Assembly: GCF_025398255.1 (NCBI RefSeq)
Contig: NZ_JAODNW010000001.1
Coordinates: 372,001 to 436,000 of the forward strand
From: Chelativorans intermedius
GTDB lineage: Bacteria; Pseudomonadota; Alphaproteobacteria; Rhizobiales; Rhizobiaceae
Direction of reading: 5' to 3'
DNA length: 64,000 bases
Under the pieces are notes generated by a model. That model was given only the letters and a program-made list of their open reading frames with translations. It was not told where the DNA came from and did not search any database. The translations under genes and the position numbers were made by a program. Shown in pieces: positions 1-64,000 of the stretch (positions within the stretch are counted from its first letter, which is position 1; each line of letters starts with the position of its first letter).

Positions 1-428
1 TAGGAGTGGCCCGCTGACCAGGTTTCCACGCCGATGCGCATGGCGCCGTCGGCCTGCCCCTCGATTTCTGCCACCACGGCCTTGAGGACAGCGCGCGAGC
101 GCTCCCTGGCGGCAAAGGAATCCTTCAAAAGCCGCACGGCCAGATCGGCCGCCGTTTCATTGTCGGCATGGCCGTGGAAAAGGGCGTTGCGCACCTGCTT
201 CTCGATCGAGACGCGCTCCATCTGGCGGGTGACGAGCACCATGTCGCCCTCGGCGGGAACGACGAGCAGGTGCGGAGCGAAATAGCCCCAATGGTCAAGG
301 CCGGTCAGATAGAAGATGTTCTCCGGCGTCGAGACGAGCACCATGTCGAGACCGCGCTCGGCCATGGCCGCGCGCACGGCCGCAAGCCTTCCGCTCAATT
401 CTTCGTCGGTGAAGGGATTGGCGAACAT
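1..428 (-). CDS. M24-family metallopeptidase/hydrolase, N-terminal part (cut by window edge)
   Basis: The 142 visible residues start MFANPFTDEELSGRL and match the creatinase/prolidase N-terminal domain that precedes an M24 'pita-bread' catalytic domain, including the typical segment ENIFYLTGLDHWGY near residue 38. The catalytic domain lies beyond position 1, so metal ligands cannot be checked. It is the last visible gene of the leftward ectoine operon, 9 bp after the aldehyde dehydrogenase stop. M24 members include ectoine hydrolase, Xaa-Pro dipeptidase and creatinase. A much closer ectoine hydrolase candidate lies at 7990-9174, so this copy is probably a second amidase of the same route or a peptidase. 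Family is confident; substrate is unknown. Confidence 0.8.
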   Translation of the reverse strand, partial: MFANPFTDEELSGRLAAVRAAMAERGLDMVLVSTPENIFYLTGLDHWGYFAPHLLVVPAEGDMVLVTRQMERVSIEKQVRNALFHGHADNETAADLAVRLLKDSFAARERSRAVLKAVVAEIEGQADGAMRIGVETWSAGHS

Positions 429-437
429 GACCGGGCC

Positions 438-1922
438 TCAGCGCGTGTCGGTGCAGACATATTTCACATTGGTGAACGCCTCCATCCCCATGCGCGCGCC
501 CTCGCGGCCAAGCCCGGCCTGCTTGACGCCGCCGAAGGGGATCGGCGCACCGGTGATCTTCGTGCGGTTGACCGCCACCATGCCGAACTGCAGCGCCCGC
601 GAGAGGCGGGCGATGCGGCCGGCATCGCGCGTGTGCAGATAGGCGACGAGGCCGGTCTCGGTGTCATTGGCGCGTGCCAGCACGTCCTCCTCCGCGTCGA
701 AGGGCGCGAAGGCGGCAACGGGGCCGAAGGTCTCCTCGTGGAAGACGAGGGCATCGTCCGGCACGTCGGCAAGCACCGTGGGCAGGAAGAAGTTGCTGCC
801 CGCCGCAGCCCGCTCACCGCCGACGAGCAGGCGCGCGCCCTTGTGCACCGCGTCGGCCACGTGCTCTTCCTGCTTCTTGACCGCGCGTTCGTGGATGAGC
901 GGGCCGATGTCGGGGTCGGCGAGCCCGGGGCCCAGGCGCAGCGCGCGCACCCTCGTGGCGAATGCCTCCACGAATGCCTCGTAGATGGGGCGCTCGATAT
1001 AGAAGCGGTTGGCGGCCAGGCAGTCCTGGCCCGAGGTCGCAAACTTCGCCGCCATCGCGCTTTCCACGGCGCGCTCCAGATGGCAGTCGGCAAAGGCGAT
1101 GAACGGGGCGTGGCCGCCAAGCTCCATGACAAGCTTCTTCACCGTCGGGGCGGACTGGCCGTAGAGCAGGCGGCCGATCTCGGTGGAGCCGGTGAAGGAG
1201 AGAATGCGCACGTGGCGCGAGGCGGTGATGGCGCCCACCACCTCCGCCGCCCTGCCGGTGAGCACGTTGAAGACCCCGGCGGGCAGGCCGGCGCGCTCGG
1301 CAAGCTCTGCCAGCGCCAGCGCCGAGAAGGGCGTCTCGGAGGAGGGATGGGCGACCACGGTGCATCCCGCGGCAAGAGCGGCAGCGGCCTTGCGCGTGAG
1401 CATGGCCGAGGGAAAGTTCCACGGCGTGACGAGCCCGGCCACGCCGGCGGGCTCGCGCATGATGCGCATCTCGGCGTCCGGCAGGTGGGAGGTGACGCTC
1501 TCGACGTTCAGCCGCCTGGCCTCCTCGGCATAGAACTCGACGAAGGAGGCGGCATAGTCGATCTCGCCGCGCGCTTCGGAAAGCGGCTTGCCCTGCTCCA
1601 GCACCATGATATGCGCCAGATCCTCGCGCGACTCCATGATGAGGGCATGCCAGCGCTTCAGCCGCTCTGAGCGCTCCTGCGGCAGGCGCGCGGCCCAGCC
1701 GGAGAAAGCCCGCTGCGCGGCGGCGATCGCTGCGTCCGCCTGGGCAGCGGTCAGCGCCGGCACGCAGCCGATGCGGCTGGCATCGGCGGGATTCACCACG
1801 TCGATGGCGGCATCGCCGGGGGCAGCGATCCAGCGACCGTCGGCATAGGCGTATTCGCGGAAGAGGCGGGGGTCGCGAAGGGCTGAAAGCTCGGTTTTCT
1901 CAAGGGCTGCAAGGGCGGACAT
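438..1922 (-). CDS. NAD(P)-dependent aldehyde dehydrogenase (succinate/aspartate-semialdehyde type) of the ectoine locus
   Basis: A 494-residue aldehyde dehydrogenase that oxidises an aldehyde to its acid with NAD(P). The NAD-binding TPWNFP segment, the general-base glutamate in MELGGHAPF (about residue 255) and the nucleophile cysteine in GQDCLAANR (about residue 290) are all present. I chose the ATG at 1922 (MSALAALEK) over one 19 codons upstream because the extra residues look non-conserved. In related bacteria ectoine clusters end with asnC and a semialdehyde dehydrogenase (ssd or doeC), giving succinate or aspartate. The position after the Lrp gene supports that role. The choice between succinate- and aspartate-semialdehyde is not decidable by eye. 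Confidence 0.85.
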   Translation of the reverse strand: MSALAALEKTELSALRDPRLFREYAYADGRWIAAPGDAAIDVVNPADASRIGCVPALTAAQADAAIAAAQRAFSGWAARLPQERSERLKRWHALIMESREDLAHIMVLEQGKPLSEARGEIDYAASFVEFYAEEARRLNVESVTSHLPDAEMRIMREPAGVAGLVTPWNFPSAMLTRKAAAALAAGCTVVAHPSSETPFSALALAELAERAGLPAGVFNVLTGRAAEVVGAITASRHVRILSFTGSTEIGRLLYGQSAPTVKKLVMELGGHAPFIAFADCHLERAVESAMAAKFATSGQDCLAANRFYIERPIYEAFVEAFATRVRALRLGPGLADPDIGPLIHERAVKKQEEHVADAVHKGARLLVGGERAAAGSNFFLPTVLADVPDDALVFHEETFGPVAAFAPFDAEEDVLARANDTETGLVAYLHTRDAGRIARLSRALQFGMVAVNRTKITGAPIPFGGVKQAGLGREGARMGMEAFTNVKYVCTDTR

Positions 1923-2040
1923 CGGCTCACTCCCTGGGCGATTCCATCGTTCGCTCTGAGATGGGGTTTGCGACGGCAAATTTTCCGATGGAATAAGCGC
2001 CCGTTGCCGATGATTCTTCTGAGTTGACGGAGGCGCGCCG

Positions 2041-2541
2041 TCAGTTCTTCTGCCGCGCGCCCGCCGATTCCAGAAGCGTTTCCAGCGGCATCGCCCTGGG
2101 CTGCTTGACCGGCTTGGTCACGATGTAGGTGAAGTAGCGCACAAGCCCGACGCGCGCCTCCAGGAGGCGGTCGACCAGGCGCTGATAGGCGTCGATGTCT
2201 CGGGCGACGACCTGCAGGATATAGTCGAATCCGCCGCCCACCGCCCAGCAGCCGACGATCTCATCCACCTTCTGCACCCAGCGCTCGAAAAGCTGGAAAT
2301 TCTCCGCCCGGTGCCCTTCGAGTTCCGCCGCCATGAAGACGACGATGTGCGGCGCGATGCGGGCGAGCGCCACCTCGGCGCGATAGCCGGTGATGATGCC
2401 GGCTTTCTCCAGCCGCTTGAGCCGCTCGAAGCAGGGGGCAGGCGTGAGATTGACGCGCTCGGCCAGCGCCGCCTTGGAGATGCGGCCCTCCCTCTGCAGT
2501 ATGGAGAGGATCTTCAGGTCGCGGTCATCGAGCTTGAGCAT
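2041..2541 (-). CDS. Lrp/AsnC-family transcriptional regulator of the ectoine locus
   Basis: A 166-residue protein with an N-terminal winged helix-turn-helix (LDDRDLKILSILQREGRISKAALAERVNLT, residues about 3-32) followed by an AsnC ligand-binding domain of the alpha-beta RAM type. Length is normal for the family. I used the ATG at 2541 because MLKLDDRDLKIL is a canonical Lrp start and the in-frame upstream extension is the shadow of eutC. It sits between eutC and the aldehyde dehydrogenase, as asnC (doeX) does in known ectoine catabolic clusters, where it is thought to sense ectoine-derived diaminobutyrate compounds. That ligand is an inference from family knowledge. Confidence 0.88.
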   Translation of the reverse strand: MLKLDDRDLKILSILQREGRISKAALAERVNLTPAPCFERLKRLEKAGIITGYRAEVALARIAPHIVVFMAAELEGHRAENFQLFERWVQKVDEIVGCWAVGGGFDYILQVVARDIDAYQRLVDRLLEARVGLVRYFTYIVTKPVKQPRAMPLETLLESAGARQKN

Positions 2542-2600
2542 GGAGGCGTGGTCCTGGGCCGTCGCGGTGTTTTGCCCCCATTGGCCGGCAATTTCCAGAT

Positions 2601-3590
2601 TCAGCTTTCGATCACGCGGCCCGCGCCCGCTGCCCGGGCGGCGGAAAGGGCATGGGTGGCGATGGCGGTGTCCTGCGCGCCGGTGCCGGTAAGGTCGCAA
2701 AGGGTGATCTGTGCCTCGTCCGTGCGCCCCGGCTGTCCCTGCACGATTGCGCCGAGCTCCCGCGGCTGGCCGCCCTTCCATTGACCGGCTGCGATGGCGG
2801 TGCGCAGCTCGCCCAGCTTCTCGCACTGGCTGGCACGGTCGGCGACATAGAGGTCGACGGCCGCGATGGCCTTCGGGTCGATCTCGTTCTTGCCTTCCTG
2901 GTCGGAGCCCATGGCCGTGATGTGCAGGCCGGGGTGCAGCCATTCGGCCTTCAGGATTGGTTCTTCCGCGGGCGTGGTCGTCACCACGAGCTGGCTTTCG
3001 GCAACCAGCCGGGCGGGGTCGGCCTCGGCGTGGGCCTCGATGCCGAGATTTGCCGCCAGATCGCGGGCGCAGGACTGCGCCTTCCGCGCATCGCGCCCCC
3101 ACACCAGCACGCGGCTGAAGGGGCGTACCAGATGGGCGGCGGCGATCTGCAGGCGCGCCTGCACGCCGGTGCCCATGACGCCGGCCGTCTGCACGGTTGC
3201 GGGCGCCAGGTGGCGGGCGGCCACCGCACCGGCAGCAGCGGTGCGTACGTCGGTGAGATAGCCATTGTCGAGCAGCAGCGCCTCCACAAGGCCCGTCCTG
3301 GCCGAAAACAGGATCATCAGCCCGTTGAGGCTGGGCAGGCCCAGCTTCGGATTGTCGAAGAAGCCGGGGCTGACCTTGATGGCAAATCCGTCGAAACCGG
3401 GAATATAGGCCGTCTTCACGTCGACCTCGCCATTGGCTTCGGGAATTGCCATGGAGAGGATGGGCGGCATGATGACCTTGCCGGTGCCGAGGGCGGCAAA
3501 GGCTTGCTCCACCACGTCGATGGCCTCCATGTCGAGGCGGACGGCCTTGCGCAGCTCGCTCTCGGTGAGGATGAAGATGTCATTCGCCAT
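2601..3590 (-). CDS. eutC: EutC, ornithine cyclodeaminase/mu-crystallin-family ectoine utilisation protein
   Basis: A 329-residue member of the ornithine cyclodeaminase/mu-crystallin family. The Rossmann segment reads GVMGTGVQARLQ near residue 137, and the substrate-side residues lie in KVSPGF and LDNGYLTDVRTAAAG. Its start overlaps the end of eutB by 11 bp, which signals translational coupling. In ectoine catabolic loci EutB and EutC occur together and are linked to converting 5-hydroxyectoine into ectoine, usually with EutA. No eutA is visible in this window. The family call is firm; the hydroxyectoine role rests on synteny with EutB and EhuABCD. Confidence 0.88.
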   Translation of the reverse strand: MANDIFILTESELRKAVRLDMEAIDVVEQAFAALGTGKVIMPPILSMAIPEANGEVDVKTAYIPGFDGFAIKVSPGFFDNPKLGLPSLNGLMILFSARTGLVEALLLDNGYLTDVRTAAAGAVAARHLAPATVQTAGVMGTGVQARLQIAAAHLVRPFSRVLVWGRDARKAQSCARDLAANLGIEAHAEADPARLVAESQLVVTTTPAEEPILKAEWLHPGLHITAMGSDQEGKNEIDPKAIAAVDLYVADRASQCEKLGELRTAIAAGQWKGGQPRELGAIVQGQPGRTDEAQITLCDLTGTGAQDTAIATHALSAARAAGAGRVIES

Positions 3591-4593
3591 AGGGGGACCC
3601 TTCCAGAAGATCGCCGCCGAGCCTGACGCTGCGGCCGTTCACGATGTCGGTAAAGACCTTCATGTCCACATTCCGGCCGGTGACGATGTTGGCCACCGGT
3701 CCCTTCACCACGCCGAGCCTGCCCGACATCAGGGCCGCCGCACCCACCGCGCTCGCCCCTTCGCAGACGATGCGGTCCTCGTAATAGTGGGCCTGCATGG
3801 CACGGTAGATTTCCTCCTCCGACACCAGCACGACCTCGTCCAGATGCTGCCGGCACAGCGCGAAGGTGTGGCGGTTCGCAAGCCCGATGCCGCCCCCCAG
3901 CGAATCGGCAAGACTCGGCACCTCGGCAATCTCCACAGGCCGACCCACCTGCAGCGCGGCATGCATGGCCGCGCCGCGCTCCATCGAGATGCCGACGACG
4001 CGGATCGACGGCTTCATGCGCTTGAGCGCGAAGGCGATTCCTCCGGCAAGCCCGCCGCCCGAAAGCGGGATGAGCACGGTTTCGAGCGCCGGCAATTGTT
4101 CGACCAGCTCCAGCCCGATGGTGCCCTGGCCGGCAATGACGGGCAGGGCATCGAAGGGCGCGATCTCGGTCAAACCTTCCTCGCGCACCAGCCGATCCGC
4201 CTCGACCTGAGCCTCGTCCTGGCTGTGGCCGACGATGCGAACTTCGGCGCCCAGCGCCTTGATGCCGTCCACCTTGGCCTGCGGCACGAGGCGCGACATG
4301 CAGATGACGGCGCGAATGCCGCGCCGCGCTGCGGCATAGGCCACGCCGCGGCCGTGATTGCCGGTGGAACAGCAGGTGATACCCGCCGTATCGTCAGGCA
4401 GCAGCCCGAGGGCATTGGCCGCCCCGCGCAGCTTGAAGGCGCCGGTGTGTTGGGCAAGCTCCAGCTTCAGAAAAACCTGCGTCCCCGCGCGCTGCGACAG
4501 GAAAGGCGAGGGGACGAGCGGTGTGTCGAGCACGGCGATGCCGGCGATGCGCCGGCGCGCGGCCACGATGTCTGCCAGCGAGAGAGACGACAC
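3580..4593 (-). CDS. eutB: EutB, threonine dehydratase-like PLP enzyme for hydroxyectoine utilisation
   Basis: A 337-residue fold-type II PLP enzyme. The Schiff-base lysine lies in GAFKLRGAAN (about residue 54), the phosphate/carboxylate loop is CSTGNHGRG and the PLP phosphate loop is SGGGLAGG. It lacks the C-terminal ACT-like domain of biosynthetic threonine dehydratase, as expected for EutB. The start is GTG at 4593, touching the last base of the ehuA stop codon (TAGTG), so the genes are coupled. By analogy it dehydrates the hydroxyl of hydroxyectoine or its ring-opened form, with EutC restoring the saturated product. An ordinary serine/threonine dehydratase is the alternative, but context argues against it. 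Confidence 0.88.
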   Translation of the reverse strand: MSSLSLADIVAARRRIAGIAVLDTPLVPSPFLSQRAGTQVFLKLELAQHTGAFKLRGAANALGLLPDDTAGITCCSTGNHGRGVAYAAARRGIRAVICMSRLVPQAKVDGIKALGAEVRIVGHSQDEAQVEADRLVREEGLTEIAPFDALPVIAGQGTIGLELVEQLPALETVLIPLSGGGLAGGIAFALKRMKPSIRVVGISMERGAAMHAALQVGRPVEIAEVPSLADSLGGGIGLANRHTFALCRQHLDEVVLVSEEEIYRAMQAHYYEDRIVCEGASAVGAAALMSGRLGVVKGPVANIVTGRNVDMKVFTDIVNGRSVRLGGDLLEGSPYGE

Positions 4594-5369
4594 TAGGAAG
4601 CCTCCAGCACCGCGCTCAGGAACTGCCTCGTGCGTTCCTCCTTCGGCGCGCTGAAAATCTCCTCCGGTCTGCCGGATTCGACGATCTGGCCGCCGTAGAA
4701 GAAGCAGACCCTGTCCGCAAACTCCTTGGCGAAACCCATCTGGTGCGTGACCATGAGCATGGTCAGGTTGTGTTCCTTGCCCAGCTTGCGGATGACATTC
4801 AGCACCTCGCCGACCAGCTCGGGATCAAGGGCGGAGGTCACCTCGTCGAACAGCATCACCTTGGGCCGCATGGCGAGCGCCCGCGCAATGGCCACGCGCT
4901 GCTGCTGGCCGCCGGAAAGCTGGCTGGGATACTGGTGCTTCTTGTCGCTCAGCCCCACCATGTCCAGGAGTTCGGCCGCGCGCTGCTCGGCCTCCTGCCG
5001 GGACAGGCCCAGCACGTGGATGGGCGCTTCCATGCAGTTCCTGAGCGCGGACATGTGCGGGAACAGGTTGAAGTGCTGGAACACCATGCCGATCTTGCCG
5101 CGCACGCGGCGCAGATAACGCTCGTCCGCGGGCACCAGCCTGCCGTTCTTCGGCATGTGGGTGAGCGGTTCGCCGTCGACATAGATGATGCCGTCGTTGA
5201 TGCGCTCCAGCGTCATCAGCATGCGCAGCACCGTCGTCTTGCCGGAGCCCGACGGCCCGATGATGGCGACCTTCTCGTCGGGTGCAATCTCCAGATTGAG
5301 CGAATCGAGCACCGTGAGCGCACCATAGCGCTTGGTCACATTCTCGAACTTGACCATGGGGGTCGTCAT
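4593..5369 (-). CDS. ehuA: EhuA, ectoine/hydroxyectoine ABC importer ATPase
   Basis: A 258-residue polar amino acid-type ABC ATPase on the cytoplasmic face. It has Walker [10 protein letters not shown], signature [15 protein letters not shown], Walker [13 protein letters not shown] and switch histidine in MVTHQMGFA. The chosen ATG at 5369 overlaps the ehuD stop (ATGA). It should pair with EhuC and EhuD and take solute from EhuB. The operon order ehuB-ehuC-ehuD-ehuA-eutB-eutC ties import directly to catabolism. Confidence 0.92.
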
Positions 5370-6043
5370 CGTTCGCCTCCGGGGTTGCGCAGGGAGCGGT
5401 TGAGCCAGGCTTCCACCTGCCGGATAAAGGCCGCGGCCACCAGGCTCATCACCAGGAAGAAGCCGCCCACCAGGGTGATGGGCTCGACATAGCGGAAGCT
5501 TTGCGAACCGAGAATTTTCGCCGTCTGCATGAGCTCCAGCACGGCGATGGCCGAAAGAAGCGGCGTCTCCTTGAAGAGCGCCACCAGATAGTTGCCGAGC
5601 GCCGGCACCACGGGCGGAATCGCCTGGGGGATGATGATGTCGCGAAAGGTGATGTAGGGGCTCAGATTGAGCGCCGTCGCCGCCTCCCACTGGCCGCGCG
5701 GCACGTTTTCAAGCCCTGCGCGGTAGACCTCGGAGCAATAGGAGCCGTAATGCAGGCCGAGCGCGATGACGCCCGCCGTCATGGCCGGCAGCACGATGCC
5801 GAACTCGGGAAAGACGAAGAAGATGAAGAAGATCTGGATGAGCACCGGCGTGGAGCGGATGAACTCGACGAAGCCCGCCGTCGGCACCGAAATCCAGCTT
5901 GTTCTCGACATGCGCATGATGGCCAGCACGAGGCCCAGCGTGGCCGCCAGGGCAAAGCCCAGGAGCGTGGCCTGAATGGTGACCAACGAGGCCCTGAGAA
6001 GGGCAGGGGTGATCTCCCAGACATAGTTCCAGTCCCAGAACAT
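5366..6043 (-). CDS. ehuD: EhuD, ectoine/hydroxyectoine ABC importer permease
   Basis: A 225-residue membrane protein of the HisMQ permease family with about five hydrophobic segments. The EAA coupling loop reads [18 protein letters not shown], characteristic of polar amino acid-type transporters. The ATG at 6043 ([15 protein letters not shown]) lies 5 bp after the ehuC stop and the gene end overlaps ehuA by 4 bp, so all subunits are translationally linked. It forms the translocation path together with EhuC. Confidence 0.9.
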
Positions 6044-6048
6044 GGGCG

Positions 6049-6771
6049 CTACCTCCCCCTCGCAATGCCGCGCGCGGCGAAGGTTTCCAGCGTGCGCGTG
6101 CCGACGGTGATCAGCACCGAGATCGCAAGATAGACGATCAGCACGATGGTGAAGATCTCCACGGTGCGGAAGGTCGTCTGGTTCATCTGCTGCGCCTTGA
6201 AAGCAAGGTCGGAAATGGTGATCAGCGACACCAGCGCGGTGGCCTTCAGGAGCTCGATGAACAGATTGCCCCAGGGCGGGATCATGGCCACGAACGCCTG
6301 CGGCAGGATGATACGCCTCAGCGCAAGCGGCCGCGACATGTTGAGAGCGACGGAGGCCTCCCACTGGCCGCGCGGTACCGCGTTGACCGCGCCGCGCACT
6401 ACCTCGGCCCCATAGGCCCCGACATTGAGACCGAGCGCGGCGATGGCCACCGTCATCGGCCCGAGATTGACGCCGAAATGCGGCAGCACGAAAAACAGCC
6501 AGAAAAGCTGCACCAGCGCCGAGGTGCCGCGGAAGACCTCGATATAGGCAACGGCCAGCCAGCGCAGCGGCAGCGGTCCGTACATCTTTGCCATGGCCGC
6601 GACAAGCGCCATGACGACGGCCAGAAGGCAGCCGCCGAGCGTGATCTGTACAGTGACCCAAGCGCCTTCGAGAAGACCTGGAATGAATTCACGGAAACCC
6701 GCGAAGCTGGCGACGGCCAGTCCGGCGGTGAAGAAGACGATCGCGCAAACCGCGAGCTGGCGAAGCTGCAT
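6049..6771 (-). CDS. ehuC: EhuC, ectoine/hydroxyectoine ABC importer permease
   Basis: A 240-residue HisMQ-family permease with an EAA loop ([19 protein letters not shown]) nearly identical to that of EhuD, as expected for a heterodimeric permease pair derived by duplication. I chose the ATG at 6771 (MQLRQLAVCAIVFFTAG), which puts the first membrane helix at the N-terminus. An upstream ATG at 6828 would add an arginine-rich extension atypical of the family. It lies 147 bp downstream of ehuB in the same orientation. Confidence 0.88.
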   Translation of the reverse strand: MQLRQLAVCAIVFFTAGLAVASFAGFREFIPGLLEGAWVTVQITLGGCLLAVVMALVAAMAKMYGPLPLRWLAVAYIEVFRGTSALVQLFWLFFVLPHFGVNLGPMTVAIAALGLNVGAYGAEVVRGAVNAVPRGQWEASVALNMSRPLALRRIILPQAFVAMIPPWGNLFIELLKATALVSLITISDLAFKAQQMNQTTFRTVEIFTIVLIVYLAISVLITVGTRTLETFAARGIARGR

Positions 6772-6917
6772 CGCGTAAACCCTGAAATCCCACTGGCGGC
6801 GGCGCAGGCGTCCGACGCCCGGCCCCACTTGACGTTCGGCTCCGCAGGGGCCCGGTGCGGATTGTCACGCCGGCGCGACCGCAGAAGGGCGCGCCGGCGC
6901 GCAGGTTCGGATGCCGG

Positions 6918-7763
6918 TCACTCGCCGGCGCAAAGCTCCTCGGTGGTCTTGTTCGGCAGGTAGCCCTCGCCGAAGCCGAACTGGGAGACGAGCTCGATAT
7001 GCTCCTGCGTGCCGATGAACTCTTTCAGGTGCCGGTTGAACTCCTCGTAGAGGTCGGTGTCCTCCGGCCGGAAGGCGAAACCGCCATGGCCCTTCACCGA
7101 TTCGCCGGCCACCTCGCCGAAGGGCGGGGTCGACTCCACACCCTCGTTGTTCTCTGCCATGCGGGCGATGGAAAGGGCGGTCAGCGCCGCGGCATCCGCA
7201 CGGCCGGACTTCACCGCGCTTACGAGGCTTGCCTGGTCGGGCAGGATGACAAGCTGGTCCTGCGGCACGCCCGCGGCCTCCGCATAGCCGGCCTCCACGG
7301 CACCGGCCATGACGGCGAGCTTCACGTCGCTGTTCTCGGCCACGCTCGAATAGTCCACCAGATTCTTCGGATTGCCCTCGGCCACCAGGAATGCCTGGCC
7401 GATGCCATAGGAGGGCTCGGAGAACTGCACCTGCTGGCAGCGCTCGGGCGTGATGAACATGCCGGCGGCGATGATGTCGAAGCGGCCCGCCTTGAGCCCC
7501 GGAATGAGCGAGCCGAACTCGGTGAGAACGCCGTCCACCTCGTTGATGCCCATCTTGGCGAGGATGGCCTTGGCCACTTCCGGCGCCTCGCCGGTCAGCC
7601 GGCCATCGGGCGTTGCATAGCCATAGGGAGCCTCGTTTGCGAAGCCGACGCGGATATAGCCCTGCTCCTTGGCGCGCTCCAGCGTGGTCTGCGCGGCGGC
7701 CGAACCGAGCATGGCGGCAATGGCACCCAGGGCCACCATTCCCTTCAGAACCGTGCGTCTCAT
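6918..7763 (-). CDS. ehuB: EhuB, periplasmic ectoine/hydroxyectoine-binding protein
   Basis: A 281-residue family 3 solute-binding protein with a cleavable signal peptide (MRRTVLKG, hydrophobic core, AAAQ). The mature start FANEAPYGYATPDGRLTGEAPE and the segment TEFGSLIPGLKAGRFDIIAAGMFITPERC resemble the ectoine-binding EhuB of Sinorhizobium, including the aromatic and acidic residues near the mature N-terminus and the arginine after TPE. It delivers ligand to EhuCD/EhuA. It is the first gene of the leftward operon, and a perfect palindrome lies 50-63 bp upstream of the start. The EhuB assignment rests on recalled family features plus synteny. Confidence 0.9.
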   Translation of the reverse strand: MRRTVLKGMVALGAIAAMLGSAAAQTTLERAKEQGYIRVGFANEAPYGYATPDGRLTGEAPEVAKAILAKMGINEVDGVLTEFGSLIPGLKAGRFDIIAAGMFITPERCQQVQFSEPSYGIGQAFLVAEGNPKNLVDYSSVAENSDVKLAVMAGAVEAGYAEAAGVPQDQLVILPDQASLVSAVKSGRADAAALTALSIARMAENNEGVESTPPFGEVAGESVKGHGGFAFRPEDTDLYEEFNRHLKEFIGTQEHIELVSQFGFGEGYLPNKTTEELCAGE

Positions 7764-7812
7764 GTTCTCTCCCCTGTTTTTGATGAAAATGAAATTGCTG
7801 GCCGGAAGAGCC

Positions 7813-7826
7813 TGTTGTATACAACA
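7813..7826. promoter_or_regulatory. 14-bp perfect palindrome, candidate GntR operator (site 1)
   Basis: The sequence TGTTGTATACAACA is its own reverse complement. The core TTGTATACAA fits the TTGT-N2-ACAA style recognised by FadR/FCD-type GntR regulators, and such a regulator is encoded at 10349-11047 in the same locus. The site is in the divergent region, 50 bp from the ehuB start, where it could overlap the leftward promoter. The protein-site pairing is inferred. Confidence 0.6.
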
Positions 7827-7909
7827 TCACGCAGGCTGCCGGGTTGTCAACGACCTTCAAGCCAGCAGATGTTTCAGAGGACGTTCCCAACAATTCGGGT
7901 CAGCAACAT

Positions 7910-7919
7910 TTGTGCACAA
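7910..7919. promoter_or_regulatory. 10-bp perfect palindrome, candidate GntR operator (site 2)
   Basis: TTGTGCACAA is self-complementary and shares the TTGT-N2-ACAA pattern with the palindrome at 7813-7826, differing only in the two central bases. The centres are 95 bp apart, about nine helical turns, in the same intergenic region. It lies 70 bp before the doeA start and could act on the rightward promoter. Confidence 0.5.
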
Positions 7920-7989
7920 CTCGGCCGCCCTTGCGGGCGTGATGCCGCCGGGAACGCCGGGAGGGTGCCGTGGTTTCGGAGGTCAAGAA

Positions 7990-9174
7990 TTGCCCGCATC
8001 CCAATTGCCTTTCAGCATCCAGGAATATGCGAACCGCCTGGAGAAGACCCGTCTTGCGATGGAGGCCAAGGGGATCGACATCCTGTTTGTCGAGGACCCT
8101 TCCAACATGGCATGGCTGACCGGTTATGACGGCTGGTCCTTCTACGTTCACCAGGGCGTCCTGGTCTTCAAGGATGCCGATCCCATCTGGTGGGGCCGGG
8201 CCATGGACGGCAACGGCGCGGTGCGCACCTGCTACATGGATGACGAAAGGGTGCTGCGCTATCCCGACCACTATGTGCAGGCCAATACGCTGCACCCCAT
8301 GCAGCATCTGGCCGAGGTGATCCGCGCGCATGGCTACGCCAACAAGCGCATCGGGCTGGAGCTGGAGAACTACTACTTCTCCGCCAAGGCCTATCTGGTG
8401 CTGCAGGAGGAGCTGCCCGACGCCAAGTTCGTCGATGCCACGGCGCTGGTCAACTGGCAGCGTGCCGTCAAGTCCGACGAGGAGATCGCCTTCATGCGCC
8501 GGGCGGCGCGCATCTCGGAGAAGATGATCGACGGAATCGTCGAGCGCATTGAGCCGGGGATGAAAAAGAACGACCTGGTCGCCGAGATCTATGCCGATGC
8601 CATCCGCGGCGTCGACGACGACTGGGGCGAGTACCCCGCGATCGTGCCGCTTCTGCCTTCCGGCTCCGACGCGGCGGCGCCGCACCTGACATGGGACGGA
8701 CGCCGCTTCGAGGAGGGGCAGGCCACCTTCTTCGAGATTGCCGGCTGTTATCGGCGCTACCACGCGCCCTTCTGCCGCACGGTCTTCCTCGGCAGACCGC
8801 CGCAATACATGCTGGACGCCGAGAAGGCCCTGGTCGCCGGCATCGAAGCCGGGCTCGACATGGCACGGCCGGGAAACCGGGCCGGACAGGTGGCTGAGGC
8901 ACTCTACGGCGAGCTCGAGAAGGCCGGCATCCGCCGCGACGGGCGCTGCGGCTATTCGATCGGGATTTCCTATCCACCCGACTGGGGCGAGCGCACGATC
9001 TCGCTGCGCCGCGAGGACGAGACCATTCTCGAACCCGGCATGACCTTCCACTTCATGCCGGGCCTGTGGATGGCCGACTGGGGGCTGGAGATTACCGAGA
9101 GCATCCTGATAAAGGAGGAAGGCCCGGCGGAGACCCTTTGCAAGCGCCCGCGCGAGCTGATCGTCAAGGAATGA
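7990..9174 (+). CDS. doeA: DoeA (EutD), ectoine hydrolase of the M24 fold
   Basis: A 394-residue M24-fold hydrolase that opens the ectoine ring to N-acetyl-diaminobutyrate. The block DPSNMAWLTGYDGWSFYVHQ and the following WWGRAMDGNGAVRTCY stretch are hallmarks of ectoine hydrolase rather than general Xaa-Pro peptidases. There is no ATG near the expected start. The TTG at 7990 is preceded by a perfect Shine-Dalgarno GGAGGT (7978-7983) at 6-base spacing and gives the usual family length, so I chose it. It starts the rightward operon and is followed by a deacetylase that could take its product. Confidence 0.9.
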   Translation: MPASQLPFSIQEYANRLEKTRLAMEAKGIDILFVEDPSNMAWLTGYDGWSFYVHQGVLVFKDADPIWWGRAMDGNGAVRTCYMDDERVLRYPDHYVQANTLHPMQHLAEVIRAHGYANKRIGLELENYYFSAKAYLVLQEELPDAKFVDATALVNWQRAVKSDEEIAFMRRAARISEKMIDGIVERIEPGMKKNDLVAEIYADAIRGVDDDWGEYPAIVPLLPSGSDAAAPHLTWDGRRFEEGQATFFEIAGCYRRYHAPFCRTVFLGRPPQYMLDAEKALVAGIEAGLDMARPGNRAGQVAEALYGELEKAGIRRDGRCGYSIGISYPPDWGERTISLRREDETILEPGMTFHFMPGLWMADWGLEITESILIKEEGPAETLCKRPRELIVKE

Positions 9175-9183
9175 GCCTCTAAG

Positions 9184-10341
9184 ATGCCCGATCTTGCGCG
9201 GACCCGGCAGATTCTGGCCGATCTGGTGGCCTTTCCCACGGTGTCGGCCGACAGCAATCTGCAGCTCATCGCCTATGCGGCCGAGATTCTCAGCGACCTG
9301 GGGGCGCGGCTGTCAATCCACCACGACGGGACGGGCACCAAGGCCAATCTCTTTGCCACATTGGGGCCGGAAGGCGATGGCGGCATCGTGCTCTCGGGCC
9401 ACACCGACGTGGTGCCCGTGGAGGGGCAGGAGTGGACGGGCGATCCGTTCACCCTGCGCGAGGCGGGCGATCGGCTCTACGGCCGCGGCACCTGTGACAT
9501 GAAGGGCTTCATCGCCTGTTGCCTGGCGATGGCGCCCTCCTTCGCCGAGGGCACGCTCAGGCGGCCTCTGCACTTCGCCTTCACCTATGACGAAGAGGTG
9601 GGCTGCTTCGGCGCCCGCGCCCTGATGGAGGAGATCGACCGGGCGGACATCCGCCCGGCAGCGGCCATCATTGGCGAGCCCACGATGATGCGCATCATCG
9701 AAGGGCACAAGGGCTGCTACGAATACACCACAGAGTTCCGCGGGCTGGAGGGACATGGCTCGGACCCGGAGCGTGGCGTCAACGCGGTGGAATATGCCGT
9801 GCGCTATGTCTCCCGCCTCATGGCGCTGGCGGAGGATCTGAAGGGCCGCGCACCGCCCGACAGCCGCTTCCGGCCGCCATGGACCACATTGCAGGTGGGG
9901 CTCATGCAGGGTGGCTCTGCGCGCAATGTCATTCCCGGCCATTGCATCGTGGAATGGGAGATGCGGCCCGTGCAGGAGGCCGATGCCGATTTCGTGAAAG
10001 AAGGCATCCAGACCTATATCGACACGGTGCTGCGCCCGGCGATGAAGGCAGTGTGCGCGGATGCCGACATCGTGACCCGTGTGGTGGGCGAGGTGGAGGG
10101 GCTGGAGCCCGCGGCCGAATCGGAGGCGCGGCGCATCGTCTGCGCGCTGACCGGCCTGACGGAGGCCGAGGTGGTGTCCTTCGGCACCGAGGCGGGGCTG
10201 TTTCAGCGCGCCGGCATCTCCGCGGTCATCTGCGGCCCCGGCTCCATCAAGCAGGCGCACAAGCCGGACGAGTTCGTCTCGCGGCAGCAGCTTGCCGCCT
10301 GCCTGGAGATGCTGGAGCGGCTGGCGCGAACGCTGAGGTGA
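9184..10341 (+). CDS. M20-family deacetylase (ArgE/DapE type), probable N-acetyl-diaminobutyrate deacetylase
   Basis: A 385-residue zinc amidohydrolase of the acetylornithine deacetylase group. Metal and catalytic motifs are in order: SGHTDVVPV (about residue 75), GRGTCDMKG (bridging aspartate), YDEEVGC (catalytic and metal glutamates), GEPT and a C-terminal histidine in AHKPDEF. It starts 9 bp after doeA, so it should act on the DoeA product N-acetyl-L-2,4-diaminobutyrate, a close homologue of acetylornithine. Known pathways usually use DoeB, of the unrelated succinylglutamate desuccinylase fold. None is visible here, so this enzyme may replace it. A plain acetylornithine deacetylase remains possible. 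Confidence 0.85.
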   Translation: MPDLARTRQILADLVAFPTVSADSNLQLIAYAAEILSDLGARLSIHHDGTGTKANLFATLGPEGDGGIVLSGHTDVVPVEGQEWTGDPFTLREAGDRLYGRGTCDMKGFIACCLAMAPSFAEGTLRRPLHFAFTYDEEVGCFGARALMEEIDRADIRPAAAIIGEPTMMRIIEGHKGCYEYTTEFRGLEGHGSDPERGVNAVEYAVRYVSRLMALAEDLKGRAPPDSRFRPPWTTLQVGLMQGGSARNVIPGHCIVEWEMRPVQEADADFVKEGIQTYIDTVLRPAMKAVCADADIVTRVVGEVEGLEPAAESEARRIVCALTGLTEAEVVSFGTEAGLFQRAGISAVICGPGSIKQAHKPDEFVSRQQLAACLEMLERLARTLR

Positions 10342-10348
10342 GCGGCCG

Positions 10349-11047
10349 ATGAACAAAGGCAGCGAGTCGCGTGCCCGCTTCGAGCGCATCTACCGCACGC
10401 TGCGCCAGCGCATCTGCCTGCTCGACTACCCGCCTGGCCGACGGCTGCGGGAGGAGGACCTGGCCGAGGAGTTCAAGACCAGCCGCACGCCCATCCGCCG
10501 CGTGCTGGCCCGGCTCGAAGACGAGGGCCTGCTGCGTTCCGTCCATGGCGTCGGCACCATCGTCACCGACATTCACATCGACGATCTGCAACAGGTCTAC
10601 CAGCTGCGCGTGGAGCTGGCCGAGCTCATCGGCAAGCTGGCGCCGGTGATGCCGGACCGGCGGACCATCGAAGAGTTCCGGGAGCTTGAGGCGCGCGGCA
10701 GGGCCCTTGCCAAGCGGCCGGACGCGCGCGAGTTCGCCCGCCTCAACATGGAATTCTTCCATCTTCTGATGACGCTGACGGCCAACGAGCCGCTGCGCGA
10801 GATTTCCGAAAGGCTTTATTACCAGACGACGCGCAACTGGCTGAAAACCGCCTCGCGGCTGGCCCAGTATCGCGAGATGCTGAGGAACGAGATCCGCTTC
10901 TTCCAGCGCGAGATGGCCGACACGCTGGCGGCCATCGAAACAGGCGATCTGCAGGTGGTTGGCCATGTCCGGCGCGCCCATGTGGCCATGAGCTTCGCGC
11001 GGCTTTACGCCGAGGCCCATCCCGTGGTCTGTAACGAGCAGAGCTGA
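10349..11047 (+). CDS. GntR-family (FCD-type) transcriptional regulator of the ectoine locus
   Basis: A 232-residue regulator with an N-terminal GntR winged helix-turn-helix ([50 protein letters not shown] split over residues about 13-60) and an all-helical FCD-like C-terminal effector domain. It is the last gene of the doeA operon, 7 bp after the deacetylase. Ectoine catabolic loci commonly carry the MocR-type regulator EnuR instead, and none is seen in this window. The two TTGT-N2-ACAA palindromes in the doeA/ehuB intergenic region are its likely targets (inference). Confidence 0.87.
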
Positions 11048-11074
11048 GAGGCCTGCCAGGCGGGCCGTGCCGTC

Positions 11075-11105
11075 TTGACCTTCCAGTTGCTGGAAAGCCT
11101 ATCTG
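11075..11105 (+). promoter_or_regulatory. CueR/MerR-type metal-responsive promoter of the copper ATPase
   Basis: A -35 element TTGACC (11075-11080) and a -10 element TATCTG (11100-11105) are separated by 19 bp, the over-long spacer typical of MerR-family promoters. The spacer holds a dyad TTCCAG-TTG-CTGGAA (11081-11095) with flanks matching the CueR pattern ACCTTCC...GGAAGGT at most positions. It lies 29 bp ahead of the copper ATPase. No cueR gene is seen in the window, so the regulator must be encoded elsewhere. Confidence 0.8.
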
Positions 11106-11133
11106 CACGCCGGAAGCGATTGCGGAGAGCCAG

Positions 11134-13602
11134 ATGCACAAAGCACACGATACCGTCCACAACGATCAGGAAACGGTGGTCCGCGACCCGGTCTGCGGCA
11201 TGACGGTCGATCCCGCGGTGGGCAAGCCGAGGCTGGAGCATGCCGGACACACCTACCATTTCTGCAGCACGTCGTGCCATGGTCGCTTTGCCGCCGACCC
11301 CGAAGCCTATCTGAAAGCCAGGGACCCGGTCTGCGGCATGGAGGTGGAGCGCGCCACGGCACGCCATTTCCATCGCCACGAGGGGCAGGCCCACTATTTC
11401 TGCTCGGCGGGCTGTGCGGAAAAGTTCGCCGCCGATCCCGAGCGCTATCTGGGGGAGCGGGCAAAGCCCGAACCGATGCCCAAGGGAACCAAATACACCT
11501 GTCCCATGCATCCCGAGATCGTCGAGGACAAGCCGGGAAGCTGTCCCCTGTGCGGCATGGCGCTGGAGCCGATGGGAGTGCCCACCGGCCAGGAGGGCCC
11601 CAACCCGGAGCTTGTGGACTTCACCCGGCGGCTGTGGGTGAGTGCGCTCATGGCCGCCCCGCTCGTCATCATCGCCATGGGCCCCATGCTGGGCCTGCCG
11701 GTGCGCCACTGGTTGGGCGAGAGGCTCTCGGTGTGGCTTGAGCTTCTTCTGGCAAGCCCCGTGGTGCTGTGGGCGGCCGCGCCCTTTTTCGAGCGCGGCT
11801 GGCAGTCGATCCGCAACCGCAGCCCCAACATGTGGACGCTGATCGCCATCGGCGTCGGCGCGGCCTATGGCTACAGCGTCGTGGCGACGCTCTTCCCGCA
11901 GGCTTTCCCCGCCTCGTTCCGCACGCACGGGGGCACCGTGCCGGTCTATTTCGAGGCGGCGGCGGTGATCGTCGCGCTCATCTTCGTCGGCCAGGTGCTG
12001 GAGCTGAAGGCGCGGGAGCGCACAGGCTCCGCCATTCGCGCGCTTCTCGACCTTTCGCCGAAGACGGCGCGGCGCATCGACGCCGATGGCAAGGAGAGCG
12101 ACGTTCCGCTGGAGGCCGTGAAGGTGGGCGATCTCCTGCGCGTGCGGCCCGGCGAATCGGTGCCTGTGGACGGCGTCGTGGAAGATGGCCGCTCGTCCGT
12201 CGATGAATCGATGATCTCAGGCGAGCCCGTGCCGGTGGAGAAGCAGCCGGGCGACCGGCTGACCGGTGGCACGCTCAACAAGAACGGCACGCTGGTCATG
12301 CGTGCCGAGCGGGTGGGCGATGAGACGATGCTGGCCAGGATCGTCGAGATGGTGGCGGCGGCCCAGCGCTCGCGCGCGCCCATTCAGGGAATGGCCGACC
12401 GCGTCTCGGCCTGGTTCGTGCCCGCCGTGGTGCTGGTGGCCGTCGTCGCCTTTGTCGTGTGGGCGCTCTTCGGCCCGTCGCCCAGCATGATCTTCGCCAT
12501 CGTCTCCGCGGTCTCCGTGCTCATCATTGCCTGCCCCTGTGCGCTGGGGCTCGCCACGCCGATGTCGATCATGACGGCGACCGGACGCGGGGCGCAGGGC
12601 GGCGTTCTTATCCGCGACGCCGAGGCGCTGGAGCGCTTTGCGCGGGTGGACACGCTGGTGGTGGACAAGACAGGCACGCTGACGGAGGGTCGCCCGAGGC
12701 TGACCGACGTCATCCCTGCCGAAGGAATGGAGCGGGGCGAGCTTCTGTCCCTGGCGGCGAGCCTTGAACGCGGGTCGGAACATCCGCTGGCCGAGGCGAT
12801 CGTGGATGGTGCGGAGGCCGAAGGCGCGAGGCTTGCGGAGGTGAAGGACTTCGAGGCAGCCACCGGCAAGGGCGTGACGGGCACGGTGTCCGGCCGGCGC
12901 GTGGCGCTCGGCAATGCGGCGATGATGCGCGATCTGCAGGTCGATCCCGGTCCGCTGGCGGCCCGCGCCGAGCGCCTGCAGGAGGAGGGCAAGACGGCGA
13001 TGTTCGTCGCCCTCGACGGTCGGCCTGCCGGTCTCATTGCCGTTGCCGATCCCATCAAGGAGACGACGGCGGAGGCCATCCGCGCGCTGCACGATCTCGG
13101 CCTGACCATCATCATGGCCACCGGCGACAATGCGCGCACGGCGCGCGCGGTGGCCGGGAAGCTCGGCATCGACGAGGTGCGCGCGGACGTGCTGCCGGAG
13201 GACAAGAAAAGGCTGATCGACGAGCTGCATGCCAAGGGCGCCAGGGTGGCGATGGCGGGCGACGGGGTGAACGATGCTCCAGCGCTGGCCGCCGCGGATG
13301 TGGGAATCGCCATGGGAACGGGCGCCGATGTGGCGATGGAAAGCGCCGGCATCACGCTGGTGAAGGGCGATCTGCGGGGCATCGTGCGCGCCCGCAGGCT
13401 GGCGCGGGCAACCATCCGCAACATCAAGCAGAACCTTTTCTTCGCCTTCGTCTACAACGCGGCAGGCGTGCCGATTGCCGCCGGTATCCTCTATCCGGTG
13501 TTTGGCGTTCTCCTGTCTCCCATGATCGCCGCTGCGGCGATGAGCCTGTCCTCGGTGTCGGTGATCGGCAACGCGCTGAGGCTGAGAAAGCTGCGCCTGT
13601 AG
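11134..13602 (+). CDS. copA: Copper-exporting P1B-type ATPase with two N-terminal YHS domains
   Basis: An 822-residue inner-membrane metal pump. Two YHS domains (DPVCGM at about residues 18 and 65, each with a paired CSxxC/CSAGC cluster) and a YTCPMHPE metal-binding segment (about 122) precede the transporter core. No CxxC heavy-metal-associated domain is visible. The core has membrane metal site [10 protein letters not shown] (about 467), phosphorylation site DKTGTLTEG (about 511), HPLAEA and [10 protein letters not shown] (about 709). CPC and the CueR-type promoter point to Cu(I)/Ag(I) export. It stands alone between the ectoine and nitrate loci. Confidence 0.9.
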
Positions 13603-13643
13603 CGGCGCGGCCGGGAAAAAAGCGGGCGGAGCGATTTTTGCAT

Positions 13644-13660
13644 TGCACAAGCTTTGTGCA
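13644..13660. promoter_or_regulatory. 17-bp NtrC-like palindrome before nasT
   Basis: The 17 bp read TGCACAA-GCT-TTGTGCA, a perfect inverted repeat. The outer arms and length match the NtrC pattern TGCAC-N7-GTGCA. It ends 17 bases before the nasT start codon, which is close for an activator site and might act by repression or autoregulation. Nitrogen control of a nitrate regulator would make sense, but binding is inferred. Confidence 0.5.
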
Positions 13661-13676
13661 TGCGCAAAATAAAGGC

Positions 13677-14267
13677 ATGTTGCCCCGCTCGCTTTCCGTT
13701 CTGGTCATTGACGAAAACACCGTGCGCGCCGCCATCATCGAGGCGGGGCTGCGCGAGGCCGGGCATGAGCGTGTCACCGTGGTGCACGATGTGAACGGCA
13801 TCGCGCAGCGCATCGCGGCGATTGAGCCGGACGTCATCGTCATCGACCTGGAAAATCCCAATCGCGACATGCTTGAGAACATGTTCAGCCTGTCGCGGGC
13901 GGTGAAGCGGCCCATTGCCATGTTCGTGGATCAATCCGACCAGAGCGCCATCGAAGCGGCGGTGGATGCCGGCGTCTCCGCCTATGTGGTGGACGGGCTC
14001 AGGCAGGAGCGCGTCAAGCCCATCGTGGACATGGCGATCAGCCGTTTCAACGCCTATTCGCGCATGGCGCGCGAACTGGAGGAGGCGAAGAGCGCGCTCG
14101 AAAACCGCAAGCTGGTGGACCGCGCCAAGGGCATTCTCATGCGTTCCAAGGGGATCTCGGAAGAGGAGGCCTACGCGCTTTTGAGGCGCACGGCGATGAA
14201 CCAGAACCGCAAGATATCGGAAATCGCCCAAAGCCTCATCCTGGCTTCCGGGCTGCTCGACGAATGA
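13677..14267 (+). CDS. nasT: NasT, ANTAR-domain antiterminator of nitrate assimilation
   Basis: A 196-residue two-domain protein: a receiver-like domain (SLSVLVIDENTVRAA..., residues about 5-120) and a C-terminal ANTAR RNA-binding domain (ENRKLVDRAKGILMRSKGISEEEAY, then ISEIAQSLI). It binds paired hairpins in nitrate-operon leader RNA and prevents termination. I chose the ATG at 13677, since the upstream extension from 13638 runs across the palindrome and lacks conserved sequence. It is coupled to nasS, and a fitting leader target lies before nrtA at 15681-15798. Receiver phosphorylation is usually not the signal in this family; NasS is. Confidence 0.92.
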   Translation: MLPRSLSVLVIDENTVRAAIIEAGLREAGHERVTVVHDVNGIAQRIAAIEPDVIVIDLENPNRDMLENMFSLSRAVKRPIAMFVDQSDQSAIEAAVDAGVSAYVVDGLRQERVKPIVDMAISRFNAYSRMARELEEAKSALENRKLVDRAKGILMRSKGISEEEAYALLRRTAMNQNRKISEIAQSLILASGLLDE

Positions 14268-14275
14268 GGCGTACC

Positions 14276-15508
14276 ATGGCCGATCATCACATCACTGCCG
14301 GATTTCTGCCGCTCATGGACAGCGCCATACTGGTGATTGCGCGTGAGAAGGGGTTTGCCGCCCAGGAAGGGATTGCCCTTTCCCTGGTGCGCGAAACATC
14401 CTGGGCCAGCATCCGTGACCGCATCGCGGTCGGCCACTTCGACGTGGCGCACATGCTTGCGCCCATGCCGATCGCCGCCAATCTGGGGCTCACACCCATG
14501 CGCCTGGAGCTGGTGGCGCCTTTGGCGCTTGGCCTTGGCGGCAACGCCGTCAGCGTCTCCAACGCCCTGTGGCGCGCCATGGAGGAGGCAGGGGCGACCG
14601 GACCGGAGGCGCCGGCTGCCGTCGGTGCGGCGCTGCGCAGGGTGATCGGCAAACGCAGGTCGGAAGGCGCGGAGAGGCTGCGCTTCGGGGTGGTGCATCC
14701 CCACTCCGGGCACAATTTCGAGCTCTGCTACTGGCTGGCTGCCTGCGGTATCCAGCCGGGGCGCGACGTGGAAATCGCCATCGTGCCGCCGCCGCTGACG
14801 GCTGATGCCATCGCAGCGGGCCGTATCGACGGTTTCTGCGTCGGTGAGCCATGGAACAGTGTGGCCGTGGCGGCAGGCCATGCGCGCATCGCCACGGTGA
14901 AGGCCGCCATATGGAAATCGAGCCCGGAAAAGGTGCTGGGCGTGCGTGCCGAATGGGCGCAGGCGCATGAGGACACGCTTGCCCGCCTGCTGCGCGCGCT
15001 CTATCGCGCCGCCGAATGGTGCGGAGAGGCCGAAAACCGCGGCGAGCTGGCGGCGATCCTGTCGGGCGCAGCCTATCTCGACCTGCCTGCACGGCATGTG
15101 CTCGGCGCCCTCGAGGGGCGGCTGGAGACGGGCGGCAGCATCCACCGGGTCGACGATTTCTTCCTTCCCGTGCAGAAGGCGGCGACCTTTCCCTGGCAGA
15201 GCCACGCGCTGTGGTTCTATTCGCAGATGGTGCGCTGGCGCCAGGTGGCGCACAGTGCGGAGAATGCCGAGCGTGCCCGACGCACCTTCCGCCCGGACAT
15301 CTATCGCGCGGCCCTCGGCCCGCTGGGGGTGACGCTGCCCTCGGCGAACATGAAGGTGGAAGGCGCGTTGACCGGCCCCACTCCCGTTGGGTCGGCTTCC
15401 GGGCGGCTCATCCTGGGTCCCGATGGCTTCTTCGACGGCGCGGTGTTCGACCCCGCCGAACTGGACGCCTATATCGCCGCGCAGTCGCGCTCCCATAGTG
15501 TTGCCTGA
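14276..15508 (+). CDS. nasS: NasS, cytoplasmic nitrate/nitrite sensor antagonising NasT
   Basis: A 410-residue homologue of the nitrate-binding protein NrtA but without a signal peptide or lipobox, beginning MADHHITAGFLPLMDSAILVIAREKG. Shared NrtA-like blocks include HMLAPMPIAANLG, HPHSGHNFELCYWLA and GFCVGEPWN. In the NasS-NasT system NasS sequesters NasT until nitrate or nitrite binds. The ATG at 14276 has GAGG at good spacing. An ATG at 14264 overlapping the nasT stop (ATGA) would add four residues. The coupled nasT-nasS order and the downstream leader support the call. Confidence 0.9.
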   Translation: MADHHITAGFLPLMDSAILVIAREKGFAAQEGIALSLVRETSWASIRDRIAVGHFDVAHMLAPMPIAANLGLTPMRLELVAPLALGLGGNAVSVSNALWRAMEEAGATGPEAPAAVGAALRRVIGKRRSEGAERLRFGVVHPHSGHNFELCYWLAACGIQPGRDVEIAIVPPPLTADAIAAGRIDGFCVGEPWNSVAVAAGHARIATVKAAIWKSSPEKVLGVRAEWAQAHEDTLARLLRALYRAAEWCGEAENRGELAAILSGAAYLDLPARHVLGALEGRLETGGSIHRVDDFFLPVQKAATFPWQSHALWFYSQMVRWRQVAHSAENAERARRTFRPDIYRAALGPLGVTLPSANMKVEGALTGPTPVGSASGRLILGPDGFFDGAVFDPAELDAYIAAQSRSHSVA

Positions 15509-15617
15509 AATATAGGCATTCTCTACATCTGCCTAAAATTTGTTCGCTGCGATGCAACATTAGACAGCATCCGCCCTCCGCATTTGCAGCCTGGCGCGTG
15601 GCGTATTTCCATAAGTA

Positions 15618-15639
15618 CTTGAAATTAAAAGATTTCAAG
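15618..15639. promoter_or_regulatory. Perfect inverted repeat upstream of the nrtA sigma-54 promoter
   Basis: CTTGAAAT (15618-15625), a 6-base spacer TAAAAG and ATTTCAAG (15632-15639) form a perfect 8-bp-arm inverted repeat. Its centre is about 26 bp before the -24 element, roughly at -52. It is AT-rich in a GC-rich region, so an activator or IHF-type bending site is possible. The factor is unknown. Confidence 0.4.
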
Positions 15640-15653
15640 AATCGCCCTCGGTT

Positions 15654-15670
15654 TGGCACGCTTCCTGCAT
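15654..15670 (+). promoter_or_regulatory. Sigma-54 (RpoN) promoter of the nrtA operon
   Basis: TGGCACG at 15654-15660 and CTGCAT around 15665-15670 place the invariant GG (15655-15656) and GC (15667-15668) exactly 10 bases apart, as in the -24/-12 consensus. Transcription should start near 15680, just at the 5' edge of the leader hairpins. This fits nitrogen control of nitrate assimilation through NtrC and RpoN. Upstream NtrC sites are not clear-cut: 15509-15617 holds only imperfect TGCA-type repeats and a TGCCT/AGGCA repeat set at 15502-15534. Confidence 0.82.
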
Positions 15671-15680
15671 GGAAGATGTC

Positions 15681-15725
15681 GGGTCCAGAGGGGACACCAA
15701 CAGAAAGCGTCCAAGGAAGGGCGCT
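15681..15725 (+). ncRNA. ANTAR-type RNA leader: two-hairpin NasT target upstream of nrtA
   Basis: Hairpin 1 has arms GGGTCC (15681-15686) and GGACACC (15692-15698, one bulged A) with loop AGAGG. Hairpin 2 has arms AGCGTCC (15706-15712) and GGGCGCT (15719-15725) around hexaloop AAGGAA (15713-15718). The hexaloop has A at position 1 and G at position 4, the signature recognised by ANTAR proteins; hairpin 1 has the same A1/G4 in a five-base loop. A terminator follows at 15731. With NasT and NasS encoded just upstream, this is a textbook arrangement for nitrate-responsive antitermination. Confidence 0.8.
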
Positions 15726-15730
15726 CGGGC

Positions 15731-15798
15731 AAAGCTGCCGATCGGGAATCGCCGCCGTGACCGCGGGCGCGTGATTTCTGACCGGCAGCTTTTCTTTT
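15731..15798 (+). terminator. Leader terminator controlled by NasT
   Basis: AAAGCTGCCG (15731-15740) pairs perfectly with CGGCAGCTTT (15783-15792), with further partial pairing inside, and is followed by a T-rich tract to 15798. It lies between the ANTAR hairpins and the nrtA start at 15852, so by default it should stop transcription before the operon. It starts five bases after hairpin 2, which allows mutually dependent folding. Confidence 0.8.
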
Positions 15799-15851
15799 GC
15801 GTGAACAGCCAACCAGGGGACCGACTTCCCGACGGCCCCACGGAGACAGCG

Positions 15852-17258
15852 ATGAAGAAAACCATGACCGCCCATGCTTGCCAAAACCGGGTTCTCGGCG
15901 CCGTGACAGCGCTCGCGCTGGTTTCGGCCGCAACGATGGCGGAAGCCGAGATGCTCGACGTGGAGAAGGACGAGCTCACCTTCGGCTTCATCAAGCTCAC
16001 CGATATGGCGCCGCTCGCCGTCGCCAAGGAGCTCCATTACTTCGAGGATGAGGGGCTCTATGTCACCTTGGAGCCGCAGGCCAATTGGAAGGTGCTGCTC
16101 GACCGCGTGATTACCGGCGAGCTCGACGGCGCGCACATGCTTGCCGGCCAGCCGCTGGCGGCGACGATCGGCTTCGGCACCAAGGCGCACATCGTCACCC
16201 CCTTTTCCATGGACCTGAACGGCAACGGCATCACCGTCTCCAACGAAGTGTGGGAGATGATGAAGGAGCATGTGCCGATGGGCGAAGACGGCAAGCCGGT
16301 CCACCCCATCAAGGCCGATGCCCTGAAGCCCGTGGTCGATCAGTTCAAGGCGGAAGGCAAGCCCTTCAACATGGGCATGGTCTTTCCCGTCTCCACCCAC
16401 AATTACGAGCTGCGCTACTGGCTCGCCTCGGGCGGCATCCACCCCGGTTTCTATTCGAAGACCGATGTCTCCGGCCAGATCAAGGCCGATGCCTTCCTCT
16501 CCGTGACGCCGCCGCCGCAGATGCCCGCCACGCTGGAGGCTGGAACCATCCACGGCTATTGCGTTGGCGAGCCGTGGAACCAGCAGGCCGTCTTCAAGGG
16601 TATCGGCGTGCCGGTCATCACCGATTACGAGATCTGGAAGAACAATCCCGAGAAGGTGTTCGGGCTGACGGCGGAGTTCGTGGAGAAGTATCCCAACACA
16701 ACGCTTGCCATCACAAAGGCGTTGATCCGCGCCGCCAAGTGGCTGGACGAGAACGACAATGCCAACCGCATGGAAGCGGTGGAGATCCTCGCGCGGTCCG
16801 AATATGTGGGGGCGGATGCCGAGGTCATCGCCAACTCGATGACCGGCACCTTCGAATATGAGAAGGGAGACAAGCGGGCAGTGCCCGACTTCAACGTCTT
16901 CTTCCGCTACTTCGCCACCTATCCCTACTACTCGGACGCCATCTGGTACCTCACCCAGATGCGCCGCTGGGGGCAGATCGCAGAGCACAAGCCGGACGAT
17001 TGGTATCACGAAGTGGCCAGAACCGTTTACCGGCCCGACATCTATCTGGAAGCCGCCAGGATGCTGGTGGAGGAGGGATTGGTCGACGAGGCCGATTTCC
17101 CCTGGGACTCCGACGGCTATCGCGCGCCGACACCGGCCGCCGACATCATCGACGGCATCTCCTACGACGGCCGCAAGCCCAACGCCTACATCGATTCGCT
17201 GCCCATCGGCCTGAAGGCCAATCAGACGGTGGAAGGCACCGAGGTCGTCGGCGGCTGA
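15852..17258 (+). CDS. nrtA: NrtA, nitrate/nitrite ABC importer substrate-binding protein
   Basis: A 468-residue periplasmic nitrate-binding protein with a Sec-type signal peptide ([11 protein letters not shown], hydrophobic stretch, cleavage near AEAEM at about residue 33). Blocks shared with NrtA include [55 protein letters not shown] and [14 protein letters not shown] sits 6 bases before the ATG. It passes nitrate to NrtB and the double ATPase encoded next. Expression should depend on sigma-54 initiation and NasT antitermination in the leader. Confidence 0.93.
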
Positions 17259-17328
17259 AAGGCCGTATGAAAGGGGCGGGGGCCGAGGGGCGCCCGCCGA
17301 ACGAGAAGCACACCCAAGGAACCCGACT

Positions 17329-18411
17329 ATGACGAATGCGAGCGATGCCATTGCAACCGCCGCCGGGCGGGAGGCGCGCAGGGAGCGCCTCTTCACCCGC
17401 ATCAACAAGGCTGCCGGCTGGCTGGACGCGCTGGGACTGTCCTGGTTGACCCCGCTCCTGAAGATCGCCGCCGGCGACAGCCCGCGCGAACAGTTCTCCG
17501 AGCTGAAGCGGGTGCTCCTCGTGCCGCTCGTCGGGATCGGTCTCTTCCTCGCCGCCTGGGGTATTCTCGCTCCGCAGGTGCAGACCTCGCTGGGCGCCAT
17601 TCCCGGCCCGGTGCAGGTGTGGCAGCAGGCGGTCAACCTGTGGGAGGACCACAGGGCCGAGCGGCAGAAGGCTTTGGAGTTCTACGAGCGCCAGGAGGCG
17701 CGCAACGCCAAGCTGATTGCGGACGGGCGGGAAGACCGGGTGAAGTGGCGCGACTATACGGGCCGGCCGACCTATCTCGACCAGATTGCCACCTCGCTGC
17801 TGACGGTGGGGCTCGGCTTCGCCTTCGCCACGCTGGTGGCCGTGCCGCTCGGCATTGCCTGCGGCCTGTCGCGCACGGTCAACGGCGCGGTCAACCCGCT
17901 GATCCAGATCTTCAAGCCGGTTTCGCCGCTGGCGTGGCTGCCCATCGTCACCATGGTGGTCTCGGCACTCTATGTGGATACGGTGGATTGGTTGCCGAAG
18001 TCGCTTCTGATCTCGGCGATCACGGTCACGCTCTGCTCGCTGTGGCCGACGCTCATCAACACCGCGCTCGGCGTCGCCTCCGTCGACAAGGATCTGATGA
18101 ATGTCGGCCGCGTGTTGCAGCTTCCAACGGCCAGGATCATCACGAAGCTGGTGCTGCCCTCCGCCCTGCCGTTGATCTTCACGGGGCTTCGCCTGTCTCT
18201 CGGCGTCGGCTGGATGGTGCTGATCGCGGCGGAAATGCTGGCGCAGAACCCCGGCCTCGGCAAGTTCGTGTGGGACGAGTTCCAGAACGGCTCTTCGCAG
18301 TCGCTTGCCAAGATCATGGTGGCGGTGCTGACCATCGGCATCATCGGCTTCCTGCTTGACCGGCTGATGTATGCGCTGCAGCGCGCCTTCACCTTCTCGG
18401 CAAACCGCTAG
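17329..18411 (+). CDS. nrtB: NrtB, nitrate/nitrite ABC importer permease
   Basis: A 360-residue inner-membrane permease of the NitT/TauT family. A charged N-terminal region with one early helix (LLVPLVGIGLFLAAWGI) and a hydrophilic stretch (HRAERQKALEFYERQEARNAKL, in part coiled) precede a bundle of five to six helices. The EAA-like coupling segment is around VGRVLQLPTARIITKLVLPSALP. It follows nrtA by 70 bp and precedes nrtC by 9 bp. The long hydrophilic insert is typical of proteobacterial nitrate permeases. Confidence 0.92.
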   Translation: MTNASDAIATAAGREARRERLFTRINKAAGWLDALGLSWLTPLLKIAAGDSPREQFSELKRVLLVPLVGIGLFLAAWGILAPQVQTSLGAIPGPVQVWQQAVNLWEDHRAERQKALEFYERQEARNAKLIADGREDRVKWRDYTGRPTYLDQIATSLLTVGLGFAFATLVAVPLGIACGLSRTVNGAVNPLIQIFKPVSPLAWLPIVTMVVSALYVDTVDWLPKSLLISAITVTLCSLWPTLINTALGVASVDKDLMNVGRVLQLPTARIITKLVLPSALPLIFTGLRLSLGVGWMVLIAAEMLAQNPGLGKFVWDEFQNGSSQSLAKIMVAVLTIGIIGFLLDRLMYALQRAFTFSANR

Positions 18412-18420
18412 GAGGCGAGG

Positions 18421-20172
18421 ATGGCATTTCTGGAAATCTCCGGGCTTTCCAAGCACTATGGCGAGGGTGCAAGGCGCAATCCCGTGCTTACCGATATCAA
18501 CCTGAAGGTGGCGGAGGGCGAGTTCATCGCCATTGTGGGCTTCTCGGGCTCGGGCAAGACGACGCTGATTTCGGCGCTTGCCGGGCTCGTGAAGCCCGAT
18601 GCCGGGGGCGTCATCTTCAAGGGCAGGGAAGTGGACGGGCCGGGGCCCGAGCGTGGCGTTGTCTTCCAGTCCTATTCGCTGATGCCCTGGCTGTCGGTGG
18701 AAGGCAATGTGGCGCTCGCCGTCGATCAGGTCTTCAAGGCAAGCCCCCGGGCGGAGCGCCGCGCCATCGTCGAGAAGTACATCGAGATGGTGGGCCTCTC
18801 CCATGCGCGCGACCGCAGGCCGGCCGAGCTGTCCGGCGGCATGCGCCAGCGGGTGGCCGTGGCGCGGGCGTTGGCCATGCAGCCGCAGGTGCTTCTCATG
18901 GACGAGCCGCTGTCGGCGCTCGACGCGCTGACGCGCGCCAAGCTGCAGGACGAGTTCGCAGCGATCTGCGAACAGGAGAAGAAGACCATCATCCTGGTGA
19001 CCAACGATGTGGACGAGGCCATCCTGCTGGCCGACCGCATCGTCCCGCTGACGCCGGGGCCGGACGCCCGTTTCGGACCGGAGTTCAGGGTCGATCTGCC
19101 GCGCCCGCGCGACAGGGCGGCCATGAACTCGGATCCCACCTTCATCCGCCTGCGCGCCGAGGTGACGCAGTATCTCATGGAGATCGGTGCTGCGCGCGGG
19201 GCCGATGTGGAGCGCGAGATCGTGCTGCCCAATGTCGTGCCGATCACGCAGGCGGGGCGGCCGCCCGGTGTCCGTGAGGCGGCGGCCAGACATCCGCTGA
19301 AGGAGCGCTATCTGGAGTTCAGCCAGCTCAAGAAGGTCTATCCCACGCCCAAGGGGCCGCTGACAGTGGTCGACGGCTTCGACCTGAAGGTCGCCAGGGG
19401 CGAGTTCATCACGCTGATCGGCCATTCGGGCTGTGGCAAGTCGACGGTGCTCACGATGGCCGCTGGGCTGAATCCCATTTCCGAGGGCGGCATCATTCTC
19501 GACGGAACCGAGGTTTCGGGAGCCGGGCCGGAGCGGGCCGTCGTCTTCCAGTCGCCCTCGCTGATGCCCTGGCTGACGGCCTATCAGAATGTCGAGCTCG
19601 GCGTCGACAGGGTCTATCCGGGTGCCAGCAGGGCGGAAAAGCGGGACGTCATCGAATACTACCTTGCGCGCGTCGGTCTTGCCGATGCCATGCACCGGCT
19701 GGCCTCCGACCTCTCCAACGGCATGAAGCAGCGCGTCGGCATCGCGCGCGCCTTTGCGCTCTCTCCCAAGCTGCTCCTGCTCGACGAGCCCTTCGGAATG
19801 CTCGACAGCCTTACCCGCTGGGAGCTGCAGGACGTGCTCATGGAGGTGTGGGCGCGCACGCAGGTTACCGCCATCTGCGTCACCCACGATGTGGACGAAG
19901 CCATCCTGCTGGCCGACCGGGTGGTGATGATGTCGAACGGCCCGAACGCCAAGATCGGCAACATCATGGAGGTGGATCTGCCGCGCCCGCGCTCGCGCGC
20001 CGCGCTTCTCGCACACCCCGACTACTACGCCTATCGCGAGGAGCTTCTGGAGTTCCTGGAGGCTTACGAGGGCGGGGCGAACCCCGGCGAAGAGCAACTT
20101 CGATCGATCAGTGAAAGGCGGGCGGCACGCATCGCCCGCCAGAAGGAAACGCGCCTTGCTGCAGCGGAGTGA
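18421..20172 (+). CDS. nrtC: NrtC-type fused double ATPase of the nitrate ABC importer
   Basis: A 583-residue protein with two complete ABC domains in tandem (about 1-250 and 293-540). NBD1 has Walker A GFSGSGKTT, signature LSGGM (137-141), Walker B VLLMDEP, but VTND in place of the switch-histidine motif: residue 195 is Asn. NBD2 has GHSGCGKST, signature LSNGM (431-435), LLLLDEP and intact VTHD (His489). One composite site is therefore canonical and the other degenerate. It powers NrtAB. Unlike cyanobacterial NrtC, no NrtA-like C-terminal domain is present. Confidence 0.9.
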   Translation: MAFLEISGLSKHYGEGARRNPVLTDINLKVAEGEFIAIVGFSGSGKTTLISALAGLVKPDAGGVIFKGREVDGPGPERGVVFQSYSLMPWLSVEGNVALAVDQVFKASPRAERRAIVEKYIEMVGLSHARDRRPAELSGGMRQRVAVARALAMQPQVLLMDEPLSALDALTRAKLQDEFAAICEQEKKTIILVTNDVDEAILLADRIVPLTPGPDARFGPEFRVDLPRPRDRAAMNSDPTFIRLRAEVTQYLMEIGAARGADVEREIVLPNVVPITQAGRPPGVREAAARHPLKERYLEFSQLKKVYPTPKGPLTVVDGFDLKVARGEFITLIGHSGCGKSTVLTMAAGLNPISEGGIILDGTEVSGAGPERAVVFQSPSLMPWLTAYQNVELGVDRVYPGASRAEKRDVIEYYLARVGLADAMHRLASDLSNGMKQRVGIARAFALSPKLLLLDEPFGMLDSLTRWELQDVLMEVWARTQVTAICVTHDVDEAILLADRVVMMSNGPNAKIGNIMEVDLPRPRSRAALLAHPDYYAYREELLEFLEAYEGGANPGEEQLRSISERRAARIARQKETRLAAAE

Positions 20173-20176
20173 ACCC

Positions 20177-22624
20177 ATGAAGAGAAAACTCGTCGTCATC
20201 GGCGCCGGCATGGCCTCCGGGCGCATGCTCGAACATCTGTTCGAGGCCGAAGAACAGGCATTCGACGTGACCCTTTTCGGCGCAGAGCCGCGCGGCAACT
20301 ACAACCGCATCATGCTGTCGCCGGTGCTGGCTGGAGAAAAGACCTTCGAGGAGATCGTCACCCATGATGCGCACTGGTATGCCGCCCATGACGTGACCTG
20401 CCGCTTCGGCGAGACGGTCACCAGGATCGACCGCCAGTCGAAGGTCGTCTTCTCCAAGGGCGGGGAAACCCCATACGACAAGCTGGTGATCGCCACGGGG
20501 TCCGCTCCCTTCATCATTCCCGTGGCGGGCAGGGACCTGCCCGGCGTGATGGCATTCCGCGACCTCGACGATGTCAATGCCATGGTGGCGGCAGCCGAGA
20601 GGCCCGGCGCAAGAGCCGTCGTCATCGGCGGCGGCCTTCTGGGGCTCGAAGCGGCGGCAGCCCTGCGCGCGCGCGGCATGGAGGTGGTGGTGCTACACCT
20701 GATGGGCCACCTGATGGAGCGCCAGCTCGACCCCGCCGCAGGCTATCTCCTGCAGAAGGAACTCGAGGGCCGCGGGATCAAGATCCACACAAAGGCGCAG
20801 ACCAAGGCGATCCTCGGCGAGGATCGTGCAGAGGCCGTGCTTCTGGAGGATGGCACGGTCTATCCCGCAGACCTGGTGGTGATGGCTGTCGGCATTCGCC
20901 CTGAGACCCGTATCGCGGTGGATGCGGGGCTCGATGTCGAGCGTGGCATCGTCGTCAACGACCAGATGGTCAGCTCGGATCCCGACATCCTGGCCATCGG
21001 AGAGTGCGTGGAGCACGAGCGCATCTGCTACGGCCTTGTCGCCCCGCTTTACGACATGGCCAGGGTGGCCGCCAGGACGCTGCGCGGCATGCCGGCCGCC
21101 TTCCGTCCCGTCGAGACGGCAACGCAGCTCAAAGTAACCGGCGTAAACCTCTATTCTGCCGGCGATTTTGCCGATGGCGAGGATCGCGAGGAGATCGTTT
21201 TGCGCGATGCCTCCGCCGGCATCTACAAGCGGCTTGTGCTCAAGGACGACCGCATCCTCGGCGCCGTGCTTTATGGCGATACCGCCGATGGCGCCTGGTT
21301 CTTCGACCTGCTCAAGAAGGGCACGGACGTTTCGCAGATGCGCGAGACGCTCATCTTCGGCCAGGCCTATCAGGGAGGGGGTGAGGCGGACCCTATGGCG
21401 GCCGTTGCAGCCTTGCCGGATGATGCGGAGATCTGCGGCTGCAACGGCGTGTGCAAGGGAAAGATCGTCTCCACGATCCGGGAGAAGGGGCTGACGGCGC
21501 TCGACGATGTGCGCGCCCACACCAAGGCTTCTTCATCCTGCGGCACGTGCACGGGGCTCGTCGAGCAGCTGATGAAGCTGACACTGGGCGATGCCTATAA
21601 TCCGACCACCGTTCAGCCCATGTGCGGCTGCACCGATCTCGGCCACGACGATGTGCGTCGCCTCATCAGGGCGAAGAAGCTCAAGACCATTCCCGCCGTC
21701 ATGCAGGAACTGGAATGGAAGACCTCCTGCGGCTGCGCCAAATGCCGGCCGGCGCTCAACTACTACCTTGTCTGCGACTGGCCGGACGAATATGCCGACG
21801 ACTACCAGTCGCGTTTCATCAATGAGCGCGTGCATGCAAACATCCAGAAGGACGGCACCTATTCCGTGGTGCCGCGCATGTGGGGCGGCGTCACCTCGGC
21901 GAGGGAGCTGCGTGCCATCGCCGACGTGGTGGACAAGTTCAACATTCCGACCGTGAAAGTCACCGGCGGCCAGCGCATCGACATGCTGGGCATCAGGAAG
22001 GAGGACCTGCCTGCCGTGTGGGCCGAGCTGGGCAAGGCCGGTTTCGTCTCCGGCCACGCCTATGCGAAGGGCCTGCGCACGGTGAAGACCTGCGTGGGCT
22101 CGGACTGGTGCCGTTTCGGCACGCAGGATTCCACCGGACTGGGCATCCGCATCGAGAAGTTCATGTGGGGCTCGTGGACGCCGGCCAAGGTGAAGATGGC
22201 GGTCTCGGGCTGCCCCAGAAACTGCGCGGAGGCCACCTGCAAGGATGTGGGCGTGATCTGCGTGGACTCCGGCTTTGAGATCCACTTCGCCGGCGCGGCC
22301 GGCCTCGACATCAAGGGCACCGAGAAGCTTGGCCTGGTGACGAGCGAGGACGAGGCGCTGGAGGTGATCGTGGCGCTTGTCCAGATGTATCGCGAGCAGG
22401 CGCGCTATCTGGAGCGCATCTACAAGTGGGCCAAGCGCGTCGGCTATGACGAAATCCGCCGTCAGGTGCTCGCCGACAAGGCACGGCGCAAGGAATATTT
22501 CGATCGCTTCGTCTTCTCCCAGAAGTTCGCCCAGGTCGATCCGTGGTCCGAGCGTGTCTCGGGGCGGGACAAGCACGAGTTCAAGCCGATGGCGGCAATC
22601 GGCTTTCCCCAGGCAGCGGAGTGA
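20177..22624 (+). CDS. nirB: NirB, assimilatory nitrite reductase large subunit (NADH, FAD, Fe-S, siroheme)
   Basis: An 815-residue enzyme reducing nitrite to ammonium. Residues 1-400 hold FAD and NAD(P)H folds (VVIGAGMASGRML; VVIGGGLLGLEAAAAL). Cysteine clusters CGCNGVCKG...CGTC (about 419-456) and CGC...CGCAKC (about 481-520) are BFD-like Fe-S regions. The sirohaem/4Fe-4S ligands are TCVGSDWC (about 637-643) and SGCPRNC...TC (about 678-690). The ATG at 20177 is 4 bp after the nrtC stop. NirD is encoded next. No siroheme synthase is in this window. Confidence 0.93.
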   Translation: MKRKLVVIGAGMASGRMLEHLFEAEEQAFDVTLFGAEPRGNYNRIMLSPVLAGEKTFEEIVTHDAHWYAAHDVTCRFGETVTRIDRQSKVVFSKGGETPYDKLVIATGSAPFIIPVAGRDLPGVMAFRDLDDVNAMVAAAERPGARAVVIGGGLLGLEAAAALRARGMEVVVLHLMGHLMERQLDPAAGYLLQKELEGRGIKIHTKAQTKAILGEDRAEAVLLEDGTVYPADLVVMAVGIRPETRIAVDAGLDVERGIVVNDQMVSSDPDILAIGECVEHERICYGLVAPLYDMARVAARTLRGMPAAFRPVETATQLKVTGVNLYSAGDFADGEDREEIVLRDASAGIYKRLVLKDDRILGAVLYGDTADGAWFFDLLKKGTDVSQMRETLIFGQAYQGGGEADPMAAVAALPDDAEICGCNGVCKGKIVSTIREKGLTALDDVRAHTKASSSCGTCTGLVEQLMKLTLGDAYNPTTVQPMCGCTDLGHDDVRRLIRAKKLKTIPAVMQELEWKTSCGCAKCRPALNYYLVCDWPDEYADDYQSRFINERVHANIQKDGTYSVVPRMWGGVTSARELRAIADVVDKFNIPTVKVTGGQRIDMLGIRKEDLPAVWAELGKAGFVSGHAYAKGLRTVKTCVGSDWCRFGTQDSTGLGIRIEKFMWGSWTPAKVKMAVSGCPRNCAEATCKDVGVICVDSGFEIHFAGAAGLDIKGTEKLGLVTSEDEALEVIVALVQMYREQARYLERIYKWAKRVGYDEIRRQVLADKARRKEYFDRFVFSQKFAQVDPWSERVSGRDKHEFKPMAAIGFPQAAE

Positions 22625-22629
22625 ATGCG

Positions 22630-22965
22630 ATGAACGATTGGGTGGAAATCGGCCGGCTCGACGACATTCCGCGCCGCGGGGCGCGCTGTGTTGAGACGCC
22701 CCTCGGCCGGGTCGCGGTTTTCCGCACGGCAAGCGACGAGGTCTATGCCATCGAAGACCGCTGTCCGCACAGGGGCGGGCCTCTCAGCCAGGGCATCGTG
22801 CACGGGGCGGAAGTGACCTGCCCGTTGCACAACTGGGTCTTTTCGCTGGAGACCGGCCTTGCGCAGGGGGCCGACGAGGGCGTCGTGCGCACCTTCGCGC
22901 TCAAGCGCGAGGGGGAGCGGATCTTCATGGATGCAACCACGGTGCTGGCAATGGCGGCGGAGTGA
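22630..22965 (+). CDS. nirD: NirD, nitrite reductase small subunit (Rieske-type)
   Basis: A 111-residue Rieske-fold protein with cluster ligands CPHRGGPLSQG and CPLHNWVFSLETG, both CxH/CxxH pairs intact. It accompanies NirB as the small subunit. The ATG at 22630 (MNDWVEIG) is 6 bp after the nirB stop. A GTG at 22621 overlapping that stop would add three residues. Confidence 0.92.
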   Translation: MNDWVEIGRLDDIPRRGARCVETPLGRVAVFRTASDEVYAIEDRCPHRGGPLSQGIVHGAEVTCPLHNWVFSLETGLAQGADEGVVRTFALKREGERIFMDATTVLAMAAE

Positions 22966-23016
22966 GCGCTCCCGCCACCCTCCCGGGCACCTTTCCAGCC
23001 GAATGAGGAAGCAGTC

Positions 23017-23868
23017 ATGTCTTACGTTCAGCCGACGGACTTTGTCACCAAGATGATCGACTCGGGTGAGGCGAAGGTCTTCATGTCCACGCGAGACACG
23101 TTGATCCGCGCCTATATGGCGGGTGCCATCCTGGCGCTGGCGGCGGCCTTCGCTGTCACCATTTCGGTGCAGACGGGCGAGCCGCTCGCCGGGGCCATTC
23201 TCTTTCCCGTGGGTTTCTGCCTGCTCTACCTGATGGGCTTCGATCTTCTTACCGGCGTCTTCACCCTCGTGCCACTGGCGCTCATCGACAAGCGCCCGGG
23301 CGTGACGTTCGGGGGTGTCATGCGCAACTGGGGCCTTGTCTTCATCGGCAATTTCGCCGGCGCGCTCACCGTGGCGGTGATGATGGCCATCATCTTCACC
23401 TTTGGCTTCTCGACGGAGCCGAACGCCGTCGGCCAGAAGATTGGCACCATAGGGGAGGGGCGCACCGTGGGGTACGCCGCCCATGGCGCGGCAGGCATGC
23501 TCACGCTCTTCATTCGCGGGGTGCTGTGCAACTGGATGGTCTCGACCGGTGTCGTTGCCGCGATGATGTCGAATTCCGTCTCGGGCAAGGTCATCGGCAT
23601 GTGGATGCCCATCATGCTGTTTTTCTATATGGGCTTCGAGCATTCCATCGTGAATATGTTCCTGTTCCCCTCGGGGTTGATGCTCGGCGGCGATTTCTCG
23701 GTGACGGACTATCTACTGTGGAACGAGATCCCGACGGTGGTCGGCAATCTGGTGGGCGGGCTCACCTTTGTCGGCCTCACCCTTTACGCCACGCACCATC
23801 GCACCGGGCAGAGGCACGAGCCGCGAGCCGGCAAGATGGGCGAACCCGTGCGCGTTCCGGCGGAGTAG
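23017..23868 (+). CDS. nirC: Formate/nitrite transporter (NirC/FocA family)
   Basis: A 283-residue channel of the pentameric FNT family with six hydrophobic helices. Family features include the ARAYMAGAILALAAAF-type first helix, GFCLLYLMG, the RNWGLVFIGNFAGA segment (one of the pore loops) and GVLCNWMVSTGV. Placed between nirD and nasA, it most likely moves nitrite across the inner membrane, either importing it or relieving build-up. Formate transport cannot be excluded by sequence alone. Confidence 0.88.
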   Translation: MSYVQPTDFVTKMIDSGEAKVFMSTRDTLIRAYMAGAILALAAAFAVTISVQTGEPLAGAILFPVGFCLLYLMGFDLLTGVFTLVPLALIDKRPGVTFGGVMRNWGLVFIGNFAGALTVAVMMAIIFTFGFSTEPNAVGQKIGTIGEGRTVGYAAHGAAGMLTLFIRGVLCNWMVSTGVVAAMMSNSVSGKVIGMWMPIMLFFYMGFEHSIVNMFLFPSGLMLGGDFSVTDYLLWNEIPTVVGNLVGGLTFVGLTLYATHHRTGQRHEPRAGKMGEPVRVPAE

Positions 23869-23877
23869 GGCTGCGCC

Positions 23878-26547
23878 ATGAGGCATGAGGCCGGCACGGC
23901 GACGAAGACCACCTGTCCCTATTGCGGCGTGGGCTGCGGCATCATCGCGACGCCGCGCCCGAATGGCTCCGTCTCGATCGAGGGCGATCCCGAGCACCCG
24001 GCAAATTTCGGCAGGCTGTGCTCGAAAGGCTCGGCGCTGGCGGAGACACTGGGCACGGATGAGCGGCTGCTCTACCCGCAGATCGGCGGGCGCCGGGCTG
24101 CCTGGGACGAGGCGCTCGACCTCGTGGCCGACAGGTTTTCGGCGGCGATTGCCGAGCACGGGCCGGATTCGGTCGCCTTCTATGTCTCCGGCCAGCTGCT
24201 GACCGAGGATTACTATGTCGCCAACAAGCTGATGAAGGGTTTCATCGGCTCGGCCAATATCGACACCAATTCCAGGCTTTGCATGGCCTCCTCCGTGGCC
24301 GGACACCGCCGCGCCTTCGGTTCGGACACCGTGCCGGGCATCTATGAGGATCTGGAGCTGGCGGATCTCGTCGTGCTCGTCGGCTCCAACCTTGCCTGGT
24401 GCCATCCGGTTCTATACCAGCGGCTGGCGGCGGCGAAGGAGAAACGGCCCGAGATGAAGGTCGTGCTCATCGACCCACGCCGCACGATGACGGCCGATCT
24501 CGCGGACCTGCATCTGGCCATCGCGCCGGACGGGGATGGAGTCCTGTTCGCCGGGCTTCTGCTCTACCTTGCCAATTCCGATGCGATTGCAAACGGTTAC
24601 ATCGAACAGCACACAAATGGATTCAAGCAGGCGCTGGATGCCGCGCGCGGCCTGGACATCGCGCGCGTGGCGCAGGAGACGGGACTTCCAGCGCAGCAGG
24701 TGGAAGCGTTCTATCGCCTTTTCGCCGCACGCGAGCGCACCGTCACGGTCTACAGCCAGGGGGTGAACCAGTCGGCGCTCGGCACCGACAAGGTCAACGC
24801 CATCATCAACTGCCATCTGGCCACCGGCCGCATCGGCCGCCCGGGCATGGGGCCGTTCTCCGTCACCGGACAGCCGAACGCCATGGGCGGGCGCGAGGTG
24901 GGCGGACTTGCCAACATGCTGGCCGCGCACATGGATCTGGAGAACGCCGCGCACCGGGCGCTGGTGCAGCGCTTCTGGCGTTCCCCGCGCATGGCGGACA
25001 GGCCGGGGCTGAAGGCGGTGGAGATGTTCAAGGCCGTGGCCGACGGGCGCATCAGGGCGCTGTGGATCATGGCCACCAACCCGGTCGATTCGCTGCCCGA
25101 TGCAGACGCGGTGGCGGCCGCCCTGCGCGATTGCCCGTTCGTGGTCGTCTCCGACATTGCGAGCGCCACGGACACCCTGCGCCACGCCCATGTGACGCTG
25201 CCTTCCGCAGGCTGGGGGGAGAAGGACGGCACGGTGACGAACTCCGAAAGACGCATCTCCCGACAGCGCGCCTTTCTCCAACCGCCCGGCGAGGCGCGGC
25301 CCGACTGGTGGCAGATCGCGCAGGTGGCGCAGCGCATGGGCTTTGCGGATGCCTTCTCCTATGCTGGCCCGGCCGACATCTTCCGCGAACACGCGGCGCT
25401 TTCGGCCTGTGAGAACGAGGGCACGCGCGACTTCGACATCGGTCTTCATGCCGGGATCGAAGCTGCGGACTACGCGATGATGCGCCCGTTTCAGTGGCCG
25501 GCGCGCGAGGGGGAAGAGGTATCCCGCCTCTTCGCCGCCGGCGGTTTCTATACGCCCGACCGGCGCGCCCGCTTCGTCGCCGTTTCACCCCGGCGCCGGC
25601 AGGTTTGCGACACCCGCTATCCCATGGTTCTCAACACCGGACGGGTGCGCGACCACTGGCACACGATGACGCGCACGGGAAAGAGCGCGCGGCTTTCCGC
25701 GCATCTGGCCGAGCCGTATGGCGAGCTGCATCCGGCGGATGCGCAACGCCTGGGCGTCGGTGAGGCGGAGATCGTGCACGTGGAAAGTCCCCATGGCGCC
25801 GTTCTGGTGCGCGCGCTCGTCTCGCCCCGCCAGCAGCAGGGCTCGATCTTCGTACCCATGCACTGGACGGACCAGTTTTGCGCGCGCGGCCGGGTGGACG
25901 CGCTGGTGCCGGCTCTTACCGATCCCGTCTCGGGCCAGCCGGCGTTGAAGAATGTGGCGGTGCGGTTCTCCCGCTTTGCCGCAGCCTGGTATGGCTTTGC
26001 CGTGGCGGCAGAGCGGCCACGGGCCGAAGACTTCGACTATTGGGCGCTGGCGCGCTGTGTGGGGGGCTGGCGGCTGGAGCTGGCCCATGGTGCGCCGCAT
26101 GATGCGCCCGAGGCCTTGTTGCGGAATATGATGGCATCGCACCCCCCGAATCTGGAGTTCATCGCCTTTCACGATGAGCGGCGGGGAACCCACCGGGTGG
26201 CTGCCTTCGCCGGCACGCGGCTTTTGGGTGCGCTCTATCTTTCGCGCACGCCGGTTGCGGTGTCGCGCGGGTTCGTCGTCGAGCAGCTTGCTCGCGCGCA
26301 CGCCGAGGCGCGGTCGCGCTTCAGGGTGGTTGCCGGGCGGGCCGGCGCGGACCGGCCCGACCCGGGTGCAACCGTCTGTTCCTGCTTCGGTGTCGGCGCC
26401 AACCAGATTGCGGCTGCGGCGCGCGCCGGCTGCAACAGCGTGGCGGCCATCGGCGAGGCGTTGCAGGCAGGCACGAATTGTGGCTCGTGCCGTGCCGAGA
26501 TCCGGCAGATTGTGGAGGCGGCGCGTCCGGCTGCGGCTGCAGAGTAG
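23878..26547 (+). CDS. nasA: NasA, assimilatory nitrate reductase catalytic subunit
   Basis: An 889-residue molybdopterin oxidoreductase reducing nitrate to nitrite in the cytoplasm. The N-terminal 4Fe-4S motif TTCPYCGVGCG...GRLCSKGSA (about residues 13-52) leads into the Mo-bis-MGD domains (SRLCMASSVAG; VTNSERRISRQ; MDHW-like VRDHWHTMTRTG near the C-terminal MGD domain). A C-terminal BFD-like Fe-S module follows (CSCFGVGANQI...CGSC, about 832-880). No twin-arginine signal is present, consistent with an assimilatory enzyme. It is the last gene of the nrt-nir-nas run, 9 bp after the FNT gene. Confidence 0.93.
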   Translation: MRHEAGTATKTTCPYCGVGCGIIATPRPNGSVSIEGDPEHPANFGRLCSKGSALAETLGTDERLLYPQIGGRRAAWDEALDLVADRFSAAIAEHGPDSVAFYVSGQLLTEDYYVANKLMKGFIGSANIDTNSRLCMASSVAGHRRAFGSDTVPGIYEDLELADLVVLVGSNLAWCHPVLYQRLAAAKEKRPEMKVVLIDPRRTMTADLADLHLAIAPDGDGVLFAGLLLYLANSDAIANGYIEQHTNGFKQALDAARGLDIARVAQETGLPAQQVEAFYRLFAARERTVTVYSQGVNQSALGTDKVNAIINCHLATGRIGRPGMGPFSVTGQPNAMGGREVGGLANMLAAHMDLENAAHRALVQRFWRSPRMADRPGLKAVEMFKAVADGRIRALWIMATNPVDSLPDADAVAAALRDCPFVVVSDIASATDTLRHAHVTLPSAGWGEKDGTVTNSERRISRQRAFLQPPGEARPDWWQIAQVAQRMGFADAFSYAGPADIFREHAALSACENEGTRDFDIGLHAGIEAADYAMMRPFQWPAREGEEVSRLFAAGGFYTPDRRARFVAVSPRRRQVCDTRYPMVLNTGRVRDHWHTMTRTGKSARLSAHLAEPYGELHPADAQRLGVGEAEIVHVESPHGAVLVRALVSPRQQQGSIFVPMHWTDQFCARGRVDALVPALTDPVSGQPALKNVAVRFSRFAAAWYGFAVAAERPRAEDFDYWALARCVGGWRLELAHGAPHDAPEALLRNMMASHPPNLEFIAFHDERRGTHRVAAFAGTRLLGALYLSRTPVAVSRGFVVEQLARAHAEARSRFRVVAGRAGADRPDPGATVCSCFGVGANQIAAAARAGCNSVAAIGEALQAGTNCGSCRAEIRQIVEAARPAAAAE

Positions 26548-26613
26548 GCGTGCCGCCCGTGGGGCCTGTGGTCTGACCGAAACAGATGGGTACCATCCGT
26601 TGGGATCGCGCCG

Positions 26614-27354
26614 CTAGATCAGCATCAACCCCTTCATGCTGGCATGGCCGTTCTTGCCGATGATGATGTGATCGTGGACGGTGATCCCGAGCGGTGCGGC
26701 GGTGGCGATGATGGTCTTGGTCATCTCGATGTCGGCACGAGAGGGGGTGGGGTCGCCGGAAGGATGGTTGTGCACCAGAATGATGGCGCTGGCGGAAAGC
26801 TCCAGCGCCCGGCGCACCACCTCGCGCGGGTAGACCGGGGTGTGGTCCACCGTGCCCGTCTGCTGGCGCTCGTCGCGGATGAGGCCGTTCTTCTTGTCCA
26901 GGAAGAGGATGCGAAATTCCTCGCGGTCCTGATAGGCCATGGCGGCGCGACAGTAGTCGAGCACCTGCGACCAGGAGGACAGCACATGCCGCCCCCGCAC
27001 TTCGGCGCGCAGCATCCGCTGGGTGAGGGCGGCAATCAGCTTGAGATCGCGGGCCGCCGCGTCGCCGATACCGGGCACCTCCTTCAGCCGGCTTTGCGGC
27101 GCGCCCAAAACCTCGCCGATGGAGCCGAACCGTTCCAGAAGAGCCTTGGCCGGCGCCTTGGTGTCGGCGCGCGGCACCGAGCGGAACAGCACCATCTCCA
27201 GAAGCTCGTAGTCGGCCAACGCGTCCGGCCCGGCCTCGTCAAAGCGCTGACGCAGGCGCTCGCGATGGCCCTCATAATGCTTCTTCACCTTCGGCGCCTT
27301 GCGCGGCGCGCCAAAGGGGCCGCCGTCGAAAAATCCCCGCTCGTCGTCGCTCAT
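26614..27354 (-). CDS. radC: RadC/MPN+ (JAMM) domain protein
   Basis: A 246-residue RadC-family protein with a helix-hairpin-helix-like region ([18 protein letters not shown]) and a C-terminal JAMM metal motif [14 protein letters not shown]. The name is historical; a role in recombinational repair is not established. I used the ATG at 27354 (MSDDERGFF) over the upstream extension from 27450, which crosses into the map end. It lies 34 bp downstream of map in the same orientation. Confidence 0.9.
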
Positions 27355-27388
27355 CAACCGCCCCGCCACCAGACGCCTCGGATGTAAT

Positions 27389-28216
27389 CTAGGAGGCCAG
27401 TCCGGGCCGGTCCAGCCCTGCCGGGGAGAGGGTGAACACCTCGCATCCATCCTCGGTGACGCCGATCGAATGCTCGTACTGGGCGGAGAGCGAGCGGTCG
27501 CGGGTGACCGCGGTCCAGCCGTCGGACAACACCTTCACGTGCGGACGGCCAAGATTGATCATCGGTTCGATGGTAAAGATCATGCCGGGGCGCATCTCCA
27601 CTCCGTCATTGGGGTTGCCGTAGTGGAGGATGTTGGGCGCGTCGTGGAAGAGCCGTCCGAGGCCGTGGCCGCAGAAGTCCCGCACCACGGAGCAGCGCTG
27701 GCTTTCCGCATAGGCCTGGATGGCCGCGCCGATGGCGCCGGTGCGCGCGCCGGGCTTCACCGCCGCCACGCCGCGCATGAGGCACTCATGGGTGACTTCC
27801 AGAAGCCGCTCTGCGGCACGCTTGATGCGCCCCACGGGATACATGCGGCTGGAATCGCCATGCCAGCCGTCGAGCACATAGGTGACGTCGATGTTGACGA
27901 TGTCGCCTTCCTTCAGCGGCTTGTCATCCGGGATGCCATGGCAGACCACGTGATTGATGGAGGTGCAGGTGGATTTCGTGTAGCCGCGATAGTTCAGCGT
28001 GGCCGGAATCGCGCCATGATCCATGCCGAACTCGAAGACGAAACGGTCGATCGCGTTCGTCGTCACACCCGGCTTGACGAAGTCGGCAAGCTCGTCGAGG
28101 CAACGCGCGGTGAGCCGGCAGGCCCGGCGCATGCCTTCGAAGCCCTCCTCCCCATAAAGGCGAATCTGGCCGGTGTTGCGCAGGGGCGCCGTTTCCGCGT
28201 CGAGATAGGTGACCAT
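27389..28216 (-). CDS. map: Type I methionine aminopeptidase
   Basis: A 275-residue M24 metallopeptidase that removes the initiator methionine. The five metal ligands are visible: Asp in VNIDVTY, Asp in HGDSSRM, His in GHGLGRLFH, Glu in TIEPM and Glu in QYEHS. The ATG at 28216 (MVTYLDAET) gives normal length, and the upstream extension is not conserved. It leads a two-gene unit with radC. Confidence 0.95.
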
Positions 28217-28417
28217 CGGCTTCCGTCTTGATCGTTCGGTCTGATGTGACCCAGAGCCACAGATTTGGCACCGTATCACGAAAGCTTCAACCCCGGCAGG
28301 CCGCGACTTGCAGATTGAGAGGGCTGATTGAGCGGGCGAGGGGCTCTTCTGCCGGTCGAAATTGCGCGGCGCCCGCCTTATCTATATCCGGCCTGAACCC
28401 CATTCCCAGAGTTTTTC

Positions 28418-29299
28418 ATGAGCAAGAACACCACCCGGCGCGCCCTTGTGCTCTTCAATCCCAAGGCCAGACGCGGCGGGGAGTCGATCAAGCCGGTTGT
28501 CGAGCGGCTGGAGGCCGGCGGACTTGCCGTCACGGTCGAGCCTTTCGAGGCTTTGCCGGAGATTGCCCGGGACATCGTGCGTCTGCGCAACACGGCCGAT
28601 CTCGTCGTCGTGTGCGGCGGTGATGGCTCGGTGTCTTCCGCGGCCATGGCGGTGATGGAAAGCGGGTTGCCCATGGGCATCATCCCCATGGGCACCGCCA
28701 ACGATCTGGCCCGCACACTTGCCATACCCATGGATCTGCAGGAGGCGGCAGAGGTGATCGTCAAAGGGCGCACGCGCCGCATCGACATGGGCACGGTCAA
28801 CGGACATGCCTTCTTCAACGTGGCGAGCATCGGACTGAGCACCAAGCTCGCCCAGGGACTGGACCCGGCCTTGAAGAGGCGCTTCGGGCGCCTGGGCTAC
28901 GCGCTGGCGGCGATCAAGGTGCTGGCCGGTGCCTCTCGGTTCCGTGCCCGGATCGCCGAGAAGGGGCAGGTGACCGAGGTGGAGACCTATCAGATTGCCG
29001 TTGGAAACGGCCGGCACTACGGCGGTGGCAATGTGGTGGAGGAGACCGCCGAAATCGACGACGGCCATCTCGACCTCTACAGCCTCGAAATGTCCAATCT
29101 TTGGAAGCTGGCGCTGATGATCCGATCCTTCCGCTCGGGCAGGCATGGCGCCTGGAAGGAGGTACGGACCGCGCGCTGCGTGGAGTTCGACATCGAGACG
29201 AAGGCGCCGATGCCGGTCAATGCGGATGGCGAGATCGTCACCTCCACGCCGGCGCACTTCAAGGTGCACCCCAGAGCCATTTCCGTCTTCACGCCATAG
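28418..29299 (+). CDS. Diacylglycerol/lipid kinase family protein (YegS/BmrU-like)
   Basis: A 293-residue lipid kinase-family protein with nucleotide-binding VVCGGDGSVSSA (about residue 65) and the phosphate-loop motif MGTANDLARTL (about 91). The two-domain layout, a Rossmann-like N-terminal part and a beta-sandwich C-terminal part (VGNGRHYGGG), is standard. The likely reaction is ATP-dependent phosphorylation of a membrane lipid head group; the substrate is unknown. It is transcribed divergently from map across a 201-bp gap with no recognisable element. Confidence 0.88.
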   Translation: MSKNTTRRALVLFNPKARRGGESIKPVVERLEAGGLAVTVEPFEALPEIARDIVRLRNTADLVVVCGGDGSVSSAAMAVMESGLPMGIIPMGTANDLARTLAIPMDLQEAAEVIVKGRTRRIDMGTVNGHAFFNVASIGLSTKLAQGLDPALKRRFGRLGYALAAIKVLAGASRFRARIAEKGQVTEVETYQIAVGNGRHYGGGNVVEETAEIDDGHLDLYSLEMSNLWKLALMIRSFRSGRHGAWKEVRTARCVEFDIETKAPMPVNADGEIVTSTPAHFKVHPRAISVFTP

Positions 29300-29311
29300 G
29301 AACGGCTGGCT

Positions 29312-30028
29312 TCAAGCGGGCGCTGCCACATCCTCCATTTCGATCAGGCGATCGGGCACGATGGCGCGTGGACTGACATCGCAGGCAATCGCAAAGGCTT
29401 CCAGTCCGGCCTGGCGGGCCCGCGCGAAGGTGGCGGCATAGGCGGGATCGAGATCGGCACACAGTCGGAAACGATGGCAGTCGCCGCGTTGCACCACATA
29501 GACCATCACGGCGCGGGCGCCGGCAGCCCGCATGGCGGCCAGCTCGTCGAGATGGCGGGCGCCGCGCGCCGTCACCGTGTCGGGAAATTCCGCCACGCCC
29601 TTCTGGCGCATATAGTGGACGTTCTTAACCTCCACATAGGCGGGGGGCCGGTCGGGATGTTCGAGAAGAAAGTCGATGCGCGAGCGTTCGCCATAGCGCT
29701 GCTCGGGCCTCACCACCGGATACGAGCCCAGATCGCCGATGAGCCCAGCTCGCATCGCCTCTGCCGCCAGCCTGTTGGGCAGGCCCGTGTTGATGCCGAC
29801 CAGCGTTCCATCGGCCTCCACGATCTCCAGCGAATGGGCGTATTTGCGCTTCGGGTTGTCCGATCTGGAAAGCAGCACCCGGGCGCCGGGCGTCGTCAGG
29901 CCCAACATGGAGCCGGTGTTGGGAACGGCCACGGTGAGACCCGTACCGTCGGCAAGCGTGACATCGGCGAGAAAGCGCTTGTAGCGCCGCACCAGGCGCG
30001 CCTCGATAAGCGGGGAGGAGAATTCCAT
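29312..30028 (-). CDS. sfsA: SfsA family protein (DNA/RNA nuclease homologue)
   Basis: A 238-residue SfsA protein. It has an N-terminal OB-like part ([27 protein letters not shown]) and a C-terminal PD-(D/E)XK-like core with SRIDFLLEH and [11 protein letters not shown]. Originally linked to sugar fermentation control, the family has a nuclease-type fold and its cellular role is unsettled. It is convergent with the lipid kinase gene (12 bp gap). Confidence 0.92.
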
Positions 30029-30144
30029 GGGCCAGACCCTCGGCAGAAAGCCGCCTGAACGCGCGGCCGGGCCTTGGTGAAACAGAATGCAACGATCCGC
30101 AAGACGCGCCCGCCGCCTGCGTGGACACTGTCGTGAAAGATCGC

Positions 30145-30220
30145 TGGCACGCCCAACGGGACTCGAACCCGTGTTTCCGCCGTGAAAGGGCGGCGTCCTA
30201 GACCGCTAGACGATGGGCGC
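30145..30220 (-). tRNA. tRNA-Glu (anticodon UUC)
   Basis: The reverse strand folds into a 76-nt cloverleaf. The acceptor arms GCGCCCA and TGGGCGT pair with a terminal G-U, the D-arm region is TCGTCTAGCGGTCTAGGA, the anticodon stem-loop is CCGCCCTTTCACGGCGG with anticodon TTC, and the T-arm is ACGGGTTCGAGTCCCGT. The discriminator is G and CCA is encoded (TGG at 30145-30147 on the plus strand). The sequence closely follows alphaproteobacterial tRNA-Glu. Confidence 0.95.
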
Positions 30221-30374
30221 GGGCAAGACGAGGCGCCTTATAGAGAGCTTCGCGCCCGCCCGCAAGCCGTGTCGTCGGACCGGAGGGGACTTTTTCGCGA
30301 TTTCCGGGCGCTTGCGCTCTCCAACTCTGCGCATGGCGTTGTCCGCAGGCGGCTTCCGGTTCCGGGTGAAGGGG

Positions 30375-31667
30375 TCAGCGCTTGCGGCGGCAGCGCCAGT
30401 TCCAGTCGCGTTCCGGCCCGATGTCCACATGCACCGACTTGGTGTGGCAATAGGTGCCAACGCCGCCGCGTCCCGGCAGCGCGCGGACATAGCGGGCCAG
30501 CTCCCACTTGCTGACGCCGGGAACCTGAATGTCGGCTGCCGCGCAGTACATGTGCATGGAGTTGCGCGCGCCGCGCACCCGCCTGTTGTATTCCGGGCTG
30601 CGATAGCCGGAGGTGACCACCACGCGCTTTCCGTAGTGGCGCTCGATATTCTTGAGCATGCGCACCAATGCCGGCTTGAAGCAGGAGACATCCACGCTTT
30701 CACGCTGCTTGAGAAGGCCATGCGGGGCGAGCCGGGCGAGGCCGGCCGCGGAAGCGACCTCATAGGTGGCTTCCTGCTCGTAAAGGTCGCTGATGTCGCC
30801 GATTTCCGACTTTCGCACGATGTCGAAGAGCGCCTCGTTCTCGCGCACACCGGGCAGTGCCTCACCGCTGAAGGAGGCGCGAACGAGCCTGGCATCACCG
30901 CCGGCGGCGAGCGTAACCTTTGGCTTCTCGGCCGTGTCCGGCTCCTGCGGCTCGGCAACCGCCGCCTCGGCCACCGCGCTGTCGAAGGGATCGTGCTCGC
31001 GTGGTGCAGCTTCGGCAGGCGAGAAGAAGGCGGCAAGGAATCCACGCTTTGCCGGCCGGTCTTCCTGTTCCCCATCCTCGGGCGCAGCTTCGGCCACCTG
31101 TTTCGGCGCGCCGTCCCCGTCTTCCTTTTCGGCTGCGGCCGGCGGATCCGCCCTCTGCGTCTCCTCCTCAGGCGACGTCACCTTGGAGGTGGCAACCGTC
31201 TCGTCCGCATCCTCCGGGCGGGCATCCGCCGAAGGCGTGCTGGCAGACGTGAACAGACTGGCCAGGAAACCGCGTTTGTCGGGTGGCCGGGGTGAGTCGG
31301 CTGCCTTCTCTGGCGCAGGTGGACGCGCCGCCTCCTGCTCCTCTCCTTCCGATGGCAGTTCGGACAGTCCCGCGGTGTCGGTGGCCGCTTCTTTGGCCTG
31401 TGACGCTTCGGCGGTAGTTTCGTCGGGACGGGGCGAGGGGTGGATCTCTCCTGCCCCGACCAGTGCCACCTCATGCAGGCCGGCGCCACCCGCGTCTTCG
31501 CCACTCAATTCCTGGGATGCAGGCGCAAGGCCCAGTTCCACTGCCGGATCGGAGGACGCCGCGCAGGAAGCCAGCACCGCGCAGGCAATCACCGCGCCTA
31601 CGGTGCGCCACCTCGCCGAATCGCAATGAGCACTTTTCCCGACCGCGGCCGGTCCCCTGGCAATCAA
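30375..31667 (-). CDS. Lipoprotein with C-terminal M15/YcbK-like peptidoglycan peptidase domain
   Basis: A 430-residue protein with a lipobox (VLASC, Cys35) followed by about 270 low-complexity Ala/Glu/Pro-rich residues. A C-terminal peptidase_M15-like (DUF882/YcbK) domain has SGYRSPEYN, the metal histidine/aspartate pair in MHMYCAAADIQ and a final HVDIG. It probably trims or binds peptide crosslinks at the cell wall. The linker carries two near-identical motifs, KRGFLASLF (131-139) and KRGFLAAFF (207-215), which may be docking sites. The 154-bp gap to tRNA-Glu shows nothing. Confidence 0.82.
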   Translation of the reverse strand: MIARGPAAVGKSAHCDSARWRTVGAVIACAVLASCAASSDPAVELGLAPASQELSGEDAGGAGLHEVALVGAGEIHPSPRPDETTAEASQAKEAATDTAGLSELPSEGEEQEAARPPAPEKAADSPRPPDKRGFLASLFTSASTPSADARPEDADETVATSKVTSPEEETQRADPPAAAEKEDGDGAPKQVAEAAPEDGEQEDRPAKRGFLAAFFSPAEAAPREHDPFDSAVAEAAVAEPQEPDTAEKPKVTLAAGGDARLVRASFSGEALPGVRENEALFDIVRKSEIGDISDLYEQEATYEVASAAGLARLAPHGLLKQRESVDVSCFKPALVRMLKNIERHYGKRVVVTSGYRSPEYNRRVRGARNSMHMYCAAADIQVPGVSKWELARYVRALPGRGGVGTYCHTKSVHVDIGPERDWNWRCRRKR

Positions 31668-31861
31668 CAGCTTTCCTTCTCGGCAGGCGGTTCTGCGGAA
31701 CTACCCCCGCACGCGTCGCTCGTTCCCCCCGACGCACCCGGACGACAATGAAGGAGTGGTAACGAAATTGTGCTCCTCTTGCAACATCTTGTGGAAAATC
31801 GTCATGGCGGCTGTCTCCGCCAGTCCGTGTTGCTGCGGCGAAACGGCGCTGGGGAATGTGC

Positions 31862-33721
31862 TCAGGCCCGAACCTTCACGTAGCTGCCCGGGGCATCGCC
31901 CAGCATCTTTCGCCGCCGGTCGAGCTTGCGCGCCGGCACGCGTGTCGGATCGAGGCCCTCGATCCATCCGTGCCAGTGCGGCCACCAGGAGCCATCGGCG
32001 GCCTTGGCGGCTGCGATCCACTCCTCAAGCGTTTCGCGAGCGCCGCCACCCGTCCAGTGACCATATTTGCCGAGACTCGGGGGATTGATGACGCCGGCAA
32101 TGTGGCCGGAGCCGGCGAGCACGAACTCCACCGGCCCGCCGAACAGCTTGGCGCCGAGAAAGACCGACTTTGCCGGCGCGATGTGGTCGTCGATGGTCGC
32201 CAGCATGTAGATCGGCACCTTGATGTCGGAAAGCGAGAGGCGGCGCCCGCACAGTTTTGCCCGACCCTCCGCCAGATTGTTCTCCAGATAGCAGTTGCGC
32301 AGGTAGTAGGAATGGTTGGCGGCCGCCATGCGTGTGGAGTCGGCGTTCCAGTACAGCAGGTCGAAGGGCAGGGGGTCGCGCCCGCGCAGGTAGTTGTTGA
32401 CGACATAGGGCCAGATGAGATCGCGCGCGCGCAGCATGTTGAAGGCGGTCGCCATGTGGCTGCCTTCCAGATAGCCTTTTTCCTTCATCGCCCGGTCGAG
32501 GGCATCCACCTGCTCGCGGTCCGCGAACACCTTGAGGTCGCCCGCGTGGGTGAAATCCACCTGGGTGGCGAGGAGCGTGGCGGAGGCAATCCGCGCGTCG
32601 TTCTCCTGCGCCATCAGGGCAAGGCCGGCCGCCAGAAGCGTGCCGCCCACGCAATAGCCGAGCGCGTTGACCTGCTTCTCGCCGGTCCGCTTGCCGATCG
32701 TATCGAGCGCGAAGCGGATTCCTTCGTGGAAATATTCGTCCCAACCCTTGTCGCCATGCCGGGCGTCGGGATTGACCCAGGAGATGACGAACACGGTGTG
32801 TCCCTGCTCCACGGCCCAGCGGATGAAGGAGCGCTGTGGATTGAGATCGAGCACATAGAACTTGTTGATCCATGGCGGCACGATCAGGAGAGGTCTTTTG
32901 AGAACCTTCTCCGTGGCCGGCATGTACTGGATGATCTCGACCAGATCGTTGCGCGCCACCACCTTGCCGGGCGTTACCGCCAGGTTTCGCCCCAGCTCGA
33001 ACTTCGTGTAGTCCGACTGGCGCAGCTTGAGTTCGCCCTTTCCGGCGGCGATGTCCTCGGCCAGCATTCGCATGCCGCGCACAAGGTTCTCGCCATCCGA
33101 CTCGAAGGTCTCGCGCAGGAGCTCGGGATTGGTCATGATGAAGTTGGTGGGCGCGAGGGCCTCGCTCACCTGCTGCACATAGAAGCGGGCCTTCTGGCGC
33201 GACTGATCGTCCAGTCCCTCGGCATTCTCCACCAGTTCCGCCGCCCAGCGCGCGGTCACAAGATAGGCCTGCTTCAGGAAGTCGAAGAAGGCGTTCTTCG
33301 CCCAGTCCGGATCCTGGAAGCGTCTGTCTCCCGGCTCGGGCTTTATGGCGCTGTCTTCGCTGTCCTCGCCGCGAATGCGGCGGATGGAGTTTGCCCAGAT
33401 GCCCATATAGCCGGAGAACAGGCGCGTCTGCGCCTCCAGCGCGCGGGCCGGATCCGACACCCAGTACTCGGTGAGCCTGGAGAAGGTCTTGACCATGTCG
33501 GCAAGCGGCTCGGTCATGGTGTCGCGCCTTTCGCCCTGCTCGCGCGGACGCGACCAGGCCGCCGCCGCCCTGCCGGCCTCCTCGATCGCGCGGGCAAGAT
33601 TGAGCGCGAAGCGCTCGGGATCGCGCACCATGTAGCGCTCGAGCCCGGTCTCCTCGGGTTGACGCTTGTTCTGGTCGCCGGACTGCATCATTCTTCGTGC
33701 CTGATTTCCCGTGGACGCCAA
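31862..33721 (-). CDS. phaC: Class I poly(3-hydroxyalkanoate) synthase
   Basis: A 619-residue polymerase that links hydroxyacyl-CoA units into storage polyester on granules. The lipase-like box is GYCVGG (nucleophile Cys), the catalytic Asp lies in TIDDHIAPAKS and the His in GSGHIAGVINPP. The N-terminal PhaC domain (DPDWAKNAFFDFLKQAYL) matches the class I type. No phaE, phaR, phaA or phaB lies nearby. Start at 33721 is the first ATG; MMQSGDQ 10 codons on is an alternative. Confidence 0.94.
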   Translation of the reverse strand: MASTGNQARRMMQSGDQNKRQPEETGLERYMVRDPERFALNLARAIEEAGRAAAAWSRPREQGERRDTMTEPLADMVKTFSRLTEYWVSDPARALEAQTRLFSGYMGIWANSIRRIRGEDSEDSAIKPEPGDRRFQDPDWAKNAFFDFLKQAYLVTARWAAELVENAEGLDDQSRQKARFYVQQVSEALAPTNFIMTNPELLRETFESDGENLVRGMRMLAEDIAAGKGELKLRQSDYTKFELGRNLAVTPGKVVARNDLVEIIQYMPATEKVLKRPLLIVPPWINKFYVLDLNPQRSFIRWAVEQGHTVFVISWVNPDARHGDKGWDEYFHEGIRFALDTIGKRTGEKQVNALGYCVGGTLLAAGLALMAQENDARIASATLLATQVDFTHAGDLKVFADREQVDALDRAMKEKGYLEGSHMATAFNMLRARDLIWPYVVNNYLRGRDPLPFDLLYWNADSTRMAAANHSYYLRNCYLENNLAEGRAKLCGRRLSLSDIKVPIYMLATIDDHIAPAKSVFLGAKLFGGPVEFVLAGSGHIAGVINPPSLGKYGHWTGGGARETLEEWIAAAKAADGSWWPHWHGWIEGLDPTRVPARKLDRRRKMLGDAPGSYVKVRA

Positions 33722-33766
33722 ATTGCCATAATAACATCTAGGGTAGCCGCTTAGCGGAAAAACAAT

Positions 33767-34141
33767 ATGAAAATCGCATATCGAGAGCGAATTTCCTTCT
33801 CATTCCTGGGCACGGGACTCATCGTGATGCCTCTTGCGCTGGCGGCGGCATCCTGTTCGACGCTCGCGCTGGAAGATGCCGCGCCCACGACGCTTGCCGC
33901 CGCGCCGGATCGTCCCCTGCAGCCCGATGGCTACCCCAACCTCAATGTGCCCATGGAGGCGGCCGCACCCCAGATTGCGGAGGACGAGCGGCAGCGCACC
34001 GTCGAGGAACTCGACGCCTTGCGCAGGAAGCAGCAGGCGCAGGCGGGTGTATCCGCCGCCGAGAGCGAGGCCGAACGGCTGCACGCCCTTGCCCGCTCGC
34101 ACGCCGAGCAGGCGCTCAGGGAAATCGAGGCCACGGAATAG
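33767..34141 (+). CDS. Small putative lipoprotein with C-terminal coiled-coil-like helix
   Basis: A 124-residue protein with a hydrophobic signal (FLGTGLIVMPLALAAASC) ending in a lipobox-like AASC at about residue 30. The mature chain is Pro/Ala-rich, with PNLNVPMEAAAP, then a charged helical tail (EELDALRRKQQAQAG...EAERLHALARSHAEQAL). I recognise no functional domain. It is transcribed divergently from phaC with only 45 bp between, so the two may share control. Function unknown. Confidence 0.7.
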   Translation: MKIAYRERISFSFLGTGLIVMPLALAAASCSTLALEDAAPTTLAAAPDRPLQPDGYPNLNVPMEAAAPQIAEDERQRTVEELDALRRKQQAQAGVSAAESEAERLHALARSHAEQALREIEATE

Positions 34142-34222
34142 ATCGCCCCGACGCGGGCTATCGACCGGTCCCGAGAACGGGTGTATAGGCGCGGGAAGCA
34201 ACTTTTTACCGGAAACGAGGCC

Positions 34223-35440
34223 ATGGAAGAGTTTCACAAGGTCCGCAGGCTGCCGCCCTACGTGTTTGAGCAGGTCAACCGGCTGAAGGCCAGCGCCCGC
34301 TCGCGCGGCGCCGACATCATAGACCTTGGCATGGGCAACCCGGATCTTCCCACTCCGAAGGCCATCGTGGACAAGCTGTGCGACGTGGTGCGCGACCCGC
34401 GCACGCACCGCTATTCCACCTCGCGCGGCATTCCTGGCCTGCGTCGTGCGCAGGCGGCCTATTATGCGCGCCGCTTCGGCGTGAAGCTCGACCCGGAGAC
34501 GCAGGTGGTGGCCACTCTCGGCTCCAAGGAAGGGTTTGCCAACATGGCGCAGGCCATCACGGCGCCGGGCGATGTGGTGCTGTGCCCCAATCCGACCTAT
34601 CCCATTCATGCCTTCGGCTTCATCATGTCGGGCGGCGTCATCCGCTCCATCCAGGCCGAGCCGGACGACGGCTTCATTCCGGCGCTGGAGCGGGCGGTGC
34701 GCCACTCCATCCCCAAGCCGCTGGCACTGATCCTGAACTATCCCTCCAATCCGACGGCGTGCGTGGCTTCGCTCGATTTCTACAAGGATATCGTGGCCTT
34801 TGCCCGCAAGAACGACATCATCATCCTGTCCGATCTTGCCTATGCGGAGATCTATTTCGACGGCAATCCGCCGCCTTCCGTGCTTCAGGTGCCGGGTGCG
34901 ATGGACGTGACGGTCGAATTCACCTCCATGTCCAAGACATTCTCCATGCCGGGCTGGCGCATGGGATTTGCCGTCGGCAACGAGCGGCTGATCGCGGCGC
35001 TGGCGCGCGTGAAATCCTATCTCGACTATGGTGCCTTTACGCCCATCCAGGTTGCCGCCGCCGCCGCGCTCAACTCCGACGGCGCCGAGATCGAGGAGGT
35101 GCGCTCGGTGTATCACCGCCGCCGCGACGTGCTGGTAGAGTCTTTCGGCCGCGCCGGCTGGCAGGTGCCGCCGCCGCCGGCCACCATGTTCGCGTGGGCG
35201 CCCATACCGGAGCCGTTCCGCCAGCTCGGTTCGCTCGAGTTTTCCAAGCTGCTCGTGGAAAAGGCCGAGGTCGCTGTGGCCCCCGGTGTCGGCTTCGGCG
35301 AGCACGGCGATGACTATGTGCGCATCGCGCTGGTGGAAAACGAGCATCGCATCCGCCAGGCGGCGCGTTCCATCAAGCGCTTCCTCGCCACGGCTGAGAA
35401 GACGCTCGACAACGTCATCCTGCTTGCCGCGCGGCGCTGA
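34223..35440 (+). CDS. alaC: PLP-dependent aminotransferase (alanine/LL-diaminopimelate type)
   Basis: A 405-residue fold-type I class I/II aminotransferase. Key blocks are DLGMGNPDLPTP, NYPSNPTAC, SDLAYAEIYFDG and the PLP lysine in MSKTFSMPGWRMGF, with the substrate arginine in DDYVRIALV. The ATG at 34223 has GAGG close upstream. It precedes hom by 45 bp, and this pair is common in rhizobia. It could make alanine from pyruvate, or act on a keto acid in aspartate-family metabolism. The exact substrate is uncertain. Confidence 0.85.
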   Translation: MEEFHKVRRLPPYVFEQVNRLKASARSRGADIIDLGMGNPDLPTPKAIVDKLCDVVRDPRTHRYSTSRGIPGLRRAQAAYYARRFGVKLDPETQVVATLGSKEGFANMAQAITAPGDVVLCPNPTYPIHAFGFIMSGGVIRSIQAEPDDGFIPALERAVRHSIPKPLALILNYPSNPTACVASLDFYKDIVAFARKNDIIILSDLAYAEIYFDGNPPPSVLQVPGAMDVTVEFTSMSKTFSMPGWRMGFAVGNERLIAALARVKSYLDYGAFTPIQVAAAAALNSDGAEIEEVRSVYHRRRDVLVESFGRAGWQVPPPPATMFAWAPIPEPFRQLGSLEFSKLLVEKAEVAVAPGVGFGEHGDDYVRIALVENEHRIRQAARSIKRFLATAEKTLDNVILLAARR

Positions 35441-35485
35441 CCTCCCGCAGCATCTCGAACAGAAAACCGAAGGAACACGCCCGAT

Positions 35486-36796
35486 ATGGCCGAAGCCTTG
35501 CGCATTGGAATTGCCGGTCTTGGCACCGTGGGTGCCAGCGTCGTCCGCATGCTCGCCGCCAAGCAAGCCGAGCTTACGCGGCAATGCGGCCGCGGCATCG
35601 TGCCGGTGGCCGTGTCGGCGCGCGATCGCGGCAAGGACCGCGGCGTCGACCTGAGCCAGGCGCAATGGTTCGACGATCCGGTGGCCCTGGCGCGCGCGCC
35701 AGGCATCGAGGTGTTCGTGGAGCTGATCGGCGGCGAGGACGGCCCGGCACTGGCGGCGGTGCGTGCGGCACTGGAGGCCGGCCGCCACGTGGTTACGGCC
35801 AACAAGGCGCTGCTTTCCCGCCACGGTGTCGAACTGGCCACAATCGCCGAGGAGAAGGGCGTTTTGCTCAATTACGAGGCGGCGGTGGCCGGCGGCATAC
35901 CGGTCATCAAGACCATGCGCGAGGCGCTGGCCGGAAACCGGGTCAACCGCGTCTTCGGGATCCTGAACGGCACGGCCAATTACATCCTCACGCGCATGGA
36001 GGCCGAGGGAATCGACTTCGAGACCTGTCTTGCGGAGGCGCAGCGGCTTGGCTACGCCGAGGCCGATCCGACCTTCGACATCGAAGGGCATGACACCGCG
36101 CACAAGCTTTCCATTCTTACCAGCCTTGCCTTCGGGTGCCGCATCTCGGCCAGGGACATCTACATGGAGGGCATCTCCAACATCACCCAGGCCGACATCC
36201 GAGCCGCGAGCGAACTGGGCTACCGCATCAAGCTGCTCGGCGTGGCGCAGAAGACCGAAAGCGGCATCGAGCAGCGCGTGCATCCCACCATGGTTCCGGT
36301 CAGCTCCGTCATCGCCCAGGTGCACGGCGTCACCAACGCCGTCGCCATCGAGACCGACATGCTGGGCGAACTTCTTCTTTCCGGCCCCGGCGCCGGCGGC
36401 GATGCCACGGCCTCCGCCGTGATTGGCGATATTGCCGACATCGCGAAGAGCCGTCCCGGCTTCCAGCACGGGCCGGTCTTCGGCTGGCCGGCGCGCGCGC
36501 TCACCCCCTACCAGCGCGCACGCATGCGCGCCCATGCAGGCGGCTACTTCATCCGCCTCACGGTGTATGATCGCACGGGCGTCTTCGCGGCGATAGCCGG
36601 GCGCATGGCCGAAAACGATATATCGCTCGAATCCATCGTCCAGCACGGCGACGCCACAGAGGAGGCGCACAAGACCGTTGTGCTGGTCACGCATGAGACC
36701 ACGGAAGCCGCCGTGCGCAAGGCCGTGACCGAGATCACGCAGGACGGCCATCTGACCACCAAGCCGCAGGTCATCCGCATAGAGCGGGCCGCGTGA
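35486..36796 (+). CDS. hom: Homoserine dehydrogenase with C-terminal ACT domain
   Basis: A 436-residue enzyme converting aspartate semialdehyde to homoserine for methionine, threonine and isoleucine. It has the N-terminal NAD(P) fold GIAGLGTVGASVV, the signature AGGIPVIKTMREALAGN with GILNGTANYIL, the catalytic-lysine region around AEADPTFDIEGHDTAHKL and a C-terminal ACT domain (YFIRLTVYDRTGVFAAIAG) for feedback control. It probably forms an operon with the upstream aminotransferase. Confidence 0.95.
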   Translation: MAEALRIGIAGLGTVGASVVRMLAAKQAELTRQCGRGIVPVAVSARDRGKDRGVDLSQAQWFDDPVALARAPGIEVFVELIGGEDGPALAAVRAALEAGRHVVTANKALLSRHGVELATIAEEKGVLLNYEAAVAGGIPVIKTMREALAGNRVNRVFGILNGTANYILTRMEAEGIDFETCLAEAQRLGYAEADPTFDIEGHDTAHKLSILTSLAFGCRISARDIYMEGISNITQADIRAASELGYRIKLLGVAQKTESGIEQRVHPTMVPVSSVIAQVHGVTNAVAIETDMLGELLLSGPGAGGDATASAVIGDIADIAKSRPGFQHGPVFGWPARALTPYQRARMRAHAGGYFIRLTVYDRTGVFAAIAGRMAENDISLESIVQHGDATEEAHKTVVLVTHETTEAAVRKAVTEITQDGHLTTKPQVIRIERAA

Positions 36797-36873
36797 GGGC
36801 CTTCCCCGTCTGTTTTCAGGATGGGAGAGGCTTTTCCAATTATTCAATCGATTCAAGTTTGTAGGCGGGGCCC

Positions 36874-36889
36874 GACGGCTCTTGCCGTC
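36874..36889 (+). repeat. Short hairpin between hom and glpX
   Basis: GACGGC-TCTT-GCCGTC is a perfect 6-bp stem with a 4-base loop, 78 bp after the hom stop and 79 bp before the glpX start. No T-run follows, so it is at best a weak terminator or a structured leader element. Confidence 0.3.
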
Positions 36890-36967
36890 TCTCGCGCACT
36901 TTGTCAAAACGGTGCCTCGACATGTTTCGCGGCCCGCGCGGCCGCCGTCACCTCCGGGAGAGCAGGG

Positions 36968-37954
36968 ATGACCTTCATGCCCAAGAACCCCCAGGCCGGT
37001 CTCGACAGGATCCTGACGCTCGAACTCGTTCGCGTCACCGAGCGTGCCGCCGTGGCTGCCGCCAGGCTGCGCGGGCGCGGCGACGAGAAGGCTGCCGACC
37101 AGGCAGCGGTGGATGCCATGCGCTCCGAGCTCAACCGTCTGCCGATCCGCGGGACCGTGGTGATCGGCGAGGGCGAGCGTGACGAGGCGCCGATGCTCTA
37201 TATCGGCGAGGAGGTGGGCGTGGGCGAGGGGCCGGAGGTGGACATCGCGCTCGACCCCTTGGAAGGCACGACCATCTGCGCGAAGAACCTGCCCAATGCG
37301 CTGGCCGTCATCGCCATCGCCGAGCGGGGCAGCCTGCTCTACGCGCCGGATGTCTACATGGAGAAGATTGCCATCGGTCCGGGTTATCCCGAAGGCATCG
37401 TCGATCTCGACGCGCCGCCGGCGGAGAACATCGAGAACCTGGCCAAGGCAAAGGGCGTGCCGGTGCGGGAGATTACCGCCTGCATTCTCGACCGTCCGCG
37501 CCATGCGCGCCTTGTCGAGGCGGTGCGGGCGACGGGCGCGGCCATCCGCCTGATCGGCGATGGAGACGTGGCCGGTGTCATCCACACCACCAATCCCGAT
37601 GAGACGGGCATCGACATCTATATGGGCATCGGCGGCGCACCGGAGGGTGTCCTGGCGGCCGCGGCGCTGCGCTGTATCGGCGGCCAGATGCAGGGCCGCC
37701 TGCAGCTCAACACCGAGGAGAAGGTCGCGCGCGCGGCGAAGATGGGCATTTCCGATCCGAAAAAGGTGTACCGCATGGAGGAAATGGCCAGCGGCGATGT
37801 GCTGTTCGCCGCCACCGGCGTCACCGACGGGAATCTGCTCTCGGGCGTCCGCTTTGCCCGCGATTCGATCCACACCCACACCATCGTGATGCGCTCCTCC
37901 TCGCGAACGGTGCGCGAGATCAAGGCGCAGCATCAGGATTTGGATAAGTTCTGA
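36968..37954 (+). CDS. glpX: Class II fructose-1,6-bisphosphatase
   Basis: A 328-residue GlpX-type phosphatase of gluconeogenesis that dephosphorylates fructose-1,6-bisphosphate. It shows VVIGEGERDEAPMLYIGE and ALDPLEGTTICA, the metal-dependent active-site blocks of the class. The ATG at 36968 (MTFMPKNPQAG) has GGGAG 7 bases upstream; a second ATG three codons on is possible. The in-frame extension from 36821 is not conserved. Confidence 0.93.
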   Translation: MTFMPKNPQAGLDRILTLELVRVTERAAVAAARLRGRGDEKAADQAAVDAMRSELNRLPIRGTVVIGEGERDEAPMLYIGEEVGVGEGPEVDIALDPLEGTTICAKNLPNALAVIAIAERGSLLYAPDVYMEKIAIGPGYPEGIVDLDAPPAENIENLAKAKGVPVREITACILDRPRHARLVEAVRATGAAIRLIGDGDVAGVIHTTNPDETGIDIYMGIGGAPEGVLAAAALRCIGGQMQGRLQLNTEEKVARAAKMGISDPKKVYRMEEMASGDVLFAATGVTDGNLLSGVRFARDSIHTHTIVMRSSSRTVREIKAQHQDLDKF

Positions 37955-38013
37955 ATCAGCCTGCAATTCATGCCGTCGAACGTCTATCGTCCGGCAAGGA
38001 CGGGAGAACAGGC

Positions 38014-39795
38014 GTGAACGGCGAGAGACGTTACTTCCTGGACGTGCGACGGTCGGCGCGTGGCGTGGCGTGGCGCCACCGGCTCGATGCGCGCGGCGAG
38101 AACCTGGCGCTCGGCATGGCCCAGAGCACGGGGCTGCCGGAGATCGTGGCGCGGGTTCTGGCCGGGCGCGGCGTGGGCGTTGAGGAGGCGGACCGGTTTC
38201 TGGCGCCGTCCCTGCGCGATCTTCTGCCGGACCCCATCACGCTGACCGACATGGACAGCGCGGCTTCTCGCATTGCAGGGGCGGCGGCGCGGTGCGAGCG
38301 CGTTGCGATCTTCGGCGATTATGATGTCGACGGGGCGGCGTCTTCCGCGATGGTGAAGCGCTTTCTCGCCCATTATGGGGTGGAATCGGAAATCTATATT
38401 CCCGACCGAATTTTCGAGGGATACGGACCCAACCCGGAGGCCATGCGCGAGCTGGCCGAGCGCGCCTCGCTCATCATCACCGTGGATTGCGGCACCAACA
38501 GCGCGGAGGCCATCGCCGCCGCGCGGAAGGCCGGCGCGGATGTTGTGGTGCTCGATCACCATCAGGTGGGCAGCGCGCTTCCCGATGGCGTTCCGCTCGT
38601 CAATCCAAACAGGGAGGACGACCTTTCGGGCCAGGGGCATCTGTGCGCCGCGGGCGTGGTGTTTCTCGCCCTCGTGCGCACGCGCCGCCTCCTGCAGGAG
38701 AGGATGCCGCGCACGCAGCCCTTCGATCTGCTCTCGTTGCTCGATCTCGTGGCGCTGGCCACCGTCTGCGACGTGGTGCCGCTTGTCGGCGTCAACCGCG
38801 CCTTCGTCGTCAAGGGATTGCTTGCGGCCCGCCAGATGAAGACGCCGGGCCTTGCCGCGCTCGCCCGCCTGGCGCGCATCGGCGAGCCGCTCAATCCCTA
38901 CCATTTCGGCTTTCTCCTGGGACCACGCATCAATGCCGGGGGGCGCATCGGGGACGCGGCGCTGGGCAGCCGGCTGCTGGCCTCATCGGACCCGTCGGAA
39001 GCGGAGACGATTGCCGCGACGCTCGACCGGCTGAACCGGGAGCGCCAGGTCATGGAGACGGAGATGCTGGCGGAGGCGCGCGCGGAGGCCGACGCGGAGC
39101 TGGCCGCCGGCGACGGGCCGGCGATTCTGGTAACGGCGAGCGAGCGCTGGCACCCCGGCATTGTCGGGCTGATTGCCTCGCGGCTGAAGGATCACGCCCG
39201 ACGCCCCGCCTTTGCCATCGCCTTCGACGGCAGCGGCCTGGGCACCGGCTCCGGCCGCTCTATTGCCGGCTTCGATCTCGGCCGGCTGGTGCGCGAGGCG
39301 GTGGCGAAGGGGCTGCTTAAGAAGGGCGGCGGTCACGCCATGGCCGCCGGGATCACCGTGGAGCGGGCGAAGCTGGGGGGGTTGCGCGCCTTTTTCGAGG
39401 AGCGGGCGGCCGATACCGTGGGAGCTTTGCGTGCCGTGGAGAGCCTGCATATCGACGCCGCATTGTCGGCGGAAGGTGCGACCTTCGAGCTTCTCGACAT
39501 GCTGGAGGCGGCCGGCCCCTATGGTGCGGGCCATCCCGCGCCGGTGCTGGCGCTGCCGCGCCATCGCCTTGCCGATGCGCAGGTGGTGGGCAACGGGCAT
39601 GTGCGCGCCGATCTGCGCACCCATTCGGGAACCCGCTTGCCGGCCATCGCCTTCCGCGCCGCCGAAAGCGATCTCGGCCGTTTCCTGCTGGCGCGCCGCG
39701 GCGCAACGATTCATCTTGCGGGAACGCTGGCCGCCAACCACTGGAACGGTTCGCGCTCCGTCCAGTTTCGCATCACCGATGCGGCGGAGGAATAG
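38014..39795 (+). CDS. recJ: Single-stranded-DNA-specific exonuclease RecJ
   Basis: A 593-residue DHH-family 5'-3' exonuclease for recombination and mismatch repair. Motifs in order are FGDYDVDGAASSA (about residue 109), TVDCGTNS, the DHH motif in VLDHHQVG, and a C-terminal DHHA1 domain with KKGGGHAMAAGITVER followed by an OB-like tail. The start is GTG at 38014 with GGGAG 8 bases upstream. It ends 3 bp from the convergent patatin gene. Confidence 0.94.
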   Translation: MNGERRYFLDVRRSARGVAWRHRLDARGENLALGMAQSTGLPEIVARVLAGRGVGVEEADRFLAPSLRDLLPDPITLTDMDSAASRIAGAAARCERVAIFGDYDVDGAASSAMVKRFLAHYGVESEIYIPDRIFEGYGPNPEAMRELAERASLIITVDCGTNSAEAIAAARKAGADVVVLDHHQVGSALPDGVPLVNPNREDDLSGQGHLCAAGVVFLALVRTRRLLQERMPRTQPFDLLSLLDLVALATVCDVVPLVGVNRAFVVKGLLAARQMKTPGLAALARLARIGEPLNPYHFGFLLGPRINAGGRIGDAALGSRLLASSDPSEAETIAATLDRLNRERQVMETEMLAEARAEADAELAAGDGPAILVTASERWHPGIVGLIASRLKDHARRPAFAIAFDGSGLGTGSGRSIAGFDLGRLVREAVAKGLLKKGGGHAMAAGITVERAKLGGLRAFFEERAADTVGALRAVESLHIDAALSAEGATFELLDMLEAAGPYGAGHPAPVLALPRHRLADAQVVGNGHVRADLRTHSGTRLPAIAFRAAESDLGRFLLARRGATIHLAGTLAANHWNGSRSVQFRITDAAEE

Positions 39796-39798
39796 CCG

Positions 39799-40788
39799 TC
39801 AGGAAAGCACGCTCAGCAGCCGGTGCAGCTCCGGAAGCTGGGCCTTTGCGGAATTGTAGCCGATCCTGATGGCCTCGTCGGCCCGATAGAACTCGGTGAG
39901 CCCGATCTGGCCAAGCTTCGGCTGCAGCGAGATGTCGGGCGGATCTCCGGCCATCCGGGCGCGCGAGATGCGGTCCTGAATGATGTTGAAGGCTTCAACC
40001 ATCACGCCGGTAATCCCCAGCCTGGCGTCGCGCTGACGCGGCCCCTTGTCCACGACCAGCGGCGTCTTGCGGCCTTCGGTCTGACCGTTCTCCATCTCCG
40101 GCAGGTCTGCCGAGTGCTTGATGACGGCGGCACGGCCGAAAATGTCGTAGTGCAGATTGACCGCCACGACGAGCGGCTGCTCATAGGCGCGGCAGGCCGA
40201 GACGGGAACCGGGTTGACGAGCGCACCGTCCACCAGAACACGGCCATTGCAGACCACGGGCTCGAAGACGCCAGGAAGCGCGTAGGAGGCCCGCATCGCG
40301 GTGATCAGCGAGCCGCTCGACAGCCAGACTTCGTGGCCCGTGCGGATTTCGGCCGCCACGCAGACGAAGGGCCGAGACAAATCCTCGAATGTGACGCCGC
40401 TCAGATGCTCTTCCATGCGGCTGGTCAGCTTCATGCCGCCAAACAGCCCGCTGCCGCCAAAGTTAAGGTCGAGCAGGCCGAAGATGCGCCGGCGCGTCAG
40501 CGAACGGGCAAACTCCTCCAGTGCGTCCAGCTTGCCGGCAAGATAGCAACCGCCGACCAGCGCCCCGATGGAGGTGCCGGCAATCATGCTGATGGGGATG
40601 TCTTCCTCTTCCAGGGCCCGCAGGACGCCGATATGGGCCCAGCCGCGCGCAGCACCCCCACCGAGCGCCAACGCGATGCCGGGCCGTCTTTCCTTCTGTA
40701 CCGGCGGCGCGGACGGCGGCGGGGAAGGGGGATCGGCCTCCTCGCCCCTTTTTCTCGCCCGGTATTGCGCCCATTCGAGCATCTTCAT
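39799..40788 (-). CDS. Patatin-like phospholipase (RssA-like)
   Basis: A 329-residue serine hydrolase of the patatin family. It has an oxyanion loop GGGAARGWAHIGVL (about residue 43), nucleophile elbow GTSIGAL and dyad aspartate in VDGALVNPVPV. A proline-rich N-terminal stretch (PPSPPPSAPP) precedes the domain, and there is no signal peptide. The likely role is membrane lipid or acyl-ester hydrolysis. The 97-bp gap to hisI shows nothing notable. Confidence 0.9.
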   Translation of the reverse strand: MKMLEWAQYRARKRGEEADPPSPPPSAPPVQKERRPGIALALGGGAARGWAHIGVLRALEEEDIPISMIAGTSIGALVGGCYLAGKLDALEEFARSLTRRRIFGLLDLNFGGSGLFGGMKLTSRMEEHLSGVTFEDLSRPFVCVAAEIRTGHEVWLSSGSLITAMRASYALPGVFEPVVCNGRVLVDGALVNPVPVSACRAYEQPLVVAVNLHYDIFGRAAVIKHSADLPEMENGQTEGRKTPLVVDKGPRQRDARLGITGVMVEAFNIIQDRISRARMAGDPPDISLQPKLGQIGLTEFYRADEAIRIGYNSAKAQLPELHRLLSVLS

Positions 40789-40885
40789 CTCCTGCCCCGG
40801 GACATATTCTGGCGCCGGCGCGTATCCATTTTATGAATATGAACGCGGGAAAATCAGGAAGCCACCCCTCGGAAGGGCAACAGTA

Positions 40886-41320
40886 TCACTTTTCCGCCAT
40901 CACGAGGACAGGCTCGCCCTTTTGGAGGCTCACCTTGCGATAGAAGCACGATCGCCGGCCGGTGTGGCAGGTGGCGCCATCGCCGGCCACGCGCACGCTC
41001 AAATGCACGGCATCCTGATCGCAATCGGTGCCGATGCTTTCGACATGCTGCACATTGCCGGAAGTCTCCCCCTTTTTCCACAAGGTCTGGCGCGAACGCG
41101 ACCAGTAATGCGCGATGCCGGTCTCCAGAGTCCTCGCAAGCGCCTCGGCATTCATGTGCGCAACCATGAGCAGCGCCCCGTCGGCGGCATCGGTAACGAC
41201 GGCCGTCACCAGGCCGTCGGCATCGAAGCGCGGCGTGAAGGCGGTTCCTTCCTCCAGAACGTGCTTGTCGGGGGAAGGGGGGGAGAAGGCAAGGCCGGGC
41301 ATGGCAGGCTCAGCCGCCAC
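40886..41320 (-). CDS. hisI: Phosphoribosyl-AMP cyclohydrolase
   Basis: A 144-residue single-domain HisI (no fused HisE) that opens the adenine ring in step three of histidine synthesis. Metal-binding motifs [10 protein letters not shown] and [11 protein letters not shown] and the substrate region [17 protein letters not shown] are all intact. It overlaps the end of folE by 11 bp, so the two are co-translated. The folE-hisI pairing is common in alphaproteobacteria. Confidence 0.95.
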
Positions 41321-41978
41321 GGCTGTCGCGAACCATGGTGACGAAGCGCACCTGCTCCTCCGGCTTCTCCTTGAAGATGCCGGTGAAGGTGGAGGTGAGC
41401 GTCGTCGAGCCCTGTTTGCGGATGCCGCGCATGGCCATGCACATGTGCTCGGCCTCGATCATCACGGCCACGCCCAGCGGGTCCAGAACGTGCTGGATGG
41501 TAGCGGCGACCTGCGCGGTGAGCGCCTCCTGGGTCTGCAGGCGGCGGGCGAAGATGTCCACCACGCGCGCGATCTTCGACAGGCCCACCACCTTGCCGTT
41601 CGGGAGGTAGCCGACATGCGCCTTACCGACGATCGGCACCATGTGGTGCTCGCAATGCGAGTGGAAGGGAATGTCCTTGACCAGCACCAGGTCGTCATAG
41701 CCCGCCACTTCCTCGAAGGTGCGCCCCAGTTCCTCGGCGGGACAAAGATCGTAGCCGCCGAACATCTCCTCAAACGCCTTGACAACGCGCTGGGGCGTTT
41801 CCCGCAATCCCTCGCGCTCCGGGTCGTCACCGGTCCAGCGCAGAAGGGTACGCACGGCCGCTTCCGCCTCTTCCCTGCTCGGCCGGTCGGTCTCGCGCTT
41901 GTCCAGGAAGTCGGGCTTGCCCGTTTCCTTCGCCGAAGAGTCGGGCCGGTGCGGGAAGTTCTTGATGATTGCGTCCAT
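41310..41978 (-). CDS. folE: GTP cyclohydrolase I
   Basis: A 222-residue enzyme converting GTP to dihydroneopterin triphosphate, the first step of folate synthesis. Zinc ligands are in [11 protein letters not shown] and [12 protein letters not shown], and the active-site block is [13 protein letters not shown]. The ATG at 41978 ([12 protein letters not shown]) gives normal length; the extension from 42128 is unlike the family. Confidence 0.95.
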
Positions 41979-42219
41979 GACGAGGCGTCTCCCGTAGTCC
42001 CTGTCTCGCAGGGACGAGTTGAACGGTTCAAGGCCTTCGCGGGTTTTCCGGGAACGTTCCACAGTCCCGCCCGAAAAGCGGCTTGCGTCCGGCGGGGAAA
42101 CGGCCTCCTGGCCCTTCTTGCCCTTCACCGGCTGAGATCATTATATAGTTGGTCCGAGCGCGAATGAAAGACATATGCGCGACAAGCCGTGCTTGCTCCG
42201 CGCCGTCAGGCGGAAATTC

Positions 42220-42666
42220 ATGATAGACGACGTCTACAATGCGAAAATTCTTGGCTTTGCGGGCAATATCGGCCGCATCGGCCGGTTGGCAGAGCCGGAT
42301 GCCACCGCCACCGCGCATTCCCGGCTGTGCGGTTCCACCGTCACGGTCGATCTGAAGATGGAGGACGGGGTGGTGAGCGATTTCGCCCATGAGGTGCGCG
42401 CATGCGCCTTGGGCCAGGCTTCCTCCTCCATCATGGCGAACAATGTGATCGGCGCCAGCGCCGAAGAGCTGCGGGAGGTGCGCCAGGCCATGTTGCGCAT
42501 GCTGAAGGAGGGCGGGCCACCGCCCGGCGGGCGCTTTTCCGACCTGAAATATCTGGAGCCGGTGCGCGACTACAAGGCCCGCCATGCCTCCACCATGCTG
42601 ACGTTCGACGCGGTGGTCGACTGTCTCGATCAGATCGAGAAGAAGCAGGCAGAGAAGGCGGCTTGA
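42220..42666 (+). CDS. NifU/IscU-like iron-sulfur scaffold family protein
   Basis: A 148-residue NifU_N-fold protein starting MIDDVYNAKILGFAGNIGR. Cysteines occur in SRLCGSTV, RACALGQAS and VDCLDQ, in the spacing used by IscU/SufU-type scaffolds. It most likely holds a nascent Fe-S cluster or zinc. No isc or suf genes adjoin it. It is followed at 80 bp by yidD. The family is fairly clear; the partner system is unknown. Confidence 0.82.
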   Translation: MIDDVYNAKILGFAGNIGRIGRLAEPDATATAHSRLCGSTVTVDLKMEDGVVSDFAHEVRACALGQASSSIMANNVIGASAEELREVRQAMLRMLKEGGPPPGGRFSDLKYLEPVRDYKARHASTMLTFDAVVDCLDQIEKKQAEKAA

Positions 42667-42745
42667 GGAGAGTGGGCCGAAACGGCTCCCCTATCGAGGA
42701 TCGCGGTCTTTGCCGCCCTCGTTGGCAAGCGGTCGTCGAGAAAGA

Positions 42746-43054
42746 ATGAAACTCTCCCGCAACTGGCAAGGTCAATGGCCGCGCACGCCGGGACGGCTTT
42801 TGGGCACCGGGTTCGTGCGCTTCTACCAGCTCACGCTTTCGGGCTTCGTGGGCAATTCCTGCCGGCATTTTCCCACCTGCTCGGAATATGCGTATGAGGC
42901 GATTGCCCGCCACGGGCTGTGGGCGGGTGGATGGATGGGGCTGTTTCGGGTGCTGCGCTGCGGCCCGGGCGGTACCCATGGCGTCGATCCGGTGCCTGAG
43001 GCGCTGCCGCCGCGCCACAGGTGGTGGGCGCCGTGGCGCCTGTGGCGGCTTTGA
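42746..43054 (+). CDS. yidD: Membrane protein insertion efficiency factor YidD
   Basis: A 102-residue YidD-family protein with the diagnostic block RFYQLTLSGFVGNSC and HFPTCSEYAYEAIARHG, then a GLWAGGWMGLFRVLRCGPGG amphipathic region. The family assists YidC-dependent membrane insertion. The ATG at 42746 (MKLSRNWQGQ) was chosen over the extension from 42710. The position ahead of thrS is conserved in many alphaproteobacteria. Confidence 0.93.
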   Translation: MKLSRNWQGQWPRTPGRLLGTGFVRFYQLTLSGFVGNSCRHFPTCSEYAYEAIARHGLWAGGWMGLFRVLRCGPGGTHGVDPVPEALPPRHRWWAPWRLWRL

Positions 43055-43162
43055 AGGGAAAGGGCCTTTACGCGGCGAGCGGATGGGGCTAGATGCGGGC
43101 CGCCCAACGCAAAGCTGTTTCACCACCCGCGCTCGTTGGCGGGACTGGATAGGAGATCTGTC

Positions 43163-45133
43163 ATGGCCCAGGCCGTTTCCCTCATATTTCCCGATGGCTC
43201 CCGACGCGAATACGACGCGGTGGCGACGGGCGCCGATATTGCCGCCTCCATCTCGAAGTCGCTGGCCAAGAAGGCCGTTGCCTACGCGCTCGACGGCACG
43301 CTGCGCGATCTTGCCGATCCGATCGGCGAGGCCGGGGGGCGCATCGAGATCATCACCCGTGACGACCCGCGCGCCCTGGAGCTCATCCGTCACGATGCGG
43401 CGCATGTGATGGCCGAGGCTGTGCAGGAGCTCTACCCCGGCACCCAGGTGACCATCGGTCCGGTGATCGAGAACGGCTTCTACTATGATTTCGCCCGCGA
43501 CGAGCCCTTCACGCCGGAGGATCTGCCGGTCATTGAAAAGAAGATGCGCGAGATCATCGCCCGCAACAAGCCCTTCACCAAGGAGGTGTGGCCGCGGGAG
43601 AGGGCAAGGCAGGTTTTCCGCGACAAGGGGGAGTTCTACAAGGTCGAGCTGGTCGACGCGATCCCCGAGGGCGAGGATGTCAAGATCTACGCGCAGGGTG
43701 ATTGGTTCGACCTGTGCCGTGGCCCGCACATGGTCTCGACCGGGCAGATCGGCAATGCCTTCAAGCTGATGAAGGTGGCCGGCGCCTATTGGCGCGGCGA
43801 TTCCGAGAACGCGATGCTCACCCGTATCTACGGCACGGCCTGGGCAACGCAGGAGCAGCTCGATCAGTACCTCCATATGCTGGAGGAGGCCGAGAAGCGC
43901 GACCATCGCCGGCTTGGCCGCGAGATGGACCTGTTCCATTTCCAAGAGGAGGGGCCGGGCGTGGTGTTCTGGCACGCCAAGGGCTGGCGTCTCTTCCAGA
44001 ACCTGGTTTCCTACATGCGCCGTCGCCTCGATGGCACCTATGAAGAGGTCAACGCACCGCAGGTGCTCGACCATTCGTTGTGGCAGACCTCCGGCCACTG
44101 GGGCTGGTACAAGGAGAACATGTTCAAGGTCGAGTGCGCGGACGAGGAGGCGGAAGACAAGCGCGTCTTCGCACTCAAGCCCATGAACTGCCCCGGCCAC
44201 GTGCAGATCTTCAAGCATGGCTTGAAGTCCTATCGCGACCTGCCCATCCGCCTTGCCGAATTCGGCACGGTGCATCGCTACGAGCCATCCGGTGCGCTGC
44301 ATGGTCTGATGCGTGTGCGCGGCTTTACCCAGGACGATGCCCACATCTTCTGCACCGAGGAGCAGCTGGCCGAGGAGTGCTTGAAGATCAACGAGCTGAT
44401 CCTGTCCACCTACGCGGATTTCGGCTTCAAGGAGATCAAGGTCTTCCTGTCCACGCGGCCGGAGAAGCGGGTGGGCTCGGATGCGCTCTGGGATCACGCC
44501 GAAGAGATCATGACCGGGGTTCTGGAGGAGATCGGCCGCTCCGACAGCCGTATCACCACCGCGATCAATCCCGGCGACGGCGCCTTCTACGGGCCGAAGT
44601 TCGACTATGTGCTGAAGGACGCCATCGGCCGCGAATGGCAGTGCGGCACAACGCAGATCGACTTCAACCTGCCGGAGCGCTTTGGTGCGTTCTACATCGA
44701 CAGGGATTCGGAGAAGAAGCAGCCGGTGATGATCCACCGTGCCATCTGCGGTTCGATGGAGCGTTTCCTGGGCATCCTGATCGAGAACTATGCCGGTCAC
44801 TTTCCGCTCTGGTTCGCTCCCGTCCAGGTGGTGGTGGCGACCATCACCTCCGATGCCGACGCCTATGCTTGCGAGGTGGCCGGGCGGCTGAAGGCGGCGG
44901 GGCTGACGGTGGAGACCGACCTGCGCAACGAGAAGATCAACTACAAGGTGCGCGAGCACAGCCATGCCAAGGTGCCGGTTATCCTGGTCTGCGGCAAGCG
45001 CGAAGCGGAGGAGCGCACGGTGAACATGCGCCGGCTGGGCAGCCGCGAACAGGCTTCGCTGTCGCTGGAAGAAGCCGTCGCAAGCCTTGCCGGGGAGGCG
45101 ACGCCGCCGGACATGCGCCGCGCGGCGTCCTAA
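43163..45133 (+). CDS. thrS: Threonyl-tRNA synthetase
   Basis: A 656-residue class II synthetase charging tRNA-Thr. It has an N-terminal TGS domain, an editing domain with [12 protein letters not shown] and CRGPHM, the catalytic core with [10 protein letters not shown] and [12 protein letters not shown], motif 3 [11 protein letters not shown] and a C-terminal anticodon-binding domain. AGGAGAT precedes the ATG at 43163. It overlaps the convergent downstream gene by 4 bp. Confidence 0.97.
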
Positions 45134-46092
45134 TCCGTTATGATCTCCTCGTCGGGATCCACCAGGTCGTCGGGCAACAGCTCGACGTCCTGCCGGCGGC
45201 CGGGCACCACGGTGAAATCGCGCCGGTAGATGCGGTCGCGGTTCTTCGCCACCACCGTGTATTCGCCTTCGGCAAGCACCATGGAGGCGTAGGCTCCGAC
45301 CATCTCGCGCACCATCTCGCCGGTTCCCGCGAGAATCGACCAGGCCGTATCGGCAATCGCCTCGCCGCCGGGCTCGCGCACCAGCTTCAACGTCACGGGG
45401 GCGGCGCGATGCTCCACCGTCGCTTCCGTCAGCTCTCCTGCCTCCACGCGGATGTCGGCGCGGATCACCGCGTTGACGGATCCGTAGGTGGAAACGACGT
45501 GATAGGTGCCCGCGTTGAGACGCACCACCGAATCGGGCTGCACATCGGGTATGATGAGCGGTCGCTCGCCTGTCGCGTCCGGCTCGCTCTCATAGATCGA
45601 AAAGCGCAGGCGCTGCGGCGGAATGCGGATACCGCCGGGCAGCACCGCATCGAGCTTCAGACCGCCGGCATCGAGCACAAGTTGCTCCGTCTTGGGCTCC
45701 GGGCCGACGGTGATGCGCTTCGTGGCGCCCGCGCGGCCATAGGCGGCATGCACCAGATACCCGCCGGGCGGCAGCATGAAGGTGCTGGTTCCGCCCTTCG
45801 CCGTGGCCACCAGCGGCAGCGTGCCATCCGCCCCCGGCTCGGGCGCGAATATGCGCCAGACGAGACCGCCCGGAATCTCCTCCGATTCCTCGCTCAACAG
45901 CGCCGAAAGCGTCACCTCTCCGGTCTCCGCCAGGGCCAGCGGATCGTTCTGTCTGGGAGGGGCATACTCGTTGAGACCGGGCACCCGCAATTCGTCCAAG
46001 GAAAGCAGGTCCTCCTGCGCGAAGGCGCTCGGGGCCGTCGCGGCAAGGGCGGCAAAGACGAAGAAAAGGAAACCCCCGGAAAGCAATCTCAT
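45130..46092 (-). CDS. Conserved secreted protein with three beta-rich internal repeats, unknown function
   Basis: A 320-residue protein with a Sec signal peptide ([17 protein letters not shown]...AFAQ, about 26 residues). Three tandem units of about 65-85 residues begin near 76, 162 and 252. Each starts with an aromatic-x-I strand (VWRIF, LRFSIY, AWSIL), continues to a G-x-Y loop ([33 protein letters not shown]) and closes with a strand plus charged turn. This looks like repeated PEGA- or Ig-like beta-sandwiches in the periplasm. I do not recognise the family. It is convergent with thrS. Confidence 0.75.
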
Positions 46093-46188
46093 GGGTTGCT
46101 TTGAAGCCCAACCGGGTGGCAATTTCAAGGCCGCATATGCCCGGAACCGCGGCCTTTGTCGCGCATCCATCACCCAAGGGAGCCGCCT

Positions 46189-46773
46189 TTGAACCAGCAG
46201 GTTATCGACTTCATGCTCGCCCGCCGTTCGCCGCCCATTCATGAGCTGTCCGGGCCGGCACCTTCCGACGGCGAGGTGGAGACAATGCTCAGGGTCGCCA
46301 CCCGCGTTCCCGACCATGGAATGCTCGCACCCTGGCGCTTCATCCTCTATCGCGGCGAGGCGCGCGAGAGGGTGGGGCGGATGCTGGCCAATCTGGCCGA
46401 GACGCGCGAAGGGCCGCTCGACGAGGCGCGGCGCAACCAGGAGCTGACGCGATTCTCGCGCGCGCCCTTGGTGATCGGCGTGATCTTCACGCCAAAGGAA
46501 AGCACGAAGATTCCCGAATGGGAGATGTTCCTTTCGGCCGGCATGGCGGCCATGAACCTGATCCATGCTGCAGGGGCGCTTGGCTATCACGCCAACATGA
46601 TCACCAACTGGTACTCCGACATCGAGGAAGGGCGGCGCATCCTGGGGCTTGCCCCGCAGGAGCGCGTGGTGGGCTTCGTGCATATCGGACGGCATCCCGG
46701 CGGCACGCCCGACCGGCCGCGCCCCGACATTGCCGGGCTGGTGAACGACTATGCCGGCCCCTGGGAGGACTGA
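46189..46773 (+). CDS. Nitroreductase-family flavoprotein
   Basis: A 194-residue FMN-dependent nitroreductase-family protein. It has the usual N-terminal ARRSPP phosphate-contact segment, VPDHGMLAPWRFILYRG, a central AMNLIHAAGALGYHANMITNW helix and the C-terminal VVGFVHIGRHPG. There is no ATG at the proper place. TTG at 46189 has AAGGGAG 6 bases upstream, and I chose it over another TTG at 46156 lacking such a site. It is 5 bp from the next flavoprotein gene. Substrate unknown. Confidence 0.85.
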   Translation: MNQQVIDFMLARRSPPIHELSGPAPSDGEVETMLRVATRVPDHGMLAPWRFILYRGEARERVGRMLANLAETREGPLDEARRNQELTRFSRAPLVIGVIFTPKESTKIPEWEMFLSAGMAAMNLIHAAGALGYHANMITNWYSDIEEGRRILGLAPQERVVGFVHIGRHPGGTPDRPRPDIAGLVNDYAGPWED

Positions 46774-46778
46774 CGGCG

Positions 46779-47387
46779 ATGTTCTACGAACCGAAAAGCG
46801 GCCACGGGCTGCCGCACGATCCCTTCAAGGCCATCGTGGCGCCGCGCCCCATCGGTTGGATTTCCACGCGCCGGCCGGACGGGCGTTTCAATCTGGCGCC
46901 CTATTCGTTCTTCAACGCCTTCTCTTCCAATCCCTATCTCGTGTGGTTTTCCTCCGAGGGCGAGAAGGACAGTGCCTCGATCGCCCGCCAGACGGGCGAG
47001 TTCGCAGTCAACCTGGTGAGCCTCTCTCTGGCCGGTAAGATGAACGAGACGGCCATCGACGCCCCGCCGGATGTCAGCGAGTTCGATCTGGCCGGGCTTA
47101 CGCCCGCGCCTTGCCGGAACATCGCCTGTCCGCGTGTCGCCGAAGCGGCGGCCACGCTCGAATGCAAGGTGACCGAGGTGCTGGAGCCGCGCGACCTGCA
47201 GGGTCGCCACGCCGGCGTCTTCGTCGTCACCGGCGAGGTGGTGGGCGTGCATGTGGACGATTCCATGCTCGTCGACGGGCTGTTCGATGTCACGCGGGCG
47301 CAGAACCTGGCCCGCCTCGGCTATATGGACTATGCGGCGGTCACGGAGACCTTTTCCATGCGCCGGCCGCGTTGGAAAGACCGCTGA
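46779..47387 (+). CDS. Flavin reductase-like domain protein
   Basis: A 202-residue FMN-binding split-barrel protein starting MFYEPKSGHGLPHDPFKAIVAPRPIGWISTR. NLAPYSFFNAFSSNPYLVWFS and FAVNLVS are typical of the flavin reductase/DIM6-NTAB group. It sits in the same unit as the nitroreductase, so the two flavoproteins may work together in redox detoxification. That link is inferred from the 5-bp spacing. Confidence 0.87.
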   Translation: MFYEPKSGHGLPHDPFKAIVAPRPIGWISTRRPDGRFNLAPYSFFNAFSSNPYLVWFSSEGEKDSASIARQTGEFAVNLVSLSLAGKMNETAIDAPPDVSEFDLAGLTPAPCRNIACPRVAEAAATLECKVTEVLEPRDLQGRHAGVFVVTGEVVGVHVDDSMLVDGLFDVTRAQNLARLGYMDYAAVTETFSMRRPRWKDR

Positions 47388-47429
47388 GAGGAGGGGAGCG
47401 GCGCTCTTCCCGTCTCCCGGCGGCACCGA

Positions 47430-48305
47430 TCAGTTGCTCCAGGCCAGGCGGGCGCGTTCCAGAATGCGCCTTGCCCGGATGAGATGCGGCCGATCCACCA
47501 TCGAACCTTCTATGCTCGCCACCCCTGTGTCTGCGGCCTTTTCGAAGGCTTCGATGATGTGGCGCGCTTCGGCAATGGCGCTCTCCGAAGGTGTGAAGGC
47601 GGCGTTGATGACCGGCACCTGCGCCGGGTGAATCGCCATCTTGGCCGTGAAGCCGTCGCGCTCGGCCTCGATGCACTCGCGCGCAAACCGGCTCTGATCG
47701 CGAAAATTGGGAAACACCGTATCCACCGCCGCCACGCCCGCCGCGCTGGCGGCAAGCAGTGTCGTGGCCCGCGCAAGCTGGAAGACGCCTGTATAACGCC
47801 CTTCCTCGTCACGCGCGGTGCGCGCGCCGACCTCGGCGGAAAGGTCTTCCGCGCCCCAGGTGAGGCCTGAAAGGCGTGCGCTGGCCTGCGCGTAGGTGCC
47901 AGCCGAGAAGACGCCCCGCGCGGTCTCCGTGATGATCGGCAGGATGGCCGTCGCGCCGTCCGCGATGCCGTTTTCGGCCTCATGCACCCGCAGCTTCATG
48001 GAAAGCTGCGCCACATCCTGCCCGCCTTCTGCCTTTGGCAGCATGATACCGGCGGGCCGCGCCGGCATCACGGCGGCCAGGTCATCGTTGATAAGCCCGC
48101 TCGAAAGCGCGTTCACCCGCACATAAAAACGGGCGGACGCATCGCCGTGGGCGGTCATGAATTCGGTGCAGATCTGCCGTGCAACCGCTTTTCGCGTCGG
48201 CGCCACGGAATCCTCGAGGTCCAGAATGAGCACATCTGCCGCACTTTGCAGCGCCCTTTCCAGCTTCTTTTCCGAATCGGCGGGAACGAACAGAAGCGAG
48301 CGCAT
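47430..48305 (-). CDS. CitE-like CoA ester lyase (HpcH/HpaI family)
   Basis: A 291-residue TIM-barrel lyase. It begins MRSLLFVPADSEKKLERAL, with the metal-binding LDLEDSVAP, arginine in FYVRVNAL, the acidic ligand region around ILPIITETARGVFSAG and GLTWGAEDLSAEVG. Such proteins cleave malyl-, citramalyl- or related CoA esters. It is translationally coupled to a MaoC hydratase, a combination used in itaconate and methylaspartate-type routes. Which CoA ester is used cannot be told from sequence alone. Confidence 0.85.
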   Translation of the reverse strand: MRSLLFVPADSEKKLERALQSAADVLILDLEDSVAPTRKAVARQICTEFMTAHGDASARFYVRVNALSSGLINDDLAAVMPARPAGIMLPKAEGGQDVAQLSMKLRVHEAENGIADGATAILPIITETARGVFSAGTYAQASARLSGLTWGAEDLSAEVGARTARDEEGRYTGVFQLARATTLLAASAAGVAAVDTVFPNFRDQSRFARECIEAERDGFTAKMAIHPAQVPVINAAFTPSESAIAEARHIIEAFEKAADTGVASIEGSMVDRPHLIRARRILERARLAWSN

Positions 48306-48757
48306 CAGGCGGGCCTTTTGAGAATCATTGCCTGGCGCAGGCAGCGGGCCACCAGCCGGTCATGCTGGTTGTAGGCACGGTGCTCGAACTCCACGATGCC
48401 GCGATCCGGCTTCGAGCGCGATTCGCGCACGCTTTTCACCTCGGTCTCCACGCGCACCGTATCGCCGTGGAAAAGGGGATGGGGGAAGGTGGTTTCCGTC
48501 ATGCCCAGATTGGCGACGGTGGTGCCCAGGGTGGTGTCGTGCACGGAGATGCCAATCATCAACCCCAGGGTGAAGAGAGAGTTGACCAGCGGCTTGCCCC
48601 ACTCGGTCTTTCCGGCGAAGTCGAAATCGATATGAAGCGGCTGCGGGTTCAGCGTCATGACGGAGAACAGCATGTTGTCGCTCTCCGTCACCGTCTTGCG
48701 CAGCGTATGCCTGAAGATGTGGCCCGGTGTGAAATCTTCCAGATAAAGTCCCGCCAT
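48305..48757 (-). CDS. MaoC-family hydratase/dehydratase
   Basis: A 150-residue hot-dog-fold protein with the hydratase-like MLFSVMTLNPQPLHIDFDFA motif (Asp/His pair expected for R-specific hydration) and PLFHGDTVRVETEV. Its stop overlaps the start of the CitE-like gene, so the product is probably a substrate of that lyase. A mesaconyl-CoA or similar hydratase is plausible. The 126 bp to the divergent DUF2336 gene show nothing specific. Confidence 0.85.
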   Translation of the reverse strand: MAGLYLEDFTPGHIFRHTLRKTVTESDNMLFSVMTLNPQPLHIDFDFAGKTEWGKPLVNSLFTLGLMIGISVHDTTLGTTVANLGMTETTFPHPLFHGDTVRVETEVKSVRESRSKPDRGIVEFEHRAYNQHDRLVARCLRQAMILKRPA

Positions 48758-48883
48758 ATCGGCTTTCTCCGGCTTGCGACGTTCTTGATAGGGGCCGGCG
48801 CGCCGGCCGGCAAGCGTGCGTATGGTAAACCATTCCTATACGAATTGCCGCTAGCCTTTCTCGCAGGGTTTGGGGGCAGGCAA

Positions 48884-50023
48884 TTGATCGTAATCCAGCG
48901 TTTCCTGAAATGGATCGAGACGGCCAAGGTGGCCGAACGGGCGGCAGCGGCGGCGGCGCTGGCCCGCGCCTACATCCGCGATGACATTTGCTTCGAGGAT
49001 CGCATGGCGGCCGAGGCGGCATTGACGCTGCTGCTCGACGATCCCTCGGCCAAGGTGCGGTTGGCGCTTTCGGAGACCCTCTCGCTCAGCCATCGTGCCC
49101 CGGCTCAGGTGGTGGCCGCACTGGCCGACGATCAGCCGGAGGTGGCGGCGCCCGTGCTCCTGCGCTCGCCGCTTCTTTCCGATTCCGATCTTGTCGACCG
49201 GGCGGCAACGGCGGGTGGGGAGATCCAGCGACTTCTGGCCTGCCGGCCGCGCGTCTCGATGGCGCTGTCGGCGGCGCTTGCCGAGATCGGTACCGCGGAA
49301 GCCTGCCTGGCGCTCGTGGGGAACGAGGGCGCGCAGATCGCCGGGGTCAGCTTTCGCCGTATGATCGAGCGTCACGGGGGCAACGGCGCCTTGCGCGCCG
49401 CGCTCGCCGCCGATCCGCGCCTGCCGCCGGACTGCCGGCACATGCTGGTGGTACGTACCGGTGAGGCGTTGTCGGCCGCACCGATCGTAAAGGCGTTGAT
49501 GGGGGCGACACGTGCCGAACATGTCGCGCGGGAAGCCTGCGTCCGTGCGTCAATCACGCTGATCGACCGCACCGCGTCTTGCGAGCACGCCGCACTCGTG
49601 GAGCATCTTCGCCTTCGCGGCGATCTCACCTCCGCTTTCCTGGCGCGTGCCGTGGCGCATGGAAAGGTGGATTTCTTCGGCGTCGCGCTTGCGGCGCTGA
49701 GCGGGCGCGGGGAACGCCGCGTGCAGGCGCTCCTGTCCGGCGGCCGCGCCGGCGCGCTTGCCGCCCTTTTCTCCAGCGCCGGGCTGAAGCCCGTCACTCA
49801 CGCGCCGATTCTGGCGGCACTGAGCATCTGGCGGGAAGTGGCCAACGGGAGGCGCATTGCCGGGCCGCAGGAGGTCTCCTGGCACATGCTGAAGGCGCTG
49901 GAGGGATGCGAGGCGGGCCCGCAGAGCGACCGCGATGCGCTTGCCACGCTTCTCAAGCGCATCCATCTGGAGGTTCTGCGCGAGAATGCCCGCCAACAGG
50001 CGCTCGCCCTGGCTGCGGCATAG
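48884..50023 (+). CDS. DUF2336 domain protein with HEAT-like helical repeats
   Basis: A 379-residue all-helical protein with repeated HEAT-like units, such as LLLDDPSAKVRLALSETLSLS followed by VVAALADDQPEVAAPVLLRSP. This is the DUF2336 pattern widespread in alphaproteobacteria, where function is unestablished. I set the start at TTG 48884 (IVIQRFLKWIETAKVAER), preceded by a G-rich stretch with AGG. The longer reading frame to 48362 runs antisense to maoC. It is convergent with parE, 23 bp apart. Confidence 0.8.
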   Translation: MIVIQRFLKWIETAKVAERAAAAAALARAYIRDDICFEDRMAAEAALTLLLDDPSAKVRLALSETLSLSHRAPAQVVAALADDQPEVAAPVLLRSPLLSDSDLVDRAATAGGEIQRLLACRPRVSMALSAALAEIGTAEACLALVGNEGAQIAGVSFRRMIERHGGNGALRAALAADPRLPPDCRHMLVVRTGEALSAAPIVKALMGATRAEHVAREACVRASITLIDRTASCEHAALVEHLRLRGDLTSAFLARAVAHGKVDFFGVALAALSGRGERRVQALLSGGRAGALAALFSSAGLKPVTHAPILAALSIWREVANGRRIAGPQEVSWHMLKALEGCEAGPQSDRDALATLLKRIHLEVLRENARQQALALAAA

Positions 50024-50046
50024 GCAGGCTGCCGCATCGGCAGCCC

Positions 50047-52092
50047 CTAAATGTCCAGATCCTCGACAAACTCCGCATTCTCCTGGATGAAGCGGAATCG
50101 CGCCTCGGGCTTTGTGCCCATCAGCGCCTCGACGGCCATCTTCGTGGCTTCCGCGCTGTCCAGAACGTCGATCCGCAGGAGCGTGCGATGGGCGGGATCC
50201 ATGGTGGTCTCCTTGAGCTGCCTCGGCAGCATCTCGCCCAGACCCTTGAAGCGGCCGATCTCGATCTTGCCGCGGCCGGTAAACTCGGTGGCAAGCAGCT
50301 CTTCCTTGTGCGCGTCGTCGCGCGCATACATGGTCTTGCCGCCCTGGGTGATCTTGTAGAGCGGTGGCACGGCCAGAAAGAGGTGCCCGTTCTCGATGAG
50401 CTTCGGCATCTCCTGATAAAAGAAGGTGATCAGCAGCGAGGCGATGTGGGCGCCATCGACATCCGCGTCCGTCATGATGATGACGCGCTCGTAGCGCAGA
50501 TCGTCCTCGCGATATTTCGAGCGCGTACCGCAGCCGAGCGCCTGCACGAGATCGGATATCTGCTGGTTTGCGGCAAGCTTGTCGGAGCCGGCACTGGCCA
50601 CGTTCAGGATCTTGCCGCGCAGGGGCAGAACGGCCTGCGTGGCGCGGTTGCGCGCCTGCTTGGCGGAGCCACCGGCCGAATCGCCCTCGACGATGAAGAT
50701 TTCCGCGCCCGCAGCGGCGCTTGCCGTGCAATCGGCCAGCTTGCCCGGCAGGCGCAGCTTGCGCACCGCGCTCTTGCGGCTCACCTCGCGCTCCTGACGA
50801 CGCTTCAGGCGCTCGTCGGCGCGCGCGATCACCCAGTCGAGCAGCTTTGAGGCTTCCTGCGGGTTGTCGGCCAACCAGTGGTCGAAGGGATCGCGCACCG
50901 CGTTCTCGACCATGCGCATGGCCGCCGCCGTGGCCAATTTGTCCTTGGTCTGGCCGACGAACTCCGGTTCGCGCACGAAGACCGAAAGCATGCCGGCAGC
51001 CGAGATCATCACGTCCTCGGCAGTGATGATGGCGGCCCGCTTGTTGCCGGTGAGTTCGGCATAGCCGCGCAGGCCCTTGAGCAGGGCCGAGCGGAAGCCC
51101 AGCTCGTGCGTTCCCCCCTCGGGCGTGGGCACCGTGTTGCAGTAGGAGTTCAGGAAGCCGTCGCCTGCGTACCAGGTGACCGCCCATTCCACGGCGCCAT
51201 GGCCGCCGCGCTTCTCGCTGCGCCCGGAGAAGGGCTCACGCGTGACCTGATATTCTCCGTCGAGCGAGGCGGCGAGAAAGTCCTTCAGGCCGCCCGGAAA
51301 ATGGAAGGTGGCCTTCTCCGGCGTGTCGTCCTTTTCTGCGATGAGCGAGGGCGCGCAAGCCCAGCGGATTTCCACACCGCCGAAGAGATAGGCCTTGGAG
51401 CGGGCCATGCGGTAGAGCCGGGCGGGCTGGAACCGCGCTCCCGCGCCGAAGATCTGCGCGTCGGGCTTGAAGCGCACGCGTGTGCCGCGCCGGTTCGGCA
51501 CATCGCCCAGCATCTCCAGACCGCCCTGCGGCACCCCGCGCGAGAAGCACTGGCGATAGAGCTTGCGCCCGCGCGCCACCTCCACCTCCAGCCTTTCCGA
51601 CAGGGCGTTGACAACGGACACGCCAACGCCGTGCAGGCCGCCGCTCGTCTCGTACACCTTGGAATCGAACTTGCCGCCGGAATGCAGCGTCGTCATGATG
51701 ACTTCGAGCGCCGACTTGTTCTTGAACTTCGGATGCGGATCGACCGGGATGCCGCGGCCATTGTCCGTGACGGTAAGGAACCCGTCGGCATCGAGCTCCA
51801 CCTCGATGAAGGTGGCGTGGCCGGCCACCGCCTCGTCCATGGCATTGTCGATGACTTCGGCAAAGAGATGGTGCAGGGCCTTGTCATCGGTGCCGCCGAC
51901 ATACATGCCGGGTCTGCGGCGCACCGGCTCAAGCCCCTCAAGGACCTCGATGTCGGCGGCGCTGTAGCCGTCGCCAGCATCCGGCCGGGCCTGGCGCTGG
52001 GTGCTGCGCCGCGGGGCAGCCGGCGCTTCGGGCTGCTTGAGGCGTTCGGTGCTGGCATCCAGCCCCGCAAAGAGGTCGTTGGTATCGTCCAT
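50047..52092 (-). CDS. parE: DNA topoisomerase IV subunit B
   Basis: A 681-residue GHKL ATPase/TOPRIM protein of topoisomerase IV. It has LEPVRRRPGMYVGGTD, VIDNAMDEA, DNGRGIP and SGGLHGVGVSVVNALS in the ATPase part, EGDSAGGSAKQARNR and the DADVDGAHI metal motif in TOPRIM, and the C-terminal GLGEMLPRQLKETTMDP. It is ParE rather than GyrB by the absence of the long insert and by the LGEMLPRQLKETTMDP form. ATG at 52092 chosen over a TTG one codon upstream. Confidence 0.95.
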   Translation of the reverse strand: MDDTNDLFAGLDASTERLKQPEAPAAPRRSTQRQARPDAGDGYSAADIEVLEGLEPVRRRPGMYVGGTDDKALHHLFAEVIDNAMDEAVAGHATFIEVELDADGFLTVTDNGRGIPVDPHPKFKNKSALEVIMTTLHSGGKFDSKVYETSGGLHGVGVSVVNALSERLEVEVARGRKLYRQCFSRGVPQGGLEMLGDVPNRRGTRVRFKPDAQIFGAGARFQPARLYRMARSKAYLFGGVEIRWACAPSLIAEKDDTPEKATFHFPGGLKDFLAASLDGEYQVTREPFSGRSEKRGGHGAVEWAVTWYAGDGFLNSYCNTVPTPEGGTHELGFRSALLKGLRGYAELTGNKRAAIITAEDVMISAAGMLSVFVREPEFVGQTKDKLATAAAMRMVENAVRDPFDHWLADNPQEASKLLDWVIARADERLKRRQEREVSRKSAVRKLRLPGKLADCTASAAAGAEIFIVEGDSAGGSAKQARNRATQAVLPLRGKILNVASAGSDKLAANQQISDLVQALGCGTRSKYREDDLRYERVIIMTDADVDGAHIASLLITFFYQEMPKLIENGHLFLAVPPLYKITQGGKTMYARDDAHKEELLATEFTGRGKIEIGRFKGLGEMLPRQLKETTMDPAHRTLLRIDVLDSAEATKMAVEALMGTKPEARFRFIQENAEFVEDLDI

Positions 52093-52243
52093 CAAGTAAG
52101 CTCTTCCCGTACCCCGCGAATCACCGGCGATCTTGCCATGCTTTTCGTGGCAAAGCGAAGGCCGTTCCGGTTCCGTTCAAGAGTGCCGGCCGACGGCGGG
52201 CCGCACCGGCACGATTGCGACAAGCCGGCATGGCGCGTGTCAT

Positions 52244-52263
52244 AGGCGAAGAAGGCTTCGCCT
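52244..52263. terminator. 8-bp hairpin between parE and gcvP
   Basis: AGGCGAAG-AAGG-CTTCGCCT forms a perfect 8-bp stem with a 4-base loop. It lies 51 bp past the gcvP stop and 151 bp before parE, both of which read leftward. No T-run follows. It may form the second half of a termination region with the GC hairpin at 52272-52307. Confidence 0.35.
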
Positions 52264-52271
52264 TCAACGTG

Positions 52272-52307
52272 CCGCCCGCCCATCCCGGACAGGAGAGGGG
52301 CGGGCGG
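52272..52307 (-). terminator. GC-rich 10-bp hairpin just after gcvP
   Basis: CCGCCCGCCC (52272-52281) and GGGCGGGCGG (52298-52307) are perfect complements around a 16-base loop, 7 bp beyond the gcvP stop codon. The very stable stem suits a transcript 3' end or RNA-stabilising structure for gcvTHP. The lack of a U-tract makes simple intrinsic termination uncertain. Confidence 0.5.
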
Positions 52308-52314
52308 CCGAGGG

Positions 52315-55116
52315 TCAGCTTGCCAGCGCCTCCACGGGCGGGCAGGCGCAGACGAGATTGCGGTCGCCGGCCACGTTGTCAACGCGCGAGACGGGCGGCC
52401 AGTATTTCGACGCGGCGTCCAAGCCGCCGGAAGGGAAGGCGGCCTGCGCGCGCGAATAGGGGTGCGTCCATTTCTCGGCCATCAGCTCGCTGGCGGTGTG
52501 GGGCGCGTTGACGAGCGGATTGTCGTCCTTTGGCCATTCGCCCCTTTCGACGCGCGCCACCTCCTCTGCGATGGCGATCATCGCCTCGCAAAAGCGATCG
52601 AGCTCGCCCTTGGGCTCGGACTCGGTGGGTTCCACCATCAGCGTGCCGGCCACCGGCCAGCTCATCGTGGGGGCATGGAAACCATAGTCGATCAGCCGCT
52701 TGGCAACGTCTTCCACCGTGATGCCGGCGCGTTCCTTGAGAATGCGCGTGTCGAGAATGCATTCATGCGCCACACGGTCGTTGCGGCCCTTGTAGAGAAC
52801 GGGATAGTGCTCCTTCAGCCGCGCGGCGATGTAGTTGGCGGCGAGAATCGCCATTTCGGTCGCCCGTTTCAGGCCGTCGGCGCCCATCATGCGGATGTAC
52901 ATCCATGTGATCGGCAGGATGGACGCGCTGCCGAAGGGAGCGGCAGCCACCGCATGGCCGGAGCCCCGCACAACGTGTCCGGGCAGAAAGGGCTGCAGAT
53001 GCGCCTTTACGCCGATGGGCCCCACGCCCGGCCCGCCGCCGCCATGCGGGATGCAGAAGGTCTTGTGCAGGTTCATGTGGCAGACATCGGCCCCGAGGTC
53101 GCCGGGGCGGGCAAGGCCCACCATGGCGTTGAGGTTGGCGCCGTCGAAATAGACCTGCCCGCCATGGGCATGGATGGTGGCGCACATGTCGCGCACACCT
53201 TCCTCGAACACGCCATGGGTCGAAGGATAGGTGAGCATCAGGGCAGCCAGCCGGTCGCCATGCTCCTCCACCTTGGCCTTCAGGTCCTCCTGGTCGATGT
53301 CGCCGTTCTCCGTGCAGCGCACGACGACCACCCGCATGCCGGCCATGGAGGCGGAGGCGGGATTCGTGCCGTGGGCGGAGGAGGGAATGAGGCAGACGTC
53401 GCGTTCCACCTCGCCCCGTGCGCGATGATAGCGCCGGATGGCCAGAAGACCGGCATATTCCCCCTGGCTGCCGGCATTGGGCTGCATCGACACGGCGTCG
53501 AAGCCGGTGATCTCGGCAAGCCAGCCTTCCAGTTCCTCGATCATCCGACGGTAGCCCCTGGCATGGCTGTCGGGCGCGAAGGGGTGCAATCCGGCCACTT
53601 CCGGCCAGCTGACCGGCAACATCTCCGCCGCCGCGTTCAGCTTCATGGTGCACGAGCCCAGCGGGATCATCGCCCGGTCGAGGGCGAGGTCCTTGTCGGC
53701 CAGCCGGCGCAGGAAGCGCATCATTTCGGTTTCCGAGCGGTTCTCATGGAATACCGGCTGGGTGAGAAACGTCTTGCCGCGCGGCCCGGCGGGCGCGATG
53801 GGTGGGCAGGTCTGCGGGAGGGAAGCCCCGAAAAGTGCGGCGATGGCTTCGAGGTCGGCCTCGGTGGATGTCTCGTCGAAGGTGATGCCCAAGCGATCCT
53901 CGTCGATCACGCGCAGGAGGCGACCACCGTTTTCAGCCTCGCCTGCAATTGCCTGTGCCTTGCCTTTGACGACAACGGTTACAGTATCAAAAATCCTTTC
54001 ACCAAGAACGGTTAGGCCGGCATCCCGAAGCCCTGCGTGAAGCCGCGAAGCAAGCGCGTGGACACGGGAGGCAATGGCGCGCAGCCCCTCTGGCCCATGC
54101 CAGATGGCATAGGCGGCCGCCATGTTGGCGAGCAGCGCCTGGGCCGTGCAGATGTTGGACGTGGCCTTGTCGCGGCGGATATGCTGTTCGCGCGTCTGCA
54201 GGGCCAGGCGGTAGCCCGGCCGGCCGTGGGCATCCGTCGACTGGCCGACGAGGCGGCCCGGCATCAGCCGCGTCAGCCGGTCCGAGACGGCGCAATAGGC
54301 CGCGTGCGGCCCGCCGAAGCCCATGGGAACGCCGAAACGCTGCATGGAGCCGACCGCGATCTCGGCGCCGAGGGCAGCCGGGGTTTCGCTCATGACGAGG
54401 CCCAAGGGATCGGCGACGAAAACGACGATCGCGTCCTTGGCCTTGGCTTCCGCGATGAGGGCCGAGTGGTCCTCGTAGACGCCGAAGGTGTCCGCCCAGG
54501 GGACAATCAGCGCACACGTCTCCTCGTCCACCGTGCCATTGCCGATCTTGAGGCCCAGCGGCTCGGCACGCGTTTCCATCACGTCGCGGGTCTGCGGGTG
54601 GAGTGCACCGGCAATCGAGACCCTGTTACGCCTGGCCCGGTGATGGCGCCAGGCGATTCCCACCGCCTCGGCCACCGCCGTTGCCTCATCCAGAAGGGAT
54701 GCGGAGGCGACGGGCAGCCCCGTAAGCTCCGTTACCAGAGTCTGGAAATGGAACAGCATCTCCAGCCGCCCCTGGCTGATTTCGGATTGGTAAGGCGTGT
54801 AGGCGGTGTACCAGGCCGGGTTCTCGAACATGTTGCGGCTGATGACCGGCGGCACATGGCAGCCGTGATAGCCGGCGCCGATGAAGCTCTTCAGAACCGT
54901 GTTCTCGCGCATGTGGGCCTGAAGCTCGGCCAGCGCCTCCGCCTCGCTAACCGCCTCCGGCAGGGCTAGAGGCCGCTCCATGCGGATCGACTTCGGCACG
55001 GCCTGGGAAATCAGCGTGGCCAGGGAAGGCAGGCCGAGGGCAGCCAGCATGGCTTTCGTGTCTTCCTCGCGCGGGCCGATATGGCGGGCGGCAAAGGGTT
55101 GCGTGGTCTCGGGCAT
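52315..55116 (-). CDS. gcvP: Glycine dehydrogenase (aminomethyl-transferring), P-protein
   Basis: A 933-residue homodimer-type P-protein that decarboxylates glycine and passes the aminomethyl group to the lipoyl arm of GcvH. Both halves are fused, as in most proteobacteria. The PLP lysine lies in [19 protein letters not shown] (about residue 690), and [16 protein letters not shown] and [14 protein letters not shown] mark the active half. It is the last gene of gcvT-gcvH-gcvP, 12 bp after gcvH. Confidence 0.96.
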
Positions 55117-55128
55117 GGGGGCGTCTTC

Positions 55129-55497
55129 CTAGGCGATGCTCTTCTTGTAGGCTTCCTCGTCCATGAGGCCCTCAAGCTGGCCTTCGTCGGCAAGCCTCAT
55201 TTTCCACAGCCAGCCATCGCCCATGGGCGCGGTGTTGACGAGGGAGGGGTCGCTGGACAGCGCCTCGTTGACCTCGCTGATCTCGCCATCGGCGGGGGCA
55301 TAGACGTCGGATGCGGCCTTCACCGATTCCACGACCACTGCCGTCTCCCCCTTGGCGAGCGCGCGGCCCTTTTCGGGAAGCTCGACGAAGACAAGGTCCC
55401 CGAGCTGCTCCTGGGCGTATTCGGTGATGCCGACGGTGGCGATACCACCCTCGACGCGAATCCACTCGTGATCCTCGGTGAAATAGGTCTTGCTCAT
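55129..55497 (-). CDS. gcvH: Glycine cleavage system H-protein
   Basis: A 122-residue lipoyl carrier. The lipoylated lysine is in [20 protein letters not shown] (about residue 63), with the typical start [16 protein letters not shown] and the domain end [14 protein letters not shown]. It shuttles the aminomethyl group among P-, T- and L-proteins. It is 6 bp downstream of gcvT. Confidence 0.96.
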
Positions 55498-55503
55498 GCC
55501 TGA

Positions 55504-56607
55504 TTATCCTTTGCGATAGCGATGCGGTGTGAAGGGCAGGGGATGGATGTGAAGCGGCACGCGGTTGCCGCGCACCTCGGCGAAAAGCCGGGTTCCGGGC
55601 TCTGCATGGCTCTTCATGACATAGCCCATGGCGACGGGGTGGCCGACGGAGGGGCCGAAGCCGCCGGAGGTGACGCGGCCCGCCGGGGCGCCGTTTTCGT
55701 CGGTCAGGACAGCGCCTGCCCGCACGGGCTGCCGGCCTTCCGGCTTCAGGCCGACGCGCTTCTCCTTCGTGCCGTGGGCGAGAATGCGCCGGAGCGCTTC
55801 GGCACCCAGAAATTCGCCCTTCTCGCGCAGGTGCTTCGGAACGGCCCACAGAATGGCCGCGCTTGCCGGGTCGGTCTTCTCGTCGATATCCTGTCCGTGC
55901 AGGCACAGGCCGGCTTCCAGGCGCAGGCTGTCGCGCGCGGCAAGGCCGATCCATTCCGCGCGGTCATCGGCGAGGATGCGTGCGGCAAAATCCCTTGCCT
56001 CTGCCACCGGCAAGGCGATTTCGAAGCCGTCTTCGCCCGTGTAGCCGGAGCGGGCGGCAAACCATCCTTCCCGCGGCTCCATGGCGGTCATGAAGGTCAA
56101 CGCGCCGAGGTCGAGCCCGAGACCGGCCAGAACGCTTTCCGCCTCCGGCCCCTGCAGGGCCAGGAAGACACGTTCGAGCGGCGAAAGGGTTACGTCGAAA
56201 TCCGCCGCAATGGCGCGCAGATGCGCCTCATCCCTTGCCGCATTGCCGGCATTGGCCACGATCATGAAGCGCTGCGGCGCGAGACGGGTGACGATCAGGT
56301 CATCGATGATGCCGGCCTGCTCATTGAGAAGCACGGTATATTTCGATTTGCCCTCGCCCAGTTCCCCTGCCTCCAACGGGCAGGCGCGCGAAAGGAAGGC
56401 GGCCGCTTCCGCGCCCTCCACGGCAAAGAGCTGCATGTGGGAGATGTCGAAGAGGCCGGCCTTGCTGCGCGTGTGAAGATGCTCCTTCATCACGCCGGCA
56501 GGGTAGGTGAGCGGCATGCGCCATCCGGCGAAGGCGCCGAAGCGCGCGCCAGCCTCTTCATGCACCGCTTCGAGCGGGAGATGTCTCAAGGTGTCTTCGT
56601 CGCCCAT
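55504..56607 (-). CDS. gcvT: Glycine cleavage system aminomethyltransferase (T-protein)
   Basis: A 367-residue folate-dependent T-protein that releases ammonia and forms methylene-tetrahydrofolate. Blocks include FGAFAGWRMPLTYPAGVMKEH, FDISHMQ, SGYTGEDGFEI and ARDSLRLEAGLCLHG. The ATG at 56607 has GGAGG about 5 bases upstream, which defines the start; the in-frame extension from 56838 crosses the riboswitch. It leads the gcvTHP operon under glycine riboswitch control. Confidence 0.95.
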   Translation of the reverse strand: MGDEDTLRHLPLEAVHEEAGARFGAFAGWRMPLTYPAGVMKEHLHTRSKAGLFDISHMQLFAVEGAEAAAFLSRACPLEAGELGEGKSKYTVLLNEQAGIIDDLIVTRLAPQRFMIVANAGNAARDEAHLRAIAADFDVTLSPLERVFLALQGPEAESVLAGLGLDLGALTFMTAMEPREGWFAARSGYTGEDGFEIALPVAEARDFAARILADDRAEWIGLAARDSLRLEAGLCLHGQDIDEKTDPASAAILWAVPKHLREKGEFLGAEALRRILAHGTKEKRVGLKPEGRQPVRAGAVLTDENGAPAGRVTSGGFGPSVGHPVAMGYVMKSHAEPGTRLFAEVRGNRVPLHIHPLPFTPHRYRKG

Positions 56608-56654
56608 CGTTCCTCCAAAGCTGCACGTCATGCCGCAGATGCGGCAGGTCGGTG

Positions 56655-56840
56655 CCCCTCTGTCGGAAGCCTGAGAGACTCGCGCGGCCGGAACTCTGTC
56701 GGCAACGCTTACACCTTCGGCGCGAAGCGTCCGTGGACGCCCCGACTTTCCAGAGTGTCTAACCCGTCCGCGGTTCTTTTGCCTGAGAGATTTCGGGCTA
56801 TTTCCCCTTCGGCGGCAGCGGTGGCTGCTCTCTCCCACGG
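56655..56840 (-). ncRNA. Tandem glycine riboswitch upstream of gcvT
   Basis: On the reverse strand two glycine aptamers lie head to tail before gcvT. Aptamer 1 (about 56840-56770) begins CCGTGGGAGAGAGC, has GCCGAAGGGG and ends ATCTCTCAGGCAAAAG. Aptamer 2 (about 56756-56655) has ACTCTGGAAAG, GCCGAAGG and GTCTCTCAGGCTTCC, then GACAGAGGGG closing its P1. These are the conserved blocks of the class. Glycine binding normally raises expression of the cleavage operon. The expression platform lies in the 48 bases before gcvT. Confidence 0.93.
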
Positions 56841-56948
56841 ACAGGCAGGGCCTTCAGGCCCACGACGAAACCGAGTCTAGCGCAGGCGCGGCCGCTTGTC
56901 ACCTGCCGGTCGGACGCCGGTTTGTGCCGAGGGGCGGGGCTTTGCGGC

Positions 56949-57332
56949 CTATTTGGCAGCCGATGCGCGCGCGAGATCCTCCTCGATCTGCGCAATGATG
57001 CGCGCCGATTCGCTGTGCAGCCGACGCAGCCGTTTGAGATTTGCCGAAACCGCCTGAACCAGCTCGGTGCGGCTCTCGTCGCTGGGCGAGGCGCCGACGC
57101 CATGGAGCAGCCACGACAGGCTGACGTTCAACACCCCGGCAAGCATCGCCAGCCGGTTGGCGCGCGGCTGCGAGCGGTCGCTTTCCCATGCCTGGATGGT
57201 CGATGCCTTCACGCCGAGGCGCCGGGCAAGCTCGGCCACGGTCAGGCCCGCCGCGTCACGGGCGCGCGACAGGCGGCCGCCCATCGTATCGTGATCAGGG
57301 GCTTCCGAATAAATGGTTTCGGTGTCGGACAC
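56949..57332 (-). CDS. XRE-family helix-turn-helix regulator
   Basis: A 127-residue protein with a Cro/cI-type HTH (LSRARDAAGLTVAELARRLGVKASTIQAWESDRSQPRANRLAMLAGVLNVS split over residues about 20-70) and a short C-terminal helix rich in Arg/Glu. I chose the GTG at 57332 (VSDTETIYSEAP) because AAGGAGG lies about 9 bases upstream; an in-frame ATG at 57374 is less well served. It lies between the formaldehyde genes and the glycine operon, and its target is unknown. A 25-bp inverted repeat is just upstream. Confidence 0.83.
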   Translation of the reverse strand: MSDTETIYSEAPDHDTMGGRLSRARDAAGLTVAELARRLGVKASTIQAWESDRSQPRANRLAMLAGVLNVSLSWLLHGVGASPSDESRTELVQAVSANLKRLRRLHSESARIIAQIEEDLARASAAK

Positions 57333-57360
57333 CGGGACATTCCTCCTTGTATGGTTGAGC

Positions 57361-57385
57361 CTTGCCGCAGTCATGTTCTGGCAAG
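57361..57385. repeat. Inverted repeat upstream of the XRE regulator
   Basis: CTTGCC (57361-57366) and GGCAAG (57380-57385) flank 13 bases. The dyad lies 29-53 bp before the XRE GTG start, a usual place for an autoregulatory operator. The remaining gap to the formylglutathione hydrolase end (57386-57525) shows nothing clear. Confidence 0.35.
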
Positions 57386-57525
57386 CGATGTCTATAAATC
57401 ATGGCGGAGCCGGCGCAGGATAACAACCGGGTGAGGGAAATTCTTGCGGTCGCGGAAAAAGGACTTTCCATTTCGATCGCAGATTACGAGCGAAGTCGAA
57501 ACGCTCTTCTTTCCGTTCTTTGTGC

Positions 57526-58374
57526 TCAGTGCCCGGCGTTCAGCCGCTCGGCATGCCAGGCGAGATGCTCTTCCATGAAGGTCGAGATGAAGAAATAGGA
57601 GTGGTCGTAGCCCTCGCGCATGTTGAGCGTGAGCGCGATGCCGGCCTTCTCGCACGCTTCCCTGAAAAGCCAGGGTCTGAGCCCCTCTTCCAGAAATCCG
57701 TCGGCGGTGCCCTGGTCGACCAGGAAGTCGTGGAAGCGATGCCCGTCCTCCACCAGGGCACAGGCGTCGTAGGCCCGCCAGGCGGCCTGGTCGTCTCCCA
57801 GATACTTCTCGAAGGCGGGCTTCGACCAGCCGGCGGACGAGGGCGCGACGATGGGCGCGAAGGCGGAGCAGCTCCTGAAACGTCCGGGATTCTTCAGCGC
57901 GATGGTGAGCGCCCCATGCCCGCCCATGGAGTGGCCGAAAATGCCCTGCCGCTTCAGGTCCACGGGAAATGTCTTGCCGACCAGCTCCGGCAGCTCCTTG
58001 ATGATGTAGGAATACATGCGGTAGTGCGTCGAAAAGGGCGGCTGGGTGGCATCGACGTAGAAACCGGCGCCGGAACCGAACTGCCAGTTGTCCTTCTCAT
58101 CCGGTATGCTCTCGCCCCTGGGGCTCGTATCCGGGCACACGACGACAAGACCGAGCTCGGCCGCCTTGCGGCGGTACTCGCCTTTCTCCATCACATTGGC
58201 ATGGGTGCAGGTCAGGCCCGAGAGATACCAAACGACAGGGCAGGGGCGGTGCGCCGCCTGCGGCGGCACGAAGACCGCAAAGGTCATATCGCAATGGCAG
58301 GCGCTCGACACATGCGCATAGACACCCTGGACGCCGCCATGGGATTTCGCTTCGGAAACGGTTTTCAGGGACAT
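57526..58374 (-). CDS. fghA: S-formylglutathione hydrolase
   Basis: A 282-residue esterase-fold hydrolase that splits S-formylglutathione into formate and glutathione. The nucleophile elbow is GHSMGGHGALTIALKNPG, the oxyanion block is WYLSGLTCTHANVMEKG and the catalytic His lies in GYDHSYFFISTF. It is 76 bp downstream of the class III alcohol dehydrogenase gene, completing the glutathione-dependent formaldehyde route. Confidence 0.95.
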   Translation of the reverse strand: MSLKTVSEAKSHGGVQGVYAHVSSACHCDMTFAVFVPPQAAHRPCPVVWYLSGLTCTHANVMEKGEYRRKAAELGLVVVCPDTSPRGESIPDEKDNWQFGSGAGFYVDATQPPFSTHYRMYSYIIKELPELVGKTFPVDLKRQGIFGHSMGGHGALTIALKNPGRFRSCSAFAPIVAPSSAGWSKPAFEKYLGDDQAAWRAYDACALVEDGHRFHDFLVDQGTADGFLEEGLRPWLFREACEKAGIALTLNMREGYDHSYFFISTFMEEHLAWHAERLNAGH

Positions 58375-58450
58375 GGCTCACCGCAAGAGTTCACGTGGAT
58401 GACCAGTTGCCAGGGCCGGGACGACCGGCCCGCGCAAAGAACCGCTCCGA

Positions 58451-59578
58451 TCAATAGACCACGACGGAGCGGATCGACTCGCCCTGGTGCATCAGCTCGA
58501 ATCCCCGGTTGATCTCCTCCAGCGTGAGCGTGTGGGTGATCATCGGGTCGATCTCGATCTTGCCATCCATGTACCAGTCCACGATCTTCGGCACGTCCGT
58601 GCGCCCGCGCGCGCCGCCGAAGGCGGTGCCTTTCCACACGCGGCCGGTGACGAGCTGGAAGGGGCGGGTCGAGATCTCCTGTCCGGCGCCGGCTACGCCG
58701 ATGATGATGGACTCGCCCCAGCCACGATGCGCCGACTCCAGCGCCTGGCGCATGACCGTGACATTGCCCGTGCAGTCGAAGGTGTAGTCGGCGCCGCCGA
58801 TCGTATCCGCCCCACGCTTGGTGAGGTCGATGAGATAGGGCACCAGATCGCCCTCAACCTCCTTCGGATTGACGAAGTGCGTCATTCCGAACTTCTCGCC
58901 CCACTCCTTCTTGCCGTTGTTGATGTCGACGCCGATGATCATGTCCGCGCCTGCGAGCCGCAAGCCCTGGATGACATTGAGACCGATGCCGCCCAGGCCG
59001 AAGACGATGGCCGTGGCGCCGGGCTCCACCCTGGCCGTGTTGATGACGGCGCCGATGCCTGTCGTTACCCCGCAGCCGATGTAGCAGATCTTGTCGAAGG
59101 GCGCGTCGGGGTTGACCTTTGCAACGGCGATTTCCGGCAGGACCGTGAAGTTGGAGAAGGTGGAGCAGCCCATATAGTGGTGCAGCTTCTCCCCGTTCAG
59201 CGAGAAGCGGGAGGTGCCGTCGGGCATGACGCCCTGGCCCTGGGTGGCGCGGATGGCGGTGCAGAGATTGGTCTTGCGCGACAGGCAGGACGGGCACTCG
59301 CGGCACTCCGGCGTGTAGAGCGGGATGACGTGATCTCCCTTCTTCACGCTCTTGACCCCGGGCCCGACATCGACCACCACACCCGCGCCCTCATGGCCGA
59401 GGATGGCCGGGAACAGGCCCTCCGGGTCGGCGCCCGACAGGGTGAAATCGTCTGTGTGGCAGATGCCCGTGGCCTTCACCTCCACGAGGACCTCGCCTTC
59501 GCGTGGCCCTTCGAGGTCCACCTCCATGATCTCCAGGGGTTTTCCGGCTGCGGTGGCGACGGCGGCACGGGTCTTCAT
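58451..59578 (-). CDS. S-(hydroxymethyl)glutathione dehydrogenase / class III alcohol dehydrogenase
   Basis: A 375-residue zinc alcohol dehydrogenase oxidising S-hydroxymethylglutathione (from formaldehyde) to S-formylglutathione; the family also reduces S-nitrosoglutathione. Catalytic zinc ligands are in [12 protein letters not shown] and GHEGAG, structural zinc in [15 protein letters not shown] and the NAD fold is [12 protein letters not shown]. The ATG at 59578 gives the exact class III length. The 162-bp divergent gap to the carboxylase gene holds no obvious element. Common symbols are adhI, flhA or adhC; I leave it open. Confidence 0.95.
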
Positions 59579-59740
59579 GGCAATGCTCCTTTTGGCAACC
59601 GACTTTGCCGCGAGGATGTTCGGAAACGGATGGCCACGCAAGCCCGCGGGCCCCGCGCCCACAGCTTGTGCATCGGGCATCCCTTGAGCGGCGACGTGCA
59701 AGCTCATAGAAGAAAACGATCACCGCGGGGAAACGCTCAC

Positions 59741-61756
59741 ATGTTCAGGAAGATACTGGTCGCCAACAGGGGGGAGATCGCCTGCCGCGTGATGCGGACG
59801 GCGAAAAGGCTGGGGATCGCCACAGTGGCCGTCTATTCGGAGGCGGACGCCGATGCGGTGCATGTGGACATGGCCGACGAGGCTGTGGCCATCGGCCCGG
59901 CGCCGGCCGGCCAAAGCTACCTCGACATGCAGGCCATCCTTGCCGCATGCCGAAAGACCGGGGCTGAAGCCCTCCATCCCGGCTATGGCTTCCTTTCGGA
60001 GAACGCGGCGTTCTGCGAGGCGCTGGAGGCGGCGGGGATCGTCTTCATCGGCCCGAAGCCCGAGGCCATTCGCGCCATGGGCGACAAGATCGCCTCCAAG
60101 AAGATCGCCGCGGAGGCGGGGGTGTCGACCATTCCGGGCTTCATGGGGCTGATCGAGGATGCCGATCATGCAGTCCGCGTCGCTGCCGAGATCGGCTATC
60201 CGGTAATGATCAAGGCATCGGCCGGCGGCGGCGGCAAGGGCATGCGGATCGCATGGAACGAACAGGAGACCCGCGAGGGTTTCGCGCGGGCGCGCTCGGA
60301 GGCTGCCAGCTCCTTCGGGGACGAGCGCATATTCGTCGAGAAATTCATCGAGGAACCGCGCCACATCGAGATCCAGATCCTTGCGGATTCTCTTGGCAAC
60401 TGTGTCCATCTCGGCGAACGCGAGTGCTCCATCCAGCGCCGCAACCAGAAGATCGTGGAAGAGGCCCCCTCATCGTTCCTCGACGAGGACACGCGGGCGG
60501 CGATGGGCGCCCAGGCGGTGTCGCTGGCCAAGGCCGTCGGATACCAAAGCGCCGGCACGGTGGAGTTCGTCGTCGATGCCAACCGCAATTTCTACTTCCT
60601 GGAGATGAACACCCGCCTGCAGGTCGAGCACCCGGTAACCGAGTTCGTCACCGGCATCGACCTCGTGGAAGAGATGATCCGCATCGCGGCGGGCGAGCCG
60701 CTGCGTATCGCGCAGGAGGACGTGCGCCTCACCGGCTGGGCCGTGGAAAGCCGCATCTATGCCGAGGACCCGATGCGCAATTTCCTGCCCTCGATGGGCC
60801 GCCTCACGCGCTATCGCCCGCCTCCGGAGGGAAGGCAGGGCGACATTGTCGTGCGCAACGACACGGGCGTGGCCGAAGGGTCGGAGATTTCCATGTTCTA
60901 CGATCCGATGATCGCCAAGCTGGTGACATGGGCCCCTGACCGGCTGACGGCGATCGACGCCATGGGGCAGGCGCTCGACCGTTTCATGATTGACGGGATC
61001 GAGCACAACATTCCGTTCCTGGCCGCCCTGATGCGCCATCCGCGCTGGCGCGAGGGCCGGCTTTCCACGAGCTTCATCGCCGAAGAATATCCGCAGGGCT
61101 TCGCCCCGCCCGTGGCTTCCGGCGCAGAGCGTGCCGTGATATGCGCCGTGGCGCTTTCCATCGAGCTCATGCGCCGCGACCGTCTGGACCGTCTGCCCGG
61201 GCGTCTTGCTCCTCACTCCGGTCGGATCCGGCGCGAGTGGACGGTGCGGCTGGGGAACGAGGATTATGTTCCCGTCACGATTGCCGAGGCGCAGCTTTCG
61301 CCCGCCATCGCGCTGCAACTCACGGTGGGAGAGGATACGCCGCTTACGGTTTCATCCTCCTGGCGCCCGGGAGAGCCCATCTGGCGCGGCCGGGTCGGGG
61401 AGCGCGAGGTTGCCGCTCAGGTGCGCCCGGTGCTCAACGGCGTGGCGCTTTTCTGGCAGGGTATCTCGGCAACGGCGCGGGTTCTCACGCCCCGTATCGC
61501 CGAGCTCGACCGCCTGATGCCCGTGCGCCGGCCGCCCGATACGTCCCGGATGCTGCTTTGTCCGATGCCCGGGCTGGTGGTCTCCATCGCGGTCAGCGAG
61601 GGCCAGGAGGTGAAGGCGGGGGAAATCCTTGCCGTGGTGGAAGCGATGAAGATGGAGAACGTGCTGCGCGCCGAGCGCGATTGCACGGTTGCCTCCATCA
61701 AGGCAGCACCCGGCGACAGCCTGGCCGTCGATGCCGTCATCATGGAGTTTGCGTGA
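59741..61756 (+). CDS. pccA: Propionyl-CoA carboxylase alpha subunit (biotin carboxylase/carrier)
   Basis: A 671-residue acyl-CoA carboxylase alpha chain. The biotin carboxylase domain begins MFRKILVANRGEIACRV, with ATP-grasp ASAGGGGKGMRIA and EMNTRLQVEHPVTE. A BT-type middle region (about 480-590) follows, then a C-terminal biotinyl domain with the lysine in EAMKMENV. Length and middle domain fit PccA better than bacterial AccC or methylcrotonyl-CoA carboxylase. The beta subunit and methylmalonyl-CoA genes are not in this window. The end overlaps convergent thiD by 17 bp. Confidence 0.87.
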   Translation: MFRKILVANRGEIACRVMRTAKRLGIATVAVYSEADADAVHVDMADEAVAIGPAPAGQSYLDMQAILAACRKTGAEALHPGYGFLSENAAFCEALEAAGIVFIGPKPEAIRAMGDKIASKKIAAEAGVSTIPGFMGLIEDADHAVRVAAEIGYPVMIKASAGGGGKGMRIAWNEQETREGFARARSEAASSFGDERIFVEKFIEEPRHIEIQILADSLGNCVHLGERECSIQRRNQKIVEEAPSSFLDEDTRAAMGAQAVSLAKAVGYQSAGTVEFVVDANRNFYFLEMNTRLQVEHPVTEFVTGIDLVEEMIRIAAGEPLRIAQEDVRLTGWAVESRIYAEDPMRNFLPSMGRLTRYRPPPEGRQGDIVVRNDTGVAEGSEISMFYDPMIAKLVTWAPDRLTAIDAMGQALDRFMIDGIEHNIPFLAALMRHPRWREGRLSTSFIAEEYPQGFAPPVASGAERAVICAVALSIELMRRDRLDRLPGRLAPHSGRIRREWTVRLGNEDYVPVTIAEAQLSPAIALQLTVGEDTPLTVSSSWRPGEPIWRGRVGEREVAAQVRPVLNGVALFWQGISATARVLTPRIAELDRLMPVRRPPDTSRMLLCPMPGLVVSIAVSEGQEVKAGEILAVVEAMKMENVLRAERDCTVASIKAAPGDSLAVDAVIMEFA

Positions 61757-62519
61757 GGGAGGGGCAGTCCCCTGCAACCGGCGCCAGCCGGGCGAAGACG
61801 GCCTGCTTGGCGCTGCGTACGCTGGATTCGAGACTCTCGCCACGCGCCAGAAGCGCAGCGACAGTGCTTGCGAGCATGCAGCCCGTGCCGCGCATCGTGG
61901 CGGCCAGCCGCGGCATGCGGAGGCGCAAGGGTGGGTGGCCGGGGCGCAGGAGAATGTCCGTCGCATCCGTGCCCGTGGCATGGCCACCCTTCACCAGAAC
62001 GGCGCCACAGCCGGCGCTCAGCAGGCAATTGCCCTGCCTTTCCATTTCGGCCTCGCTTTGCGCCAAGGCGGATGCGGTGAGAAGCGCTAGTTCCGGGAGA
62101 TTGGGCGTAACGACATCGACAAGGGGCAACAGCTTCCGTCGCAGGGTCGCGATGGCTGCCTGCGGCAGCAGCGTAGCGCCGGAGGAGGAGGCCAGAACCG
62201 GGTCGAGCACGACCGGCACCTGCCCGTGCGCATCCAGAACGGTGGCGACCGCCACGACATTGGCGCTGCCTGCGAGCATGCCGATCTTTACGGCGGCAAC
62301 GGTGTTGGCAGCGAAGGCGGCGCGCATCTGCGCGGCGACCAGGGCAGGCGGCATCGGCTTCACGCGCTCGACACGGTGATGAGTCTGTACCGTCACGGCG
62401 GTGACGGCAAGGCATGTGCCGAGCCCGCAGGCCGCAACCGCCTCGATGTCGCGGGCAAGGCCGGCGCCGCCCGAGGAATCGGAACCGGCGACGACAAGCA
62501 CGCGGGGCGGGTCCTTCAC
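61740..62519 (-). CDS. thiD: Hydroxymethylpyrimidine/phosphomethylpyrimidine kinase
   Basis: A 259-residue ribokinase-fold kinase making HMP-pyrophosphate for thiamine. Motifs are VVAGSDSSGGAGLARDIEA, KIGMLAG, VLDPVLASSSG, TPNLPE, LVKGGHA and the C-terminal anion hole MRGTGCMLAS. The start is GTG at 62519, overlapping the thiE stop (GTGA) with GGAG 8 bases upstream. The end overlaps pccA by 17 bp. Confidence 0.92.
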   Translation of the reverse strand: MKDPPRVLVVAGSDSSGGAGLARDIEAVAACGLGTCLAVTAVTVQTHHRVERVKPMPPALVAAQMRAAFAANTVAAVKIGMLAGSANVVAVATVLDAHGQVPVVLDPVLASSSGATLLPQAAIATLRRKLLPLVDVVTPNLPELALLTASALAQSEAEMERQGNCLLSAGCGAVLVKGGHATGTDATDILLRPGHPPLRLRMPRLAATMRGTGCMLASTVAALLARGESLESSVRSAKQAVFARLAPVAGDCPSLTQTP

Positions 62520-63121
62520 CGCAATGTCTCCGTGGCTGCAACCCATTCGCGCGTGCGCGCTTCGGGATCGGCGCTGCGTGTGATGTCGGTGACGACCGCC
62601 GCGCTGTCGGCACCGTGCGCGAACACGCCGGCCAGGCGCTCGGGCGTGAGCCCGCCAATGGCCACGAGGGGCAGGGGGGCGACCAACGCCTTCCACTCCC
62701 TGATGCGCGCCAGGCCCTGCGGTGCCCATCTCATCTTCTTCAGGATGGTGGGGTAGATGGGGCCGAGCGCCACATAGTCGGGCTGCGCCGCAAGCGCCGT
62801 CTCAAGCTCCGCATGGTCGTGGGTGCTGAGCCCCAGTCTCAGGCCGGCGCGGCGGATGGCGGCAAGGTCGGCAGCGGCCAGATCCTCCTGGCCGAGATGG
62901 ACGAAATCGCAACCCTCCTCGATGGCGATCTGCCAATGGTCGTTGATGACAAGCTGGCAGCGATGGCGCGCGCACAGCATCCGCGCGCGGCGGATCTCGG
63001 CGCGCAGCGCAGCGGCCTCCATCTCCTTGATGCGGAGCTGCACGAGCCTGACCCCGAAGGGAAGCAGGCGTTCCAGCCACGCCGTGCTGTCCACGATGAG
63101 GTAGAAGGGATCGAGCTTCAT
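62516..63121 (-). CDS. thiE: Thiamine phosphate synthase
   Basis: A 201-residue TIM-barrel enzyme joining HMP-pyrophosphate and thiazole phosphate. Conserved parts are VQLRIKEM, the diphosphate/Mg site region [45 protein letters not shown] and the C-terminal [28 protein letters not shown]. It overlaps thiG by 4 bp (63118-63121). Confidence 0.93.
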
Positions 63122-63891
63122 TGAAAGGTGGCCTTGCCGAGCACAGGCGTGGAGGGCACGGCCATGTCGCGCGGTTCCAGAAGACCGGCCTGAAATGCGA
63201 TGTGCCCGGCCTCCACGGCCTTGGCGAAGGCGCCGGCCATGGCGACGGGATCGCCCGCCTTGGCGACGGCGGTGTTGAGCAGCACCGCATCGAAGCCCAG
63301 TTCCATCACCTGTGCAGCATGGGAGGGGCGGCCGAGCCCCGCATCGACCACAAGCGGCACCTGCGGAAAATGGCCACGCAGCGAACGCAATGCATCCAGG
63401 TTGAGCGGGCCCTTGGCAGAACCGATCGGCGCGCACCATGGCATCAGGACCTGACATCCCGCCTCCACGAGGCGCTCGGCGACCACCAGATCCTCCGTGG
63501 TGTAGGGAAAGACCTCGAAGCCTTCGGCGGTCAGGATGCGCGCTGCCTCGACAAGCGCGAAAACGTCGGGCTGCAACGTATCCGCGTTGCCGATCACCTC
63601 CAGCTTGATGCGGTTCGTGGCGAAGACCTCGCGCGCCATCCGGGCCGTGGTCACAGCCTCCTTGACAGAGTGGCACCCTGCCGTATTGGCCAAGACCTCG
63701 ACGTCAAGCCCGCGGATCAGCTCCCAGAATGCCCCGCCCGCCTTGCCGCCCGCCGACTCGCGGCGCAGCGACACGGTGATGAGGCTCGCCCCCGATGCCT
63801 TTACCGCCTGCGAGAGAATGGCCGGGGAGGGGTATTGCGCGGTGCCGAGGAGCAGCCGGGAGGGATATTCGTTGCCATAGAGGGTGAGCAT
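63118..63891 (-). CDS. thiG: Thiazole synthase
   Basis: A 257-residue TIM-barrel enzyme that assembles the thiazole ring from deoxyxylulose phosphate, a glycine-derived imine and ThiS thiocarboxylate. It has [12 protein letters not shown], the imine-forming lysine in [61 protein letters not shown]. The ATG at 63891 gives family-normal length. It follows thiS by 5 bp. Confidence 0.95.
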
Positions 63892-63896
63892 GGGGG

Positions 63897-64000
63897 TCAA
63901 CCTCCCTGCATGGGTGAGAGAATTTCGATGCGGTCGCCGTCGGCAAGTCGGCACTCAGCGCGCGCCTCGCGGTGCACGATCTCGCCATTGCGCGCGGTGG
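63897..64000 (-). CDS. thiS: ThiS sulfur carrier, C-terminal part (cut by window edge)
   Basis: The last 33 residues are visible, ending ...[17 protein letters not shown] and stop. The DGDRIEI turn and the terminal Gly-Gly, where the thiocarboxylate forms, identify ThiS. Upstream sequence should complete a protein of about 65 residues and probably lead to thiO or thiC outside the window. Too short to be listed as a long reading frame but clear in context, 5 bp before thiG. Confidence 0.92.

Follow-up and report, generated by a model that had tools for sequence, protein, structure and literature searches.

Control of nitrate assimilation at two levels, by nitrogen status at the promoter and by nitrate in the leader RNA, is not new in kind. 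For Klebsiella, the combination of the Ntr system with an antiterminator has already been published: expression of Klebsiella oxytoca nasF is Ntr-controlled and is coupled to nitrate-controlled antitermination (PMC5424462), with one protein, NasR, serving as both nitrate sensor and RNA binder. In Paracoccus denitrificans, a hairpin-containing leader lies between nasTS and the operon nasABGHC. NasT of that species binds the leader RNA when nitrate is present (PMC3795266), hairpin HI is needed, mutation of HII left activity relatively unaffected, and an NtrC site upstream of nasT has been demonstrated by mutation (PMC5424462). Bradyrhizobium diazoefficiens NasT acts on the 5′ leaders of nosR and other genes, with respiratory genes among its targets (PMC6759348). 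The leaders read by ANTAR proteins such as EutV (eut), NasR (nasF) and AmiR (amiE) carry two hexaloop hairpins, each with A at loop position 1 and G at position 4, the second located at the 5′ base of the terminator; in the eut leaders of E. faecalis the linker between them is 5–12 nt, and shortening it to 3 nt drastically reduced induction (PMC3369931).

This study focused on a leader in Chelativorans intermedius, within a window of 64,000 nucleotides (contig NZ_JAODNW010000001.1, positions 372,001 to 436,000) of the 4.18-Mb genome. It is read here, with considerable confidence, as a nitrate-operated antitermination leader under a nitrogen-controlled promoter, and this two-layer reading best explains the gene content, the conservation of the elements, the NtrC-like box upstream and the co-occurrence with NasT. 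As in Paracoccus, nasT and nasS come first, then a leader with hairpins, and then the nitrate genes, although the operon is of a different composition (nrtABC-nirBD-nasA). From nasS onwards the order is leader, nrtA-like, nrtB-like, a double-ATPase nrtC/nrtD-like gene, nirB, nirD, a formate/nitrite transporter gene and a nitrate-reductase-like molybdoprotein gene (Table 1). The original prediction had nasT and nasS immediately upstream of the leader, and the Pfam domains of their products agree. A gene for a receiver-ANTAR protein thus adjoins one for an NrtA-like sensor, so that sensor and RNA binder are separate proteins here, in contrast to NasR. NasT is the sole ANTAR protein found in the genome and shares 95% identity with its Chelativorans alearense counterpart. 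Its best PDB relatives are 1s8n (putative antiterminator), 6wsh (response regulator) and 4akk (nitrate regulatory protein, NasR), with 1qo0 (AmiR) lower in the list; those of NasS are NrtA (2g29) and NrtC/CmpC chains. Among the downstream proteins, NirB and NirD score above curated cut-offs, the reductase falls below the cut-off for every family listed, the permease scores below the ntrB cut-off, and TIGR01184 (ntrCD) matches the double-ATPase protein in two stretches. The latter (18421–20172) is a single protein in which no further domain was found; cyanobacterial NrtC, by contrast, has a sensor-like part.

Table 1. Features of the nasTS–nrtA region and the genes downstream (positions in the window)
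Feature	Position	Strand	Evidence or remark
Two abutting TGC-N11-GCA boxes before nasT, NtrC-like; the first a perfect inverted repeat, TGCACAAGCTTTGTGCA	13644–13677	.	
nasT, receiver-like and ANTAR domains	13677–14267	+	Pfam ANTAR 3.9e-22, Response_reg 7.7e-08
nasS, nitrate-sensor-like, of the NrtA/NMT1_2 kind	14264–15508	+	Pfam NMT1_2 5.4e-68
NtrC-like box, TGCAACATTAGACAGCA	15553–15569	.	Centre ~119 bp before the predicted start
Sigma-54 promoter TGGCAC-N5-CTGCA, TGGCACGCTTCCTGCA	15654–15669	+	11 of 12 consensus positions; kept in relatives
Hairpin A, 5′-terminal stem-loop, pentaloop AGAGG, one bulged stem base (hairpin 1 of the original prediction)	15681–15698	+	
Hairpin B, first ANTAR hairpin, loop AAGGAA (15713–15718; A15713, G15716)	15706–15725	+	
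Hairpin C, second ANTAR hairpin GGC-AAAGCU-GCC (loop 15731–15736; A15731, G15734)	15728–15739	+	
Intrinsic terminator (predicted): outer arms 15731–15740/15783–15792, long paired interior, U-tract	15731–15798	+	
nrtA-like, nitrate-binding protein; first gene of the leader-controlled operon (predicted)	15852–17258	+	Pfam NMT1_2 1.3e-95
nrtB-like permease and double-ATPase nrtC/nrtD-like protein	17329–20172	+	Profile matches
nirB, nirD, formate/nitrite transporter, nitrate-reductase-like molybdoprotein	20171–26547	+	Profile matches

The 121-nt leader RNA (15680–15800) has a predicted fold of −61.9 kcal/mol (z −5.0, with 0 of 200 shuffles as stable), made up of hairpin A, hairpin B and one long terminator hairpin. 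The hairpin with loop AAGGAA that had been proposed as the second of an ANTAR pair is recovered in this fold as hairpin B. In a transcript that ends at 15775, as one still under synthesis would, the terminator's 5′ arm forms a small hairpin instead, and opening the top A-U pair of the latter leaves the loop AAAGCU, with A first and G fourth, on a GGC/GCC stem; this is hairpin C. Judged from the sequence and its predicted folds, the ANTAR pair is B with C, and not the two hairpins (A and B) of the original prediction. The two are tandem hexaloop hairpins whose loops begin with A and have G fourth, as in the eut, nasF and amiE leaders, and the cognate ANTAR protein, NasT, is encoded beside them. 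Because C shares sequence with the terminator arm 15731–15740, ANTAR folding and termination would be mutually exclusive; and because it lies at the 5′ base of the terminator, C fits the published ANTAR arrangement, which the pair A and B does not. Compared with the described dual-hairpin leaders, the linker is shorter (2–3 nt against 5–12 nt, the EutV range, which was not taken as defining) and there is an additional hairpin, A, at the 5′ end. The terminator had been described as a 10-bp stem with a U-tract: the hairpin and the U-tract (TTTTCTTTT, 15790–15798) hold, but the 10 bp are only the outer part, since most of the stretch between these arms is also paired, giving a hairpin of ~62 nt. 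A match to the ANTAR RNA model had been expected at 15681–15725. A search of 10000–22000 against Rfam 15 found nothing at E ≤ 1, and for 15640–15860 the only matches were to unrelated families, far below gathering scores. Since Rfam returned no match for the leader, a model of B and C (R1) was built, which matches at 15704–15742 with 49.4 bits.

Relatives came from two collections; further stretches were drawn from 60 genomes, with close to one genome for each genus. Element B was absent from eight of 112 rows (L004, L016, L031, L041, L062, L079, L082 and L104, the last being too short). In the 102 rows found with a pattern that fixed most of the stem of B together with that of C, placed no constraint on the loops and accepted U-G or C-G alone as the third B pair, loop B began with A and had G as its fourth base without exception, although these rows include near-copies and are not independent, some genomes occurring twice among L003–L111 (e.g., L003 and L038). 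Loop C was present in 99 of them, with A at position 1 in 98 and G at position 4 in 99; of the other three, L003 and L020 end too early and L056 has a changed stem. Spacing is similarly kept, the 6-bp core of B lying 3–8 nt from GGC in the 99 rows (4 nt in 75) and 26 or 27 nt from the predicted start in 70 of 101. For 40 diverse leaders RNAalifold predicted B and C and nothing else. The rows of this alignment, several of which recur in the search sets of R1, were picked by a search requiring two hexaloop hairpins (25 of 65 candidates were skipped), so that complete pairing follows from the selection, which did not dictate the kinds of pair. Compensatory changes occurred in four of nine pairs, shuffles giving 1.7 cells changed on both sides where the alignment has 15. 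Counting from its loop, B has U-G as the third pair in 36 of the 40. A U-tract followed C in 39 of 40, L170 being the exception; the rule applied, six T in eight, missed L161 and misplaced L152, both of which do have a T-run. Given the stability of the fold relative to shuffles and the recurrence of the elements at similar spacing in relatives, they are beyond chance.

Across genomes the leader keeps company with NasT. Matches to R1 were found in 61 of 199 genomes of the family, up to 37 of the 61 having supplied R1 rows and so matching by construction. All 61 have NasT, none of the 102 genomes lacking NasT has the leader, and 36 of the 97 with NasT gave no match. In the samples of the order and the class, matches fell to 35 of 249 and 6 of 289; the samples have some genomes in common, C. 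intermedius among them. Within the C. intermedius genome the next-best match reaches 22 bits (E 0.39) against the 49.4 bits of the window, so this sequence search points to one NasT with one clear target leader, where B. diazoefficiens NasT has several. The instance had been called unusually compact, a view that does not survive comparison: directly after nasTS, 29 of 60 genomes have the same layout of a sigma-54 element followed by B and C, eight have B and C without the element, 16 have another type of leader and seven have neither, and the predicted start lies 26 nt before B in the window and 21–37 nt before it in the majority of relatives whose promoter gave a single plain match. By sequence, the layout is the usual one in its family. 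Two of the seven genomes with neither have an intact leader further on. At L114/L214 and L122/L215, no leader directly follows nasS; an MFS transporter gene ~2.5 kb from nasT is preceded by an intact sigma-54 element and leader. Ten genes behind leaders were assigned by Pfam: two NMT1_2 (nrtA-like), five MFS, one molybdopterin reductase, one formate/nitrite transporter and one NirB-like redox protein. Five of the 61 genomes have two leaders; the gene after the second is that of an MFS transporter in two of them, nrtA-like in another two and a molybdopterin reductase gene in the fifth. At L211 (genome G081) two leaders lie ~6 kb apart, both without a sigma-54 element at the threshold; one precedes an nrtA-like gene, the other a gene for a molybdopterin reductase with fused flavodoxin and NAD-binding parts.

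A promoter element of the −24/−12 type had also been called, and it is present, with GG and GC separated by 10 bases and near consensus, conserved in place and, by the usual sigma-54 spacing of 12 bases from the −12 C, with a predicted +1 at about 15680. In the whole genome the pattern gives nine matches against 10 for a reversed control; taken alone it is therefore no evidence in this genome, and support comes from its conservation in place. The genes rpoN and ntrC are both present, the latter with a match of 702 bits. NtrC boxes follow the rule TGC-N11-GCA. Such a box stands upstream of the promoter in the window, a second occurs further upstream at the end of nasS, and at 27 of 43 loci at least one lies in the 180 bp preceding the sigma-54 element, against 1.4 expected from shuffles; the genome has both an enhancer-like box and a gene for NtrC. 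The pair of boxes before nasT reaches its start codon and could serve NtrC as activator or repressor, and NtrC may then control both the leader RNA and its antiterminator. The arrangement is not general among relatives as judged from their sequences, such a box occurring upstream of nasT in 16 of 61 against 4.5 expected, with a mean palindrome score of 7.9 against 7.8 in shuffles. Paracoccus has its tested NtrC site at that position, and in the available part of that account no sigma-54 element is described before nasA, unlike in the window. Since eight of the 37 B–C leaders in the 60-genome sample have no sigma-54 element at the threshold, and the pattern is not above chance, the promoter layer and the antitermination layer are separable.

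The following mechanism can be proposed, in which the protein actions are carried over from the NasST and EutV literature and the support at this locus consists of sequence, predicted folds, conservation and co-occurrence. Nitrogen shortage would activate NtrC, which would act from the box ~119 bp upstream on sigma-54 polymerase at the promoter, and transcription would start near 15680. Without nitrate, NasS would hold NasT, the RNA would fold into the 15731–15792 hairpin followed by the U-tract, and transcription would stop before nrtA. With nitrate, NasT would be freed, bind loops B and C and keep C closed; with its 5′ arm thus taken up by C, the terminator could not form, and polymerase would read on into nrtABC-nirBD-nasA. 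Since C has only three core pairs, NasT would have to catch it before the 3′ arm of the terminator, 44 nt further on, is made. Against the reading stand the short B–C linker, the mild effect of the HII mutation in Paracoccus, the B–C leaders with no sigma-54 element at the threshold and the equal count of the sigma-54 pattern in its control, the NasT genomes without an R1 match, and the missing U-tract of L170. Translation through the leader was considered and set aside: an open frame continuous with nrtA (15669–17258) spans the whole leader, probably by chance, and the ATG that opens it coincides with the end of the promoter element and precedes the predicted transcription start.

Hairpin A begins, as had been proposed, at 15681, and the position is shared: a stem of at least four pairs begins at predicted +1 to +4 in all 30 B–C leaders with a sigma-54 element (the promoter being chosen by hand where several matched, at L123, L134 and L136), compared with 43% of shuffles, 4 of 30 untranscribed upstream windows and 6 of 30 downstream windows (mean z −2.2). 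Its sequence varies freely, the loop being AGAGG, UUCG, GAAA, CUCG or one of many others (the survey of loops dropped leaders such as L119 and L123, whose A loop also fits the B pattern; the 30-leader count includes them), and it is therefore the structure at the 5′ end that is kept. RppH and RNase E depend on a 5′ end that is single-stranded, and structure at the 5′ end makes mRNA more stable (PMC3997798); the preferred guess is that hairpin A is perhaps a 5′ cap protecting the end of the RNA. Seven of the 30 loops, including that of the window, have A first and G fourth, and in some clades the hairpin may be an extra contact for NasT. A site of three hairpins, with NasT contacting A as well as B and C in this clade, would suit the retention of the AGAGG loop in several genera (L113, L124, L126, L127 and the Chelativorans loci) and the oligomeric state described for released NasT (PMC3795266); with a pentaloop in place of a hexaloop in the window, and 23 of 30 A loops without the two bases, it is unlikely. 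More doubtful still, to the point of being improbable, is the pairing originally proposed, in which NasT would read A and B and the terminator would be a separate element downstream. The A–B gap of 7 nt does fall inside the EutV linker range, and the same seven loops could be cited for it, but the freely varying A loops contrast with the nearly invariant loops of B and C, which is why A was rejected as the ANTAR partner of B; moreover, a pair without contact to the terminator would not, by binding alone, exclude termination. That the terminator simply acts as a NasT-independent attenuator, with B and C incidental, is scarcely credible, for although the terminator stretch is far more stable than B (−42.5 against −11.5 kcal/mol), the loop conservation, the covariation and the co-occurrence with NasT all oppose it.

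A general rule that sigma-54 transcripts start with a hairpin was also considered and is not shown by the glnB-glnA promoters of relatives, where a stem began at +1 to +4 in 19 of 27 loci against 58% of shuffles and 14 of 27 untranscribed upstream windows (mean z −1.5; three of 30 loci were dropped as the start codon or promoter was not found). The trend at these PII/glnA promoters is similar, and not significant by position. In the C. intermedius genome itself, at C15:125484 (L256/L260), the promoter of a PII gene followed by a glnA-like gene, assigned by eye, has a sigma-54 element and, at +2, a perfect 9-bp hairpin with a T-run.

The other type of leader, in 16 of the 60 genomes (L140–L142, L144–L146, L148, L149, L151, L153, L155, L157, L158, L167, L169 and L171), uses a second order of parts. 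Its first ANTAR hairpin (GGUC-AACGGC-GACC type) comes close after the predicted start, a variable, hairpin-forming stretch (mean z −1.7 against mononucleotide shuffles) lies between the ANTAR hairpins, and the second of these (GAC-ACCGAC-GUC type) again overlaps the terminator, so that the loops are 41–54 nt apart, compared with 17–23 nt in the B–C type. A sigma-54 match was found in 13 of the 16, and the first stem lay at +1 to +4 in nine of these 13 (shuffles 60%). Lower NasS identity suggests that this type is perhaps Rhizobium-like. Leader type tracks the NasT tree closely, if not perfectly, in these sequences, with eight changes for three labels against 21 in shuffles; L164, counted as neither type, resembles the second type by eye. 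A search of the open-access literature by title or abstract start, with subscription papers mostly uncovered, found no paper on this arrangement. It could be speculated, as a tentative reading that we hold to be possible but not probable, that the leader is a three-part device, in which a 5′ stem-loop selected without regard to sequence (as a cap against decay, or a clade-specific third contact for NasT) is joined to the ANTAR pair and to a long, slow terminator giving NasT time, the same parts being used in two orders.

With the bases predicted to be read by NasT redrawn, A15731 and G15734 join A15713 and G15716 as the obvious mutants, instead of loop A. In this family, a sigma-54 start that leads into a NasT leader is common and by no means peculiar to one genome. 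Of most interest are the 5′-terminal hairpin and the existence of two arrangements of the parts, which would show what an ANTAR leader needs beyond its two recognition loops.
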